Source: Actinomycetes bacterium (GTDB lineage: Bacteria; Actinomycetota; Acidimicrobiia; Acidimicrobiales; RAAP-2). Taken from it: DNA of 45,855 nt. Of the stretch, positions 1 to 45,855 are shown piece after piece. The notes beneath the pieces were generated by a model. It saw nothing but the letters and a program-made list of their open reading frames with translations, was not told the origin of the DNA and did no database searches. Made by a program: the position numbers and the translations under genes. The stretch lies in the NCBI GenBank assembly GCA_021791845.1, contig JAJYVT010000022.1, positions 1 through 45,855 of the forward strand, in the 5' to 3' direction. Every line of letters starts with the position of its first letter. Positions within the stretch are counted from its first letter, which is position 1.

Positions 1-387
1 GCACGTGCCGACGATCATGCGGCAGCGGCCGTCGAGCCGCCGCACGGCCTCGACCACGCCCCGGATCGCCTCCGGCCGACGCTCGGCCGCCGCCTCCGAC
101 GTCGCGCCACGTGCCACGGCGAAGACGGCCGGGAGCGACCAGTAGGCCGGATGGCTGAGGAACCCCGGGCCGAGACCCGCCGGCGGGACCCACGCCGTCG
201 GGTCGTCCCAGTCCAGCGTCTCCACGTAGTGCTCGGCGTCGAGCAGCACGATGCCAAGTGGGTCGCCGGACCTCGACCGCGGGTGCGGCGGACCACCGGC
301 AGCGGGGGCGGCGCCGGCGTCCGGGCCGGGGGCGGGGCTGGCGTTGGGGGCGGGGGCGGGGGCGGGGGCGGGGGCGTCCACCGTCAC
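1..387 (-). CDS. Asp/Glu racemase-like protein, 3' end outside window
   Basis: Only the N-terminal ~129 codons are present; the gene runs off the left edge. It starts at GTG 387, whose last two bases overlap the TGA of the thiamine-diphosphate enzyme (GTGA), so it is the next cistron of that operon. The first ~30 residues are a Pro-Ala low-complexity tract encoded by a G/C run; the folded part begins near GDPLGIVLLDAEHYVE. The stretch LPAVFAVARGATSE followed by a helix and CRMIVGTC resembles the first Cys region of the aspartate/glutamate (hydantoin/AroM-like) racemase superfamily, where the Cys is catalytic. If so, it could epimerise a substrate imported or released by the upstream enzymes. 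The family call rests on remembered motif style and a truncated protein. A shadow frame covers the same DNA but is Arg/Ser-rich and unlikely. Confidence 0.5.
   Translation of the reverse strand, partial: MTVDAPAPAPAPAPNASPAPGPDAGAAPAAGGPPHPRSRSGDPLGIVLLDAEHYVETLDWDDPTAWVPPAGLGPGFLSHPAYWSLPAVFAVARGATSEAAAERRPEAIRGVVEAVRRLDGRCRMIVGTC
339..376 (+). repeat. G-rich tract (GGGGGC repeats) in racemase-like N-terminus
   Basis: On the plus strand this stretch is a run of five-G blocks separated by single C residues, at least five blocks in a row. On the minus strand it codes for the Pro-Ala repeat just after the start of the partial gene. The G blocks could fold as a G-quadruplex on the non-template side, and the unit is slippage-prone. 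A role in expression is inference only. Confidence 0.6.
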
Positions 388-2105
388 TCCCCGACTCCCG
401 TCGTCACGTCCATGCTGATGACCGTCGGCCCGTCGGCTTCGAGCGCGTCGAGCGTGCGTGCGCACAGCTCCTCCACGCTGCCGACGGCGACGCCGCGGCC
501 GCCGAGCGCCCGGCTGAGGCCGGCGAAGTCGACGGCCGGCCGGTCCACCGCCATGGGCACCATGCCCCGGGCCTCCATCCCCTGGCGGATCTCGGCGTAG
601 CCGTGGTTGTCCACGATCACCACCGGCAGGGCCAGTCGCTGCTCCACCGCGGTGAGCAGCTCCTGGGCGGTGAAGAGGAACCCGCCGTCGCCGACCAGCG
701 CGATCACCGGTGTGCCCGGGCACGCCAGCTTGGCGCCGATCGCGGCCGGCAGCCCGTACCCGAGCGTCGCGTAGCCGGTCGGGTACAGGAACTGGCCGGC
801 GCGCCCCATCGGCCAGAAGTGGGCGGTGCCGAAGTAGGACACCTGCGCGCTGTCGCCGCCGACGATCGTCGCGTCGGGGAGCGCGGCGTGCAGCGCACGG
901 TTGATCGCCTCGTACGGCGCCCCGTCCGCGAGCGCCTCCTTGCGGAGCGTCTCCCGGATGGCGTCCGCCGTCCTGGCCCACGTGGGCGCGCCGGCGGCTG
1001 GCGCAGGACCGTCTCCGAGGCGGGCGAGCAACGCGCCCACCGCCGCCGCCGCGTCCATCCGCACCGCCACGGCGGCGTCGATGTTCTTGTGCAGCTGGTG
1101 GGGATCGACGTCGATTCGCACCACCGGCGCCTCGGTGCGTACCGGGACGCCCCACAGATCGGAGTCCCCGAGCTCGCTGCCGACCACGAAGACCACGTCC
1201 GCCGACTGGAAGATCCGCCGCGTCTCGGGCAGCCGGATCGACGCGCCGAGCGAGAGCGGGTGGGTCTCGGGGACCACCCCCTTCCCGTTCACGGTCGTGA
1301 GCACCAGCGCACCCAGCCGCTCGGCGAGGCGCGTCGCGCCGTCACCGACCCGCCTGGCCCCGCCGCCGAGCACGAGCAGCGGTCGCGTCGCGGCGGCGAG
1401 CAGCTTGGCGGCCCGGTCGAGCACGGCGCCGATCTCCCCGTCGCCGGCCCCGTCGCCCGCCGCCCCGGCGGCGTCGAAGGCGGCGCGGAGGCGCTCGGCG
1501 GCAGGCCAACGGCGCACCGACGTGACGTCGGCGCGGCCCGGGTCTACCGGTCGCCACGACCCTTCGAGCACGTCGACCGGGAGCTCGAGATGGACCGGTC
1601 GCGTCCGCGCCCGGCGCCAGCCGGCGAAGGCCTCGTCCACGGCGGCGCCGATCTCGTCGGGACTGGAGGGGCGCACGCTCGCCGTGACCAGGCTCTCGAA
1701 GTGCGCGCTCTGGTCCTTCATCTCGTGGAGCAGGCCGAGGTCGAGCCCTTCGAGACCGATCGGCGGGCCGGGGGCGCAGAAGAGGACCGGGACGGAGTCG
1801 GCGTAGGCGGTGGCGGCGGCGGTGCAGGCGTTCGTGGCACCCGGCCCGCTCGTGGTGAGGCAGACGCCGGGGCGGCCCGAGGCTCGGGCGTAGCCGTCCG
1901 CCGCATAGCCCGCGCCCTGCTCGTGGCGTACCGCGACGTGCCGGATCGACGAACCGGGGAGATGGCGGTAGATCTCGAGGTTGTGCACACCCGGGATGCC
2001 GAAGACCGTGTCGACCCCGTTGCGTTCGAGGGCCCGGACGAGCGCCGCGCCGCCGTTCAGGTCCGAGGACGCCCCGGCGTCCGTGGCCGCGTCGTGCGGG
2101 CTCAC
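384..2105 (-). CDS. thiamine-diphosphate-dependent enzyme (acetolactate synthase / benzoylformate decarboxylase-like)
   Basis: 573 aa, the full length of the POX/ALS/BFDC superfamily. The N-terminal PYR domain has the cofactor-activating Glu62 in RHEQGAGYAADGYA. A central Rossmann-type domain spans about 230-365. The C-terminal PP domain has the ThDP motif GDGG (472-475) with the metal-binding Asn500 about 25 residues later. The start is GTG 2105, overlapping the TGA of the dehydrogenase by 4 nt (GTGA). The substrate is a 2-oxo acid by family logic, but which reaction (decarboxylation or ligation) cannot be read from sequence. Lying directly after a 2-hydroxyacid dehydrogenase it may act on the oxo acid that enzyme makes or consumes. 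It is unlikely to be the biosynthetic IlvB, since no small regulatory subunit gene is near and the context is catabolic. Confidence 0.9.
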   Translation of the reverse strand: MSPHDAATDAGASSDLNGGAALVRALERNGVDTVFGIPGVHNLEIYRHLPGSSIRHVAVRHEQGAGYAADGYARASGRPGVCLTTSGPGATNACTAAATAYADSVPVLFCAPGPPIGLEGLDLGLLHEMKDQSAHFESLVTASVRPSSPDEIGAAVDEAFAGWRRARTRPVHLELPVDVLEGSWRPVDPGRADVTSVRRWPAAERLRAAFDAAGAAGDGAGDGEIGAVLDRAAKLLAAATRPLLVLGGGARRVGDGATRLAERLGALVLTTVNGKGVVPETHPLSLGASIRLPETRRIFQSADVVFVVGSELGDSDLWGVPVRTEAPVVRIDVDPHQLHKNIDAAVAVRMDAAAAVGALLARLGDGPAPAAGAPTWARTADAIRETLRKEALADGAPYEAINRALHAALPDATIVGGDSAQVSYFGTAHFWPMGRAGQFLYPTGYATLGYGLPAAIGAKLACPGTPVIALVGDGGFLFTAQELLTAVEQRLALPVVIVDNHGYAEIRQGMEARGMVPMAVDRPAVDFAGLSRALGGRGVAVGSVEELCARTLDALEADGPTVISMDVTTGVGE

Positions 2106-3073
2106 CGGGCGGCTTCCGCGTCGGCGAGCACCCGGGCCAGTGCCCGTCCGGCGCTGTGCGAGAGCCGGTCGATGGCCGCCGGCGAGTACCAGGCGGCATG
2201 GGGGGTGAGCACCGTGCGGGGGAAGGCGAGGACCGGATCGTCGGGCCCCGGCGGCTCGTGGGCCAGGACGTCGAGGGCGGCCCCCGCCAGCCTCCCCTCG
2301 CGCAGGGCCTCGCCCAGTGCGGGCTCTGTGACCACCTCTCCGCGGGACACGTTCACCAGGTAGCTCCCTTCACGAAAGTGGGCGAGCAGGCTCTTGTCGA
2401 TCAGCCCCTTGGTCTCAGGGCGAAGCGGGACGTGCACACTGACCACGTCGCTCGAGGCCACCAGGTCCTGGAGCGAGGGGACGACGGCGACGGTGCCGGG
2501 AAAGCCGCCCTCCTCGGGGGCAGCGGTGCGGGTTCCCGGTTCGAGGAGCGGGTCGTAGGCGGAGACGACCATGCCGAGGCCGCCCGCCCGCCACGCGACC
2601 GCGGCGCCGATGCGACCGAACCCGACGAGCCCGAGCGCCGCGCCGCGCACGGGCCGCCCGAGGCGCCTGTCGTCCCAGCTTCCGGCGCGCACGGTGGCGT
2701 CGAGCCACGTCACGCCGCGGAACAGGTCGAGCACGAGGGCGACGGCGTGCTCGGCCACCTCGTCGACGCAGTACGGGTCGACCCCGACGACGGCCACGTC
2801 GCGCGAGCGCGCCGCCTCGGTGTCCACGTGGTCCCACCCCATCGACGTCACGACGATGGCACGGAGGTCCGGGAGGCGGTCCATGGCGGCGCCCGAGACG
2901 TCGGTCCCGGGACCGGCCAGCAGCGCCACGATGCCGTCGCCCGACGGGAGGCCGTCCCCGGCCCGGACGGCGCCGGCCCAGGGCTCGGGCAGCTCGCTCG
3001 CCACGGCGGCCGCGTCGACGATCTCGTCGGCGACGACGATCGCGGGGGTCCCGGTCACGGGCGATGGGGTCAC
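2102..3073 (-). CDS. D-isomer-specific 2-hydroxyacid dehydrogenase
   Basis: 323 aa, the normal family length. It has an N-terminal catalytic flavodoxin-like half, then the NAD-binding half with GFGRIG (151-156) and the Arg244 (NVSRGEVV), Glu273 (AHEPPG) and His292 (TPHAAWYS) catalytic triad, all intact. It should interconvert a 2-oxo acid and a D-2-hydroxy acid with NAD(P)H. The start taken is GTG 3073; a second in-frame GTG follows 15 nt later and neither has a strong ribosome site. It sits 33 nt after the ATPase gene and overlaps the next gene by 4 nt, so it belongs to the transporter operon. Phosphoglycerate dehydrogenase is less likely because there is no C-terminal ACT extension. Confidence 0.9.
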   Translation of the reverse strand: MTPSPVTGTPAIVVADEIVDAAAVASELPEPWAGAVRAGDGLPSGDGIVALLAGPGTDVSGAAMDRLPDLRAIVVTSMGWDHVDTEAARSRDVAVVGVDPYCVDEVAEHAVALVLDLFRGVTWLDATVRAGSWDDRRLGRPVRGAALGLVGFGRIGAAVAWRAGGLGMVVSAYDPLLEPGTRTAAPEEGGFPGTVAVVPSLQDLVASSDVVSVHVPLRPETKGLIDKSLLAHFREGSYLVNVSRGEVVTEPALGEALREGRLAGAALDVLAHEPPGPDDPVLAFPRTVLTPHAAWYSPAAIDRLSHSAGRALARVLADAEAAR

Positions 3074-3106
3074 GGGCGGGTCACGGCGCGGTCGGGCACA
3101 TCGAGC

Positions 3107-3901
3107 TCAGACCAGCACGTGGGCCAGGAACTCCGCCGTCCTGGCCTCGCGCGGGCTCTCGAGGACGCTCTTCGCCGGCCCGATCTCGGCGATCCTGCCG
3201 TCGAACATGAAGGCGACCCTGTCGGCCGCCTCGCGGGCGAAGCCCACCTCGTGGGTGACGACGATCATCGTGCGCCCCTCCTGGGCCAGCTCCAGCATGA
3301 CGGCGAGGACCTCGCCCACCACCTCGGGGTCGAGGGCAGAGGTCGGCTCGTCGAAGAGCAGCACCTTGGGGTTCATGGCGAGCGCCCTGGCGATGGCGAC
3401 CCGCTGCTGCTGGCCACCCGACAGCTGGGCGGGGTAGGCGGAGACCTTGTCCCCGAGGCCCACCCGGTCGAGGAAGCCCCGGGCCCGGGCCTCGACCTGG
3501 GCCTTGGGCTCCTTCTGGAGCTCCACCGGGCCCACCATCACGTTCTCCAGCACGGTGAAGTGGGGGAACAGATTGAAGTGCTGGAACACCATTCCGCTCA
3601 GCCCGCGCTGGTGGCGGATGAGCCGCTCGGGGAGCTCGTGCAGCTTGCCTCCCCGCAGCTCGTAGCCGATGATCTGGCCGGCGACCTTGATCCAGCCGCC
3701 GTCGATCCCCTCGAGGTGGTTGATGCAGCGCAGCATCGTGCTCTTCCCCGCCCCCGACGGCCCGAGGACGCAGAGCACCTCGGACTCGCGCACATGGAGG
3801 TCGACGCCGCGCAGCACGTGGGTGCTGCCGAAGGACTTCGAGACGCCGTGGAGCTCCACGACGTCGGTCCGCCCGTCCGTGAGGTCGTAGCCGGTGGTCA
3901 C
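3107..3901 (-). CDS. polar amino-acid ABC transporter ATPase
   Basis: 264 aa with every ABC ATPase motif of the GlnQ/HisP group: Walker [10 protein letters not shown] (47-55), Q-loop Gln107, signature LSGGQQQR (160-167), Walker B LLFDEP and the switch His217. The start chosen is GTG 3901 because AGGA, sitting in the stop region of the permease gene, is spaced 8 nt before it. The same frame stays open upstream, but that extension overlaps the permease and is Arg/Ser/Cys-rich. It powers import of an amino acid or amino-acid-like substrate with the permease and binding protein encoded just upstream. Confidence 0.95.
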
Positions 3902-3911
3902 GTTCGACGTC

Positions 3912-4853
3912 CTACCAGTTCGCGCCCAGCCGGCGCCTTTTCGCCCACGCGTTGACCAGCACAGTCTCCAGGAGCGTCTGCTTCCTCCCGCCGCGCACGA
4001 AGCCGCGGCCGACACGGCGCTCCAGGTAGTACTGGCCGATGCTCAGGACCGACGAGGCGAACAGGTACCACACCGCGGCAACGATCAGCAGCTCCATCAC
4101 CTGGGAGTTGCTGTAGTAGATCGTCTCGACCGTCCCGAAGAGCTCGTTGAACGAGATGAAGGCGGCCAGCGACGTCAGCTTCAGCATTCCGAGCGTCTCG
4201 TTGCCGATGGTGGGCAGGATCACCCGCAGGGCCTGGGGCAAGACGACGCGGCGCATCGTCCAGCCTCGCGACGCCCCGAGCGACAGCGACGCCTCCGTCT
4301 GTCCCGGCGGCACCGACATGAGCCCGCCCCGGATGATCTCGCTCATGTACGCCCCCTCGTTGATCCCAAACGCCAGGAGGGCGGCGAGGAAGGGCGACAT
4401 GACCTTGACGGTTGTCAGGTGCACCAGGCCGAAGAGGTCGACGTGGGGGAAGATCAGCGCCAGGTTGAACCACATGAAGAGCTGCACGATGAGCGGCGTC
4501 CCCCGGAACGCCCACACGTACAGCCAGGCCACGCTGCTCAGCACCGGGTTGTGGGACAGCCGCATGATGCCGAAGATCACGCCGAGGCAGAGCCCGAGCG
4601 CCATCGCCGCCGCCGTCAGCTCCAAGGTCCGGAGGAAGCCGTAGAACACGACGCGCGTGAGCAGGTAGTGGCCCGTGACGCTCCAATGGAGCCCCTTGGC
4701 GTTGGCCACGCCGAAGGCGAGCAGCCCGAGGACGACCAGCACGAGGACCGCCGCCACGACCCTCCAGGGATGCTTGCGGCGGACGATCTCGTACGTGGCC
4801 GTCTCGGAGAGCGCCGGCGAGCCCGACGAGGTCGGCGCCATCTCGGTGGTCAA
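3912..4853 (-). CDS. polar amino-acid ABC transporter permease
   Basis: 313 aa with about five hydrophobic segments and the HisM/GlnP-type EAA loop around residues 166-195 ([12 protein letters not shown] then [13 protein letters not shown]), the site that docks the ATPase. The start is TTG 4853, preceded by a strong GAGGAGG 7 nt upstream; no ATG near the start has a comparable ribosome site. The cytoplasmic N-terminus of ~30 residues before the first membrane segment is longer than usual. The gene follows the binding-protein gene after a 67-nt gap that contains a strong hairpin. It is paralogous to the permease at 21016-22101, with the same EAA-loop wording. Confidence 0.95.
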
Positions 4854-4875
4854 CGCCCCACCTCCTCGGTTGCGT

Positions 4876-4912
4876 CCCTCCGCGCACCGGCACCGGGCCG
4901 GTGCGCGGAGGG
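4876..4912 (-). other. 15-bp intercistronic hairpin between binding protein and permease genes
   Basis: A perfect 15-bp inverted repeat (4876-4890 with 4898-4912) surrounds a 7-nt loop. It lies after the stop of the binding-protein gene and just before the ribosome site of the permease. No T-tract follows on the minus strand, so it is less likely a simple terminator. Such hairpins commonly stabilise the upstream binding-protein message or reduce read-through, giving more binding protein than permease. Confidence 0.75.
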
Positions 4913-4920
4913 GCGACGGA

Positions 4921-5868
4921 TCACGGCTGTGTCGTTCCCTTGTCGATGGTGATCTTCTTCACGGCCTGCTTCTGCACGCCGTAGTGCTTCAGGATCTTCA
5001 TGTACGTGCCGTTCTTGATGATCTTCTCCAGGCCGGCCTGGACGACCTTCTCCAGCTTCTTGCCGAAGGCGTTGTTGGAGAAGACGACGCCGTAGTAGGT
5101 GGGGTAGAAGGTCTTCCCGATCGCCTGGTACTTGCCGGGTGTGGTCTTCTGGAGGTGGTCGACACTCTCAGGTCCCGCCACCGCCACCTGGGCCCGGTTC
5201 TGCTGCATCGCCAGGTTCTGCTGGGCGATGCCCGAGAGGTTGACGAAGGACAGGCTCTTGCCGGCCGGGCAGATCTTCTTGAACGCCGCCGTCAGGTTCC
5301 CCTGGTAGAGGGTGGCGGTCTCACCGGCGACCGTGTGCCCGCACAACTGTGACACCTTCTTGTAGGTGCTCGCCTCGCTCTTGGGGATGTACAGCTGGGT
5401 TCCCGTCTTGAAGTAGTCGTCGAAGGTGTCGAGCTTGAAGCGTGTCGGCGAGTCGAAGATCCCCGACCACACCATGTCGGCCCGGCCCGTTGTCAACGCC
5501 GGGAACAGCTCGGCGAATGTCTGGACCGTCACGATGTCGAGCTTGATGCCGATGGCCTTGGCCGTCGCCCGGGCCAGCTCCACGTCGATGCCGGTCAACG
5601 CCGACCCTGTCGCGCCCCCCATCTCCATGGGGGGGAAGGTGGGCTCGACGTAGTCGACGATCTTGCCGGCCGACTTCACCTTGGCCGGCAGCTTGTTGTA
5701 GAGCGGCGACTTCTTCCCGTGCGACGGGCTGGCGCCCGCGACGCCGGCGAAGCCGGTCAGCCCGAGCGAGAGGGCGGCGACGAGCGCCGTCAGTGCCGAG
5801 AGCCGTGCGCCCCAGCCCCTTCCGCCACGTCGCCACGTCCGGGTGCCTGCCTGACGTTCCCCCACCAT
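4921..5868 (-). CDS. amino-acid ABC transporter substrate-binding protein (family 3)
   Basis: 315 aa from ATG 5868. I chose this start because AGGGA lies about 7 nt upstream; another ATG at 5886 would add six residues. The N-terminus is a signal peptide: basic GRGWGAR, hydrophobic core LSALTALVAALSLGLTGFAG, then an Ala-x-Ala-like region. There is no lipobox Cys, so it may be secreted or N-terminally anchored. The mature protein has the family 3 layout: the stretch KIVDYVEPTFPPME, GIDVELARATAKAIG, then TFAELFPALTTGRADMVWSG. It should capture a polar amino acid or related solute outside the cell for the permease and ATPase downstream. The ligand cannot be named. It has its own AT-rich upstream region. 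Confidence 0.93.
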   Translation of the reverse strand: MVGERQAGTRTWRRGGRGWGARLSALTALVAALSLGLTGFAGVAGASPSHGKKSPLYNKLPAKVKSAGKIVDYVEPTFPPMEMGGATGSALTGIDVELARATAKAIGIKLDIVTVQTFAELFPALTTGRADMVWSGIFDSPTRFKLDTFDDYFKTGTQLYIPKSEASTYKKVSQLCGHTVAGETATLYQGNLTAAFKKICPAGKSLSFVNLSGIAQQNLAMQQNRAQVAVAGPESVDHLQKTTPGKYQAIGKTFYPTYYGVVFSNNAFGKKLEKVVQAGLEKIIKNGTYMKILKHYGVQKQAVKKITIDKGTTQP

Positions 5869-6001
5869 GAGCACTTCCCTTCTCATTTGTCTTCCATTTG
5901 TTGTGGTAATGCAATCACTTTGCAATGTACCCGCCGCGGCACTGTAGCGCCGCCGGGCTCCTCCGATCGCCCGACCGCGCCTCCGCCCGGCGCGGTCGCG
6001 G
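5869..6001 (-). promoter_or_regulatory. upstream region of binding protein with 11-bp-spaced ATTGCA repeats
   Basis: This gap is clearly more AT-rich than its surroundings around 5884-5930. On the minus strand it has two direct copies of ATTGCA (plus-strand 5910-5915 and 5921-5926) exactly 11 bp apart, one helical turn. The upstream copy overlaps TTGCAA, a possible -35, though no convincing -10 is seen. It probably contains a promoter internal to the cluster and a binding site for a dimeric regulator. The remainder (5931-6001) is GC-rich and I see nothing else in it. Confidence 0.45.
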
Positions 6002-7327
6002 TCACGGCACGCCCTCCGTGTCGCCGGCGCCGGCGCACCCACCGGGACGGCCGCCGCCGAGCCCCCGGCCCGCTTGCCCCACCAGGGCGACGACCTCGGT
6101 CACCACCTGGTAGAAGGCCTCGAGCCCGAGGGCCAGATGCTCGACGGGCGTGTCCTCCACCGTGGTGTGGGACAGGCCGTTGCTGGAGGACGTGAACACC
6201 ATCGCCGTCGGGACGGTCGCCGCCATCTCCGTTGCGTCGTGCAGGGCGCCCGACGGGAGCGTCATCGCCTCGGTCCCCGTGAGGCGGGCACAGACGCCGC
6301 GGACGATCTCGACGAGCCGGGAGTCGAACAACCGGGGCTCGATCTGGAACAGGGGCTGCGACGTGAGCTCGCATCCCTCACTGGCGGCGGCCGCCCCCGC
6401 CGCCTCCAGCACCTCCGTCAGCATCGCCTGCAGCGACGACGCGTCGAGATGCCGGAGGTCGACCGTCATCGACGCCTCCCCCGGCACCGCGGTCGGGATC
6501 CCCGGTTCGAGATGCAGCACGCCGACGGTCCCGACGCCGTGGTGGCGCGACGCCGCGTCCCGGACGGCGAGCACCGTCCTCGACGCCGCGACGAGGGCGT
6601 CGTGGCGGTAGTCGATCGGCGTCGTGCCCGAGTGCGCGGTCTGGCCGGTGAAGGCCAGGCGATGACGCTCGACGCCCGCCGTGCCGCTGACGGCTGCGAT
6701 CGGCGTGCCGGTGCGCTCCATCACCGGTCCTTGCTCGATATGGGCCTCGAGGTACGCCGCGACCGGCTCCAGCTGGGCCCGCGCCGTGCCGAGGTCGTCC
6801 AACGTGACGCCCCAGCGTGCCACCACGTCCCCGAGCGACTCGCCGTCACGGTCCACGAGGTGCCGCACCTCGTTGACGTCGAGCGCCCCGGCGGCGGCGG
6901 CGGAACCGAAGAGGCTGCGTCCGAACCGCGCCCCCTCCTCGTCCGCCCAGTCCACCAGGGCGACGGAGCAGGGGCGGTCAGGCTCGAGGGCGAGCGTTCG
7001 CAGCACCTCCAGGGCGCACATGACCCCGTAGGCGCCGTCGAGCCACCCTCCGCCGGGCACGGAGTCGAGGTGCGAGCCGATCACCACCGTCTCCGGGCGG
7101 ACACCCGGCAGGCGTGCCCAGATGTTCCCGGCGGCGTCGGTGACGATCTCGACCGGCAGGTCGGCCAGCTCCGAGCGGAGGAGCTCCTGGGCGGCACGCC
7201 AGGTGGCGGTCCACGCGACCCGCTGTGCGCCCCCGGCGTCGCTCGTGGCCTCCCGGAGCCGGCGCAGGTCGCGGAGCATCCGTTCACCGTCCGGCTTCAC
7301 ACTGGTGTCGAAGGTGCGCGTCTCCAC
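6002..7327 (-). CDS. M20 amidohydrolase (N-carbamoyl-L-amino-acid hydrolase / allantoate amidohydrolase-like)
   Basis: 441 aa from GTG 7327, 16 nt after the stop of the upstream M20 gene; the open frame extends further up but overlaps that gene. Motifs fit the HyuC/AllC/ureidopropionase branch of M20: GSHLDSV (84-90) with metal His86, Asp97 in GGWLDGAYG, the catalytic Glu pair in DWADEEGARFG (130-131), LEAHIEQGP, the dimerisation-domain TAHSGTTP, and PSGALHDA. It is predicted to remove a carbamoyl (or similar) group from an N-substituted amino acid, giving amino acid, CO2 and ammonia. Together with a racemase-like gene and an amino-acid importer it suggests use of hydantoin-derived or ureide compounds. 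The C-terminal ~25 residues are a Gly-rich tail absent from typical members. Confidence 0.88.
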   Translation of the reverse strand: METRTFDTSVKPDGERMLRDLRRLREATSDAGGAQRVAWTATWRAAQELLRSELADLPVEIVTDAAGNIWARLPGVRPETVVIGSHLDSVPGGGWLDGAYGVMCALEVLRTLALEPDRPCSVALVDWADEEGARFGRSLFGSAAAAGALDVNEVRHLVDRDGESLGDVVARWGVTLDDLGTARAQLEPVAAYLEAHIEQGPVMERTGTPIAAVSGTAGVERHRLAFTGQTAHSGTTPIDYRHDALVAASRTVLAVRDAASRHHGVGTVGVLHLEPGIPTAVPGEASMTVDLRHLDASSLQAMLTEVLEAAGAAAASEGCELTSQPLFQIEPRLFDSRLVEIVRGVCARLTGTEAMTLPSGALHDATEMAATVPTAMVFTSSSNGLSHTTVEDTPVEHLALGLEAFYQVVTEVVALVGQAGRGLGGGRPGGCAGAGDTEGVP

Positions 7328-7343
7328 GGTGCCGCCAGCGCCC

Positions 7344-8942
7344 TCAGAGCCGCTCGCCGAAGGTGCCCGGCGTCGGCAGGTGCCACTCGCGCCCGCGCAC
7401 GGTCTCGACGTACTCGGGCCAGGGCAGGTCGACCGGAGCGTCGAAGTCCCGGTCGAGCAACGGCGGCATCCAGCCGTCACCCCCCACACCTCCGCCCGTC
7501 CGGCGGTCGAACTCCTCCTTGGCGGCGGCGAGGAAGGCCGGCTCGGTGAGGAGGTCGACCAGCGTGTTGGCCACGGTGCGGCCCGCCGTCTCCCAGGTGG
7601 GGTCGATCGCCGCCGGCAGCCCGTTCAGCGCGTTGTTGGACCAGTGCGCCCACCCCGCCGGGGCGCGCAGGAGGGGCTTCGCCGTGTACAGGCGGACGGT
7701 CGGCGCGTGCCAGGTGTACTCGACGTAGTCGTCGGACGTGAAGTTCTTCTGCCACTCGGGGAGCCCACGGCGGAACCGCCGCTCCTCCTCCTCGGGTGGG
7801 GTGAGCTCCTGCGCCTCGGCGGTGAACGGGTCGTCCATCGGCTCGACGTCGCAGGACCGCTGGATCTCGCGGGCGAACGCCCGGGCGTCGTCGCCGAAGG
7901 CGGGCGGCCCGACCAGCTCGAGGTTCCGGTAGGTGAGATCGGCCATGACGTGGTTGGTCAGCCCGACGCGGGTCTTGGTCACCCACCGGACGCTCACCAC
8001 GCAGTTCGTCACCGCCGCTGCGTGGCGGGCGTTCGCCTCGAGCACCGTGGAGAGCTGTTTCTGGATCTCGAGCTGCGGCGACCGCCAGGAGTACTGGACC
8101 TGGGCGATGCGCGGGGAGAGGTTGTCGGAGGTGGCCTGCCCCCCCACCATGAGGAACTCGTTCATGGTCCACGTCCCGGTGTGCGGGAACATGTTCTCCT
8201 TCGTGTACTTGGTCGTCGTGTACATGAGGGTCGCCGCGTCCAGCGCCCCCGGTGAGCGCGGGATCGTGTGCGACCGCCCGGGCGTGGCGAGGAGCCCCGG
8301 GTCGCCCCATGGGGCGTCGAAGCACTCGAAGGTGAAGATGCAGCTCCAGTACGAGCCGCACTGGGTGTCCCAGACCGTGGTGTTGGTCAGCATCGGGTGG
8401 TAGCTGATGGCCGCGTCGAGGTCGTCGTAGTAGCCCTTCGCCGCGTGCACCGGCTTGGACCCGCAGACCTTCTCGGCGGGCTCGCCGAAGAAGACGAGCG
8501 TGCCCTCGATGCCGTGCTCCTCCATGGCCCGCTTGGCGGCGAGCACCCCGCACAGCGCGCCCACCCCGAGGGCGGAGTGGGGATCGGTGTGCCCGGGAGC
8601 CCAGGGGTGCAGACCCTCGCGGGGTGCCCGGTGAGGCACGACCTGCTGGGAGTTCCCCGGGACCGCGTCGTACTCGGCATAGCACCCGATGACCGGCCCC
8701 TTGCTCCCCCAACGGGCGGCAAAGGCCGTCGGCATCCCGCCTGAGCCCACTTCGACGTCGAACCCCTCGCGTCGGAGCAGTTCGACGTAGGCGGCGGCGG
8801 ACCGGTACTCCCGCCAGGCGGTCTCGGCGTAGTCGAAGATCTGCAGGTGGAACGCCGACAGCTCACCGCGGGTGCGGTCGATCCAGTCCTGGGCACTGGC
8901 CTTGGCCGCCGTCATCTTGACCGGCACGTTCAACTCCGCCAC
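7344..8942 (-). CDS. M20 family amidohydrolase, AbgB-like (p-aminobenzoyl-glutamate hydrolase subunit B type)
   Basis: 532 aa from GTG 8942, chosen because a run of six G lies about 5 nt upstream; the open frame continues into the divergent promoter but that part is not protein-like. It has the AbgB layout: CYAEYDAVPG near 88-95, PGHTDPHSALG near 116-126, FFGEPAEKVCGSKP near 151-164, and YHPM at 181. The family usually has GH-x-CGH at the second metal motif; here the Cys-Gly is replaced by Asp-Pro (GHTDPHS), an unusual ligand set. It should hydrolyse an amide bond in an N-acyl amino acid or dipeptide-like substrate. It is the first gene after the LacI-regulated promoter. Confidence 0.88.
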   Translation of the reverse strand: MAELNVPVKMTAAKASAQDWIDRTRGELSAFHLQIFDYAETAWREYRSAAAYVELLRREGFDVEVGSGGMPTAFAARWGSKGPVIGCYAEYDAVPGNSQQVVPHRAPREGLHPWAPGHTDPHSALGVGALCGVLAAKRAMEEHGIEGTLVFFGEPAEKVCGSKPVHAAKGYYDDLDAAISYHPMLTNTTVWDTQCGSYWSCIFTFECFDAPWGDPGLLATPGRSHTIPRSPGALDAATLMYTTTKYTKENMFPHTGTWTMNEFLMVGGQATSDNLSPRIAQVQYSWRSPQLEIQKQLSTVLEANARHAAAVTNCVVSVRWVTKTRVGLTNHVMADLTYRNLELVGPPAFGDDARAFAREIQRSCDVEPMDDPFTAEAQELTPPEEEERRFRRGLPEWQKNFTSDDYVEYTWHAPTVRLYTAKPLLRAPAGWAHWSNNALNGLPAAIDPTWETAGRTVANTLVDLLTEPAFLAAAKEEFDRRTGGGVGGDGWMPPLLDRDFDAPVDLPWPEYVETVRGREWHLPTPGTFGERL

Positions 8943-8959
8943 GCGGGCCCCCCTTTCGG

Positions 8960-8994
8960 CAGCGTGCGCCGGAGCCCAAGGCAGGCGCACGCTG
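8960..8994 (-). other. 11-bp leader hairpin before the AbgB-like gene
   Basis: A perfect 11-bp inverted repeat (8960-8970 with 8984-8994) with a 13-nt loop lies in the predicted 5' leader, between the promoter and the G-rich ribosome site at about 8948-8953. It could affect message stability or ribosome access. There is no T-run, so it is not a typical terminator. Confidence 0.6.
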
Positions 8995-9002
8995 AAGGCG
9001 CT

Positions 9003-9031
9003 ACTGTGCCAAACGATTGGTACGACGTCAA
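9003..9031 (-). promoter_or_regulatory. promoter with embedded LacI-type operator
   Basis: On the minus strand there is a -35 TTGACG (9026-9031), a 17-bp spacer and a -10-like CACAGT (9003-9008). The dyad GTGCCAAACGATTGGTAC (9006-9023) fills the spacer and the edge of the -10. Its halves match at 7 of 9 positions around a central CpG, the hallmark of LacI/GalR-family operators. Bound repressor would block RNA polymerase directly. The likely regulator is the LacI-type protein encoded divergently at 9127; the target is the catabolic cluster to the left. Confidence 0.75.
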
Positions 9032-9126
9032 GCGACCGGACCCGGCGGCCATCCGTGCGCGCCCGCCGGACACGTAGTACCACCTCGTGCCATGAGGCAA
9101 AGGTTCAAGGACGGAAGCGTGGGCCC

Positions 9127-10200
9127 GTGGCGCAGCGGATGACGATGACGCAGCTGGCGGAGCTGGCCGGCCTGGACGTCTCCACCGTGTCACGCGCCCT
9201 CCGGGGGGACGCACGGCGGGTGTCCGCGGCGACGATCGTCCGGGTGCAGCAGCTGGCGCTCAGTGTCGGGTTCCTGCCGGACGCCAATGCGGCCAGCCTC
9301 CGAAGCCGGCGCTCGCACGTCATCGGGATGCTCGTCCCGGACCTCACCGACGTGGTGCTGGCGAACCTGTTCGAGGCCGTGAGCACCGCCGCCAACGCCG
9401 AGGGCTACCTGGCCATCGTCGCCTCCACGCGGGTGGCGCCGAGGCGCCGGCGCGCCGCGGTGCACAACTTCCTGTCACGGCGGGTCGACGGCGTCATCGT
9501 TGCGGATGCAACGCTCCAGGACGCCGCACCCGAGGGGCTCGCCGAGTCCGGCACGCCCTTCGTCATGGCCCTGCGCTCCGGCGGGTCGCACCCGAGCGTG
9601 GTGGTCGACGACGTGGTCGGCGGCCGGCTGGCCGCCGACCACCTGCTCGGCGGCGGGCACCGGTCCCTCTGCGTCGTGGGCGGCCCGCGCAACGTCAGCA
9701 CCGTGAGGGGGCGGGTCCGCGGCTTTGTCGAGGCGTGCCGCGGCGGCGGTGTCACGGTCGGGGCCACGGCCGTCCGCTACGGGGTCTTCGGGGCGGAGGG
9801 GGGCTACCGTTCGATGCGCCAGCTGCTGGAGGACGGCCAGCGTCCGAGCGCGGTGTTCGCCGTGAACGACTACAACGCGATCGGGGCTGCCCGTGCGCTC
9901 CGCGAGTACGGCGCGGTGGTGGGGCGCGACGTCGCCCTGGTCGGGTACAACGACATCTCGATCGGCCGCTTCCTCGAGACTCCGCTCACGACGATCCGGG
10001 TCGACCACGGCGCCCTCGCCCGGGAGGTCGTCCAGCTGCTCCTCCGATGCGTCAACGGTGAGGACGCCGTGTCGGTGCAGATCCAGCCCGAGCTCGTCGT
10101 CCGAGCGTCCTCGGAGGTCGACGGCAGCCGGACCGGGAGCGCCGATCAGCCGGCGCCGGCGCCGGCGGCGCGCCGGGCGAAGATCCCGAGCAACTCGTAG
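9127..10200 (+). CDS. LacI-family transcriptional regulator
   Basis: 357 aa from GTG 9127 (GGAAG 9 nt upstream); an in-frame ATG lies at 9139. The N-terminal helix-turn-helix is complete ([19 protein letters not shown]), followed by the hinge helix region and a periplasmic-binding-protein-like effector domain ([59 protein letters not shown]). It is divergent from the amidohydrolase/ABC cluster and a matching operator lies in between, so it most likely represses that cluster and responds to a pathway compound. The last ~20 residues are a Pro/Ala/Arg tail that overlaps the 3' end of the convergent agmatinase gene by 55 nt. Confidence 0.95.
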
Positions 10201-11108
10201 ACGACGTTGGCGGCGGCGAGGGCGGTGAGCTCGGCATGGTCGTAGGCAGGCGCCACCTCGACCACGTCCGCTCCCACCAGGTGCACCGGCTCGAGCCCGC
10301 GCAGGATGAGCTGCAGCTCCCGGCTCGTGAGGCCCCCAGGCTCGGGCGTCCCCGTCCCGGGGGCGTGGGCGGGATCGAGGACGTCGATGTCGATGCTGAT
10401 GTAGACGGGCCGGTCACCGACGCGCTGGCGGATGCGGGAGACGGCCGCCTCCACGCCGCCGGTCGCGACGTCCACCGTGCTGACGGTGGCGAACCCGAGC
10501 TGCGCGTCCTCGACCAGGTCGTCGGGGGTGTAGAGCGGTCCGCGGATGCCCACGTGGGCCGAGGCGTCCAATGCCAGCACGCCTTCCTCGACAGCTCGGC
10601 GGAACGGCGTCCCGTGCGTATAGGGGGCGTCGAAGTACGTGTCCCAGGTGTCGAGGTGCGCGTCAAAGTGCACCAGCGCGACCGGGCCGTGGCGTGCCGC
10701 CGTGGCACGCAGGAGCGGGAGCGCGATGGTGTGGTCGCCGCCGATCGCCACCAGGTGGTCGGCCCTCTGCAGCAGCTCGCTGGCCGTGGACTCGATCGAG
10801 GCGATGGCCTCGGCGATCGAGAAGGGGTTGGCGGCCGCGTCCCCGGCGTCGGCGACCTGGTGGACCGTCCACGGCTGGACCTCGAGGAAGGGATGGTAGG
10901 GACGGAGGAGCTTCGACCCGGCCCGGACCGCAGACGGCCCGAAGCGTGCACCTGGTCGGTACGACACACCGGCGTCGAACGGCACGCCGAGGACCGCGAC
11001 CGCCGCCCGCTCCACCTCCTCGAGGCGGGGCAGCCGGGCGAAGGTGTCGGGTCCCGCAAAGCGCGGGATACGTCGGGCGTCGGGCGGTCCGATGGGGGGT
11101 TGGCTCAT
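10146..11108 (-). CDS. agmatinase / ureohydrolase family protein
   Basis: 320 aa. It starts at ATG 11108 behind a near-perfect GGGAGGA spaced 5 nt. The binuclear Mn ligands of the arginase-agmatinase family are intact: His126 in GGDHT, Asp149/His151/Asp153 in FDAHLD, and Asp240/Asp242 in [10 protein letters not shown]. It hydrolyses a guanidino group, releasing urea; agmatine, guanidinobutyrate or a related guanidino acid are all possible and cannot be separated by eye. It is divergent from the YtcJ-like amidohydrolase gene and converges on the LacI gene with a 55-nt overlap. If agmatine is the substrate, the product putrescine links it to the polyamine-type decarboxylase at 16526-17692. Confidence 0.92.
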
Positions 11109-11269
11109 GTGCGTCCTCCCGGGTCGAGGGACGGGAATCTACTACAGTCACGCCGCCGTCAGACCCGGCGCGCGGGCGGCGCCGCGCCGCTTCGTGGCGT
11201 CGCAACGGCGATCGTGCGGGACACCGGCGTGTCCATCGCGGCGGGTTCGGATAGGAGCAAGGAGGACTG
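11109..11269. promoter_or_regulatory. divergent promoter region, agmatinase / YtcJ-like gene
   Basis: On the minus strand TAGATT (plus 11136-11141) is a plausible -10 for the agmatinase gene, with a weak TCTGAC 16 bp upstream. On the plus side, GGACAC (11219-11224) and GTGTCC (11229-11234) form a 6-bp dyad with a 4-nt centre about 35 nt before the YtcJ start, a possible operator. AAGGAGG lies 4 nt before ATG 11270. Confidence 0.45.
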
Positions 11270-12919
11270 ATGAGCGATCCTGTGGTCTTCACGGGTGGCC
11301 CGATCGAGACGTTCGACGACGGGCCCGAGCCCGAGGCGGTGCTGGTCGAGGACGGCGCGGTCCACGCGCTCGGCACCACGTCGGACTGCGAGGCTGCCGC
11401 GACGTCGAGCCCGCGGCGAGTGGACCTGGAAGGCCGTACCCTCGTCCCCGGCTTCGTGGACGCGCACATGCACCTGCTCCTGCACGGCTGCCGGCTCGAC
11501 TGGGCCGACCTGTCGGGCGCGAGGAGCATCGAGGACATCGTGCGGCTCCTGAGGGACTACGCCGATGCACACCCCGGCGTCGCTTCGATCGACGGCTACG
11601 GGTACGACCAGACCGTCCTGGCCGAGGGGCGCCACCCCACGGCGGTCGACCTCGACCGCGTCGACCGGGCCCGGCCCGTCTCCGTCCAGCACATCAGCGG
11701 GCACGGCTACGTCGTGAACTCGGCCGTGATGCGCAACCTCGGCATCTCGGCCTCGACCCCGACGCCGAGCGGCGGGCGCATCGACCGCGGGGAGGCGGGG
11801 GAACCCACCGGGCTCTTCTTCGACTCGGCGTGCGACCTGCTCACCGGAGAAGGTGGCGTCAAGATCCGGAACCACGGACCGAACTTCCACCTGCCCATGA
11901 CGCCGGAGGACCGGCGGCGGCGGTTCGACCTCGCCCAGGAGTCCTTCCTTTCGGTGGGTGTCACCACGGTCTGCGACGCCCAGGTCAGCTCCCGCGAGCT
12001 CATGGCGTACCTCCAGGCGCGTGACGAGGGCTCGCTGCTGCTCAGGACGCACATGCTCCTCCTGTCGAGCGGGCTCGAGCACCTGCGGGAGATCGGGCTG
12101 TCCTCCACGGTGGGGAACGAGCGGCTCGAGATCTCGGGTGTCAAGTTCTACGCAGACGGCTCGGTCCTGGCACGGACCGCCTTCCTGGCCGGCGAGTGCT
12201 GCGGCCACGCGCCGGGCGCCGGGCGCGGCGACGACGGCTACCTGTACCACGAGCCCCAGGAGCTGCACGACCTCCTGGTCGAGGCCCAGCGCCTCGGGCT
12301 CGCCACCGCGACCCACTCCCAGGGAAGCGTGCCCATCGGCATGGTCCTCGACGCGATCGCCGCCGGCCGAGCGCAGAGCCCGCGCCCGGGCGTCGTCCAC
12401 CGCATCGAGCACTGCGGCTTCCCCACCGACGAGCAGATCGCCCGCATGGCGCAGCTCGGGGTCGTCCCCGTGCCCCAGCCCGTGCAGCTGCACGAGCACG
12501 CCGACGAGATCGTGGAGGATCTCGGGCCGATCGGAGCCCGCTTCTACCCCTACGGCGCCTTCCAGCGTGCCGGACTGCCGGTCGTCATCAGCTCGGACGC
12601 GCCGGTGACCGACCCCAACCCCTTGCGGGCGGCGTGGGCGGCGATCACGCGGGAGACCGTCTCGGGCGCCGTCGCCGGGGAGGACTTCCGGATCGACCGC
12701 ACGACGGCGCTCGCCGGCCTGACGCGCTCGCCCGCGGCGCTGCTCGGACGCCGCGACGTGGGGGTGATCGCACCGGGAGCGGCGGCGGACCTCGTCCTGC
12801 TGGACGACAACCCGATGACGGCGGACGTCGGCGCGCTCCCGAGGATCGGCGTCACCGAGACGTGGATCGGAGGTGCGCTCGCATGGGCCGCCGACGGGAG
12901 GGCGGGGCTCACAGACTGA
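11270..12919 (+). CDS. YtcJ-like metal-dependent amidohydrolase
   Basis: 549 aa, typical for the YtcJ group of the amidohydrolase superfamily. It starts at ATG 11270 with AAGGAGG at ideal spacing. Motifs: VPGFVDAHMH with metal His66 and His68, GVKFYADGSV, ATHSQGSV, RIEHCGF, SSDAPVTDPNP, and the C-terminal beta-sandwich return GVIAPGAAADLVLLDDNP. Members hydrolyse C-N bonds in varied amides and imides, and the physiological substrate is generally unknown. The 3' end overlaps the convergent isochorismatase-like gene by 11 nt. Its position between an agmatinase and an isochorismatase-like hydrolase again points to nitrogen-compound catabolism. Confidence 0.9.
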   Translation: MSDPVVFTGGPIETFDDGPEPEAVLVEDGAVHALGTTSDCEAAATSSPRRVDLEGRTLVPGFVDAHMHLLLHGCRLDWADLSGARSIEDIVRLLRDYADAHPGVASIDGYGYDQTVLAEGRHPTAVDLDRVDRARPVSVQHISGHGYVVNSAVMRNLGISASTPTPSGGRIDRGEAGEPTGLFFDSACDLLTGEGGVKIRNHGPNFHLPMTPEDRRRRFDLAQESFLSVGVTTVCDAQVSSRELMAYLQARDEGSLLLRTHMLLLSSGLEHLREIGLSSTVGNERLEISGVKFYADGSVLARTAFLAGECCGHAPGAGRGDDGYLYHEPQELHDLLVEAQRLGLATATHSQGSVPIGMVLDAIAAGRAQSPRPGVVHRIEHCGFPTDEQIARMAQLGVVPVPQPVQLHEHADEIVEDLGPIGARFYPYGAFQRAGLPVVISSDAPVTDPNPLRAAWAAITRETVSGAVAGEDFRIDRTTALAGLTRSPAALLGRRDVGVIAPGAAADLVLLDDNPMTADVGALPRIGVTETWIGGALAWAADGRAGLTD

Positions 12920-13496
12920 AGCCGGGCGGGTCCCCGAGATCGGGGTTCGACCGGAAGAAGGCACGCGTGGCGGGCACCGTCCGGAGCCAGTCGTAGACGA
13001 GCTCCTTCGCCGAGACCAGCTCGACGCGGGCGCGCTCCATCCGTCCGAGTCCGTTCCGATGGGCGGCGCCGGGCGAGTACAGGGCGTCGTGCACGGCGAC
13101 CACGCGTTTTCCCCGCTCCTGTAGCCCCAGCGCCGAGTGGGCGACGCAGACGTCCGTCTCCAGCCCGACGAGGATCGTGGTGCCCGCCGCCGTCGCCTCG
13201 ATCGCCGCCAGGATCTCGGGATTGGCATCGCACCCGAACGTCCATTTCGGGAGCACCGGTGCGTCCTTCGGCAGCGCGCCACGGATCACCGCGGCCGTCT
13301 CCCCGTGCACCGACGCGTCCTCCTCGGTCACGACGACGGGCACACCGAGGCGGGAGGCCACGGCGACGAGCCACGCGGCGCGCCCGAACATCTCGTGCAA
13401 CGCGGCAGCGTCGACGTCCGCCCGCTCCGGCGGGTAGAACCGCTGCTGCGCGTCGATGACGAGCATCATCGAGGACTGGACGTCGATCAGCGGCAA
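12909..13496 (-). CDS. isochorismatase-like cysteine hydrolase
   Basis: 195 aa with the Asp15 (LVIDAQQRF), Lys84 (LPKWTFG) and Cys117 (GLETDVCVAHSA) triad typical of the nicotinamidase/isochorismatase-like hydrolases, all intact. The start chosen is TTG 13496 because GAGGTGGGGG lies about 6 nt upstream and the length then matches the family. An ATG at 13541 would add 15 residues without a ribosome site. It probably hydrolyses a small amide or carbamate. The 3' end overlaps the YtcJ-like gene by 11 nt. Confidence 0.88.
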   Translation of the reverse strand: MPLIDVQSSMMLVIDAQQRFYPPERADVDAAALHEMFGRAAWLVAVASRLGVPVVVTEEDASVHGETAAVIRGALPKDAPVLPKWTFGCDANPEILAAIEATAAGTTILVGLETDVCVAHSALGLQERGKRVVAVHDALYSPGAAHRNGLGRMERARVELVSAKELVYDWLRTVPATRAFFRSNPDLGDPPGFSL

Positions 13497-13642
13497 CGCG
13501 CACCCCCACCTCGTGACCTGAACCGCTCGACCCGGGACCATAGCCGTCGAAGGCGAAGCCGATCGCAGGCTCGGGCCGGCGCGCGCAGGCCGTGGGCGCG
13601 CCCGCGGCGCGCGTGCCGCCCCTGGGCGCGGGGCACCCCGGT

Positions 13643-13655
13643 TACCCTCGGTGGA
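13643..13655 (+). promoter_or_regulatory. leaderless-type -10 before MFS gene
   Basis: TACCCT (13643-13648) followed by exactly six bases and then ATG 13655 is the spacing expected when transcription starts at the A of the start codon, common in actinobacteria. A rival start, GTG 13682 with GGGAGGGAG before it, cannot be excluded. Confidence 0.5.
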
Positions 13656-15196
13656 TGCGCTCGATCGGGAGGGAGCGGGCCGTGGCGCCCGCCGACGGGG
13701 TGTGGGCGCCGGCGCGCCGGCCCCTCACGGTCGGGCTCGTGCTCGCCGTCACCGTCGTCGCCTTCGAGGCGTTGGCGGTGGCGACCGTCCTGCCGATCGT
13801 GAGCCGCGAGCTCGGGGATCTGCGGCTCTACGGCTGGGTGTTCAGCGCCTTCCTGCTGGCGAGCCTGCTCGGGATCGCCGTCGCCGGCACGATCGCCGAC
13901 CGCGGGCCCCTACAGGGCCCCATGCTCGCCGGCCTGGCGCTCTTCGCGGCCGGGCTCGTCGTCGGGGGCACGGCACCCGACATGCCGGTGCTCGTCGGCG
14001 GGCGCGCCCTCCAGGGACTGGGCGCCGGCGTGGTCCCCGCCGTGGCCTACGTCGCCATCTCCCGCGGGTACCCCGACCGGACCCGGCCGCGGATGTTCGC
14101 CGTCCTGTCGACCGCCTGGGTCGTTCCCGGCCTGATCGGGCCGGCCGCGGCCGCGGTCGTCGCCACCCAGGTCGGGTGGCGATGGGTGTTCCTCGGTCTT
14201 CTGCCGCTCGTGGGCGTGGCCGGGCTCCTCGCCGTGCTGGCGCTGCGCCACGTGCCGCCACCCGACCACGCGCGCCACGCCCACGTCCCGTACCTTCCGG
14301 TGGTCGGCGTGATCGCCGGCGCCGCGGTAGCCCTCGGCTCGGCCACCGAGGGCGACGTCCCGGTCGTCGTCGTCGGGCTGGCATGCGGCATCGCTCTCTT
14401 GGGGCTGTCGTTGCGCAGGCTCACCCCGCCCGGGACGCTACGGGCGGCGCCGGGGCTCCCTGCCACCGTCCTCACCAGGGGGCTCATGACCTTCGCCTTC
14501 TACGCCGCCGAGGCGTACGTGCCGTACGCGCTCACCACCGTCCGCCACTCGGCGCCCACCCTGGCCGCGCTCGCCCTCGTCGCCAGCACGCTCACGTGGA
14601 CGGCCGGCTCGTGGACCCAGGCCCGCTACGTGCGGCGCGTCGGCCCTCGGCGGCTCGTGCGGATCGGCGCGGCCGTCACCCTGCTCGGGCTGGCGGCGAT
14701 GGGGGCGGCACTCCTGCCGGCGGTGCCGGCGGCCGCCGGCGTGCTCGCATGGGGCGTCGCCGGGGGCGGGATGGGCCTGGCCTACGCCCCCCTCTCGGTG
14801 ACGACCCTCGACCGTGCCGCGCCGGGAGAGGCAGGCAAGGCGACGTCGGCCCTGCAGCTGTGCGACGTGCTGGGCCAGGCGCTCGGCACGGGCGGGGCCG
14901 GGGCCCTGGTGGTGGCTGCGGTCGCGACGGGCCTCGGCCACCGGGTGGGAGTGGGCCTCGCCTTCGGGCTGGGCGCGGTCCTCGGGCTCGGCGCCTTGGT
15001 GCTCGGCCGCCGGCTCCCGGCCCGGCTCCGGGGAGAGGCCCACGCCGCCGAGCTCGCAGGCGTCGCCGCAGACGGAGCCGCGGACGGAGCAGTGGCCGCG
15101 GCCGAGCGGGCAGCCGACCGCTCCGTCGAGGTTCGACCGGTGGTGTCGGGCGTCACGATGCCCGGGCGGCCACCGCCTCCCGGGCGCGGGCGATGA
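13655..15196 (+). CDS. MFS transporter (drug-efflux type)
   Basis: 513 aa from ATG 13655 (leaderless spacing), or 504 aa from GTG 13682 with a good ribosome site. About 12-14 hydrophobic segments are visible. The loop after segment 2 is GTIADRGPLQG, and VPAVAYVAISRGYPDRTRPR follows segment 4, as in drug:H+ antiporters. The start region VGLVLAVTVVAFEALAVATVLPIVSREL matches the first helix and the conserved segment of EmrB/QacA-like exporters. The substrate is unknown. The C-terminus is an Ala/Arg/Pro-rich tail of ~55 residues that overlaps the 3' end of the DUF3326 gene by 44 nt. Confidence 0.9.
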   Translation: MRSIGRERAVAPADGVWAPARRPLTVGLVLAVTVVAFEALAVATVLPIVSRELGDLRLYGWVFSAFLLASLLGIAVAGTIADRGPLQGPMLAGLALFAAGLVVGGTAPDMPVLVGGRALQGLGAGVVPAVAYVAISRGYPDRTRPRMFAVLSTAWVVPGLIGPAAAAVVATQVGWRWVFLGLLPLVGVAGLLAVLALRHVPPPDHARHAHVPYLPVVGVIAGAAVALGSATEGDVPVVVVGLACGIALLGLSLRRLTPPGTLRAAPGLPATVLTRGLMTFAFYAAEAYVPYALTTVRHSAPTLAALALVASTLTWTAGSWTQARYVRRVGPRRLVRIGAAVTLLGLAAMGAALLPAVPAAAGVLAWGVAGGGMGLAYAPLSVTTLDRAAPGEAGKATSALQLCDVLGQALGTGGAGALVVAAVATGLGHRVGVGLAFGLGAVLGLGALVLGRRLPARLRGEAHAAELAGVAADGAADGAVAAAERAADRSVEVRPVVSGVTMPGRPPPPGRGR

Positions 15197-16493
15197 CGAC
15201 CCGGGTGTCGGCGATCGGCCGTCGCACCACCGACGGGTCGATGCCGGTCCGGAGCGCCGCCAGCACCCCCACCGCCTCCCAGTAGTTGTCGACAACCAGG
15301 AGCTGCCCGCGCCGCCAGGGGAGCCGGTGCAGGTCGTTGTGGAGGATGTTGCGGTTCTCCCGCACGGCGATGACCGGGATCCCCTGCTCCAGGGCGGCCA
15401 GGGTCGGGACGCCGATGGCCCCGTCCGGGATCACGAGGGCCGAGACGTGCTCGGCCGCGAGCTCGTCCTCTGCCGGCCGCCCGGCCACCGGCACCAGCTG
15501 CGGGCTGCGCTGGAGCCCCTTGAGCACGCACACGAAGAAGGCGGTCGAGATGGCCTCCGCCGCCATCCTCGGGTCCACGACCCCGGCGTCGAGGTCCTCG
15601 ACCTCCTTCGACTCGAGCATGGGCGAGTGCGCCGTCGGCACGTCGTACATGCTCGAGACGGCGTGGGTGAAGATGGCCTCGGCGCCGCCCCAGGGGTTCA
15701 CCATCGCGCCGCGTGCCTTGTAGTAGTCGAGGTGGAAGTTGATGGGCACCTCGACCTGCGTGGACAACGCCACCGCGTCGTAGGCGCCCCGCCGGTCGTC
15801 GAGCACGTCGAGCAGCGCGTCGAGCTCGGTGACCTCACCCACGGCCCGACCCGACCCGGTGAAGCGCGACCGCAGCCGGACGCGCGGCTCCACCTCGACC
15901 ACGTCCGTGACGTCCAACCCGAACGACACGCGCGCCGCGCTGACCGAGTTGACGGCGGCGTCGACGTACTTCTGGAGGTCGTGCCGGTCGATCACCACGA
16001 GAACCCGGTTGGCCCGGACGCGCCGCAGGGCGACGGCACCGGTCATCATGCGGGCGATCACGCTGCCTTCCACGTAGAGCGCGTTGGGCGGCAGCTCCAT
16101 GATGTCCGAGGCGTTGACGACGTTGGGATGGGTCACCAAGGTGTCGACGACCGAGGCTGCGAGCGCCGCCACCGGCATGGCATCGCCAGCGTGCCCGCCG
16201 ATCTCCGAGCCGATGCCGGTCGGCACCAGCAGCACGACGTTGAACGACCGGGTGTCCTCGGCCGGCCGCTGCCGGACCTCGAAGATGGACTGCACGGCTC
16301 CCAGGTCGTGCGCGCCATCGCCCTCGATCACGCCCACCTCGCACGACCACCGGCCCCGGTCCGACGCAGCGACGGCAAAGCGGACCGGCACCTCGCCGGG
16401 GGACAGGCGCTTGCGCACCTCGCGCTCGACCTCGGCCAGCAGGTGGTCCGACCGCGGTGCGGGAATTGCCATCTCTCGTTCACTGATGTGCAT
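15153..16493 (-). CDS. DUF3326 family protein
   Basis: 446 aa. It starts at ATG 16493 with GAGGA 4 nt upstream; ATG 16472 is an alternative. I recognise the DUF3326 signature: VPTGIGSEIGGHAGDA (90-105), THPNVVN (121-127) and NALYVEGS (137-144), with later VNPWGGAEAIFTHAVS and a C-terminal AALEQGIPVIAVREN. The family is, as far as I know, biochemically uncharacterised. The Gly-rich N-terminal motif and the C-terminal half suggest a nucleotide- or dinucleotide-binding enzyme. It follows the PLP decarboxylase by 32 nt on the same strand, so the two form an operon and may act on the same metabolite. Its 3' end overlaps the convergent MFS gene by 44 nt. Confidence 0.85.
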   Translation of the reverse strand: MHISEREMAIPAPRSDHLLAEVEREVRKRLSPGEVPVRFAVAASDRGRWSCEVGVIEGDGAHDLGAVQSIFEVRQRPAEDTRSFNVVLLVPTGIGSEIGGHAGDAMPVAALAASVVDTLVTHPNVVNASDIMELPPNALYVEGSVIARMMTGAVALRRVRANRVLVVIDRHDLQKYVDAAVNSVSAARVSFGLDVTDVVEVEPRVRLRSRFTGSGRAVGEVTELDALLDVLDDRRGAYDAVALSTQVEVPINFHLDYYKARGAMVNPWGGAEAIFTHAVSSMYDVPTAHSPMLESKEVEDLDAGVVDPRMAAEAISTAFFVCVLKGLQRSPQLVPVAGRPAEDELAAEHVSALVIPDGAIGVPTLAALEQGIPVIAVRENRNILHNDLHRLPWRRGQLLVVDNYWEAVGVLAALRTGIDPSVVRRPIADTRVVIARAREAVAARAS

Positions 16494-16525
16494 CGCTTCC
16501 TCGCTTCAGGTTGTGCCTCCCCGGT

Positions 16526-17692
16526 TCAGGCCGGGAGCCCTCGGTTCAGGGTGAGAAAGTCGTCGAAGGTGAACCGCCGCTGCAGCGTCAGCTCGCCACC
16601 GGGTGCCCGGGCGTAGACGGTGGGCAGGGCGATCCCGTTGAACCACGACGCCTTGACGAGCGAGTAGGCCCCCACCTCGCCGAGCACGAGCCGGGTGCCG
16701 ACGTCGAGCGGGACCTCGAAGCAGTGCTCGCCGAAGAGGTCGCCCGCCAGGCAGCTGCCCCCGGCGAGGACGTAGCGATGGCAGCCGTACTCCCGGACCG
16801 CCCGTGGCGCCCATCGGTACTCGAAGACCTCCGGGACGTGCGCCACCGAGGTGTCGAGGACGGCGACGTCCTTGCCCCCGCTGCGGAAGACGTCGACCAC
16901 GGTGGTGACGACGGCGCCGGCCCGGTTGACGAGGGAGAGGCCCGGCTCGAAGAGCACCTCCGCCCCGTAGCCGTCCTGGAGGACGTGCACCGCCCGCTCC
17001 AGCAGCTCGTTGTCGTGGGCCTCACTGAAGAGGTACCCGCCCCCGAGGTTGACCCACCGGACCTGTCGGAGCAGGGGATCGAGCCGGTCGATCAGCACCT
17101 CGACCACCTCGAGCAGGTCGGCGAAGCGGGTCGACTCGCTGTTGTCGTGGACCAGGATCCCTTCGATGCCCTCGACCGCCGCCGGTGTGCGCGTGATCGC
17201 CGTGGCGAGGTCGTTGACCGGCACCCCGAGCTTGGAGTTGCGCGCCGCAGGGTCGTAGCGTTCGTCGGGCACGAACGACAGGCCCGGGTTCACACGGATC
17301 CCTGGGCTCGTCAGCCCGGTGACAGCGGGCAGGTGCCGGCGCACGTGGCCGAGCGAGTTGAAGCTGATCCGGTCGGAGAGACGAGCCAGCTCGGCCACGT
17401 CGGCGTCACGCAGCCCGGGCGTGGTGGTGTGCACGACGCCCGTCTCGAGGACCCTGCGGGCGAGGCGCGCCTCGAACACCGAGCTGGCGTGCAGCCCGTC
17501 GAGCAGCGGGGCCACGTGCCGAAGGCCTGCCTCGAAGCTGAATGCCTTCATGGCGAGGAGGAGACGAGCCCCGGTCGGCTCGAGCACCTTGCGCGCCGCG
17601 GTGATGTCCTCCTCCATGAACAGCTCGTCGTACACGTAGGCGGGCGTCTCGATGTCGAGGTCCGCCAGCTGCGCCATTCTCGATGTGACCAT
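16526..17692 (-). CDS. PLP-dependent decarboxylase, carboxynorspermidine decarboxylase-like
   Basis: 388 aa. ATG 17692 is chosen for GAGGAG spaced 5 nt; the frame is open for another 500 nt but that DNA belongs to the divergent GNAT gene. It is a fold-type III (alanine racemase/ODC-like) enzyme: TPAYVYDE at the start of the barrel, PLP Lys49 in LLLAMKAFSF, HDNSES, WVNLGGGYLF, LFEPG for the phosphate, and near the end GEVGAYSLVKASWFNG, as in NspC. NspC removes CO2 from carboxy(nor)spermidine, but the partner dehydrogenase (CANSDH/saccharopine-dehydrogenase-like) is not in the window, so the real substrate may be another carboxy-amine or diamino acid. It is first gene of an operon with DUF3326 and divergent from a GNAT acetyltransferase. 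Confidence 0.87.
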   Translation of the reverse strand: MVTSRMAQLADLDIETPAYVYDELFMEEDITAARKVLEPTGARLLLAMKAFSFEAGLRHVAPLLDGLHASSVFEARLARRVLETGVVHTTTPGLRDADVAELARLSDRISFNSLGHVRRHLPAVTGLTSPGIRVNPGLSFVPDERYDPAARNSKLGVPVNDLATAITRTPAAVEGIEGILVHDNSESTRFADLLEVVEVLIDRLDPLLRQVRWVNLGGGYLFSEAHDNELLERAVHVLQDGYGAEVLFEPGLSLVNRAGAVVTTVVDVFRSGGKDVAVLDTSVAHVPEVFEYRWAPRAVREYGCHRYVLAGGSCLAGDLFGEHCFEVPLDVGTRLVLGEVGAYSLVKASWFNGIALPTVYARAPGGELTLQRRFTFDDFLTLNRGLPA

Positions 17693-17827
17693 TGCCGCTC
17701 CTCGATCTCCGGGTCCCATCGTGCGGGCCGCGGGTGGCACCCCACAGGGTCGTTCGGCCCTACGACCGGTCGCGACGCCGTACCTACCGTGGACGTCGAA
17801 CAGGAGCCGACCGACGGCGGGGCGCTG

Positions 17828-18490
17828 GTGATCGATCTCGAGTACTTCACGGAGCAGCGGCAGTCCGCCGAGGAGATCCTGGCCGTGGCCGCCGCCCACG
17901 TCGCGCGGCAGTGCGGGGTCCCAGCTGCATTCCGCCTCGTGCCGACGCTCGACGCGCCGGTGCGCGAACGGGTCCTTGCGCTCGGCAAGGAGGTGTTCGG
18001 TCCCGGTGGCGAGGTGTTCGACCGCCGGGCCCTGGACGAAGTGGCCGAGGACCCCGACGCTCTCTTCCTGGTGCTCGAGCTCGACGGCAGGATCGAAGGC
18101 GCCTGCTTCGGCTACTACGAGCAAGCGGGGGACGAGGTGGTGGACGGAACCGAGTTCTTCATCGACTCCGCCCTCGTCGCGCCCCGCTGGCAACGTCACC
18201 GCGTCGGCTGGCTGGCCGCCGCCGCCATCCTGCTCCTCGTCGCCGAATTCGGGGACGTCCGCCGCGTCGGCATCGCCGTGTGGAGCGGAGGTGACGTCGC
18301 GGGGCTCCTCTCGCTGTACCGCCGCTTCGGGTTCGCCGACGCCACCAGCCGACGGGTCCCCTATCCGTGCCTCGCGGTGACACTGCTCCCGGAGCGGGTG
18401 GACGGCTGGCGGGCACTGCTCGGCTTGTCGCCGGCGGACCCCGGTGCGCCGGCGGCGTCGGCGGACCGGCGCTCGCGCCCAGGTCCATGA
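17828..18490 (+). CDS. GNAT-family acetyltransferase
   Basis: 220 aa from GTG 17828 (GGCGGGG 5 nt upstream); GTG 17789 would add 13 residues but lacks a ribosome site. The core fits GNAT: FRLVPTLDAPVRERVLALGKEVF, the beta strands LFLVLELDGRIEGACFGYYE, then RWQRHRVGWLAAAAILLLVAEF as the acetyl-CoA-binding strand-helix, and LLSLYRRFGFADA as the C-terminal motif. It probably N-acetylates an amine; the acceptor is unknown. Its TGA overlaps the ATG of the MFS gene (ATGA), so acetylation and transport are translationally coupled. It is divergent from the polyamine-type decarboxylase. Confidence 0.8.
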   Translation: MIDLEYFTEQRQSAEEILAVAAAHVARQCGVPAAFRLVPTLDAPVRERVLALGKEVFGPGGEVFDRRALDEVAEDPDALFLVLELDGRIEGACFGYYEQAGDEVVDGTEFFIDSALVAPRWQRHRVGWLAAAAILLLVAEFGDVRRVGIAVWSGGDVAGLLSLYRRFGFADATSRRVPYPCLAVTLLPERVDGWRALLGLSPADPGAPAASADRRSRPGP

Positions 18491-20124
18491 CGCGCCGTCG
18501 GGCCGGTCTCGTCTGGCCGCGCCCCGACGAGCGTCGCCTGGTGGCGCGCTTCTACCTCGCGGTGGGGCTCTCCCAGGGCCTCTACCTCGTCTACCCCTTC
18601 GAGTTCGCCTACCTCTACCTCACGATGCGGCGACCGGAGTGGTCCGTCCTCCCGCTGATCGTCGCCAGCGGGACGACCATGCTCACCCAGCTCCCCACCG
18701 GCGTCCTCGCCGATCGCTGGGGCCGCAAGCGGTCCGTGCTCGCAGGCGGCGTCCTCACCGCCGTCACCTTCGTGGCCGTGCCCTCAACGGTGCGGCTCCC
18801 CGGCGCCTGGCAGCTGTACGGCACCTGCGCCGCCTTCGCCCTCTTCGGGCTGGGCGACACGATGATGATGGGCGCCGAGGAGGCGTGGGTGGTGGACAAC
18901 CTCCACGACGCCGGGCGCGCCGATCTGGTCGAGCCGTTCTTCGCCCGCCTGTTCGCCATCACCGGCTTCGGCAGCGCGCTGGCGAGCGGCCTCGCCCTGG
19001 CGATGCTGCTGACGATGCACGTCGACCAACGACTGCTCGACGTGCTGTGGTATGCAACCGCAGCAGGGTTCCTCGCCGCCATCGCCGTCGCCCTCACCAT
19101 CCCCGAGCACCGCCCGAGCGGCCCGGGGGGCGCGGACGGCGCGGGCGACCCTGACGGCGCGGACGGCGACGCCACCCTCTGGGCACGGACCAAGCAAGCA
19201 CTCCGTGTCCTCGTGCGCACCCGGAGCCTCCTCTTCCTCACGGTGGCGGTCGTGGTCGCCACCCTCTCGGGTGCCGGAGCCAACGAAGCCTTCCCGGTCT
19301 CGCTGCTCACCAAGGGCATGGACGCCCGGATGCTCGGCCCGCTGGGGATCGTCGACGGCGTGGTCGGCTTCGGCGCGCCTCTGGTCGGCCTGGTGCTCGC
19401 CCGCCGCCTGGGCGCCGAGCGGCTCCTCACCGCCGTCCTGGTGCTCGCCGGCGCGCTGGTCACGATGCTGTTCGGGGTCCAGGGGATCTGGGTCGTCCTC
19501 GTCCTCTACGTCCTCTTGGGGATGCTCGACCAGATGTGGGACCCCGTCGCACTGGCCCGGCTCCAGAAGGACATCCCGTCGCGGCACCGGGCGGCGCTGG
19601 GCTCGCTCATGTACGAGGCCGAGGGTCTGGCACAGCTCGCCGGCCTCGGGCTGTTCGGGCTGCTGCTCGGGAGCCACAGCCAGCAACTGCGGGACGCCAC
19701 CCCCGACCTCGTCGAGGCGTTCTCCGGCCGCACCCACCCCGCCGGCCCGGCCCCGATCGGGCTCTTCGGCCTGTCGGTGCCCGACCTCGCCATCGTCAGC
19801 TTCGTTCTCGTTGGGGTCCTGGCGGTCCCCTTCGTCCTCCTGAGCGGTCGCGGGGCACGGGGGAAGCCCCCGGGCCCTCCGGCGGGAGGGGACGCGGAGC
19901 GGAGCGCGGCAGGCCCGGTGCCGGCGGGCCCGACGCGGCCGGTGCTCGGAACGGCCGTGCCATCCCGAGCGCAGCGCGCCGGGGTGGCGGCGAGGGCGAC
20001 CCGGCGCGCCGCGTCGGCGGCGAAGGGCCGAATTGCCCTGTCGACTCGCCGCACCCCTGCACACACTCGTCTCGAGACCTGCCGGCGAAGAAAAGAGGAG
20101 GGTCCATCGTGCGGAACCACGTGA
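18487..20124 (+). CDS. MFS transporter with long unstructured C-terminal tail
   Basis: 545 aa from ATG 18487, overlapping the GNAT stop by 4 nt. About 12 hydrophobic segments, with the MFS loop LADRWGRKRSVLAGG near residue 80. Substrate unknown; coupling with an acetyltransferase suggests export or import of an amine or its acetyl form. The membrane part ends near residue 455 (VPFVLLSGRG). The last ~85-90 residues are Arg/Pro/Ala-rich with no visible fold, and the frame runs 16 nt into the next gene. This tail covers what would normally be the promoter region of the binding-protein gene, so the native stop may have been lost. Confidence 0.85.
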   Translation: MTRRRAGLVWPRPDERRLVARFYLAVGLSQGLYLVYPFEFAYLYLTMRRPEWSVLPLIVASGTTMLTQLPTGVLADRWGRKRSVLAGGVLTAVTFVAVPSTVRLPGAWQLYGTCAAFALFGLGDTMMMGAEEAWVVDNLHDAGRADLVEPFFARLFAITGFGSALASGLALAMLLTMHVDQRLLDVLWYATAAGFLAAIAVALTIPEHRPSGPGGADGAGDPDGADGDATLWARTKQALRVLVRTRSLLFLTVAVVVATLSGAGANEAFPVSLLTKGMDARMLGPLGIVDGVVGFGAPLVGLVLARRLGAERLLTAVLVLAGALVTMLFGVQGIWVVLVLYVLLGMLDQMWDPVALARLQKDIPSRHRAALGSLMYEAEGLAQLAGLGLFGLLLGSHSQQLRDATPDLVEAFSGRTHPAGPAPIGLFGLSVPDLAIVSFVLVGVLAVPFVLLSGRGARGKPPGPPAGGDAERSAAGPVPAGPTRPVLGTAVPSRAQRAGVAARATRRAASAAKGRIALSTRRTPAHTRLETCRRRKEEGPSCGTT

Positions 20125-21011
20125 AACCATTGGCCGTCGGCGCGCTGGCCACCGGCCTCGCCCTCGTGCTCGGTGCCTGCGGGGGCTCTGCGTCCACCAG
20201 CGGCCAGCACCAAGCCCGGGCCAACGCGGCAGTCGACGGTGCGGCCGCCCGCTTGGTCCCGGCCAAGTACAAGTCCGATGGGGTGCTCACCATCGCCACC
20301 GATGCCAGCTACGCCCCCAACGAGTTCTTCAGCTCCGACGGCAAGACCATCGTTGGGATGGACGTCGACCTGGGCAAGGCGGTCGTGGCGGCGATGGGCC
20401 TCGAGGCCGACGTGGTGAACGCCAGCTTCGACAGCATCCTGCCCGGACTGGCCTCGGGGAAGTACGACCTCGGGATCTCGTCGTTCACCGACACGAAGGA
20501 GCGTGAGCAGACGGTCACATTCGTGACCTACTTCACCGCCGGCACGTCCTTCTTCGTGCGGGCGTCCGAACAGGTGCACATCACCGGGTTGCACTCGCTG
20601 TGCGGCCTGAGCGTTGCCGTCGAGAAGGGCACGACGCAGGCGGTGGACGCCGCGGACCAGTCCGCCAAGTGCACGGCCGCGGGCAAGCAGCCCGTCACCG
20701 TCGAGATCTTCCCCGACCAGGGCGGCGCCAACCTCGCGCTCACCTCGGGACGGGCCGACGTCGCCATGGCCGACTCGCCGTTGGCCGACTACCAGGTGAA
20801 GCAGTCCAAGGGCACGCTGAAGCTCGTCGGCACGCCGTACGGGACCGCCCCCTACGGCATCGCCATGGCGAAGGACAGCCACCTGGCCCGGGCGGTGCTC
20901 GCCGCCCTCCGGCACGTGCAGTCGGATGGTGAGTACCACAAGATCCTCGCCAAGTGGGGTTTGACCGGTGGAGCGCTCGAGCATCCCGCCATCAATGCCG
21001 CCAAGAGCTGA
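20109..21011 (+). CDS. amino-acid ABC transporter substrate-binding lipoprotein (family 3)
   Basis: 300 aa from GTG 20109, preceded by GAGGAGGG at good spacing. The N-terminus is a lipoprotein signal: basic MRNHVKP, hydrophobic core, lipobox LGAC with Cys24, then a Gly/Ser/Thr linker. The mature domain has YKSDGVLTIATDASYAPNEF, GMDVDLGKAVVAAMGL, and FDSILPGLASGKYDLGIS, typical of family 3 binding proteins for polar amino acids. It begins a three-gene importer (binding protein, permease, ATPase) that continues into an acyl-CoA synthetase gene. The paralogue at 4921-5868 lacks the lipobox. Confidence 0.95.
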   Translation: MRNHVKPLAVGALATGLALVLGACGGSASTSGQHQARANAAVDGAAARLVPAKYKSDGVLTIATDASYAPNEFFSSDGKTIVGMDVDLGKAVVAAMGLEADVVNASFDSILPGLASGKYDLGISSFTDTKEREQTVTFVTYFTAGTSFFVRASEQVHITGLHSLCGLSVAVEKGTTQAVDAADQSAKCTAAGKQPVTVEIFPDQGGANLALTSGRADVAMADSPLADYQVKQSKGTLKLVGTPYGTAPYGIAMAKDSHLARAVLAALRHVQSDGEYHKILAKWGLTGGALEHPAINAAKS

Positions 21012-21015
21012 CCGG

Positions 21016-22101
21016 ATGCACGGCGAGCCGGCGCCGGGCCCGGGCGACCCACCCGGCAACCTGTTGGACGACCCGCCGGCGGCGGTGCCGGTGGTCGCGA
21101 CGTCCACGGCGCACGTCCCCCCGGCGCTCGGGCTCGCCCGGGCGGCCACCGATGGCCGGCGGCCGGCGCCACTCGACGCCACCCCGGTCCGCCACCCGGC
21201 CCGTTGGGCGGCGATGGCGGTGATCACCGTGCTGACGGCCATGTTCGTCCACACGCTCGTCACCAACCCGCGCTTCGGATGGAGCGTGGTGGCCGACTAC
21301 TTCACCGCCAGGACCACCCTGGACGGGCTGTGGGTGACCGTCGAGCTCACGATCGTGTCGATGGCCGTCGGCATCGGGCTGGGCACCGTCCTGGCGATCA
21401 TGCGCCTCTCGCCCAACCCGCTCGTCTCCTCCACCAGCTGGTTCTACATCTGGATCTTCCGCGGCACGCCAGTCATCGTGCAGATCCTCTTCTGGAACTT
21501 CATCGGCGCGCTCTTCCCCACCCTCTCCTTCGGCATCCCCTTCGGCCCGTCGTTCATCCAGGGCAGCGCCAACGACGTGGTGACGCCGTTCATCGCCGCC
21601 CTCCTCGGGCTCGGGCTCAACGAAGCGGCCTACATGGCCGAGATCGTGCGGGCCGGCATCGTCTCGGTCGACCACGGCCAGACGGAGGCATCGCTGTCCC
21701 TCGGCCTGTCGCGGATGCAGACCATGCGCCTGGTCGTCCTCCCCCAGGCCATGCGGATGATCGTCCCGCCCACCGGCAACGAGGTGATCTCGATGCTCAA
21801 GACCAGCTCGCTGGCGAGCGTCATCGCCGTCACCGAGCTCCTCTACTCGGTGCAGATCGTCTACTCCCGCACGTTCCAGCAGATCCCGATGCTGCTGGTG
21901 GCGGTGATCTGGTACCTGATCGTGACGACCGTCCTCAACGTCGGGCAGTACTACGTCGAGCGCCACTTCTCCCGCGGGTCGGCCGGATCGACGCCAACGG
22001 CGCGCGAGCGCCTCCGACGGGGCCTGCTGCCGACCCACGCCGACCCCTTCCGCTTCCGCCCGCCCGAGCCCGGGCTGCCCGACAACCCCAACCACCGATG
22101 A
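21016..22101 (+). CDS. polar amino-acid ABC transporter permease
   Basis: 361 aa from ATG 21016, 4 nt after the binding-protein stop. An unusual ~65-residue Pro/Ala/Asp-rich cytoplasmic N-terminus precedes the first membrane helix ([18 protein letters not shown]). Then come the standard HisM/GlnP helices and the EAA loop ([29 protein letters not shown]). The C-terminus adds ~40 residues rich in Arg and Pro. It partners with the binding protein upstream and the ATPase whose ATG overlaps its TGA (ATGA). Confidence 0.94.
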
Positions 22102-22862
22102 CCGACCCGATGGTGCGCGCCGAGCTGGTGGTCAAGTCCTTCGCCCACCACGACGTGCTGCGGGGCATCGACCTGGAGGTGACTCGCGGGAGCGTGGTCT
22201 GCGTCATCGGCCCCTCCGGCTCGGGCAAGTCGACCCTGCTGCGGTGCATCAACCGGCTGGAGCCGATCGACGCCGGGCGGCTGTGGGTCGACGGTGAGCT
22301 GATCGGCTACCGGCAACGGGGGGAGCGCCTGTACGAGCTGTCCGAGCGCGAGCTCGGCCGGCAACGGGCCAACATCGGGATGGTCTTCCAGCACCTGGAG
22401 CTGTTCCCCCACATGACGGCGCTCCAGAACATCACGCTCGCCCCGCGCCACGTGCACCGGCAGCAGAGGGCGGACGCGGAGAAGCGGGCCCGCGCCCTGC
22501 TGGAGCGGGTCGGCCTGGGCGACGCCGGCGACTCGTACCCCCGCCAGCTGTCGGGGGGCCAGCAACAGCGCGTGGCGATCGCCCGGGCGCTGGCGATGGC
22601 GCCGTCGCTCATCCTCTTCGACGAGCCGACCAGCGCCCTCGACCCCGAGCTCGTCGGCGAGGTCCTCGACGTGATGAAGGACCTGGCCAGGACGGGGATG
22701 ACCATGATCGTGGTCACCCACGAGATCGGCTTCGCCCGGGAGGTGGCCGACGAGGTCGTGTTCATGGACGGTGGCGTCGTCGTGGAGTCCGGGACGCCCG
22801 AGCAGGTCCTCATGGCGCCGCGCCAACCGAGGACCCAGGAGTTCCTCTCCAAGGTGCTCTGA
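22098..22862 (+). CDS. polar amino-acid ABC transporter ATPase
   Basis: 254 aa, ATG 22098, overlapping the permease stop by 4 nt. Complete motifs: Walker [10 protein letters not shown] (38-46), Q-loop in [12 protein letters not shown], signature LSGGQQQR, Walker [15 protein letters not shown], and switch [11 protein letters not shown]. It is closely similar to the ATPase at 3107-3901, suggesting an old duplication of the whole transporter. It energises uptake by the preceding permease and lipoprotein. Confidence 0.96.
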
Positions 22863-22864
22863 GC

Positions 22865-22897
22865 CGAGGAGGCCGCGAGGAGGTTGCGAGGAGGTCG
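22865..22897 (+). repeat. three tandem 11-bp units, each with a Shine-Dalgarno core
   Basis: Three head-to-tail copies of CGAGGAGG followed by three variable bases (22865, 22876 and 22887) fill the gap between the ATPase stop and ATG 22900. Each copy contains GAGGAGG; only the third is at productive spacing (5 nt) from the start. Confidence 0.85.
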
Positions 22898-22899
22898 CG

Positions 22900-24711
22900 A
22901 TGGCACTGCTCGAAAGCGCATCGGGGGGCCGGGTGCCCCAAGCCTGGCCCGGGACCGTCACCGCCGCCCTGGTGTCCACCGCCGCCGCCCGGTCGGGCGA
23001 GGTGGCGCTCCGGTGGCGGCGTCCCGGTGGCGGGTGGGGCTCGTGGACGTGGAGGGACTACGCCGAGCGCGCCGCCCGGATCGCCGCCGGCCTGCGCCAG
23101 CTGGGGGTCGGACGGGGCGACCGGGTCCTGCTCATGACCCACAACCGCCCGGAGTTCCACGCCGTCGACATGGCGACGCTCCTGGTCGGGGCCGTTCCCG
23201 TCTCGATCTACAACTCGTCGTCCGCCGAGGAGGTCGGCTACGTGACCACCCACGCCGACGCGGTGATGGCCGTGGTGGAGAACGCCCAGTACCTCGAACG
23301 TTTCCCCCAGACCGGAGGGGCGCTTGGCCGGCTCCGTCAACTGGTGGTCGTCTCGGAGACCGAGGAAACGGTGCCGTCGGGCGTCGTCCCCTTCCAACAG
23401 CTGCTGGAGGCCGGATCGGCCGACCTCGATGCCGACGCCGGCGCGGTCCGCCCGCAGGACCTGGCGACGCTGATCTACACGTCGGGCACGACGGGGCCGC
23501 CGAAGGCCGTGGAGATCACCCACGCCAACGTCGCCTGGACGGTCCGGAGCATCGTCCAGGCCGTCGGCCACCACATCACCTCGTGGCGGATGATCTCGTT
23601 CCTGCCGATGGCGCACGTGGCCGAGCGGGTCGCCACCCACTACCTCCACGCCTTCGAGGGCACGGAGGTGACGACCTGCCACGATCCCCGCTTCGTCCTC
23701 GAATACCTGCACGAGGTCCGCCCCCAGGCGATCTTCGCCGTCCCGCTCGTCTGGGAGAAGGCCTACCGGTCGATACGGGCGCTCGCCGCCGCCGACCCCG
23801 ACCAGCGCCAGGCGTTCGAGGCGGCGTTGGAGGTCGGCCGCCAGGTGGCCGATGCCAGGGCGGCCGGCCGGGCGCCGAGCCCGGCGCTGGCGGCCCGGTG
23901 GAGCGAGGCGGACCGCTTGCTGTCGGTCGTGCGGGACCTGGCGGGGATGGACCAGGTCGAGGTGGCGGTCAGTGCGGCCGCGCCCATCGCCCCGGAGATC
24001 GTGGTGTTCTTCCGGTCGCTCGGCGTCCCCATGTCGGAGCTCTACGGGTTGTCGGAGTCGACCGGCCCCCTCGCCTGGGACCCGTACCGGGTCCGCCCGG
24101 GCGACGTGGGCCATCCGATCCCCGGCTGCGAGGTGCGCTTGACCCCCGACGGCGAGGTGCTGGGCCGGGGTGGGAACGTGTTCGCCGGGTACTTCAAGGA
24201 CCCCGCCAAGACGGCGGAGGCGATCGACCCGGACGGTTGGCTCCACACCGGGGACCTGGGCGTGCTGGAGGACGGCCGGCTCCGGATCGTGGGCCGCAAG
24301 AAGGACCTGATCGTCACGACCGGCGGCGAGAACGTGTCGCCGTCCACCATCGAGACCGCCCTTCGGAGCGCCCCCCTCGTGGGCCAGGCGTGCGTGGCCG
24401 GCGACCGCCGCCCGTACCTCGTGGCGCTGCTGACGGTGGACCCCGATGCGCTCGGTGCCTGGGCCGGCCAGCACGACCGGACCGGTATGGCGACCGAGGA
24501 CCTGCTCCACCTGCCCGAGCTCCGCGAGGACGTGGCCCGTCAGGTGGACGAGGTGAACCGGCGCTTCAGTCGCATCGAGCAGGTGCGGCGCTTTGCCGTC
24601 CTCGACCACGACTGGCTGGCGGACTCCGACGTGCTCACCGCCACCATGAAGGTGAAGCGCGAGCGGGTCCTGACCAAGTACGCGGCCGAGATCGACGCGC
24701 TGTACGGCTGA
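22900..24711 (+). CDS. long-chain fatty-acid-CoA ligase (AMP-binding)
   Basis: 603 aa from ATG 22900 with AGGAGG 5 nt upstream. The ANL-superfamily adenylation motifs are complete: [18 protein letters not shown] (191-208), [39 protein letters not shown], and the C-terminal catalytic-Lys region [12 protein letters not shown]. The length, [13 protein letters not shown] and [10 protein letters not shown] fit the long-chain (FadD15-like) acyl-CoA synthetases: fatty acid + ATP + CoA to acyl-CoA. It lies 37 nt after the ABC ATPase, possibly co-transcribed. In this context an acyl group for amine or amino-acid acylation is conceivable but unproven. Confidence 0.92.
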
Positions 24712-24712
24712 G

Positions 24713-24730
24713 CGCCGCGACGCCGCGGCG
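24713..24730. terminator. hairpin between convergent stops
   Basis: A 7-bp perfect stem (24713-24719 with 24724-24730) with a 4-nt loop fills almost the entire 19-nt gap between the acyl-CoA synthetase stop and the LCP stop. It is symmetric, so it could end transcripts from both sides. There is no T-tract. Confidence 0.5.
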
Positions 24731-26608
24731 TCAGCTGCCCCAGCCGGTGGCGTTGCCCGTCACGCCGGCCGGGCACGCCCGGGGGTCGTACGGCTTCAGG
24801 GCGTTGACCGCCTTGGTCGGCGGCATGAAGCCCGTTGTCGCGCCCGTCGTCCCCGTTGTCCCCGACGTCGCCGCTGTGGCGCCCGACGTGGTGGCCGACG
24901 GTGTCGACGGCGTGCTCGACGTGGTGCTCCCGGACGCGGCGCCGGTCGCCGCCGACGGGGGCGACGCGTTCACCGTGAAGCTCGTGCCCGTGGTCACGGT
25001 GACGTCGGCCCCGTCAGCCGTCTTCCCGTAGGCCATGATCACCGAGCCCGACAGCGACCGGGCCACCAGCTGTGCCGCCGCCTCGTCGGCGGGGGTCCGG
25101 TGGGCATAGGTCACGAGGGTCTCGGATTCGGTCCCCACCGGTGTGGTTGTGCCGACGCCCACCATCTGGAAGCCGAGCTTCCCGAGCGCCTGGGAGGTGG
25201 TGGTCGCCTGTGTGGCAACCCCGGTGCCGTTGAGCACGGAGACCGTCACCGACGACGGAGCCGGCAGCGGCTGACCGGTGAGGCTGTTGGTGGCGTCGTT
25301 GATCCCGAGGAACTGGTTGACGATCGACTGGTCGTCGGGCTGGATCGGGAACTCGACCGACCCCTTGGCGAACCCGCGGTAGCGGTATGTGCCGAAGGTG
25401 CCGACGAGGACCGGGAGGGTCCACTGCGGCGCGCTGTTGAAGCTCACCCCGTGGAAGGTGAGCGCCAATGTGGCCATGTAGCTGGTCGACATGCCGCTGT
25501 CGACGGTCAGGTTGGGGGCCAGGGCGCTGATGAGCGAGAGGTCGCTGGCGGGGTTGGAGAGGCCACGGTGGGCGACCTTGGACGCCAGGACCCGGAGGAA
25601 CTCGTGGTCGCGCCGGATCCGGGCCAGGTCGCTCTGGGTCTCGTACGGCCATGTGGCCGGTGTGGTGGCGGTCACTGTCGGCGCCTTGTACTGCAGGTGG
25701 CGGGCGCGGACGACCTGCAGGGCCTGGAACCCGTCGAGGTGGTGGCACCCGGGAACGAGCACGTTGAGACCGGAGTAGGCGTCGTGGACCGGCTCGGGGA
25801 ACTCCATTGTCACGCCGCCCAGGGCTGTCACCACGGCGGCAAAGGTGTCGAAGTTGAGCTCGACGTAGTGCTGGATGGGGATCCCGAAGTCCTCCTCGAT
25901 GGCCGCGACCAGTTGGCTCGGGCCCTGGTAGAGGGAGTTTGCGATCTTGTAGGCGCCGTACCCTGTCCCTGTCCTGCGGGAGTTCGGGATGAAGAGGTCC
26001 CGGGGGATCGACAGGAGCCGCACCGACTTCGTGGAGGGGTTGAGGTGCAGGATCATGATGACGTCGCTGTTGACGCCGTTGACTGTCTGTGTGCACAGTC
26101 CGAAGGCCGGTGTCTGCTTCTGCAGCCCGCAGCGGGTGGTCGACCCCACCAGCAGGATGTTGGTCGTGCCGGCGTCGGCACCGGTGGTGGGACCAGAGGT
26201 CAGGCCGCCCACGGCCACCCGGTGGACCTTGTTGGCGAGGTACAGGCCGTAGCCGATCACCCCGCCGGCGAGCAACACCACGACGAGGCCCACCACGAGG
26301 AGCGTTCGCTTCAGACGTCGCCGGCGGCGCGGTGCGGGAGGCTGGGGGCGACCCCCGCCGCGCCCGGGCCCGGCCGGGTGCTCGCGACCGGGGCGGGTCG
26401 GCCGGTCCGGTGTGCCCGCACCAGTCCGGCGGTCCGTCCCACCCTCTGTCCTGCGGTCTGTGCGGCGACGTGTGCTGCGGTCTGTGCGGCGGCGTGTGCT
26501 GCGCTCCGTGGGGGCACGCCCCGGTTGCCGGGACCGGCGGGACCGGGACGCCTCGACCTCTCGGCCGAGCGCGCGCAGACCTTCCTCGTTGGGCACCCAT
26601 TCCGACAT
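24731..26608 (-). CDS. LytR-CpsA-Psr (LCP) family cell-envelope protein
   Basis: 625 aa. Residues 1-98 are a highly basic, repetitive cytoplasmic region (two copies of STRRRTDR). One membrane helix spans 99-125 (LLVVGLVVVLLAGGVIGYGLYLA). The LCP domain starts near 147 (TTNILLVGS), with SDVIMILHLNP, the conserved RLLSIPRDLFI and VVRARH. A LytR_C domain follows (VTVSVLNGTG), then a Ser/Thr/Gly-rich tail of ~85 residues. LCP enzymes transfer lipid-linked glycopolymers to peptidoglycan outside the membrane. The start ATG 26608 has AAGG 8 nt upstream. In this lineage it may attach arabinogalactan-like or teichoic-type polymer; the substrate is not deducible. Confidence 0.92.
   Translation of the reverse strand: MSEWVPNEEGLRALGREVEASRSRRSRQPGRAPTERSTRRRTDRSTRRRTDRRTEGGTDRRTGAGTPDRPTRPGREHPAGPGRGGGRPQPPAPRRRRRLKRTLLVVGLVVVLLAGGVIGYGLYLANKVHRVAVGGLTSGPTTGADAGTTNILLVGSTTRCGLQKQTPAFGLCTQTVNGVNSDVIMILHLNPSTKSVRLLSIPRDLFIPNSRRTGTGYGAYKIANSLYQGPSQLVAAIEEDFGIPIQHYVELNFDTFAAVVTALGGVTMEFPEPVHDAYSGLNVLVPGCHHLDGFQALQVVRARHLQYKAPTVTATTPATWPYETQSDLARIRRDHEFLRVLASKVAHRGLSNPASDLSLISALAPNLTVDSGMSTSYMATLALTFHGVSFNSAPQWTLPVLVGTFGTYRYRGFAKGSVEFPIQPDDQSIVNQFLGINDATNSLTGQPLPAPSSVTVSVLNGTGVATQATTTSQALGKLGFQMVGVGTTTPVGTESETLVTYAHRTPADEAAAQLVARSLSGSVIMAYGKTADGADVTVTTGTSFTVNASPPSAATGAASGSTTSSTPSTPSATTSGATAATSGTTGTTGATTGFMPPTKAVNALKPYDPRACPAGVTGNATGWGS
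26451..26498 (-). repeat. two 24-bp tandem repeats in LCP N-terminal tail
   Basis: Two adjacent 24-bp copies (26451-26474 and 26475-26498) differ at one position, and a decayed third follows. They encode the duplicated STRRRTDR octapeptide of the basic cytoplasmic tail. The near identity suggests recent duplication and possible length variation between strains. Confidence 0.85.
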
Positions 26609-26887
26609 CAGCTCAACCTTCGGGTCCTTCCCTCAACGCACGGCCTCGCACGGCTCGGTCGCACGCTGCACGTCGGGCCCGGCCATCGCCGTCGGTTGCC
26701 TGGCGTGCCGCCCGTGCACCCGCGCGCGCCGAGACCACGGAAGCGGTCATCTGTGCTGCTCACCCGGGCAGCCACGAGGGCATGGCGGAACCGTCAAGGT
26801 CCCCTCCCCAGGCGGTGAGGAGAGTGTAGGTGGTGGTGGGCGGCCAAGGGTGCGCGGGCGATCAGGCGTTCGCTGCGTCACGATGGA

Positions 26888-27496
26888 GTGGTGGCCACGA
26901 GGCGAGCCGTCGAGCGACCGGTTGGCGTGCTGCTCACGCCCGGGGCCGGCGCGAGCAGCGACCACCCCTCGCTCGTCGCCCTCGACGCCACCCTCAGCGG
27001 CCACGGGTTCGCCGTCCGGCGGGTCGACTTCCCGTACCGGCTCGCCGGCCGCCGGGTGCCCGATCGCCAGCCCGTCCTCGTCGGGACGGTGCGGGAGGCG
27101 GCGGCCCAGTTCGCGGCCGAGCTCGGCGTCGGGACGGAGCGGCTGGCCCTCGGAGGCCGCTCGATGGGCGCCAGGATGTGCTCCATCGCCGTCGCCGAGG
27201 GGCTGCCGGCAGCCGCCCTCGTCCTGGTCAGCTACCCGCTCCATCCCCCGGGGCGCCCGGAGCAGCTGCGCACGGCCCACTTTCCCGAGATCATCGTGCC
27301 GTGCCTGTTCGTCTCCGGCGACCGGGACGCCTTCGGGTCACCCGACGAGCTGCTGGCGGCGACCCGCCGCATCCGCGGTCGCGTGCGCCACGTCTGGATC
27401 GAAGGCGGCGACCACGGCCTGCGGCGGCGGGACGGCGCGGTGGCGGCGGCCGTCGACGAGTGGCTCCAGACGGGGTGCGCGGCCCGTGGAGCCTAG
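26888..27496 (+). CDS. small alpha/beta hydrolase (dienelactone hydrolase / KANL3-TEX30-like)
   Basis: 202 aa. The nucleophile elbow LGGRSMGARM (Ser92), Asp147 in VSGDRDAFG and His176 in GGDHGLRR form a complete catalytic triad. The N-terminal GVLLTPGAGASSDHPSL is typical of this small-hydrolase group, whose substrates are mostly unknown. The start taken is GTG 26888, with GTG 26891 also possible; no clear ribosome site precedes either. The gap from the LCP gene (26609-26887) holds the promoters of both divergent genes, but I see no confident -35/-10 pair. Its 3' end overlaps the convergent PucR gene by 4 nt. Confidence 0.82.
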   Translation: MVATRRAVERPVGVLLTPGAGASSDHPSLVALDATLSGHGFAVRRVDFPYRLAGRRVPDRQPVLVGTVREAAAQFAAELGVGTERLALGGRSMGARMCSIAVAEGLPAAALVLVSYPLHPPGRPEQLRTAHFPEIIVPCLFVSGDRDAFGSPDELLAATRRIRGRVRHVWIEGGDHGLRRRDGAVAAAVDEWLQTGCAARGA

Positions 27497-29175
27497 GGGC
27501 GGCCGGTGCGATCGGCGAGATAGTCGAGCCCCTGGATCGCCAGTGTGAGGCGGGTCCGCGTCGTCTGGTCGTCCACGTCGCGGCCGAGCAGCGACTCGAT
27601 CCGCGCCATGCGCTGGTAGAGGGTTCGACGCTGGATCCCGAGCTCGCGGGCGGCGTCGACCCTGCGCCCGGCGTGCCGCAGGTACGCCCGCAGCGTCGGG
27701 ATGAGCCGCGGCCGAACGGCGCGGTCGCGCTCGAGCAGGGGCCGCAGCTCGGAGTCGACGAAGCGGGCGAGCTCGGGCCCCTCGGCCAGGCGCACCAGCA
27801 ACTGGTAGGTGCCCAGCTCCGTGAAGTGGTGCACGCGGCGCCCACCGGCGACGTTGCGGCCGAAGCCCGCGGCCACAGCGGCCTCCTCCACCGCTCGACC
27901 GAGACCGTCCAGCGTGGCCTCGCCACTCGCGCCCACCACCACCTCGACGCCCTGCCGCCGGACCGCCCGATCCACGGCCACCTCGACCACCTCTTCCACG
28001 GCACGGGACGCGGCACCGGCCGCGGGCACGGCCACGACGGCCAGGACGCGGTCGCCGCTCTCCCCGACGAGGGCGCTGCAGCCGCGGGTTACGACGGCGC
28101 TCCGCAACGCTTCGGCCAGGGCGCGGAGCGTCTCGAGCCGCTCCTCGGCGGTGAGATCCGGCGTGCCCGGCCCCGGGCGAAGCTCGAGCGCGACGACAAC
28201 GAGGGGCCCCGACTCGAGGTCGGCGCCGAGCCGCTTCGCTCGCCGGACGACCTCGTCGACGGGGCCGTGCCGCCCGGCCACGAGCTCTCCGATGAGGGCG
28301 TCGCCGGCCCGCTCGGCGAGGTGGGCGGCGTCCTTCTCCGCCAAGAGGGAGAGGGCGAGGGCCGCACCGGCGCGGTCGACGAGAAGCTCGTCCTGCTCGG
28401 CCCCCTCGGCCTGGGTGCCCAGGTCCCACGTCCGTTCGAGCACGTGCAGGCGGCCCCAACGACCGTGTCGGATCCAGATGTCCACCCAGGTGCACCCGGG
28501 TTCCCGCGCCGAGCCGCCGGCGCGGCGGACCGCGGCGCTCCCGGTGGCACCGACCGGGCCGTCGTGGTCGAGGGCGGCGTGCCGCTCCCAGGCGGAGGTG
28601 ACCGCCTCCTCCCCGTCCGGGCCGCTCAGCGCGGCGACCCGGTGGGCGGCGTCCTCGAAGACGACACCGGACCCGAAGATCGCGCCGAGGTGGGCGACCA
28701 GGGTCCCCACGTCGGCGCCGTCGAGGATCTGGTCGGTGAGGGCCCGGCTGACACGCTCCGCCCGGTCGAGCCGTGCGTACTGGCGGCTCAGGATCTCGCG
28801 GTGGACGACCTCGGTCACCTCCACGAACCGGGACTCGTGCGCCAGCGCGACCAGCGGGAGCCCCCGCCGGTCGGCGGCCTCGACCATGTCCGCCGGGACG
28901 GCGTGGAACGTGCGGCCGAGCTCGACGATCACGCCGGCCGCGCCGGCGTCGGCCAGCTCGTCCACGTACCGGCGCTGCACCGCCGGGTTGCCGGCGATGA
29001 CGAGGCCGGTCGTCAGCAGCAGCTCGCCCCCCTCGAGCAGGTGGGCGATGTCGGGCAGCTCGGCGACGTGGACCCAGCGGACGGGGCGGCTCAAGTTGGC
29101 GGCCCCGGCGAGCACCCGTGCGCCTGCCCGCCGCAGCGGCTCGAGCTCGAGCACGTCACCGACCGTGACCAGCAT
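27493..29175 (-). CDS. PucR-family transcriptional regulator
   Basis: 560 aa. The N-terminal PucR domain (TVGDVLELEPLRRAGARVLAG, SRPVRWVHVAELPD, GGELLLTTGL) is followed by a GAF-like middle and a GGDEF-like degenerate region. The C-terminal HTH_30 is complete (LRAYLRHAGRRVDAARELGIQRRTLYQRMARIE). PucR proteins usually activate catabolism of purines or amino compounds. It is divergent from an omega-aminotransferase/semialdehyde-dehydrogenase operon, with a perfect dyad between, and is very likely its regulator. The start ATG 29175 has no ribosome site but a -10-like TAATGT 7 nt upstream, so the message may be leaderless. Confidence 0.92.
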   Translation of the reverse strand: MLVTVGDVLELEPLRRAGARVLAGAANLSRPVRWVHVAELPDIAHLLEGGELLLTTGLVIAGNPAVQRRYVDELADAGAAGVIVELGRTFHAVPADMVEAADRRGLPLVALAHESRFVEVTEVVHREILSRQYARLDRAERVSRALTDQILDGADVGTLVAHLGAIFGSGVVFEDAAHRVAALSGPDGEEAVTSAWERHAALDHDGPVGATGSAAVRRAGGSAREPGCTWVDIWIRHGRWGRLHVLERTWDLGTQAEGAEQDELLVDRAGAALALSLLAEKDAAHLAERAGDALIGELVAGRHGPVDEVVRRAKRLGADLESGPLVVVALELRPGPGTPDLTAEERLETLRALAEALRSAVVTRGCSALVGESGDRVLAVVAVPAAGAASRAVEEVVEVAVDRAVRRQGVEVVVGASGEATLDGLGRAVEEAAVAAGFGRNVAGGRRVHHFTELGTYQLLVRLAEGPELARFVDSELRPLLERDRAVRPRLIPTLRAYLRHAGRRVDAARELGIQRRTLYQRMARIESLLGRDVDDQTTRTRLTLAIQGLDYLADRTGRP

Positions 29176-29182
29176 GAAGTAT

Positions 29183-29217
29183 ACATTATCGGCACTTTCT
29201 CATCCAAGAAGTGCCGA
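29183..29217 (-). promoter_or_regulatory. pucR promoter with 9-bp perfect dyad operator
   Basis: TCGGCACTT (29189-29197) and AAGTGCCGA (29209-29217) form a perfect 9-bp inverted repeat with an 11-nt centre, so the two half-sites are 20 bp apart, about two helical turns. On the minus strand GATAAT/TAATGT (29183-29190) abuts it as a -10, placing the dyad over the -35 and spacer of pucR. Binding by PucR would allow autorepression and activation of the aminotransferase operon, whose predicted -35 starts 10 bp further right. Confidence 0.7.
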
Positions 29218-29226
29218 CCCTGTGCA

Positions 29227-29256
29227 TTGTGGGCGACGCCCGAGTGGCCGTACGAT
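29227..29256 (+). promoter_or_regulatory. predicted promoter of aminotransferase operon
   Basis: TTGTGG (29227-29232), an 18-bp spacer and TACGAT (29251-29256) form a reasonable sigma-70-type promoter pointing at the aminotransferase gene (start 29323). The upstream position of the 9-bp dyad is typical for an activator site. Confidence 0.5.
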
Positions 29257-29322
29257 CGAGGGTGAGCGGCGCTGCCCCGGCGCCCGGGTCCCGAGCGGAC
29301 GCGTCCTGAACGGAGGGACACG

Positions 29323-30660
29323 GTGAGCGAACTGGAAGGCGAGCGGCTCTCGGCCGCCGAGATCGTGGACCTCTCGAAGCGGTACACGCTGTTCGACTGG
29401 GTCGCCCAGTCCAAGATCGCGCCGATCCCCGTCGTCTCCGCCAGCGGCGTCTACTTCACCGGAGCCGACGGCAAGCGCTACCTGGACTTCAACTCCCAGC
29501 TCATGAGCGTGAACGCGGGCCATGGCGACCCACGCATCGCCGAGGCCGTGGCGAAGCAGGTCCGCGAGCTCGCCTACGTGAGCTCGGCCGCGATGACGAC
29601 GGAGGTCCGGGCCCTGCTCGGCCGAAAGCTCGCCGAGCTCTTCCCGGGCGACATCGAGAAGTCCTTCTTCACGCTGGGCGGAGCGGAGGCCAACGAGAAC
29701 GCGGTCCGCATCGCCCGGGCGGTGACGGGACGCCAGAAGGTGCTGGCCCGCTACCGCTCCTACCACGGGGCGACGTCGGGGGCGATCACCTTGACCGGGG
29801 ACCCCCGGCGCTGGGCCAACGAGCCGGGCATCCCCGGCGTCGTGCACGTGCTCGACTTCTACCACGGCACCACGCGGCCGTGGGACACCGCCGACGAGGC
29901 GCTCGCCGTCCTCCAAGAGACGATCGAGCTCGAAGGCCCGTCGACCATCGCGGCGTTCATCGTGGAGCCGGTGACCGGCACGAACGGCATCCTGATCCCG
30001 CCCGACGGCTACCTCCAGGGCGTGCGCGAGCTGTGCGACCGCCACGGCATCCTGCTCATCGCCGACGAGGTCATGAGCGGCTTCGGGCGGACCGGCTCGT
30101 GGTTCGCCGTCGACCACTGGGGTGTCGTCCCCGACCTCATCACCTGCGCCAAGGGGCTCACCTCCAGCTACGTGCCGTTGGGAGCGGTCGGGCTGCGCCC
30201 GCACGTGGCCGCCCACTTCGAGGACCACGTCTTCGCCGGCGGCCTCACCTACAACTCGCACCCGGTCGGCCTGGCCGCCGCCCTGGCGACGATCCGCGTC
30301 TACGAGGAGGACGGCCTCGTCGAGCGCGCCGCCAAGATGGGCGACGTGATGCGCCGGCATCACGAGGAGCTGGCGGCGCGGCACCCCTCCGTCGGCGCCT
30401 ACCGCAACATCGGCCTGTTCGGCTGCCTCGAGATCGTGCGCAACCGCACGACGGGTGAGCCGATGGCGCCGTTCAACTCCTCGAGCCCCGAGATGGGTGA
30501 GCTGCTCCGGTTCATGCTGGACAACGGCGTGTTCGTGAACCTGCACTGGAACCAGGTCATGACCAACCCACCGCTGTGCATCACCGAGGAGCAGCTGGCA
30601 GAGGGATTCGCCGTCCTGGACCGGGCGCTCGAGATCACCGACCGTGCCGTCGTCAACTAG
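29323..30660 (+). CDS. class III (omega) aminotransferase
   Basis: 445 aa from GTG 29323 with GGAGGG 5 nt upstream. The PLP Lys277 (TCAKGLTSSYVPLGAV), Asp248 in LLIADEVMSGFGRTG, LGGAEANENAVRIAR and the SYHGATSGA loop identify a class III aminotransferase. It transfers an omega-amino group to pyruvate or a keto acid. Because the next gene encodes a CoA-acylating (methyl)malonate-semialdehyde dehydrogenase, beta-alanine or 3-aminoisobutyrate are the best substrate guesses, giving malonate or methylmalonate semialdehyde. Taurine- or GABA-type activity is an alternative. It is first gene of the PucR-controlled operon. Confidence 0.93.
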   Translation: MSELEGERLSAAEIVDLSKRYTLFDWVAQSKIAPIPVVSASGVYFTGADGKRYLDFNSQLMSVNAGHGDPRIAEAVAKQVRELAYVSSAAMTTEVRALLGRKLAELFPGDIEKSFFTLGGAEANENAVRIARAVTGRQKVLARYRSYHGATSGAITLTGDPRRWANEPGIPGVVHVLDFYHGTTRPWDTADEALAVLQETIELEGPSTIAAFIVEPVTGTNGILIPPDGYLQGVRELCDRHGILLIADEVMSGFGRTGSWFAVDHWGVVPDLITCAKGLTSSYVPLGAVGLRPHVAAHFEDHVFAGGLTYNSHPVGLAAALATIRVYEEDGLVERAAKMGDVMRRHHEELAARHPSVGAYRNIGLFGCLEIVRNRTTGEPMAPFNSSSPEMGELLRFMLDNGVFVNLHWNQVMTNPPLCITEEQLAEGFAVLDRALEITDRAVVN

Positions 30661-30676
30661 GAGCAGGAGACACACC

Positions 30677-32167
30677 GTGGAACGCATCAGTCACTTCATC
30701 GCCGGCAAGGTGGTACCCGGGCAGTCCGGCCGGCACGGCGACGTCTTCAACCCGGCGACGGGCGAGCGCACCCACGAAGTCGACTTCGCCAGCAACGAAG
30801 AGGTCGACCGGGCCGTCGACGCCGCCCGGGCGGCGGCTCGTCCGTGGGCGGAGACCTCGCTCGCCAAGCGGGCCGAGATCATGTTCCGGGTCCGCCAGAT
30901 CCTCGACGCGCACCGGGCCGACATCGCCCGTGCCGTCACCCTCCAGCACGGCAAGGTGCTCTCCGACGCCATGGGCGAGGTCGCCCGCGGCCTCGAGAAC
31001 GTGGACTACGCGTGCGGCATCCCGAACCTCCTGGCGGGGCGCTACGCCGAGCGGGCCTCGACCGGGGTGGACGTGTACTCGGTGCGCCAGCCGCTCGGGG
31101 TGGTGGCCGGTATCACCCCCTTCAACTTCCCGACGATGGTGCCGCTGTGGATGTGCGCGAGCGCCATCGCCTGCGGGAACGCCTTCGTGCTCAAGCCCTC
31201 GGAGAAGGACCCGCTGGCCTCGATGCTCATTGCCGAGCTGTTTGCCGAGGCGGGGGTCCCCGACGGCGTGTTCAACGTCGTGCACGGCGACAAGGTCGCG
31301 GTGGACGCGCTCTTGGAGCACCCCGACGTGCAGGCGGTGTCGTTCGTGGGCTCGACGCCGATCGCCCGCTACATCTACGAGGAGGCGGCCAAGCGAGGAA
31401 AGCGCGTCCAGGCGCTCGGAGGGGCGAAGAACCACATGGTGGTGCTCCCCGACGCCGACGTGGAGATGGCCGCCGACGCCGCCGTGTCGGCGGCGTACGG
31501 CTCCGCCGGCGAGCGGTGCATGGCGGTCTCCGTCGTGGTGCCGGTCGGCCGGATCGCCGAGCCGCTCGTCCAGGCGATCGCCGAGCGCCTGCCGAAGCTG
31601 CGGATCGGCTCGGGGATCGACGCCGAGTCGGAGATGGGACCGCTCGTGACCGGGCAGCACCGCGACAAGGTGGCGTCGTACGTCGACTCGGCGAGAGCCC
31701 AAGGGGCGAAGGTGGTCGTCGACGGCCGCGAGCACCCCCTCTACGGCGAGGACGGGTTCTTCCTCGGTGCGTCACTGATCGACAACGTGACCTCGGAGAT
31801 GGACTGCTACCGGGACGAGATCTTCGGCCCGGTCCTCTCCGTGGTCCGGACGGGGACCTACGACGAGGCGATGGCGCTCGTGAACTCGAGCCCGTGGGGC
31901 AACGGCGCGGCCATCTTCACCCGCGACGGCGGTGCCGCCCGCCGGTTCCAGGAGGAGGTGGAGGCGGGCATGGTCGGCGTCAACGTGCCGATCCCCGTGC
32001 CCGTCGGCTACTTCTCCTTCGGCGGGTGGAAAGCGTCGCTGTTCGGGGACACCCACATCTACGGCCCGGAGAGCATCAACTTCTACACCCGGGCGAAGGT
32101 CGTCACCGAGCGCTGGCCCGACCCCGCCACGAGCACCGTCGACCTGGGGTTCCCGCAGAACCGCTGA
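30677..32167 (+). CDS. mmsA: CoA-acylating methylmalonate-semialdehyde dehydrogenase
   Basis: 496 aa from GTG 30677 with AGGAG 7 nt upstream, 16 nt after the aminotransferase. It is an aldehyde dehydrogenase of the MMSDH type: GVVAGITPFNFPTMVPLWM, KPSEKDP, FVGSTPIA, catalytic Cys281 in GSAGERCMA (the ERCMA context is typical of MmsA/IolA), and the C-terminal SFGGWKASLFGDTHIYG. It oxidatively decarboxylates (methyl)malonate semialdehyde to propionyl- or acetyl-CoA using NAD and CoA. It completes the degradation route begun by the aminotransferase. Confidence 0.94.
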   Translation: MERISHFIAGKVVPGQSGRHGDVFNPATGERTHEVDFASNEEVDRAVDAARAAARPWAETSLAKRAEIMFRVRQILDAHRADIARAVTLQHGKVLSDAMGEVARGLENVDYACGIPNLLAGRYAERASTGVDVYSVRQPLGVVAGITPFNFPTMVPLWMCASAIACGNAFVLKPSEKDPLASMLIAELFAEAGVPDGVFNVVHGDKVAVDALLEHPDVQAVSFVGSTPIARYIYEEAAKRGKRVQALGGAKNHMVVLPDADVEMAADAAVSAAYGSAGERCMAVSVVVPVGRIAEPLVQAIAERLPKLRIGSGIDAESEMGPLVTGQHRDKVASYVDSARAQGAKVVVDGREHPLYGEDGFFLGASLIDNVTSEMDCYRDEIFGPVLSVVRTGTYDEAMALVNSSPWGNGAAIFTRDGGAARRFQEEVEAGMVGVNVPIPVPVGYFSFGGWKASLFGDTHIYGPESINFYTRAKVVTERWPDPATSTVDLGFPQNR

Positions 32168-32172
32168 CACCT

Positions 32173-32191
32173 GCCGCCGCCGGGCGGCGGC
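32173..32191 (+). terminator. hairpin after mmsA
   Basis: A 7-bp stem (32173-32179 with 32185-32191) with a 5-nt loop starts 5 nt after the mmsA stop. It is all G/C and no T-run follows, so it may be an actinobacterial-style weak terminator. Confidence 0.45.
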
Positions 32192-32226
32192 GCGGGTCCT
32201 TCGGCCCTAGTCCGCCGCATCGACGA

Positions 32227-33696
32227 ATGCCATGCTCCCAATTCGTGCGGCATCCGACGCTGAGCGGGGTCCTGCGGCTGGCCGGAGCGCTGGCGTCCGC
32301 CATGGCCGTCGTGCTGGCGGTCGCCGGCTACGTGCTGTCGCTGGGGACGGTCGGGCGCACGGTCGGGCCCGTGCCTCCGAGCGTGCTCGCTGCCGCCTCG
32401 ACCCTCCCTCCGACCTACTGGATGGTGGGGGCGGACGGCAGCGTGTACAGCCTCGGCTCGGCGGGCTCGTTCGGGTCGCTCGCGGGCCAGCCGCTCAACC
32501 GGCCCGTCGTCGGGATGGCGGCCACCCCCGACGGCAAGGGCTACTGGCTGGTCGCCTCCGACGGCGGCATCTTCGCCTTCGGCGACGCCGGGTTCTACGG
32601 CTCGACCGGGGCCAAGGCGCTCAACCGGCCCATCGTCGGGATGGCGGCCACCCCCGACGGCCACGGCTACTGGCTGGTCGCCAGTGACGGCGGCATCTTC
32701 ACCTTCGGCGACGCCGGGTTCTACGGCTCGACGGGGGCCATGGCGCTCAACCGGCCCATCGTGGGGATGGCGGCCACCCCCGACGGCCACGGCTACTGGC
32801 TGGTCGCCAGTGACGGCGGCATCTTCACCTTCGGCGACGCCGGGTTCTACGGCTCGACCGGCGCCCATCCCCTGAACCGCCCCATCGTCGGGATGGCGGC
32901 CACCCCCGACGGCCACGGCTACTGGCTGGTCGCCAGTGACGGCGGCATCTTCACCTTTGGCGACGCGCTCTTCCGGGGCTCCCTCTCCTCCACGTTGCTG
33001 CCGGCCCCGATCGTGGGGATGGCGGTCACGAGCAGCCTGGACCCGTACGTACCGGGTACCACCGGCTACGACATCTCCTGGCCGCAATGCGGCGGGACGT
33101 ACCCCCCGCCGCCGTTCTCGCTCGCCGCCGTCGGGGTGGGCGGCTCACGGACCTTCACCCACAACCCGTGCCTCGCCAGCGAGGTCGCCTGGTTCGGATC
33201 GGCCACCGTCTCGCTGTACGTCAAGCTCTCCTCGCCGGCCTTCGGCACACCCGCCCAGGCCGGCACCGGGCCGGCGGGCACCTGCGCCGCGGGCGACGCC
33301 TCGTGCCAGGGCTACAACTACGGCTGGAACCTCGTGCAGGACGCCTACCGCTACGCGTCCAGCCAGGGGGTCTCGTCGGACGTCTGGTGGCTCGACGTCG
33401 AGCGGCCCGCCGGGACCAGCACCCCGCTGTGGAGCGCCGACACGGCCGCCAACAGCCGGGTGGTGGCCGGGGCCATCGACGCCCTGACCAGCCTCGGCAT
33501 CCAGGCCGGCGTCTACTCCAACAGCTACCAGTGGCCGCTCATCGTCGGGTCCTACTCGCCGCCCGTTCCCCAGTGGCAGGCGCGTCCCAACGCGCCGCCG
33601 GCAACCCAGTGGTGCAGCAGCAGCCTGTTCACGCCCGGCCCGGTGTGGCTGGTGCAGTACGGGAACAGCCCCTTCGACCAGGACCTCGCCTGCTGA
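32227..33696 (+). CDS. secreted repeat protein with C-terminal GH25-like (DUF1906-type) domain
   Basis: 489 aa from ATG 32227 (no ribosome site; GTG 32245 also possible). Residues ~15-55 are a signal-anchor (LAGALASAMAVVLAVAGYVLSL). Residues ~64-268 are about five units of a 42-residue repeat (LNRPIVGMAATPDGHGYW then LVASDGGIF), probably beta-propeller blades or a cell-wall-binding solenoid. Residues 279-489 begin YDISWPQCGG and include WWLDVERP and QAGVYSN, resembling GH25-like or DUF1906 TIM-barrel domains. Asp/Glu in DVE could be catalytic. It probably acts on or binds the cell wall. The family call for the last domain is from motif memory. Confidence 0.8.
   Translation: MPCSQFVRHPTLSGVLRLAGALASAMAVVLAVAGYVLSLGTVGRTVGPVPPSVLAAASTLPPTYWMVGADGSVYSLGSAGSFGSLAGQPLNRPVVGMAATPDGKGYWLVASDGGIFAFGDAGFYGSTGAKALNRPIVGMAATPDGHGYWLVASDGGIFTFGDAGFYGSTGAMALNRPIVGMAATPDGHGYWLVASDGGIFTFGDAGFYGSTGAHPLNRPIVGMAATPDGHGYWLVASDGGIFTFGDALFRGSLSSTLLPAPIVGMAVTSSLDPYVPGTTGYDISWPQCGGTYPPPPFSLAAVGVGGSRTFTHNPCLASEVAWFGSATVSLYVKLSSPAFGTPAQAGTGPAGTCAAGDASCQGYNYGWNLVQDAYRYASSQGVSSDVWWLDVERPAGTSTPLWSADTAANSRVVAGAIDALTSLGIQAGVYSNSYQWPLIVGSYSPPVPQWQARPNAPPATQWCSSSLFTPGPVWLVQYGNSPFDQDLAC
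32494..32997 (+). repeat. 126-bp coding tandem repeats, four copies
   Basis: Four head-to-tail 126-bp units (32494, 32620, 32746, 32872) encode the 42-residue repeat. Units 2 and 3 are nearly identical at DNA level, including synonymous sites, while unit 1 and the end of unit 4 diverge. This points to recent unit duplication or gene conversion. Confidence 0.9.
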
Positions 33697-33738
33697 CCTG
33701 CCCTCGCCTGCCGACCTGCCCTCGCCTGCTGACCTGCC
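33685..33738 (+). repeat. three tandem 18-bp repeats spanning a stop codon
   Basis: Three 18-bp copies (33685, 33703, 33721) start within the last codons of the GH25-like gene. Copy 1 carries the TGA stop; copy 2 has CGA at that position; copy 3 has TGA again. The array arose by duplication of the gene terminus and provides a backup stop. Confidence 0.85.
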
Positions 33739-33778
33739 CCTGGGTCGACGCCGCCGTCCCCGTCACGCAGCGACGTGC

Positions 33779-34381
33779 CTACGCAGCGCGCTCGTGCTCC
33801 GTTGCCGCCGGAGCCACTTGTGCCTTCAGCCGGCGCGGTCGGTAGGCGCCGGCGATGCCCAGCCCGGCGAGGATGACCAAGAGCCCGCCGGGCACGACGA
33901 AGGCCCACGTGAGCGCATTCAGGTTGGGGAGGCTGTCGGCCTTCGAGTAGTTGGCGACGTTGGCCCGCAGGGTGCTCACGATGGGCGCGTACCAGTCGAG
34001 CCCCGGGGGAACCTTCCGGAAGACCGGCGTGAGCGACGGGAAGGTCGCGAGCAGCTTGGCCATTGTCGGGAAGTTGGCGCTCAGGTACGACGCGAGCTGG
34101 GGTTGGGTCATGTGGAGCGCTCCGGCCAGGGACGTGAACAACGCCGGGACCTCGCCGGACGCCGCAACCCCGCCCTCCGCCATCGGGCGGAGCCGCTCGA
34201 ACACCTTCTCGTACGCGAGGGTCGTCTTGACCGAGTTGGGCTGCATGATCGCATGGAAGTTGTCGAGGAGCTCCTGTCCCGCGCTCGCCTTGGACGGCAT
34301 GGAGACGGCAAACGGCACCACAACGAGTGCGAGGCCGATGACCAGCACTGGCCACAGCACCCAACGGAACCGGTAGGTCAT
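33779..34381 (-). CDS. hypothetical membrane protein, two TM segments
   Basis: 200 aa from ATG 34381, with AGGAGG 10 nt upstream. I do not recognise the family. One helix lies at the N-terminus (WVLWPVLVIGLALVVVPFAV) and one at the C-terminus (TWAFVVPGGLLVILAGLGIAGA). Between them is a ~120-residue, probably extracytoplasmic, helical domain (ELLDNFHAIMQPN, YEKVFERLRPMAEGG, QPQLASYLSANFPTMAKLL). The tail is basic (YRPRRLK). It is on the minus strand, alone, behind a structured leader. A sensor, a permease-like accessory or a cell-wall factor are all possible. Confidence 0.8.
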   Translation of the reverse strand: MTYRFRWVLWPVLVIGLALVVVPFAVSMPSKASAGQELLDNFHAIMQPNSVKTTLAYEKVFERLRPMAEGGVAASGEVPALFTSLAGALHMTQPQLASYLSANFPTMAKLLATFPSLTPVFRKVPPGLDWYAPIVSTLRANVANYSKADSLPNLNALTWAFVVPGGLLVILAGLGIAGAYRPRRLKAQVAPAATEHERAA

Positions 34382-34410
34382 GGTGGTGGTACCTCCTCCG
34401 TCTGGGGCCG

Positions 34411-34464
34411 CCGGGAGGCGGGCACGTCTGTCGCCTCCCGGACCCCTCGCCCCCGGGAGGCGAC
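34411..34464 (-). promoter_or_regulatory. leader with mutually exclusive hairpins
   Basis: Three complementary segments lie in the 5' region of the two-TM protein, in transcript order A (34464-34453), B (34441-34430) and C (34420-34411). A pairs with B over 12 bp, and B pairs with C over 10 bp, each with an 11-nt loop. Both cannot form together. The B:C hairpin ends about 10 nt before the ribosome site, so switching could control translation, or end transcription. It could also be an inverted-repeat cluster without RNA function. Confidence 0.55.
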
Positions 34465-34619
34465 GGGTCGTTGCAGCCAATGCCCCAGCGTGAGCCACCT
34501 GTGCCCCGGTGCCCAGGGACGAACGTCACCAATGCCGCGGGCGGGCGCGGGGGCGGCGATCCTGCCGCAGCCTCTGCCTTCACTACGGTATGCGGCAACC
34601 GAGTTGACGCAAGGATTGG

Positions 34620-36287
34620 TTGCACTTGTCAACGACCGACGACATTGGCCGCCGCGCCGATCCGCACCGTCATGGCGCGGCATCCCATGGGTACCGGCTG
34701 CCGGACCTGCCCGAGCGTGTCGACATCTTCGACACGACGTTGCGAGACGGGAGCCAGCAGGAAGGGCTCTCGCTCACGGTCGACGACAAGCTGCGGGTCG
34801 CCGAGCAGCTCGACCATCTCGGCGTCTCGTACATCGAGGGAGGGTGGCCCGGTGCAAACCCGAAGGACGACGAGTTCTTCGCCCGGGCACGGACGGAGCT
34901 GCACCTCTCCACGGCCACGCTGGTCGCCTTCGGCTCCACGAGACGGGCGGGCGTGCGGGCGCAGGACGACCCGGTGCTCGGCCACCTGGTGGCGGCGCGG
35001 GCGCCGGTGGCATGCATCGTGGCCAAGAGCTGGGACCGGCACGTCGAGGAGGCGCTGCGCACGACGCTCGACGAGGCGGTGGCCATGGTCGGGGACTCCG
35101 TCCGCCACCTGCGCGAGCACGGGGTGCGGGTCTTCCTCGACGCCGAGCACTTCTTCGACGGCTGGCGCCACCACCGGGAATTCGCGCTCCGCGTCCTGGC
35201 GGCTGCCGAGGAGGCGGGCGCGGAGGCGCTCGTCCTGTGCGACACGAACGGCGGGTCGCTCCCCGACCAGGTCGGCGAGGCGGTTGCCGACGTGCGCCGG
35301 ATCACGAGCGCCAACCTGGGCATCCACTGCCACAACGACGCCGGGTGTGCCGTCGCCAACTCGCTCGTGGCCGTCGAAGCCGGTGTCACCCAAGTCCAGG
35401 GCTGCGTGAACGGCTACGGGGAGCGCGCCGGCAACGCCGACCTCTCGGCCGCCATCCCGAACCTGACCCTCAAGCTTGGGATCGAGACCTTGCCCGAGGG
35501 CCGGCTCGAGCGCCTCACGCCGGTCGCCCACCACATCGCCGAGCTCGTCAACCTCGCGCCGTCCGCGCAGCAGCCCTACGTGGGTGCGTCCGTGTTCGCC
35601 CACAAGGGCGGGCTCCACGCCAGCGCCGTCGCCCGCCGGCGCGACCTCTACGAGCACGTCGACCCCGAGCTCGTGGGGAACGGGAGGCGGGTGGTGGTGT
35701 CGGAGATGGCCGGGCGCGCCACCCTCGCCATGAAGGCGGACGAGCTCGGGCTGGACCTCGACGGCGAGGTGCTGGGTCGGGTGCTCGACGAGCTCAAGCG
35801 GCTCGAGCACCAGGGCTACCACTTCGAAGTGGCGGACGGCTCGCTCGAGCTGCTGCTTCGCCGGGCAGCCGGCTGGACGCCCGACTACTTCGACGTCGAG
35901 TCGTTCCGCGTCATCTCCGACCACCGCGACGCCGTGCCCGGCGCGAGCCTCACCACCGAGGCGACCGTGAAGGTCCACGTGGGCGAGGAGCGCATCGTGG
36001 CGACCGCCGAGGGGAACGGTCCGGTCAACGCCCTGGATGCCGCGCTCCGGAGCGCGATCGGGCCCCGCTTCCCGACCCTCTACCACGTTCGGCTGACCGA
36101 CTACCGGGTGCGGGTGCTCGACACCGGGAGGGGCACCGGTGCCGTCACGCGCGTCCTCGTCGACAGCGCCGACGACGAGCACACCTGGACGACCATCGGC
36201 GTGTCCGAGAACATCATCGAGGCGAGCTGGCAGGCGCTCTACGACGCCGTCGTGTACGCCCTGGTCCACTCGGGTGTCGACCGCTGA
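34620..36287 (+). CDS. cimA: citramalate synthase
   Basis: 555 aa from TTG 34620 (AAGGA 4 nt upstream; TTG 34626 also possible). It has the HMGL-like barrel with DTTLRDGSQQEG (38-49), the metal HxH in GIHCHNDAG, and QGCVNGYGERAGNADL, plus FAHKGGLHASAV. A C-terminal LeuA allosteric/dimer domain follows (~405-555). The wording GGWPGANPKD and the length of ~530-555 aa fit the direct citramalate synthases: pyruvate + acetyl-CoA to (R)-citramalate, feeding isoleucine synthesis without threonine. Homocitrate or 2-isopropylmalate synthase are less likely. A TGCCGCA/TGCGGCA dyad (34563-34569, 34591-34597) sits just upstream. Confidence 0.92.
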   Translation: MHLSTTDDIGRRADPHRHGAASHGYRLPDLPERVDIFDTTLRDGSQQEGLSLTVDDKLRVAEQLDHLGVSYIEGGWPGANPKDDEFFARARTELHLSTATLVAFGSTRRAGVRAQDDPVLGHLVAARAPVACIVAKSWDRHVEEALRTTLDEAVAMVGDSVRHLREHGVRVFLDAEHFFDGWRHHREFALRVLAAAEEAGAEALVLCDTNGGSLPDQVGEAVADVRRITSANLGIHCHNDAGCAVANSLVAVEAGVTQVQGCVNGYGERAGNADLSAAIPNLTLKLGIETLPEGRLERLTPVAHHIAELVNLAPSAQQPYVGASVFAHKGGLHASAVARRRDLYEHVDPELVGNGRRVVVSEMAGRATLAMKADELGLDLDGEVLGRVLDELKRLEHQGYHFEVADGSLELLLRRAAGWTPDYFDVESFRVISDHRDAVPGASLTTEATVKVHVGEERIVATAEGNGPVNALDAALRSAIGPRFPTLYHVRLTDYRVRVLDTGRGTGAVTRVLVDSADDEHTWTTIGVSENIIEASWQALYDAVVYALVHSGVDR

Positions 36288-36302
36288 ACGAGCCCGCTCC
36301 CC

Positions 36303-36330
36303 CCGGCCGTCGGGTCAGGGGGACGGCCGG
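36303..36330. terminator. bidirectional hairpin between convergent genes
   Basis: A 9-bp perfect stem (36303-36311 with 36322-36330) and a 10-nt loop that contains the stop of the acyltransferase gene, 16 nt after the cimA stop. The symmetric position suggests termination in both directions. There is no T-run. Confidence 0.55.
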
Positions 36331-37514
36331 TGCCCGGACAGCCGGGACGGCTTGGTGAGCAGCGCCTGCTCGTCGAGCTCGACGTAGGCGAACTGGCACG
36401 GGTTGCCCGAGGCGAGCCAGATCCTCCGGTCGACCGGGTCCATCACGACCGACATCACCGTGGCCCACTGCTGCTCTCCCTCCTCCTCCCGAGGGTCGGG
36501 GTGGCAGCAGACCCCCGAGGGGAAGTCGGCGTGGTCGCCCAGGACCGACCTGACCATCTCCAGGTCGATCGGGCCGCTCGCCCGCCGGAGCGCCGGCTCG
36601 GCCCGCTGGTAGCGAACCAGGCTGTCGGGCATGGCGTAGACCGAGACGTCGGCGGTGCCCGCCACCGGCCCGAGGAAGTGGTTCGTGTGGACCAGCGCAC
36701 CCTGCTCGGGGGGCAGGGTGCGCACACTCCGGTAGTCGCCCGGGGCGGTCTCCAAGTCCACGGCCAGGTCGTCGGCGGTGGCGACCAGGTAGTTGGCCGA
36801 CGAGGCACGGACGTTCCCCACCACCAAGGCGATGGCATCGGTCATCGTCTCGCTGTCCGCCAGCGCCCGGAGCATCACGTGGTAGGGGATGCCGGGTGCC
36901 CCGACGTCGGCGGCGCTCACGAGGGCGTTGGTGGCGACCGCCACGCCGGCCGAGTTGAGGCTCGCCTTGGCCAGCAACCCGGCTTCGACCACGGTGACGA
37001 AGTTGGGAGCCTCGGGCTGCTCCACCTCGAGGACGACGAGGGTGTCGAACCCGAGGACGAGCCAGTCCCAGTTCTGCCCGAGCAGCGGATGGCCGTTGGC
37101 CGTGCGGCTCGCAAGCACGGCGAAGGCCGTGCACTCCGAGGCGACGCGCGACCGCTGGGCGGCGGCCTGGCGGGCCGTGGCGGCCCAGATGACCTCGGTC
37201 CGGGCGTTCAGGGTGAGCACGTCCTCATAGGCCAGGCCGGCGCCGTCGGCGATGCCGCGCATCTCCTCTGCGTAGGTGGGGAAGGTCCGTTCGATCTCGG
37301 GCGCGAACACGGCGGCCGCCTCCACCGCCTGCGCCCAGGTCCAGCCGGCGGCGCGGCCGAACGCCTCTTCGTAGCCGGCCCGGCTCCGCGCGATCCGAGC
37401 CCTGGCGCTCTCCCCGTACTGGCGGCCGCGCTCGCGCGCTCCCCCGCGAACCTTGACCCGCGGGTAGTGGCGCTCCGAAGCGGTCTCGGCAGCCATGTCG
37501 GCCCCATCGGTCAT
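36315..37514 (-). CDS. C45 acyltransferase/autoproteolytic amidohydrolase
   Basis: 399 aa from ATG 37514 (AAAGGAG 6 nt upstream), overlapping the deacetylase TGA (ATGA). It resembles the acyl-CoA:6-aminopenicillanate acyltransferase (C45, Ntn-hydrolase) family: RGRQYGES near the start, EEMRGIADGAG, LNARTE, then the expected self-cleavage/nucleophile Cys128 in SECTAFAV, with GQNWDW, and late VHTNHFLG. Such enzymes self-cleave before Cys and hydrolyse or form amide bonds. Natural substrates in bacteria are mostly unknown; N-acyl amino acids or beta-lactam-like amides are candidates. The same frame is open far upstream but that DNA belongs to the deacetylase. Confidence 0.88.
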   Translation of the reverse strand: MTDGADMAAETASERHYPRVKVRGGARERGRQYGESARARIARSRAGYEEAFGRAAGWTWAQAVEAAAVFAPEIERTFPTYAEEMRGIADGAGLAYEDVLTLNARTEVIWAATARQAAAQRSRVASECTAFAVLASRTANGHPLLGQNWDWLVLGFDTLVVLEVEQPEAPNFVTVVEAGLLAKASLNSAGVAVATNALVSAADVGAPGIPYHVMLRALADSETMTDAIALVVGNVRASSANYLVATADDLAVDLETAPGDYRSVRTLPPEQGALVHTNHFLGPVAGTADVSVYAMPDSLVRYQRAEPALRRASGPIDLEMVRSVLGDHADFPSGVCCHPDPREEEGEQQWATVMSVVMDPVDRRIWLASGNPCQFAYVELDEQALLTKPSRLSGHRPSP

Positions 37515-38347
37515 CGTGAGCTCCTTTTGACCCATGCCGCGACCTCGCCCGCGGTGGCGACCCAGCGATCCTTCTGGTCGACCGCGGCGGCAATGGCCGC
37601 TTCCAACACACCGAGGCGACCCGGACGCCCGATGATCTGGGGGTGGCACGTGTAGACGCACAGGCCGCCCAACCGGGCGATCCCGTCTGCCTCTTCCTTC
37701 CATAGCCCCGCCACGTGCGCGGCGGAGGCGATCGCCTTCGTCCACGTCGAGGGTGAGAACCAGAAGTGGGGCGCGTCGTCGAGCGTCCAGTGGACAGGCA
37801 GCTCGACGATCCCCGCACCGGCGTGCACGTAGGGAGCGATGTCGTCCATGAGGTTCGAGGAGTACGCGAAGCCGAGCTCGGCCACGAGGTCGATGGTCCG
37901 GGGGCTCACGTCCCAGCCCGGCGCCCGGTAGCCGGTGGCCACGACGCCACGTCCGGCCAGCGCCTCCAGCCCGGCCTCCAGCTCCCGTCGCTCCTCGTCG
38001 GGTGCGAGGGTCGCCGGCGAGCGGTGCGAGTAGCCGTGGTGGGCGATCTCGTGACCGGCCTCGAGGATCGCCGCCACCGACGCCGGGTGGCGCTCGGCTA
38101 CCCGGCCCGGCACGAAGAAGGTCCCCCGCACGCCGTGCCGGGCGAGGATCCCGAGGATGAGGGGCAGGGCAACCCGCGGCCCGTAGGTTCCCTGCGAGAG
38201 GACCGCCGGCCGCTCGGCCGCGCCCTCTTCGTCGACGAGCCAGACCTCCTCTGCGTCCAGGTCGAAGGTGAAGCAGACGGCGGAGCGGGCGCCGTCGGGC
38301 CACGCGGGCGCTCGCTTCTCCGCCGAGATCTGCATCCGCTGGGCCAT
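37511..38347 (-). CDS. polysaccharide deacetylase / PuuE-like amidohydrolase
   Basis: 278 aa from ATG 38347; TAGATT 10 nt upstream suggests a very short or absent leader. The NodB fold motifs are intact: FTFDLDAEE (Asp29, Asp31), metal His104 and His108 in AHHGYSH, GYRAPGWDVS, and the late YTCHPQIIGR. The intracellular nature (no signal peptide) and the YTCHP ending place it with the PuuE-type allantoinase / HpPgdA-like group rather than secreted chitin deacetylases. With a C45 amidohydrolase coupled by ATGA, hydrolysis of a cyclic or linear amide in two steps is plausible. Confidence 0.88.
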   Translation of the reverse strand: MAQRMQISAEKRAPAWPDGARSAVCFTFDLDAEEVWLVDEEGAAERPAVLSQGTYGPRVALPLILGILARHGVRGTFFVPGRVAERHPASVAAILEAGHEIAHHGYSHRSPATLAPDEERRELEAGLEALAGRGVVATGYRAPGWDVSPRTIDLVAELGFAYSSNLMDDIAPYVHAGAGIVELPVHWTLDDAPHFWFSPSTWTKAIASAAHVAGLWKEEADGIARLGGLCVYTCHPQIIGRPGRLGVLEAAIAAAVDQKDRWVATAGEVAAWVKRSSR

Positions 38348-38560
38348 CGGGAACCCAAATCTAGGACCGATGACCGACGGATGCCTCCGGCGCGTCCAGG
38401 CCGGTTCCGCGAGCTCCAGCCAGCCGCCGAGCGAGCGCACCCCAGCGGTCTCGACCGGAAGGGCTGTCGGCCTTTCGCGGGGCACCCAGGAGTGGCGCCG
38501 CCTCGACTCGCTCCAGACCGCTACAGCACGACCTCGGCGGTGGCCACGCCTCCGATCGAG

Positions 38561-40603
38561 TCACCGCATGAACCCCTCGGATGCCCTGCTCGACGTGACG
38601 GCATGGGTTGGCGTGGAGATGGAAGGGACATTCGTCGGAACCGGGCGGCGGGTGGCGGTACGGGCCGACGCCGCCTTCTCCTGAACCGGCACGCTGAGCC
38701 TGCCGGCCGGCGGTGCCGACGCCCGGGCGCTGGCGCCCCGATCCTCCGCGTGCCGTTCCCTCGTCGGCGCTTGGCGGTCGCCGTCCCCGCGGCATGCCGA
38801 CCGGTCAACCGGTGGCCCGCCCGCGTCCGGACCGATCGCTTCGGCCGGCACGGGCCGGCCGAGCAGGAACCCCTGGCCCATCCGCACGCCGAGCTGCCGG
38901 ACGTAGTCGAGCTGGCTCACCGTCTCGATCCCCTCGACGATCACCCGCAGCCCGAGCGTTGTGCACAGACCCACGATGCTCCTGAGCAGGGCCGAGGCTC
39001 GTTGGTCGGTCTGCACGTCGTGCACGAAGCAGCGGTCGATCTTGACGAAGTCGAAGGGGAGGAACGCCAGCTGGGAGAGGGACGACCACCCCGTGCCGAA
39101 GTCGTCAAGGCCGAGGTGGACGCCGAGGTCGTGGAGCGCGTCGAGCGCGCTCCTGGCCCGCGCCTGATCGGAGATGAGGACGCTCTCGGTGACCTCCACG
39201 TGGATATCGGCCGGATCGGCGCCCGTCTCGCGCAGGGCGGCGGCCACGTCGTGGACGAAGCCGCCGTCGGTGAGCTGACGGCCGGAGACGTTCATGGACA
39301 CCCGAGCCGGCTGTCCCGTCCTGCGCCACGCGGCCGCCTGGCGGCAGCCGGTGGTGAGCACCCACTTCCCCAGGGGGACGATGAGGCCCGAGGCTTCGGC
39401 GTAGTCGATGAACTGCTCGGGCAGGAGCAGTCCCGAGGTGGGGGACTGCCACCGCAGGAGCGCTTCGTACCCGGCGACGCAGTTCGTGGCCAGCTCGCAG
39501 ATGGGCTGGTAGAAGAGCCGGAACTCATCGGCGTCGAGACCGCGCCGGATGCCGGAGATCGTCTCGAAGTGCGCCGCGCTCTTGCGGCGGAGCGGCGCGA
39601 CAAAGGCCTCGGAACGGTTCTTGCCGGCCCCCTTCGCCTCGTACATGGCCATGTCCGCATCCGCCAGCAGCTCGTCGGGCGAGGTGGACGGGTCGGCCGT
39701 GGTGGCGTAGCCGATGCTCACCGTCAGGGAGATGGTTCTTCCTGCGACGACGAGCGGAGCAGCGACGGCCTGACGGATGCGGTCCGCGAGCCGGCGGGCA
39801 GCAGTCACGTCGTCGCACTCGCTCACGACCACGAACTCGTCACCGCCGAAGCGCGCCACGGTGTCGGAGGTCCGCACGGCGTCCTTCAAGCGGGTGGCCA
39901 CGGCGGCGACCACGGAGTCGCCGAACGTGTGACCGAGACTGTCGTTGACGAGCTTGAAGTTGTCGACGTCGATGAACAGCGCCGAGACGCAGCGGCCGTT
40001 CCGGCAAAGGCGCGACAGCGCGGTCGCAAGGCGGTCTTGGAGGAGCGTTCGGTTCGGCAGCCCGGTCAGGTCGTCGTGCACCGCCTGGCGACGGAGGGCG
40101 TCTTCCATGTTGCGCCGGCTCAGCGCGGCCCCGAGCATTCGGGAGACCGACTGGAGGAATACGACGTCGCCGGGGCCGAGCCCGCAGGGATCCCGGCTGC
40201 AGACCGCGAGGGCTCCCGGGGCGCCAGTGGCCGGAACGATCGGAACCGCGACGGCGCGGGCGAAGCCGTCGCGCTGGCGCCGCCGCCGTCCGGATCCTTC
40301 ACGAGCCCGCCCCCACACCACGACGTCGCGTCGATCGAGCGCGTCGACGCACACCGGGCAGTCGCGGTCGTCCAGGAACAGGGGCCGGGCACCGCCGCGG
40401 TCGCTTGACGAGACCATCGTGCGCGTCCCGTCGGCTTCCAGTCGGACCACGTGGCAGTGCACCACGCCCAACGCGTCCACGACGGCCACCGGGATCCGTT
40501 GGAGAAGGATCTCGACCGGCCCGCCCTGGAGCGCGTCCTGACCGAGGTCGACCACGGCCTGTTGCCGGCGTGCCCGGCGCCACGGCGAGGTGAGGTGTGC
40601 CAC
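38561..40603 (-). CDS. GAF-GGDEF-EAL cyclic-di-GMP protein
   Basis: 680 aa from GTG 40603 (GGAG 5 nt upstream), 17 nt after the DUF916-like stop. A GAF-like sensor spans ~20-160. The GGDEF domain has the intact active site FGGDEF (253-257) and the inhibitory I-site RTSD (244-247) at the canonical 5-residue spacing. The EAL domain has EALLR (380-384), NVSGRQL, EVTES, DDFGTG (500-505), KIDR and EGIET, all intact. Both synthase and phosphodiesterase activities are therefore possible. No membrane segment. The last ~90 residues are disordered. It shares an operon with surface-protein genes, suggesting c-di-GMP control of adhesion. Confidence 0.93.
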   Translation of the reverse strand: MAHLTSPWRRARRQQAVVDLGQDALQGGPVEILLQRIPVAVVDALGVVHCHVVRLEADGTRTMVSSSDRGGARPLFLDDRDCPVCVDALDRRDVVVWGRAREGSGRRRRQRDGFARAVAVPIVPATGAPGALAVCSRDPCGLGPGDVVFLQSVSRMLGAALSRRNMEDALRRQAVHDDLTGLPNRTLLQDRLATALSRLCRNGRCVSALFIDVDNFKLVNDSLGHTFGDSVVAAVATRLKDAVRTSDTVARFGGDEFVVVSECDDVTAARRLADRIRQAVAAPLVVAGRTISLTVSIGYATTADPSTSPDELLADADMAMYEAKGAGKNRSEAFVAPLRRKSAAHFETISGIRRGLDADEFRLFYQPICELATNCVAGYEALLRWQSPTSGLLLPEQFIDYAEASGLIVPLGKWVLTTGCRQAAAWRRTGQPARVSMNVSGRQLTDGGFVHDVAAALRETGADPADIHVEVTESVLISDQARARSALDALHDLGVHLGLDDFGTGWSSLSQLAFLPFDFVKIDRCFVHDVQTDQRASALLRSIVGLCTTLGLRVIVEGIETVSQLDYVRQLGVRMGQGFLLGRPVPAEAIGPDAGGPPVDRSACRGDGDRQAPTRERHAEDRGASARASAPPAGRLSVPVQEKAASARTATRRPVPTNVPSISTPTHAVTSSRASEGFMR

Positions 40604-40620
40604 GTCCGCTCCGGGGTTGC

Positions 40621-41649
40621 TCAGCCCGCGTGCCGCCGTCGGCGACGGATGACGAGGAGAAGCACCGCCCCCAGCCCCACCAGGGCCGCGGCGTCGACCG
40701 CCGCGAGCGGGAGCGGGAGCGGGAAGTGCCCGGGACTCGGTGACGTCGGGGTCAGGTTTGCCTGGGCAGCTCCTACCGTGATGTCGCCTGTGAACCGTGA
40801 CACCGCGTCGGGTGTTCCGGCAACGCTGAGCGAGAGCCGCACGTGATAGCACCCTGCCGCCAGCGGTCGCTCGAGGTACCAAAGGTAGGCGATCGACGTG
40901 TGCGGGACGAAGGTGTCGAGCTGGCGTGCCGCCTCGACGAGCGCCGGTCCCCCAGCGTGACCGCAGGTCCTGACCGTGCCGGAGAACGTCGGCTTCTCGA
41001 GCAGCGCGCCGGTGTCCGCCATCGGCACGGCCAGCAACTGGCGCACATGCTGGACGGTGTGGACCTGGGGACGGCCAACACGTACGCCGGCGGACGCCGG
41101 CCCGGGGACGTCGACGACGACGGCGACAACGTCCCGGGCGCTCATCTGGAGCGCCACCGAAGCGCCCTGGGTCGCCGTCGGCCGCTCCGGTTCGTTGGGC
41201 GACTGAGCGACGATCGCGGTCACGTACTGACCCGGTTCCGTCCCCGCCGGAACAGTCGTCGCGAACGACACGGGCTCGTGCTCGTGAGGGGCGAGGGTCA
41301 CGCTCGTGGACGGGAGCGTCACCCACGCCGCGCTGCCGGCGCCGGAGGTTGTCGACTGGCCGTAGGCGACACCGCTACTGGGTGCCGTGGAGGTGGCGGC
41401 GGCATACAGGTCGTACCGTGCTTGGACGTTCCCCGGGTTCGACACGACGACCGTGCCACTCGCGGACGCACCAGGAGCGATCGAATAGCGGAAGTACCCG
41501 CCCGGCCCGGGCTGCACCGGGGAGAGCCCCGGTGCAGCCGGACCTGCGGCGGAGGACGCCATCGCGGGCGCACACATGAGCAGCGCGAGCACGACACCGC
41601 AGAAGATGGCGGGAAGGGTAGCGCCCAAGCGGCAAAGCGGGCTGGTCAC
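40621..41649 (-). CDS. DUF916-like exported membrane-anchored protein
   Basis: 342 aa from GTG 41649 (GGGAGAG 7 nt upstream). It has a signal peptide (LPAIFCGVVLALLMCAPAMA), an immunoglobulin-like N-terminal domain (GYFRYSIAPGASASGTVVV then SNPGNVQARYDLYA), a second domain, a Pro-rich linker and one C-terminal helix (LAAVDAAALVGLGAVLLLVI) followed by RRRRR. The layout resembles the DUF916/DUF3324 cell-surface proteins that accompany WxL proteins, and a WxL-like gene lies directly upstream. It is probably an envelope anchor that presents or binds that partner. Confidence 0.72.
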   Translation of the reverse strand: MTSPLCRLGATLPAIFCGVVLALLMCAPAMASSAAGPAAPGLSPVQPGPGGYFRYSIAPGASASGTVVVSNPGNVQARYDLYAAATSTAPSSGVAYGQSTTSGAGSAAWVTLPSTSVTLAPHEHEPVSFATTVPAGTEPGQYVTAIVAQSPNEPERPTATQGASVALQMSARDVVAVVVDVPGPASAGVRVGRPQVHTVQHVRQLLAVPMADTGALLEKPTFSGTVRTCGHAGGPALVEAARQLDTFVPHTSIAYLWYLERPLAAGCYHVRLSLSVAGTPDAVSRFTGDITVGAAQANLTPTSPSPGHFPLPLPLAAVDAAALVGLGAVLLLVIRRRRRHAG

Positions 41650-41717
41650 GCCCGCGCTCTCCCATGCGTCCCACCGGGCGAGCCGTCGTGGCGAGTGCTG
41701 CGCTGCACGACGGATCC

Positions 41718-42629
41718 CTACGGACCCGTCACGATGGAGTACTGCACCTTGGCCGAGTACGTCGCGGCCCAGGTGCTCGGGTCCGTCTGGACCTTCACGC
41801 CGGGCTTGACGGCGTAGGTGCCCATGCCCGTGCCCTGGGCGGCGGAGACGAACGTCACCGCGCTCCCGAGGGTCCCGGGGCCGCCCCCCGTCACCGTCTT
41901 CGGTGTCGTGACGAGCGTCGGAGGTGTGCTCGTGGTCCCAGTCGCGGCGGTCACGCCCGCACCGGTGGCCGCGTTGTCGAGCGAGAAGGCTGTCGGGCTC
42001 TGGGTGCCCGCCTTGATCTGGTACTCGGCCCCCGCCGGGTAGGCCTGACCAGACGAGAAGTCGATCTTCACGCCCAACGTGCCGATCGGAGACGGCGTGC
42101 CGTTGGTCGCGGTTCCCGAGCCGCTCGTGTTTGTCTTGATCTTGGTGTTGGACGTCCAGGTGAACGGCGTGGATGTGGCGGTCGCGCTTGTCCCCACCGT
42201 GACGGTGTACTCGACGCCATCGGCGGTTCCGGTGTACGAGGATCCCGCCGTCCCCAAGGCGGTCGTGGTGCCGGCAACCTGGCTCCATGTGCCGGTGTAG
42301 GTGAGGTCGCTCACGGCGACCGATCCGCTCCACCCTGTCCCTGATCCCGTCGTGTCGGTCCATGTCGCCTTTGGCAGCACACCCGACGCGCTTCCGGCCA
42401 CCGGAACCGCGATCGTCTCGGGCGTGGTGGCGCCGATCGACAGCGTCCCAGCGGTCATCGTCACGCTGCTTGTGCCGGTCGCCGGGCTCGGAGCTGTCGC
42501 TGCGAGCGCCACTGCTGCCGGCCCCGCTCCCACGCCGGCGATGCCGATCAAGGCGCCGATCGCCAAGCGGCGCCGAGCACGTGCCGACGAGCCGCCGCGC
42601 GCGACGCGCGCGATCACTGTGGTCTTCAT
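41718..42629 (-). CDS. WxL-like secreted surface protein
   Basis: 303 aa from ATG 42629 with GGGAG 3 nt upstream. A long basic signal peptide (RRRLAIGALIGIAGVGAGPAA) precedes a Thr/Ser/Gly-rich all-beta protein. The phrases GSGTGWSGSVAVSDL and the C-terminal TWAATYSAKVQYSIVTGP match the WxL style (GW near the start, Y-x-A-x-V near the end), and SSGQAYPAGAEYQIK is similar to mid-domain text. WxL proteins bind peptidoglycan non-covalently. First gene of the operon with the DUF916-like and GGDEF-EAL genes, 68 nt upstream of the former. Confidence 0.75.
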   Translation of the reverse strand: MKTTVIARVARGGSSARARRRLAIGALIGIAGVGAGPAAVALAATAPSPATGTSSVTMTAGTLSIGATTPETIAVPVAGSASGVLPKATWTDTTGSGTGWSGSVAVSDLTYTGTWSQVAGTTTALGTAGSSYTGTADGVEYTVTVGTSATATSTPFTWTSNTKIKTNTSGSGTATNGTPSPIGTLGVKIDFSSGQAYPAGAEYQIKAGTQSPTAFSLDNAATGAGVTAATGTTSTPPTLVTTPKTVTGGGPGTLGSAVTFVSAAQGTGMGTYAVKPGVKVQTDPSTWAATYSAKVQYSIVTGP

Positions 42630-42837
42630 GGTCTCCCATCTCCCTTGTCTTCCCCTGCAGAGCCGCGTTGGCTGCTGCAAGAGCCCCTTGTGCACGATGC
42701 CGCCATGCCGGAACGTCGCCCGCCACATATGGTCTCGTGACGTCCCCGTGGAGAGGACCACCTCACTCTGTGGAGCATGATGTACCCCGTCAATCCGTGG
42801 GACGCGGGACGTGACAGAGCGTCTAGGAGGAAGTGAC
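42630..42837. other. divergent intergenic region, WxL gene / small ORF
   Basis: This gap separates the WxL operon from the small ORF and LuxR gene. GCTGCAAG (42674-42681), a short spacer and TTGTGCACG (42688-42696) form an imperfect dyad similar to the one at 43035-43054. A CATATG palindrome lies at about 42725-42730. I see no confident -35/-10 pair. Confidence 0.35.
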
Positions 42838-43149
42838 GTGGTGCCCAGTTTGGGGCGCCGTCCGTCGCAGCCGGCACGAGCCGTGGGCGCCCGACCAGGA
42901 TGCGCCACGTCGGGCGTGCGCCATCCAAGCGCCAAGAACGGGCGCCGGCGGACCGGCACGATCGAGTTGCGAGGGTCGCGGGCCAACGCCGTCGATCTCC
43001 CGTGCGGTGTGAGACCGGGTTCCGGCGGCAGGTCGCTGCAAGCCGCATTGCAGCACGGACCACGAGCCACGTGCCCGCCGTTTGCTACATTGAGCACGAG
43101 AGTTCCTATGACGACGACCATCGCCCACGGAGGGGTGAGGACCCGTTGA
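42838..43149 (+). CDS. possible small protein coupled to LuxR gene
   Basis: 103 codons from GTG 42838, behind a perfect AGGAGG (42825-42830) 7 nt upstream. Its TGA overlaps the TTG of the LuxR gene (TTGA). The product is Arg/Gly/Pro-rich with no recognisable fold, and third-position GC is lower than in neighbouring genes, so it may be only partly real. A shorter alternative is the last 14 codons from ATG 43107 (GAGAG 5 nt upstream). Either way ribosomes ending at 43149 would deliver the LuxR start. Confidence 0.4.
   Translation: MVPSLGRRPSQPARAVGARPGCATSGVRHPSAKNGRRRTGTIELRGSRANAVDLPCGVRPGSGGRSLQAALQHGPRATCPPFATLSTRVPMTTTIAHGGVRTR
43035..43054. promoter_or_regulatory. 20-bp dyad upstream of LuxR gene
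   Basis: GCTGCAA (43035-43041) and TTGCAGC (43048-43054) form a perfect 7-bp inverted repeat with a 6-nt centre, 20 bp in all. A TACATT (43086-43091) downstream could be a -10. A dyad of this size suits a LuxR-type dimer; it also lies inside the candidate small ORF. Confidence 0.5.
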
Positions 43150-44165
43150 AGGACCCGGGCGTCGACCCGGCCCTCAGCTACCGGGCGCTCGCCGAGACGG
43201 CCGGCGAGCGGGGGCTGCCGTTCGCCCTGTGGGAAGCGCCGTCGGCAACGATCCGCCTCGTGAGCAGCGCCTTCGAGGAACGGATCGGCGTGCCTGCCCA
43301 CGGGCTTCTCGGTCGTCCCTGGCCCGACGTCTGGCAACCACGAGAGGCAGCGCTTGCCTGCGCGGCCGCCGTCGCCGGAGGGGCCGTGGAGGCGCTGTGG
43401 GCGAAGCGACGGATCGAACGCCAGGGTCGGGCGGAGGCCGTCCTGGTGTGGGTGCGCCGGGTGATGCTGGGGGACCTGGCCGGCGGCATGACGGTCATCG
43501 TCCCCGAGGCTGACCTGCACCGCTTCGAACGAGGCGGGAGGACCTCATGGCCCCATTCGGTCTCCATCGCGACGGGCATCATCGGGGGCGACTGGCAGAT
43601 CGAGCACGTGAGCGCCGAGCTCGCAGGACTCACGCACTTGCCGGTCTCTGCGCTCGTCGGCCGACCCGTCACCGATGTGGTCGACTTTCACGGCGACAGA
43701 CCCGTGGCGCGGCACCGCCTGACGTCGTGGGCCGGCGTCTCCGAGCGCGTCGCATTGCGCCAGGACGGGGGTCAACCCGTTCCGGCGTCGTTCGCCTGTG
43801 CGCCGCTGGGAGGCACTCGGCAGCACCGCACGTTGTTCGCGATCATCGCCGACGCGCCAGCCGCCGGAGCGAAGCGCGTCGACGAGCTCGAGCGTCATCT
43901 CCTGCGCATCGGGTCCGAGCTGCGCGCAGCCGGTGTCCTGGACAAGATCGATACGCTCTCGGATCTCGTGGGTTCCGTGACGCTCGACGGGCTGACCACG
44001 CGCCAGTGGGAGATCATCGGCCGCCTCCGGCGGGGGGAACGGGTTCCCTCCATCGCCTCCCACCTCTATCTGAGCCAGAGCACCGTGCGGAACCATCTGT
44101 CGGTCATCTTCCGCAAGTTCGGCGTCCACTCACAGTCGGAGCTGCTCGAGCGAATGCGGCGCTGA
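43146..44165 (+). CDS. LuxR-type regulator with PAS-like sensor domains
   Basis: 339 aa from TTG 43146 (GAGG 5 nt upstream, start overlapping the stop of the small ORF). The C-terminus is a complete GerE/LuxR helix-turn-helix (LTTRQWEIIGRLRRGERV, then SIASHLYLSQSTVRNHLSVIFRKFGV). The N-terminal ~260 residues contain two PAS-like units (LPFALWEAPSATIRLVSSAFEER; GGDWQIEHVSAELAGLTHL with VGRPVTDVVDFHGD). There is no receiver domain, so it is not a classic response regulator; it probably senses a ligand or redox state directly. It faces the WxL/GGDEF-EAL operon and may regulate it. Confidence 0.88.
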   Translation: MKDPGVDPALSYRALAETAGERGLPFALWEAPSATIRLVSSAFEERIGVPAHGLLGRPWPDVWQPREAALACAAAVAGGAVEALWAKRRIERQGRAEAVLVWVRRVMLGDLAGGMTVIVPEADLHRFERGGRTSWPHSVSIATGIIGGDWQIEHVSAELAGLTHLPVSALVGRPVTDVVDFHGDRPVARHRLTSWAGVSERVALRQDGGQPVPASFACAPLGGTRQHRTLFAIIADAPAAGAKRVDELERHLLRIGSELRAAGVLDKIDTLSDLVGSVTLDGLTTRQWEIIGRLRRGERVPSIASHLYLSQSTVRNHLSVIFRKFGVHSQSELLERMRR

Positions 44166-44673
44166 TCGTTCAGATGCAGGGCCGCTCCGCACGACAGGCG
44201 TCAGACCCAGTCCGCCAACGCGCACTGTCGACGTCGCCGGAATCCGGGCCGTCGCCACCACTCAGCCCCACTCGGCGATCGGTCGTCAGGTGGCGCTGCA
44301 CCCAGGGCAACGCTGCGTCGATCGGTAGGAATGGACGTTCAGAAGCTCTCGGCAGCGGCCTGCGCCTGCGCTCGAGCGCGATCGACGTCGATGCCTTCCA
44401 GGAAGAGGATCATCCTGGCGAAGTCTGGGGTTCACTCGTCCTTGGAGCCGATCGCTGCCTGATCCACTCAGGACGAGGGGCACCCGGGGCGCAGCCTCCC
44501 AAGGCTGGCCTATCGATGGCCCAGAAGCTCCTCGATTCCGTCCAGGATTGCTGGCGCAAGTTCACCGGTGCCGGGCCCATCGCCCTCGTCCGGGCGGATG
44601 CGATCTTCATCGACGACAGGCGACAAGAAGTGGAGACACGACGTCGGGGGAGCACCCGATACCCGCCCAATGG
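44166..44673. other. 508-bp region without a confident gene
   Basis: Between the LuxR gene and the small-protein pair, no frame shows sustained high third-position GC. A plus-strand stretch from ATG 44517 (MAQKLLDSVQDCWRKFTG) looks protein-like but lacks a ribosome site and a good 3' end. A minus-strand fragment near 44345-44425 (ARMILFLEGIDVDRARAQAQ) also looks coding but is bounded by stops. The region may hold gene remnants. Confidence 0.4.
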
Positions 44674-44952
44674 TCATCCAGACGCCTCCTGCCCCGCTCC
44701 GACCCAGAGGAGGTCCACCCTCTCCGCCTCGTGGTCGTGCTCGTAGACGACCGTGACTGTCGTGCCGGGGATGACAACGATGCGGACTTCGGTGGGCTCA
44801 CCTTCGTGGGGGAGCATCGGGACGGAGGGAGCGGCCCAGCCTCTCGCGTTGAGCTCCGTCGCTATCCAGAAGGTGACGGTGACGCACAAGCTGCCTTCTG
44901 GATGTTCTCGGGCCGCCCACTCATAGAGAGCGTCAATGCTGCCGAGGGGCAC
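44674..44952 (-). CDS. hypothetical small protein, partner of antitoxin-like gene
   Basis: 92 aa from GTG 44952, starting 2 nt after the stop of the upstream gene, so translation is coupled. I do not recognise a family. It has an N-terminal helix (IDALYEWAAREHP), then strands (SLCVTVTFWIATELNARGW, EVRIVVIPGTTVTVVYEHD, RVDLLWVGA). The late YEHD...LLWVG pattern recalls the last strands of RelE/ParE toxins, but the N-terminal half does not fit. If the upstream protein is an antitoxin, this is the candidate toxin. Confidence 0.6.
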   Translation of the reverse strand: MPLGSIDALYEWAAREHPEGSLCVTVTFWIATELNARGWAAPSVPMLPHEGEPTEVRIVVIPGTTVTVVYEHDHEAERVDLLWVGAGQEASG

Positions 44953-44954
44953 CG

Positions 44955-45275
44955 TTAGGCAGTGCGACGCCCCGGCGAATCGGCGGCAATTGCCTGGCGC
45001 CGCTCCGACAGCATCCTGAGAAACGCTTCGTCACCGCGCGCTCGCCGCGCCGCGGTCTCGCTCCGCTCATACCAGGAAAGCACCAGCCTCTCCACGGCGT
45101 GCTGGTCTCCCGCAAGCCATGCTTGCGTCGCCGTCCTTCCGCCGAGCTCCTCGTAAGCAGAGAAGTTCCACCAGTCGGTGGTATCGCGGGAAGACAACCC
45201 GATCCGTCCGAGGATCTCACTGATGGCTGCGGCGCGCCGATTGAGTTCCCACGGGTCCGAATCAGTTGACGTCAC
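44955..45275 (-). CDS. small protein resembling MbcA/ParS (DUF2384) antitoxins
   Basis: 106 aa from GTG 45275. A TAGCCT hexamer (plus 45282-45287) followed by six bases and then GTG fits leaderless initiation. The middle, AYEELGGRTATQAWLAGDQH then AVERLV, resembles the DUF2384 toxin-binding helix-loop pattern (LGG.TP..WL..G....V..LL). The N-terminus is short and lacks a clear helix-turn-helix, unlike full Xre-DUF2384 antitoxins. Followed after 2 nt by the 92-aa gene. The toxin-antitoxin reading is inference. Confidence 0.6.
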   Translation of the reverse strand: MTSTDSDPWELNRRAAAISEILGRIGLSSRDTTDWWNFSAYEELGGRTATQAWLAGDQHAVERLVLSWYERSETAARRARGDEAFLRMLSERRQAIAADSPGRRTA

Positions 45276-45423
45276 AGTCTCAGGCTATCTCAGGGCCTCG
45301 CGACGACGGTGACCCCCTGAGGACGCGCTCGGCCGCGAGAACCGCGCCGCCCATACCGCTGGTGGGCGGGCACGGTGTCCGACTCTTTGTGCGAACACCC
45401 AGAAGCGAAGCAAGCTGCGCTGC

Positions 45424-45469
45424 AGCCCCAACGGGGTTCGAACCCGTGTCTCCACCTTTAGAGGGTGGA
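45424..45469 (-). pseudogene. 3' tRNA fragment, probable attachment site
   Basis: Read on the minus strand, this has an anticodon-like arm (6-bp stem 45464-45469 with 45451-45456, extendable to 7) with loop CTCTAAA (45463-45457), a 3-nt variable segment, a perfect T arm with TTCGAAC loop (45431-45447) and a 7-nt acceptor 3' strand (45424-45430). No matching 5' acceptor strand or D arm exists upstream, and no CCA is encoded. It is the 3' part of a tRNA, as left by integration of an element into a tRNA gene. The anticodon position would read CUA. Two frames across it give the typical spurious GFEPVSPP- and GSNPVGA-type peptides. Confidence 0.55.
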
Positions 45470-45605
45470 GCCCCGACCGTAACCTGCCGCGTGTGCGTCG
45501 CTTTGCTCGCTACCGCGCGGAGGCGTCTTCCCTGGTGAGCGCGGCCATCGGCCCTGGCCGTGGGCATGGGGGGCGTCCGAGGGTCGCCCAGGTCGGACGG
45601 CCAGA

Positions 45606-45631
45606 TGTGACCCGCTGTGACCTGGGGTGAC
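45606..45631 (+). repeat. three GTGAC repeats phased at 10 bp
   Basis: GTGAC occurs at 45607, 45617 and 45627, exactly one helical turn apart (the first two extend to TGTGACC). They lie between the tRNA fragment and the truncated edge gene and may be integrase or excisionase arm-type sites. Confidence 0.6.
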
Positions 45632-45647
45632 GCGTCGGGCGCCGCGA

Positions 45648-45671
45648 ATTTTTGGCAAGATTTTTGGCAAG
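45648..45671. repeat. tandem perfect 12-mer ATTTTTGGCAAG
   Basis: Two adjacent identical copies (45648-45659 and 45660-45671). The T-run makes this the most AT-rich stretch of the right end. Possible arm-type recombinase site. The T-runs are not preceded by an obvious strong hairpin, so terminator function is doubtful. Confidence 0.65.
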
Positions 45672-45731
45672 CCCATCTGACCGACCGCACTCCTCGAGTA
45701 TGCCAACCGGTCGTCACGCTGCCCTCGTCGG

Positions 45732-45855
45732 CTAGACGAGTGATTCCAAGGGATCGCCGCTGAGCGACGGTCCACCACTGACGCGGCGAAGGCGTCCACG
45801 ATCGGCGTTGCTAAACCCGACGACGACCTTGGAGGCCTCGTGGACGCCGACCTGG
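45732..45855 (-). CDS. C-terminus of a gene entering from the right edge
   Basis: 41 codons of a minus-strand frame ending at TAG 45732-45734: QVGVHEASKVVVGFSNADRG and onward to DPLESLV. Third-position GC is about 75 percent, better than the rival frames. No motif is recognisable. Its place next to the tRNA fragment and phased repeats is where an integrase gene often ends, but the visible tail does not show integrase residues. The gap from 45276 to this point otherwise holds only the tRNA fragment and the repeats. Confidence 0.4.
   Translation of the reverse strand, partial: QVGVHEASKVVVGFSNADRGRLRRVSGGPSLSGDPLESLV

Follow-up and report, generated by a model that had tools for sequence, protein, structure and literature searches.

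Linkage of DUF3326 to unrelated decarboxylases suggests a previously undescribed two-enzyme pathway for an unusual amine

What does a DUF3326 protein do beside a decarboxylase that resembles the carboxynorspermidine decarboxylase NspC, at a locus where the expected dehydrogenase is not seen? In the stretch of DNA analysed here (the window, a 45,855-nt contig of an Actinomycetes bacterium), the DUF3326 gene lies 3′ of the NspC-like gene on the same strand (Table 1), and the list of open reading frames bears out the two-gene pair with a 32-nt gap described in a first-pass annotation. The window contains no tRNA and no Rfam family above gathering score. Among the relatives that we sampled in bacteria and phages, DUF3326 is nearly always found beside one of several unrelated decarboxylases, a linkage that suggests a two-enzyme pathway, so far undescribed, yielding an unusual amine.

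Table 1. Features of the window discussed in the text
Feature	Position	Strand	Remarks
Agmatinase-family gene	10146-11108		NF002564 and TIGR01230 above cut-offs
DUF3326 protein	15153..16493	-	446 aa; PF11805, E 7.5e-89
Intergenic gap between DUF3326 and decarboxylase genes	16494..16525	-	32 nt
NspC-like PLP decarboxylase	16526..17692	-	388 aa; 383 aa if the inner ATG at 17677 is the start
GNAT acetyltransferase	~17849..18490 (start approximate)	+	PF00583; divergent from the pair
MFS transporter frame	18367..20124	+	PF07690; start near 18487 likely, by reading
SBP_bac_3 solute-binding protein of an amino-acid-type ABC importer	19536..21011 (true start inside)	+	PF00497
ABC permease	20968..22101	+	Named by reading, no family search
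Frame with ABC ATPase in its 3′ part (~22101-22862)	21204..22862	+	GPSGSGKST motif; by reading, no family search

A decarboxylase set apart from canonical NspC

The PLP enzyme is NspC-like, as first annotated (TIGR01047 nspC, 247.7 bits, E 1.3e-73), and it shares the fold family and catalytic residues of the NspC/CASDC enzymes, with 9eaf as its nearest solved relative (E 3.1e-66). Taken strictly, the label carboxynorspermidine decarboxylase does not hold, given a score under the equivalog cut-off of 409.05 and a changed specificity residue. The DUF3326-linked enzymes of all 27 genomes with an NspC-type pair score likewise below this cut-off, at 232-294 bits, and one of these genomes (G560) carries an additional canonical copy. 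In a tree that omits matches shorter than 900 nt (L010, L022, L034 and L036), the linked enzymes form a single clade with an SH-aLRT of 100, apart from canonical NspC. Lys44, His177, Gly212-214, Glu244, Cys309, Asp313 and Tyr338 (383-aa numbering) are conserved in both groups, which indicates that the PLP and catalytic residues of carboxy(nor)spermidine decarboxylases are kept. At the specificity helix, on the other hand, Glu is found in 43/43 linked enzymes (Glu283 in the window, same numbering) versus Asp in all nine canonical controls, eight of them from plasmids, and in a tenth canonical sequence, L138. This Asp aligns with Asp276 of ClCASDC, which, according to the structure paper, coordinates the terminal amine. 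The exchange of Asp for Glu alone does not name the substrate.

Could this nevertheless be a carboxy(nor)spermidine or CAPA decarboxylase of the ordinary kind, served by a dehydrogenase gene at another place in the genome and next to DUF3326 only by chance? The NspC-like sequence with its retained catalytic residues would fit, as would the agmatinase-family gene nearby, a situation also seen in the L131 cluster, and the genome (3.55 Mb) is only 90.8% complete. The first-pass annotation had seen no carboxy(nor)spermidine dehydrogenase in the window and had allowed for a dedicated one elsewhere. A four-sequence dehydrogenase profile finds none in this genome at E ≤ 1e-10, the clustered dehydrogenase of the CAPA pathway is likewise not found at that threshold, and PF03435 matches are weak (best 27.6 bits). 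Whole-genome searches covered 52 DUF3326 genomes (those of 50 of the 80 loci described below, plus G000 and G450) and gave one strong match to the profile and two weak ones (53-57 bits), one of the latter in the same-family relative G450. We thus regard an ordinary decarboxylase as very improbable. Because the linked enzymes form their own clade, carry Glu without exception, and coincide with a strong dehydrogenase match in a single genome, the pair does not appear, from its sequences, to be an ordinary carboxy(nor)spermidine decarboxylase system; it differs from NspC/CASDC with CASDH in clade, score and specificity residue, and in having DUF3326 as its partner, with no CASDH match in this genome.

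The AdoMetDC/spermidine synthase route gave no PF01564 or PF02675 match at E ≤ 0.001 in the own-genome test (G000, G450 and G559). Clear SpeE proteins (E < 1e-30) are present in 22 of the 52 genomes, which rules out DUF3326 as a plain replacement for spermidine synthase and also means that the product of the module need not be spermidine or a substitute for it.

Exchangeable decarboxylases beside DUF3326

Relatives were fetched by the DUF3326 sequence alone and the best 80 of 114 were kept, so that the counts lean toward close relatives of the window protein and are no census; the families of neighbouring genes come from BLAST clusters, of which single copies were checked with Pfam or PADLOC. 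The co-occurrence count suggested by the first-pass annotation gave an NspC-like gene immediately upstream of DUF3326 in 46 of these best 80 loci and a SpeD-like pyruvoyl decarboxylase in the same place in 30, with no locus carrying both. Two of the remaining four loci start at a contig end. L072 and L083 have no decarboxylase beside DUF3326 despite 8 kb of upstream flank each. Some loci are not independent, since L009 and L010 belong to one MAG and L006 and L008 to one contig. Because the loci were picked by DUF3326 sequence only, adjacency in 46 of the best 80 exceeds chance, which also argues against a chance neighbour, and the association that had been claimed for the window is found to extend across phyla. 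For L072, a candidate SpeD elsewhere in the genome was rejected as the partner; it adjoins agmatinase-like and GSP_synth-like frames (by reading) and is therefore more likely of the arginine type.

The two decarboxylase types also tend to replace each other at the level of whole genomes. Among the 52 genomes searched, PF02675 matches in the 27 of NspC type all score at least 78 bits, clear of the 46-58 bits reached by DUF3326-linked SpeD, and 22 of the 23 SpeD-type genomes lack NspC at E ≤ 1e-10. On a quick DUF3326 tree with many weak branches, built without L076 and L079, both truncated at a contig end, and without the repeated viral loci L122 and L123, the decarboxylase label needs eight changes, and the starred branches alone force two changes of the NspC label. 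DUF3326 is rare in the phylum, with a profile match in 1 of 396 genomes. In the same set, NspC matches are confined to that genome (541.7 bits) and G113 (256.5 bits), whose enzyme clusters with the canonical ones and keeps the canonical Asp; G113 has no DUF3326 match. Since unrelated enzymes appear to have filled the decarboxylase step repeatedly, DUF3326 would define the module, and the sequences support an undescribed amine module in which DUF3326 stays constant and the decarboxylase can be exchanged.

Viral loci extend the picture. A SpeD-like gene is present in 33 of 36, within 100 nt upstream of DUF3326 in 28 of these; one locus has a PSD-like decarboxylase instead (PF02666, E 2.9e-26) and one phage locus, L095, has no decarboxylase beside DUF3326. 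Judged by their matches, L007 and L115, L122 and L117, and L123 and L112 are duplicates, so that about 34 loci are distinct. One phage query against 50,697 phage records and one query against plasmids gave no DUF3326 match. The first-pass annotation had described neither the exchange of the NspC-like enzyme for SpeD-like ones, or for a PSD-like one in a single phage, nor the presence of the module in phages.

The catalytic Ser, His and Cys are kept in 61/61 DUF3326-linked SpeD-like proteins. The SpeDC and SpeDA enzymes are AdoMetDC relatives, including phage ones, that decarboxylate ornithine or arginine (PMC10407285, PMC9992855); the linked proteins share their catalytic residues and mostly three of four ODC-type positions (Gln in 53/61, Thr in 56/61 and Tyr in 43/61), while the Phe position differs, these positions having been placed from one ODC-context SpeD that departs from AdoMetDC there and has an activity deduced from context. 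Neither paper contains the term DUF3326.

The order of the two steps may also be reversed. The ancestors of NspC act on carboxy(nor)spermidine and those of SpeD on AdoMet, and both substrates end in HOOC-CH(NH2)-CH2-CH2-X. DUF3326 could act first, as a new carboxy-polyamine synthase without kinship to CASDH, and make an elongated amino acid that ends in a 2-amino-4-substituted butyrate; the decarboxylase would then trim this product. The shared end of the ancestral substrates suits this order, and a strong CASDH-type match is absent in 51 of the 52 genomes, leaving the job vacant. We consider it rather unlikely, however, on three counts: the residue binding carboxyspermidine at its far amine is altered in all 43 linked NspC-like enzymes, the linked SpeD proteins resemble an ornithine-context SpeD at several positions, and the structural models have no clear match to known synthases.

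Transport, defence and phage contexts

The GNAT and MFS genes run divergently from the pair, as first reported, both being on the plus strand and the pair on the minus strand. Their conservation is limited to Actinomycetota relatives. In L008, the order GNAT (54% identity), MFS (60%), solute-binding protein, permease (75%), ATPase, decarboxylase and DUF3326 is collinear, and in L009, the MFS (57%) and ABC genes (permease 67%; binding protein and ATPase also conserved) are divergent from the pair. The GNAT gene has no match in L009 at E ≤ 1e-10 and a 33% match 3′ of DUF3326 in L011. Transport as part of the route, which the first-pass annotation had proposed, thus gains some support within these relatives, and acetylation gains less. 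The best NCBIfam match of the solute-binding protein is StpK7 (229 bits, cut-off 900), followed by the Lys/Arg/Orn binder TIGR01096 (125.6 bits, cut-off 256); no match reaches its cut-off. An agmatinase, in contrast, was rejected as a part of the module, for L009 and L010 (one MAG) have no match over the 8 kb that follow the pair on its 3′ side, which also argues against the ordinary decarboxylase; the sole agmatinase match among the loci is 33% identical, in L041, and L008 is uninformative because its contig ends there.

Two other contexts recur that the first-pass annotation had not described. Eight loci among the best 80 of 114 have PtuA-PtuB-like genes right before the pair, in the same orientation, and a ninth has them after it; both decarboxylase types are represented, and three of these proteins were checked with PADLOC. 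No such genes were seen in the stretch of the window under study, and we found no text combining Septu, PtuA and decarboxylase. A GSP_synth-like gene occurs in 25 of the 80, many with DUF350- and DUF1190-like genes (Pfam check on one copy each). GSP_synth/DUF350/DUF1190 operons have been described with AdoMetDC (PMC11237479, where the term DUF3326 is absent), whereas the decarboxylase beside DUF3326 is NspC-like or a diverged SpeD-like one.

The Septu link raises another possibility: the product could be a defence metabolite or a nucleic-acid modification, with an amine attached to tRNA or DNA so that a self target is shielded from PtuAB, or a phage genome is protected. Septu cuts tRNA-Tyr according to PMC13096335, both decarboxylase types are found among the PtuAB-linked loci, and the pair is present in phages. 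Nevertheless, no PtuAB was seen beside the pair in 71 of the best 80 loci, although contig ends truncate some of these, 25 loci have a GSP_synth-like gene instead, and DUF3326 has no other Pfam domain. This role therefore seems improbable. Of 19 viral loci tested, 13 have a head, packaging or tail gene close by; one large flanking ORF was tested per locus, and in L102 two, picked for size even where another ORF lay nearer.

DUF3326 and the proposed route

The window DUF3326 protein matches PF11805 over its full length (298.5 bits, cut-off 25; profile positions 2-336 of 337), and a Pfam search found no further domain. It has an alpha/beta core and, before it, a short N-terminal segment (residues ~1-80) that many phage versions lack; PTG, GG, PN, N137, Y140, NPWGG, AH, Y404 and E406 are conserved in a 91-row alignment, and H101, D104, E142 and K325 are also among the conserved residues. 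The AlphaFold2 model is confident (pLDDT 94.3, pTM 0.93), and the predicted fold has no clear PDB match: the profile found nothing below E 0.28 among PDB sequences, and Foldseek gave no convincing match for the window model (best E 7.5e-4, TM <0.2) or a phage model (best E 1.3e-3, with several transcarbamoylases at TM ~0.2). Partial lumazine-synthase matches to the window model reach a probability of 1.00, with TM up to 0.56 by target length and 0.23 by query. A BFVD structure search gave nothing at E ≤ 0.001.

Our literature search found no paper on a DUF3326-decarboxylase route. In passages of two papers, cyanobacterial DUF3326 is listed alongside fed3 and duf650, with no decarboxylase (PMC4284462), and potato DUF3326 appears as a gene name (PMC13294368); these passages say nothing on amines, and what they have in common with the window is the Pfam family name, DUF3326 of cyanobacteria and plants being outside the relatives sampled. 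The unrecognised amine route first proposed is partly supported: no known dehydrogenase accounts for the pair and no paper was found describing it, while support for transport, and more weakly for acetylation, is confined to Actinomycetota relatives.

On balance, we lean toward the two genes being a dedicated amine-biosynthesis module, in which decarboxylation of a basic amino acid is followed by a DUF3326 step. We infer the substrate, step order, DUF3326 chemistry, transport and acetylation, and packaging role as follows. The decarboxylase, whether NspC-like PLP, SpeD-like pyruvoyl or, once, PSD-like, would first remove the carboxylate of a basic L-amino acid, for which we favour an ornithine-like one, with arginine, lysine or a near analogue also possible. 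DUF3326, presumably an alpha/beta-core enzyme, would then convert the resulting amine into a special polyamine or conjugate. In this organism, the amino-acid-type ABC importer may feed the module, with the MFS protein perhaps exporting the product and the GNAT protein capping it. Phage copies of the module frequently neighbour terminase or portal genes, a setting in which an amine made late could aid DNA packing.

More tentatively, DUF3326 may be the first member of a new enzyme class without a clear PDB match, giving a polyamine-type product from decarboxylated basic amino acids, portable among bacteria, Septu-type operons and phage packaging contexts, and with its decarboxylase replaced by three unrelated families. 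The linkage as a whole offers a starting point for assigning a function to a family present in bacteria, phages and plants, and predicts an undescribed amine. It also suggests that nspC or speD annotations beside DUF3326 are probably misnamed, and the occurrence in phages and next to Septu genes hints at a role of the product in DNA packaging or in the conflict between phage and host.

The gene pair and its conservation

The pair is present in the window as the first-pass annotation described it, with the NspC-like gene lying 32 nt upstream of the DUF3326 gene, GNAT and MFS genes running divergently, followed by ABC importer genes, and an agmatinase-family gene nearby (see the table). The window is one complete contig (C152) of a 3.55 Mb assembly.

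Features of the window and of selected phage loci
Feature	Location	Strand	Profile match
DUF3326 gene	window 15153-16493	minus	PF11805, E 7.5e-89
NspC-like PLP decarboxylase gene	window 16526-17692	minus	TIGR01047, 247.7 bits (cut-off 409)
Agmatinase-family gene	window 10146-11108		
Phosphatidylserine-decarboxylase (PSD) relative	L090:7178-7900	plus	PF02666, E 2.9e-26
Homing-endonuclease-like gene between SpeD-like gene and DUF3326	L099:7466-8005		
Homing-endonuclease-like gene between SpeD-like gene and DUF3326	L101:813-1595		

DUF3326 was present in 1 of 396 phylum genomes sampled and in 2 of 172 family genomes, and the pair also occurs in the second family member (L006, which shares its contig with L008), at 69% and 60% identity. 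An NspC-type profile matched two of the 396 phylum genomes, the window's own at 541.7 bits and G113 at 256.5 bits; the G113 enzyme clusters with canonical NspC, has the canonical Asp and is 61% identical to that of a Leisingera plasmid (L131), and no DUF3326 match was found in the G113 genome. On that plasmid (L131:1-4476), speA, a saccharopine-dehydrogenase-like gene, nspC and speB are consecutive, resembling the CAPA route.

Scanning genomes with an alignment of three DUF3326 sequences gave 114 confirmed relatives, the best 80 of which were retained independently of their neighbouring genes. The proposed association of the two families is borne out by these best 80 of 114 loci, in 46 of which DUF3326 is directly preceded by a co-oriented NspC-like gene; in 30, a gene for a protein of around 134 aa occupies this position instead, and the two sets are disjoint. 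Two of the four loci with neither gene, L076 and L079, start at a contig end, and no decarboxylase adjoins DUF3326 within the 8 kb upstream flank of L072 and L083.

Exchange and divergence of the decarboxylases

Judging from its sequence, the ~134-aa protein is a diverged relative of AdoMet decarboxylase (SpeD). PF02675 scores above its cut-off in all four copies tested, while the AdoMetDC equivalog gives 16-29 bits (cut-off 75.65) in six; the pyruvoyl Ser and the catalytic His and Cys are retained in 61/61 sequences, and the Pro of the AdoMetDC motif in 4/61. According to PMC10407285 and PMC9992855, SpeD relatives, including those of phages, have become ornithine or arginine decarboxylases, and the former lists Gln, Thr, Phe and Tyr as the residues that mark the ornithine type. 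We assigned the corresponding positions ourselves from a single reference, namely the second SpeD of an Omnitrophota locus (L132), which is clustered with a dehydrogenase and a canonical NspC and served as our ornithine-context SpeD. Where this reference differs from AdoMetDC, the SpeD-like sequences have Gln (53/61), Thr (56/61), Tyr (43/61) and Asn (60/61); its Phe is not shared by the 61 at that position. An ornithine-like substrate would be our first choice for the module.

The NspC/SpeD label requires 8 changes on a quick 113-row DUF3326 tree with many weak forks, and the well-supported branches alone force 2 changes for the NspC label. Furthermore, in phage locus L090, the PSD relative lies upstream of DUF3326 and overlaps its start. 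Since three unrelated families are found in one position, we argue that this position supplies a decarboxylation, with DUF3326 as its constant partner.

A tree of the NspC enzymes, 43 DUF3326-linked and 9 canonical, places the whole linked set to one side of a single branch (SH-aLRT 100). The linked enzymes retain the PLP Lys44 and the remaining catalytic residues, but at one position all 43 have Glu, in contrast to Asp in 9/9 canonical enzymes. This residue, Glu283 when the window protein is numbered from the ATG at 17677, aligns with Asp276 of the enzyme in PMC11866407 (alignment with 9eaf, position counted by hand), described in that paper as the specificity-helix residue that coordinates the terminal amine of carboxyspermidine. 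With Glu in its place, the far end of the substrate probably differs from that of carboxyspermidine, and we infer that this Glu marks another substrate.

As for DUF3326 itself, its invariant residues, which include PTG, GG, PN, NPWGG, Y404 and E406, suggest an enzyme. Confident AlphaFold2 models were obtained for the window protein (pLDDT 94.3) and for a phage protein that lacks the N-terminal part (pLDDT 92.0), and Foldseek found no convincing relative for either in the PDB, or for the window model in BFVD; partial matches to lumazine synthase and transcarbamoylase were too weak to be accepted.

Known polyamine enzymes across genomes

We searched 52 genomes: the window's own, G450 and 50 reached via loci among the 80. 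Each of the 27 genomes with NspC-linked DUF3326 encodes a diverged NspC (232-294 bits), to which that of L011 adds a canonical copy, and none contains a PF02675 match scoring 46-58 bits, the range of DUF3326-linked SpeD; such matches as they have score 78 bits or more. Conversely, 22 of the 23 genomes with SpeD-linked DUF3326 lack any NspC match (E <= 1e-10), and the remaining one, that of L071 (Omnitrophota), has a canonical NspC beside its dehydrogenase; the genomes of L072 and L083 also have no such match. It had been considered that a dehydrogenase elsewhere might provide ordinary norspermidine or spermidine synthesis, but a four-sequence dehydrogenase profile found no match in the own genome (90.8% complete) and a strong one in only 1 of the 52, again that of L071 (581 bits), with weak matches in the genomes of L044 (57 bits) and G450 (53 bits). 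Spermidine synthase is clearly present (E < 1e-30) in 22/52 genomes, 20 of which also have a high-scoring SpeD, and this rules out a plain SpeE substitute; neither enzyme was matched in the own genome, G450 or G559. The single PF02784 match of the own genome is a frame read as diaminopimelate decarboxylase. The joint distribution of NspC, SpeD, dehydrogenase and SpeE across the 52 genomes therefore also rules out a plain substitute for CASDH/CASDC.

Neighbouring genes, phage loci and possible uses

Of the genes behind the suggested acetylation and transport, those for the MFS and ABC proteins are found again in two Actinomycetota relatives, L008 and L009, and that for GNAT in L008; L010 is truncated at the start of its contig. 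The agmatinase, in turn, can be set aside as a partner, as none was found within 8 kb on the 3' side of the pair in L009 or L010, which belong to one MAG (the L008 contig is too short). The window region 7344-13541, with amidohydrolase, LacI-type regulator, agmatinase-family and isochorismatase-family genes, has no match in either locus at E <= 1e-10.

Among the best 80 of 114 loci, a GSP_synth-like gene is close by in 25 (directly upstream in 23), often accompanied by DUF1190- and DUF350-like genes (one copy of each was checked with Pfam); PMC11237479 ties this set to polyamine metabolism. In five Chloroflexota loci (L018, L057, L064, L068 and L078; PF00501 was run on the L068 copy), DUF3326 is followed on its own strand by a gene for an AMP-binding-type enzyme.

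PtuA- and PtuB-like genes, three of whose products were checked with PADLOC, lie immediately ahead of the pair, in the same orientation, in 8 of these 80 loci, with either decarboxylase kind, and come after it in L062 (the loci are L015, L016, L043, L044, L046, L048, L049, L058 and L062). This apparent operon of Septu genes, decarboxylase and DUF3326 is a candidate extended defence operon. Septu cleaves tRNA-Tyr, according to PMC13096335, and our literature search found no paper uniting Septu with a decarboxylase.

The viral set comprises 36 loci, about 34 of them distinct. A SpeD-like gene occurs in 33, and in 28 of these it sits upstream of DUF3326 at a distance of 100 nt or less. The three exceptions are L090 with its PSD relative, L091, where a distant relative of SpeD is encoded on the opposite strand at a distance of 2.3 kb, and L095, where the stretch read around DUF3326 contains no decarboxylase. 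In L104 the gene order is inverted. The homing-endonuclease-like genes of L099 and L101 are of the HNH type and the NUMOD3 type with a weak GIY-YIG match, respectively, and the PSD relative in L090 is preceded by a 307-aa frame that matched nothing in Pfam. When one large ORF per locus, picked by size, was tested in 19 viral loci (two in L102), the module was flanked in 13 by terminase (L115, L107, L120), portal (L097, L099, L105, L111, L119, L118, L090) or virion or tail proteins (L096, L098, L100). The others gave a weak tail match (L112), a DNA ligase (L102), a primase (L106), a dehydrogenase (L109) or no match (L103, L114). One phage DUF3326 query yielded zero tblastn matches among 50,697 deposited phage records. 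That the product serves DNA packaging in phages is a speculation that fits.

We found no paper joining DUF3326 with NspC-like, SpeD-like or PSD-like decarboxylases. The coupled, unrecognised amine route of the first-pass annotation is partly supported by the observed linkage, the exchange of decarboxylases, their divergence and the absence of the known partners, and is widened beyond the NspC-like enzyme; its substrate and the order of the decarboxylase and DUF3326 steps are inferred. Such a module may be used in export, defence or packaging.
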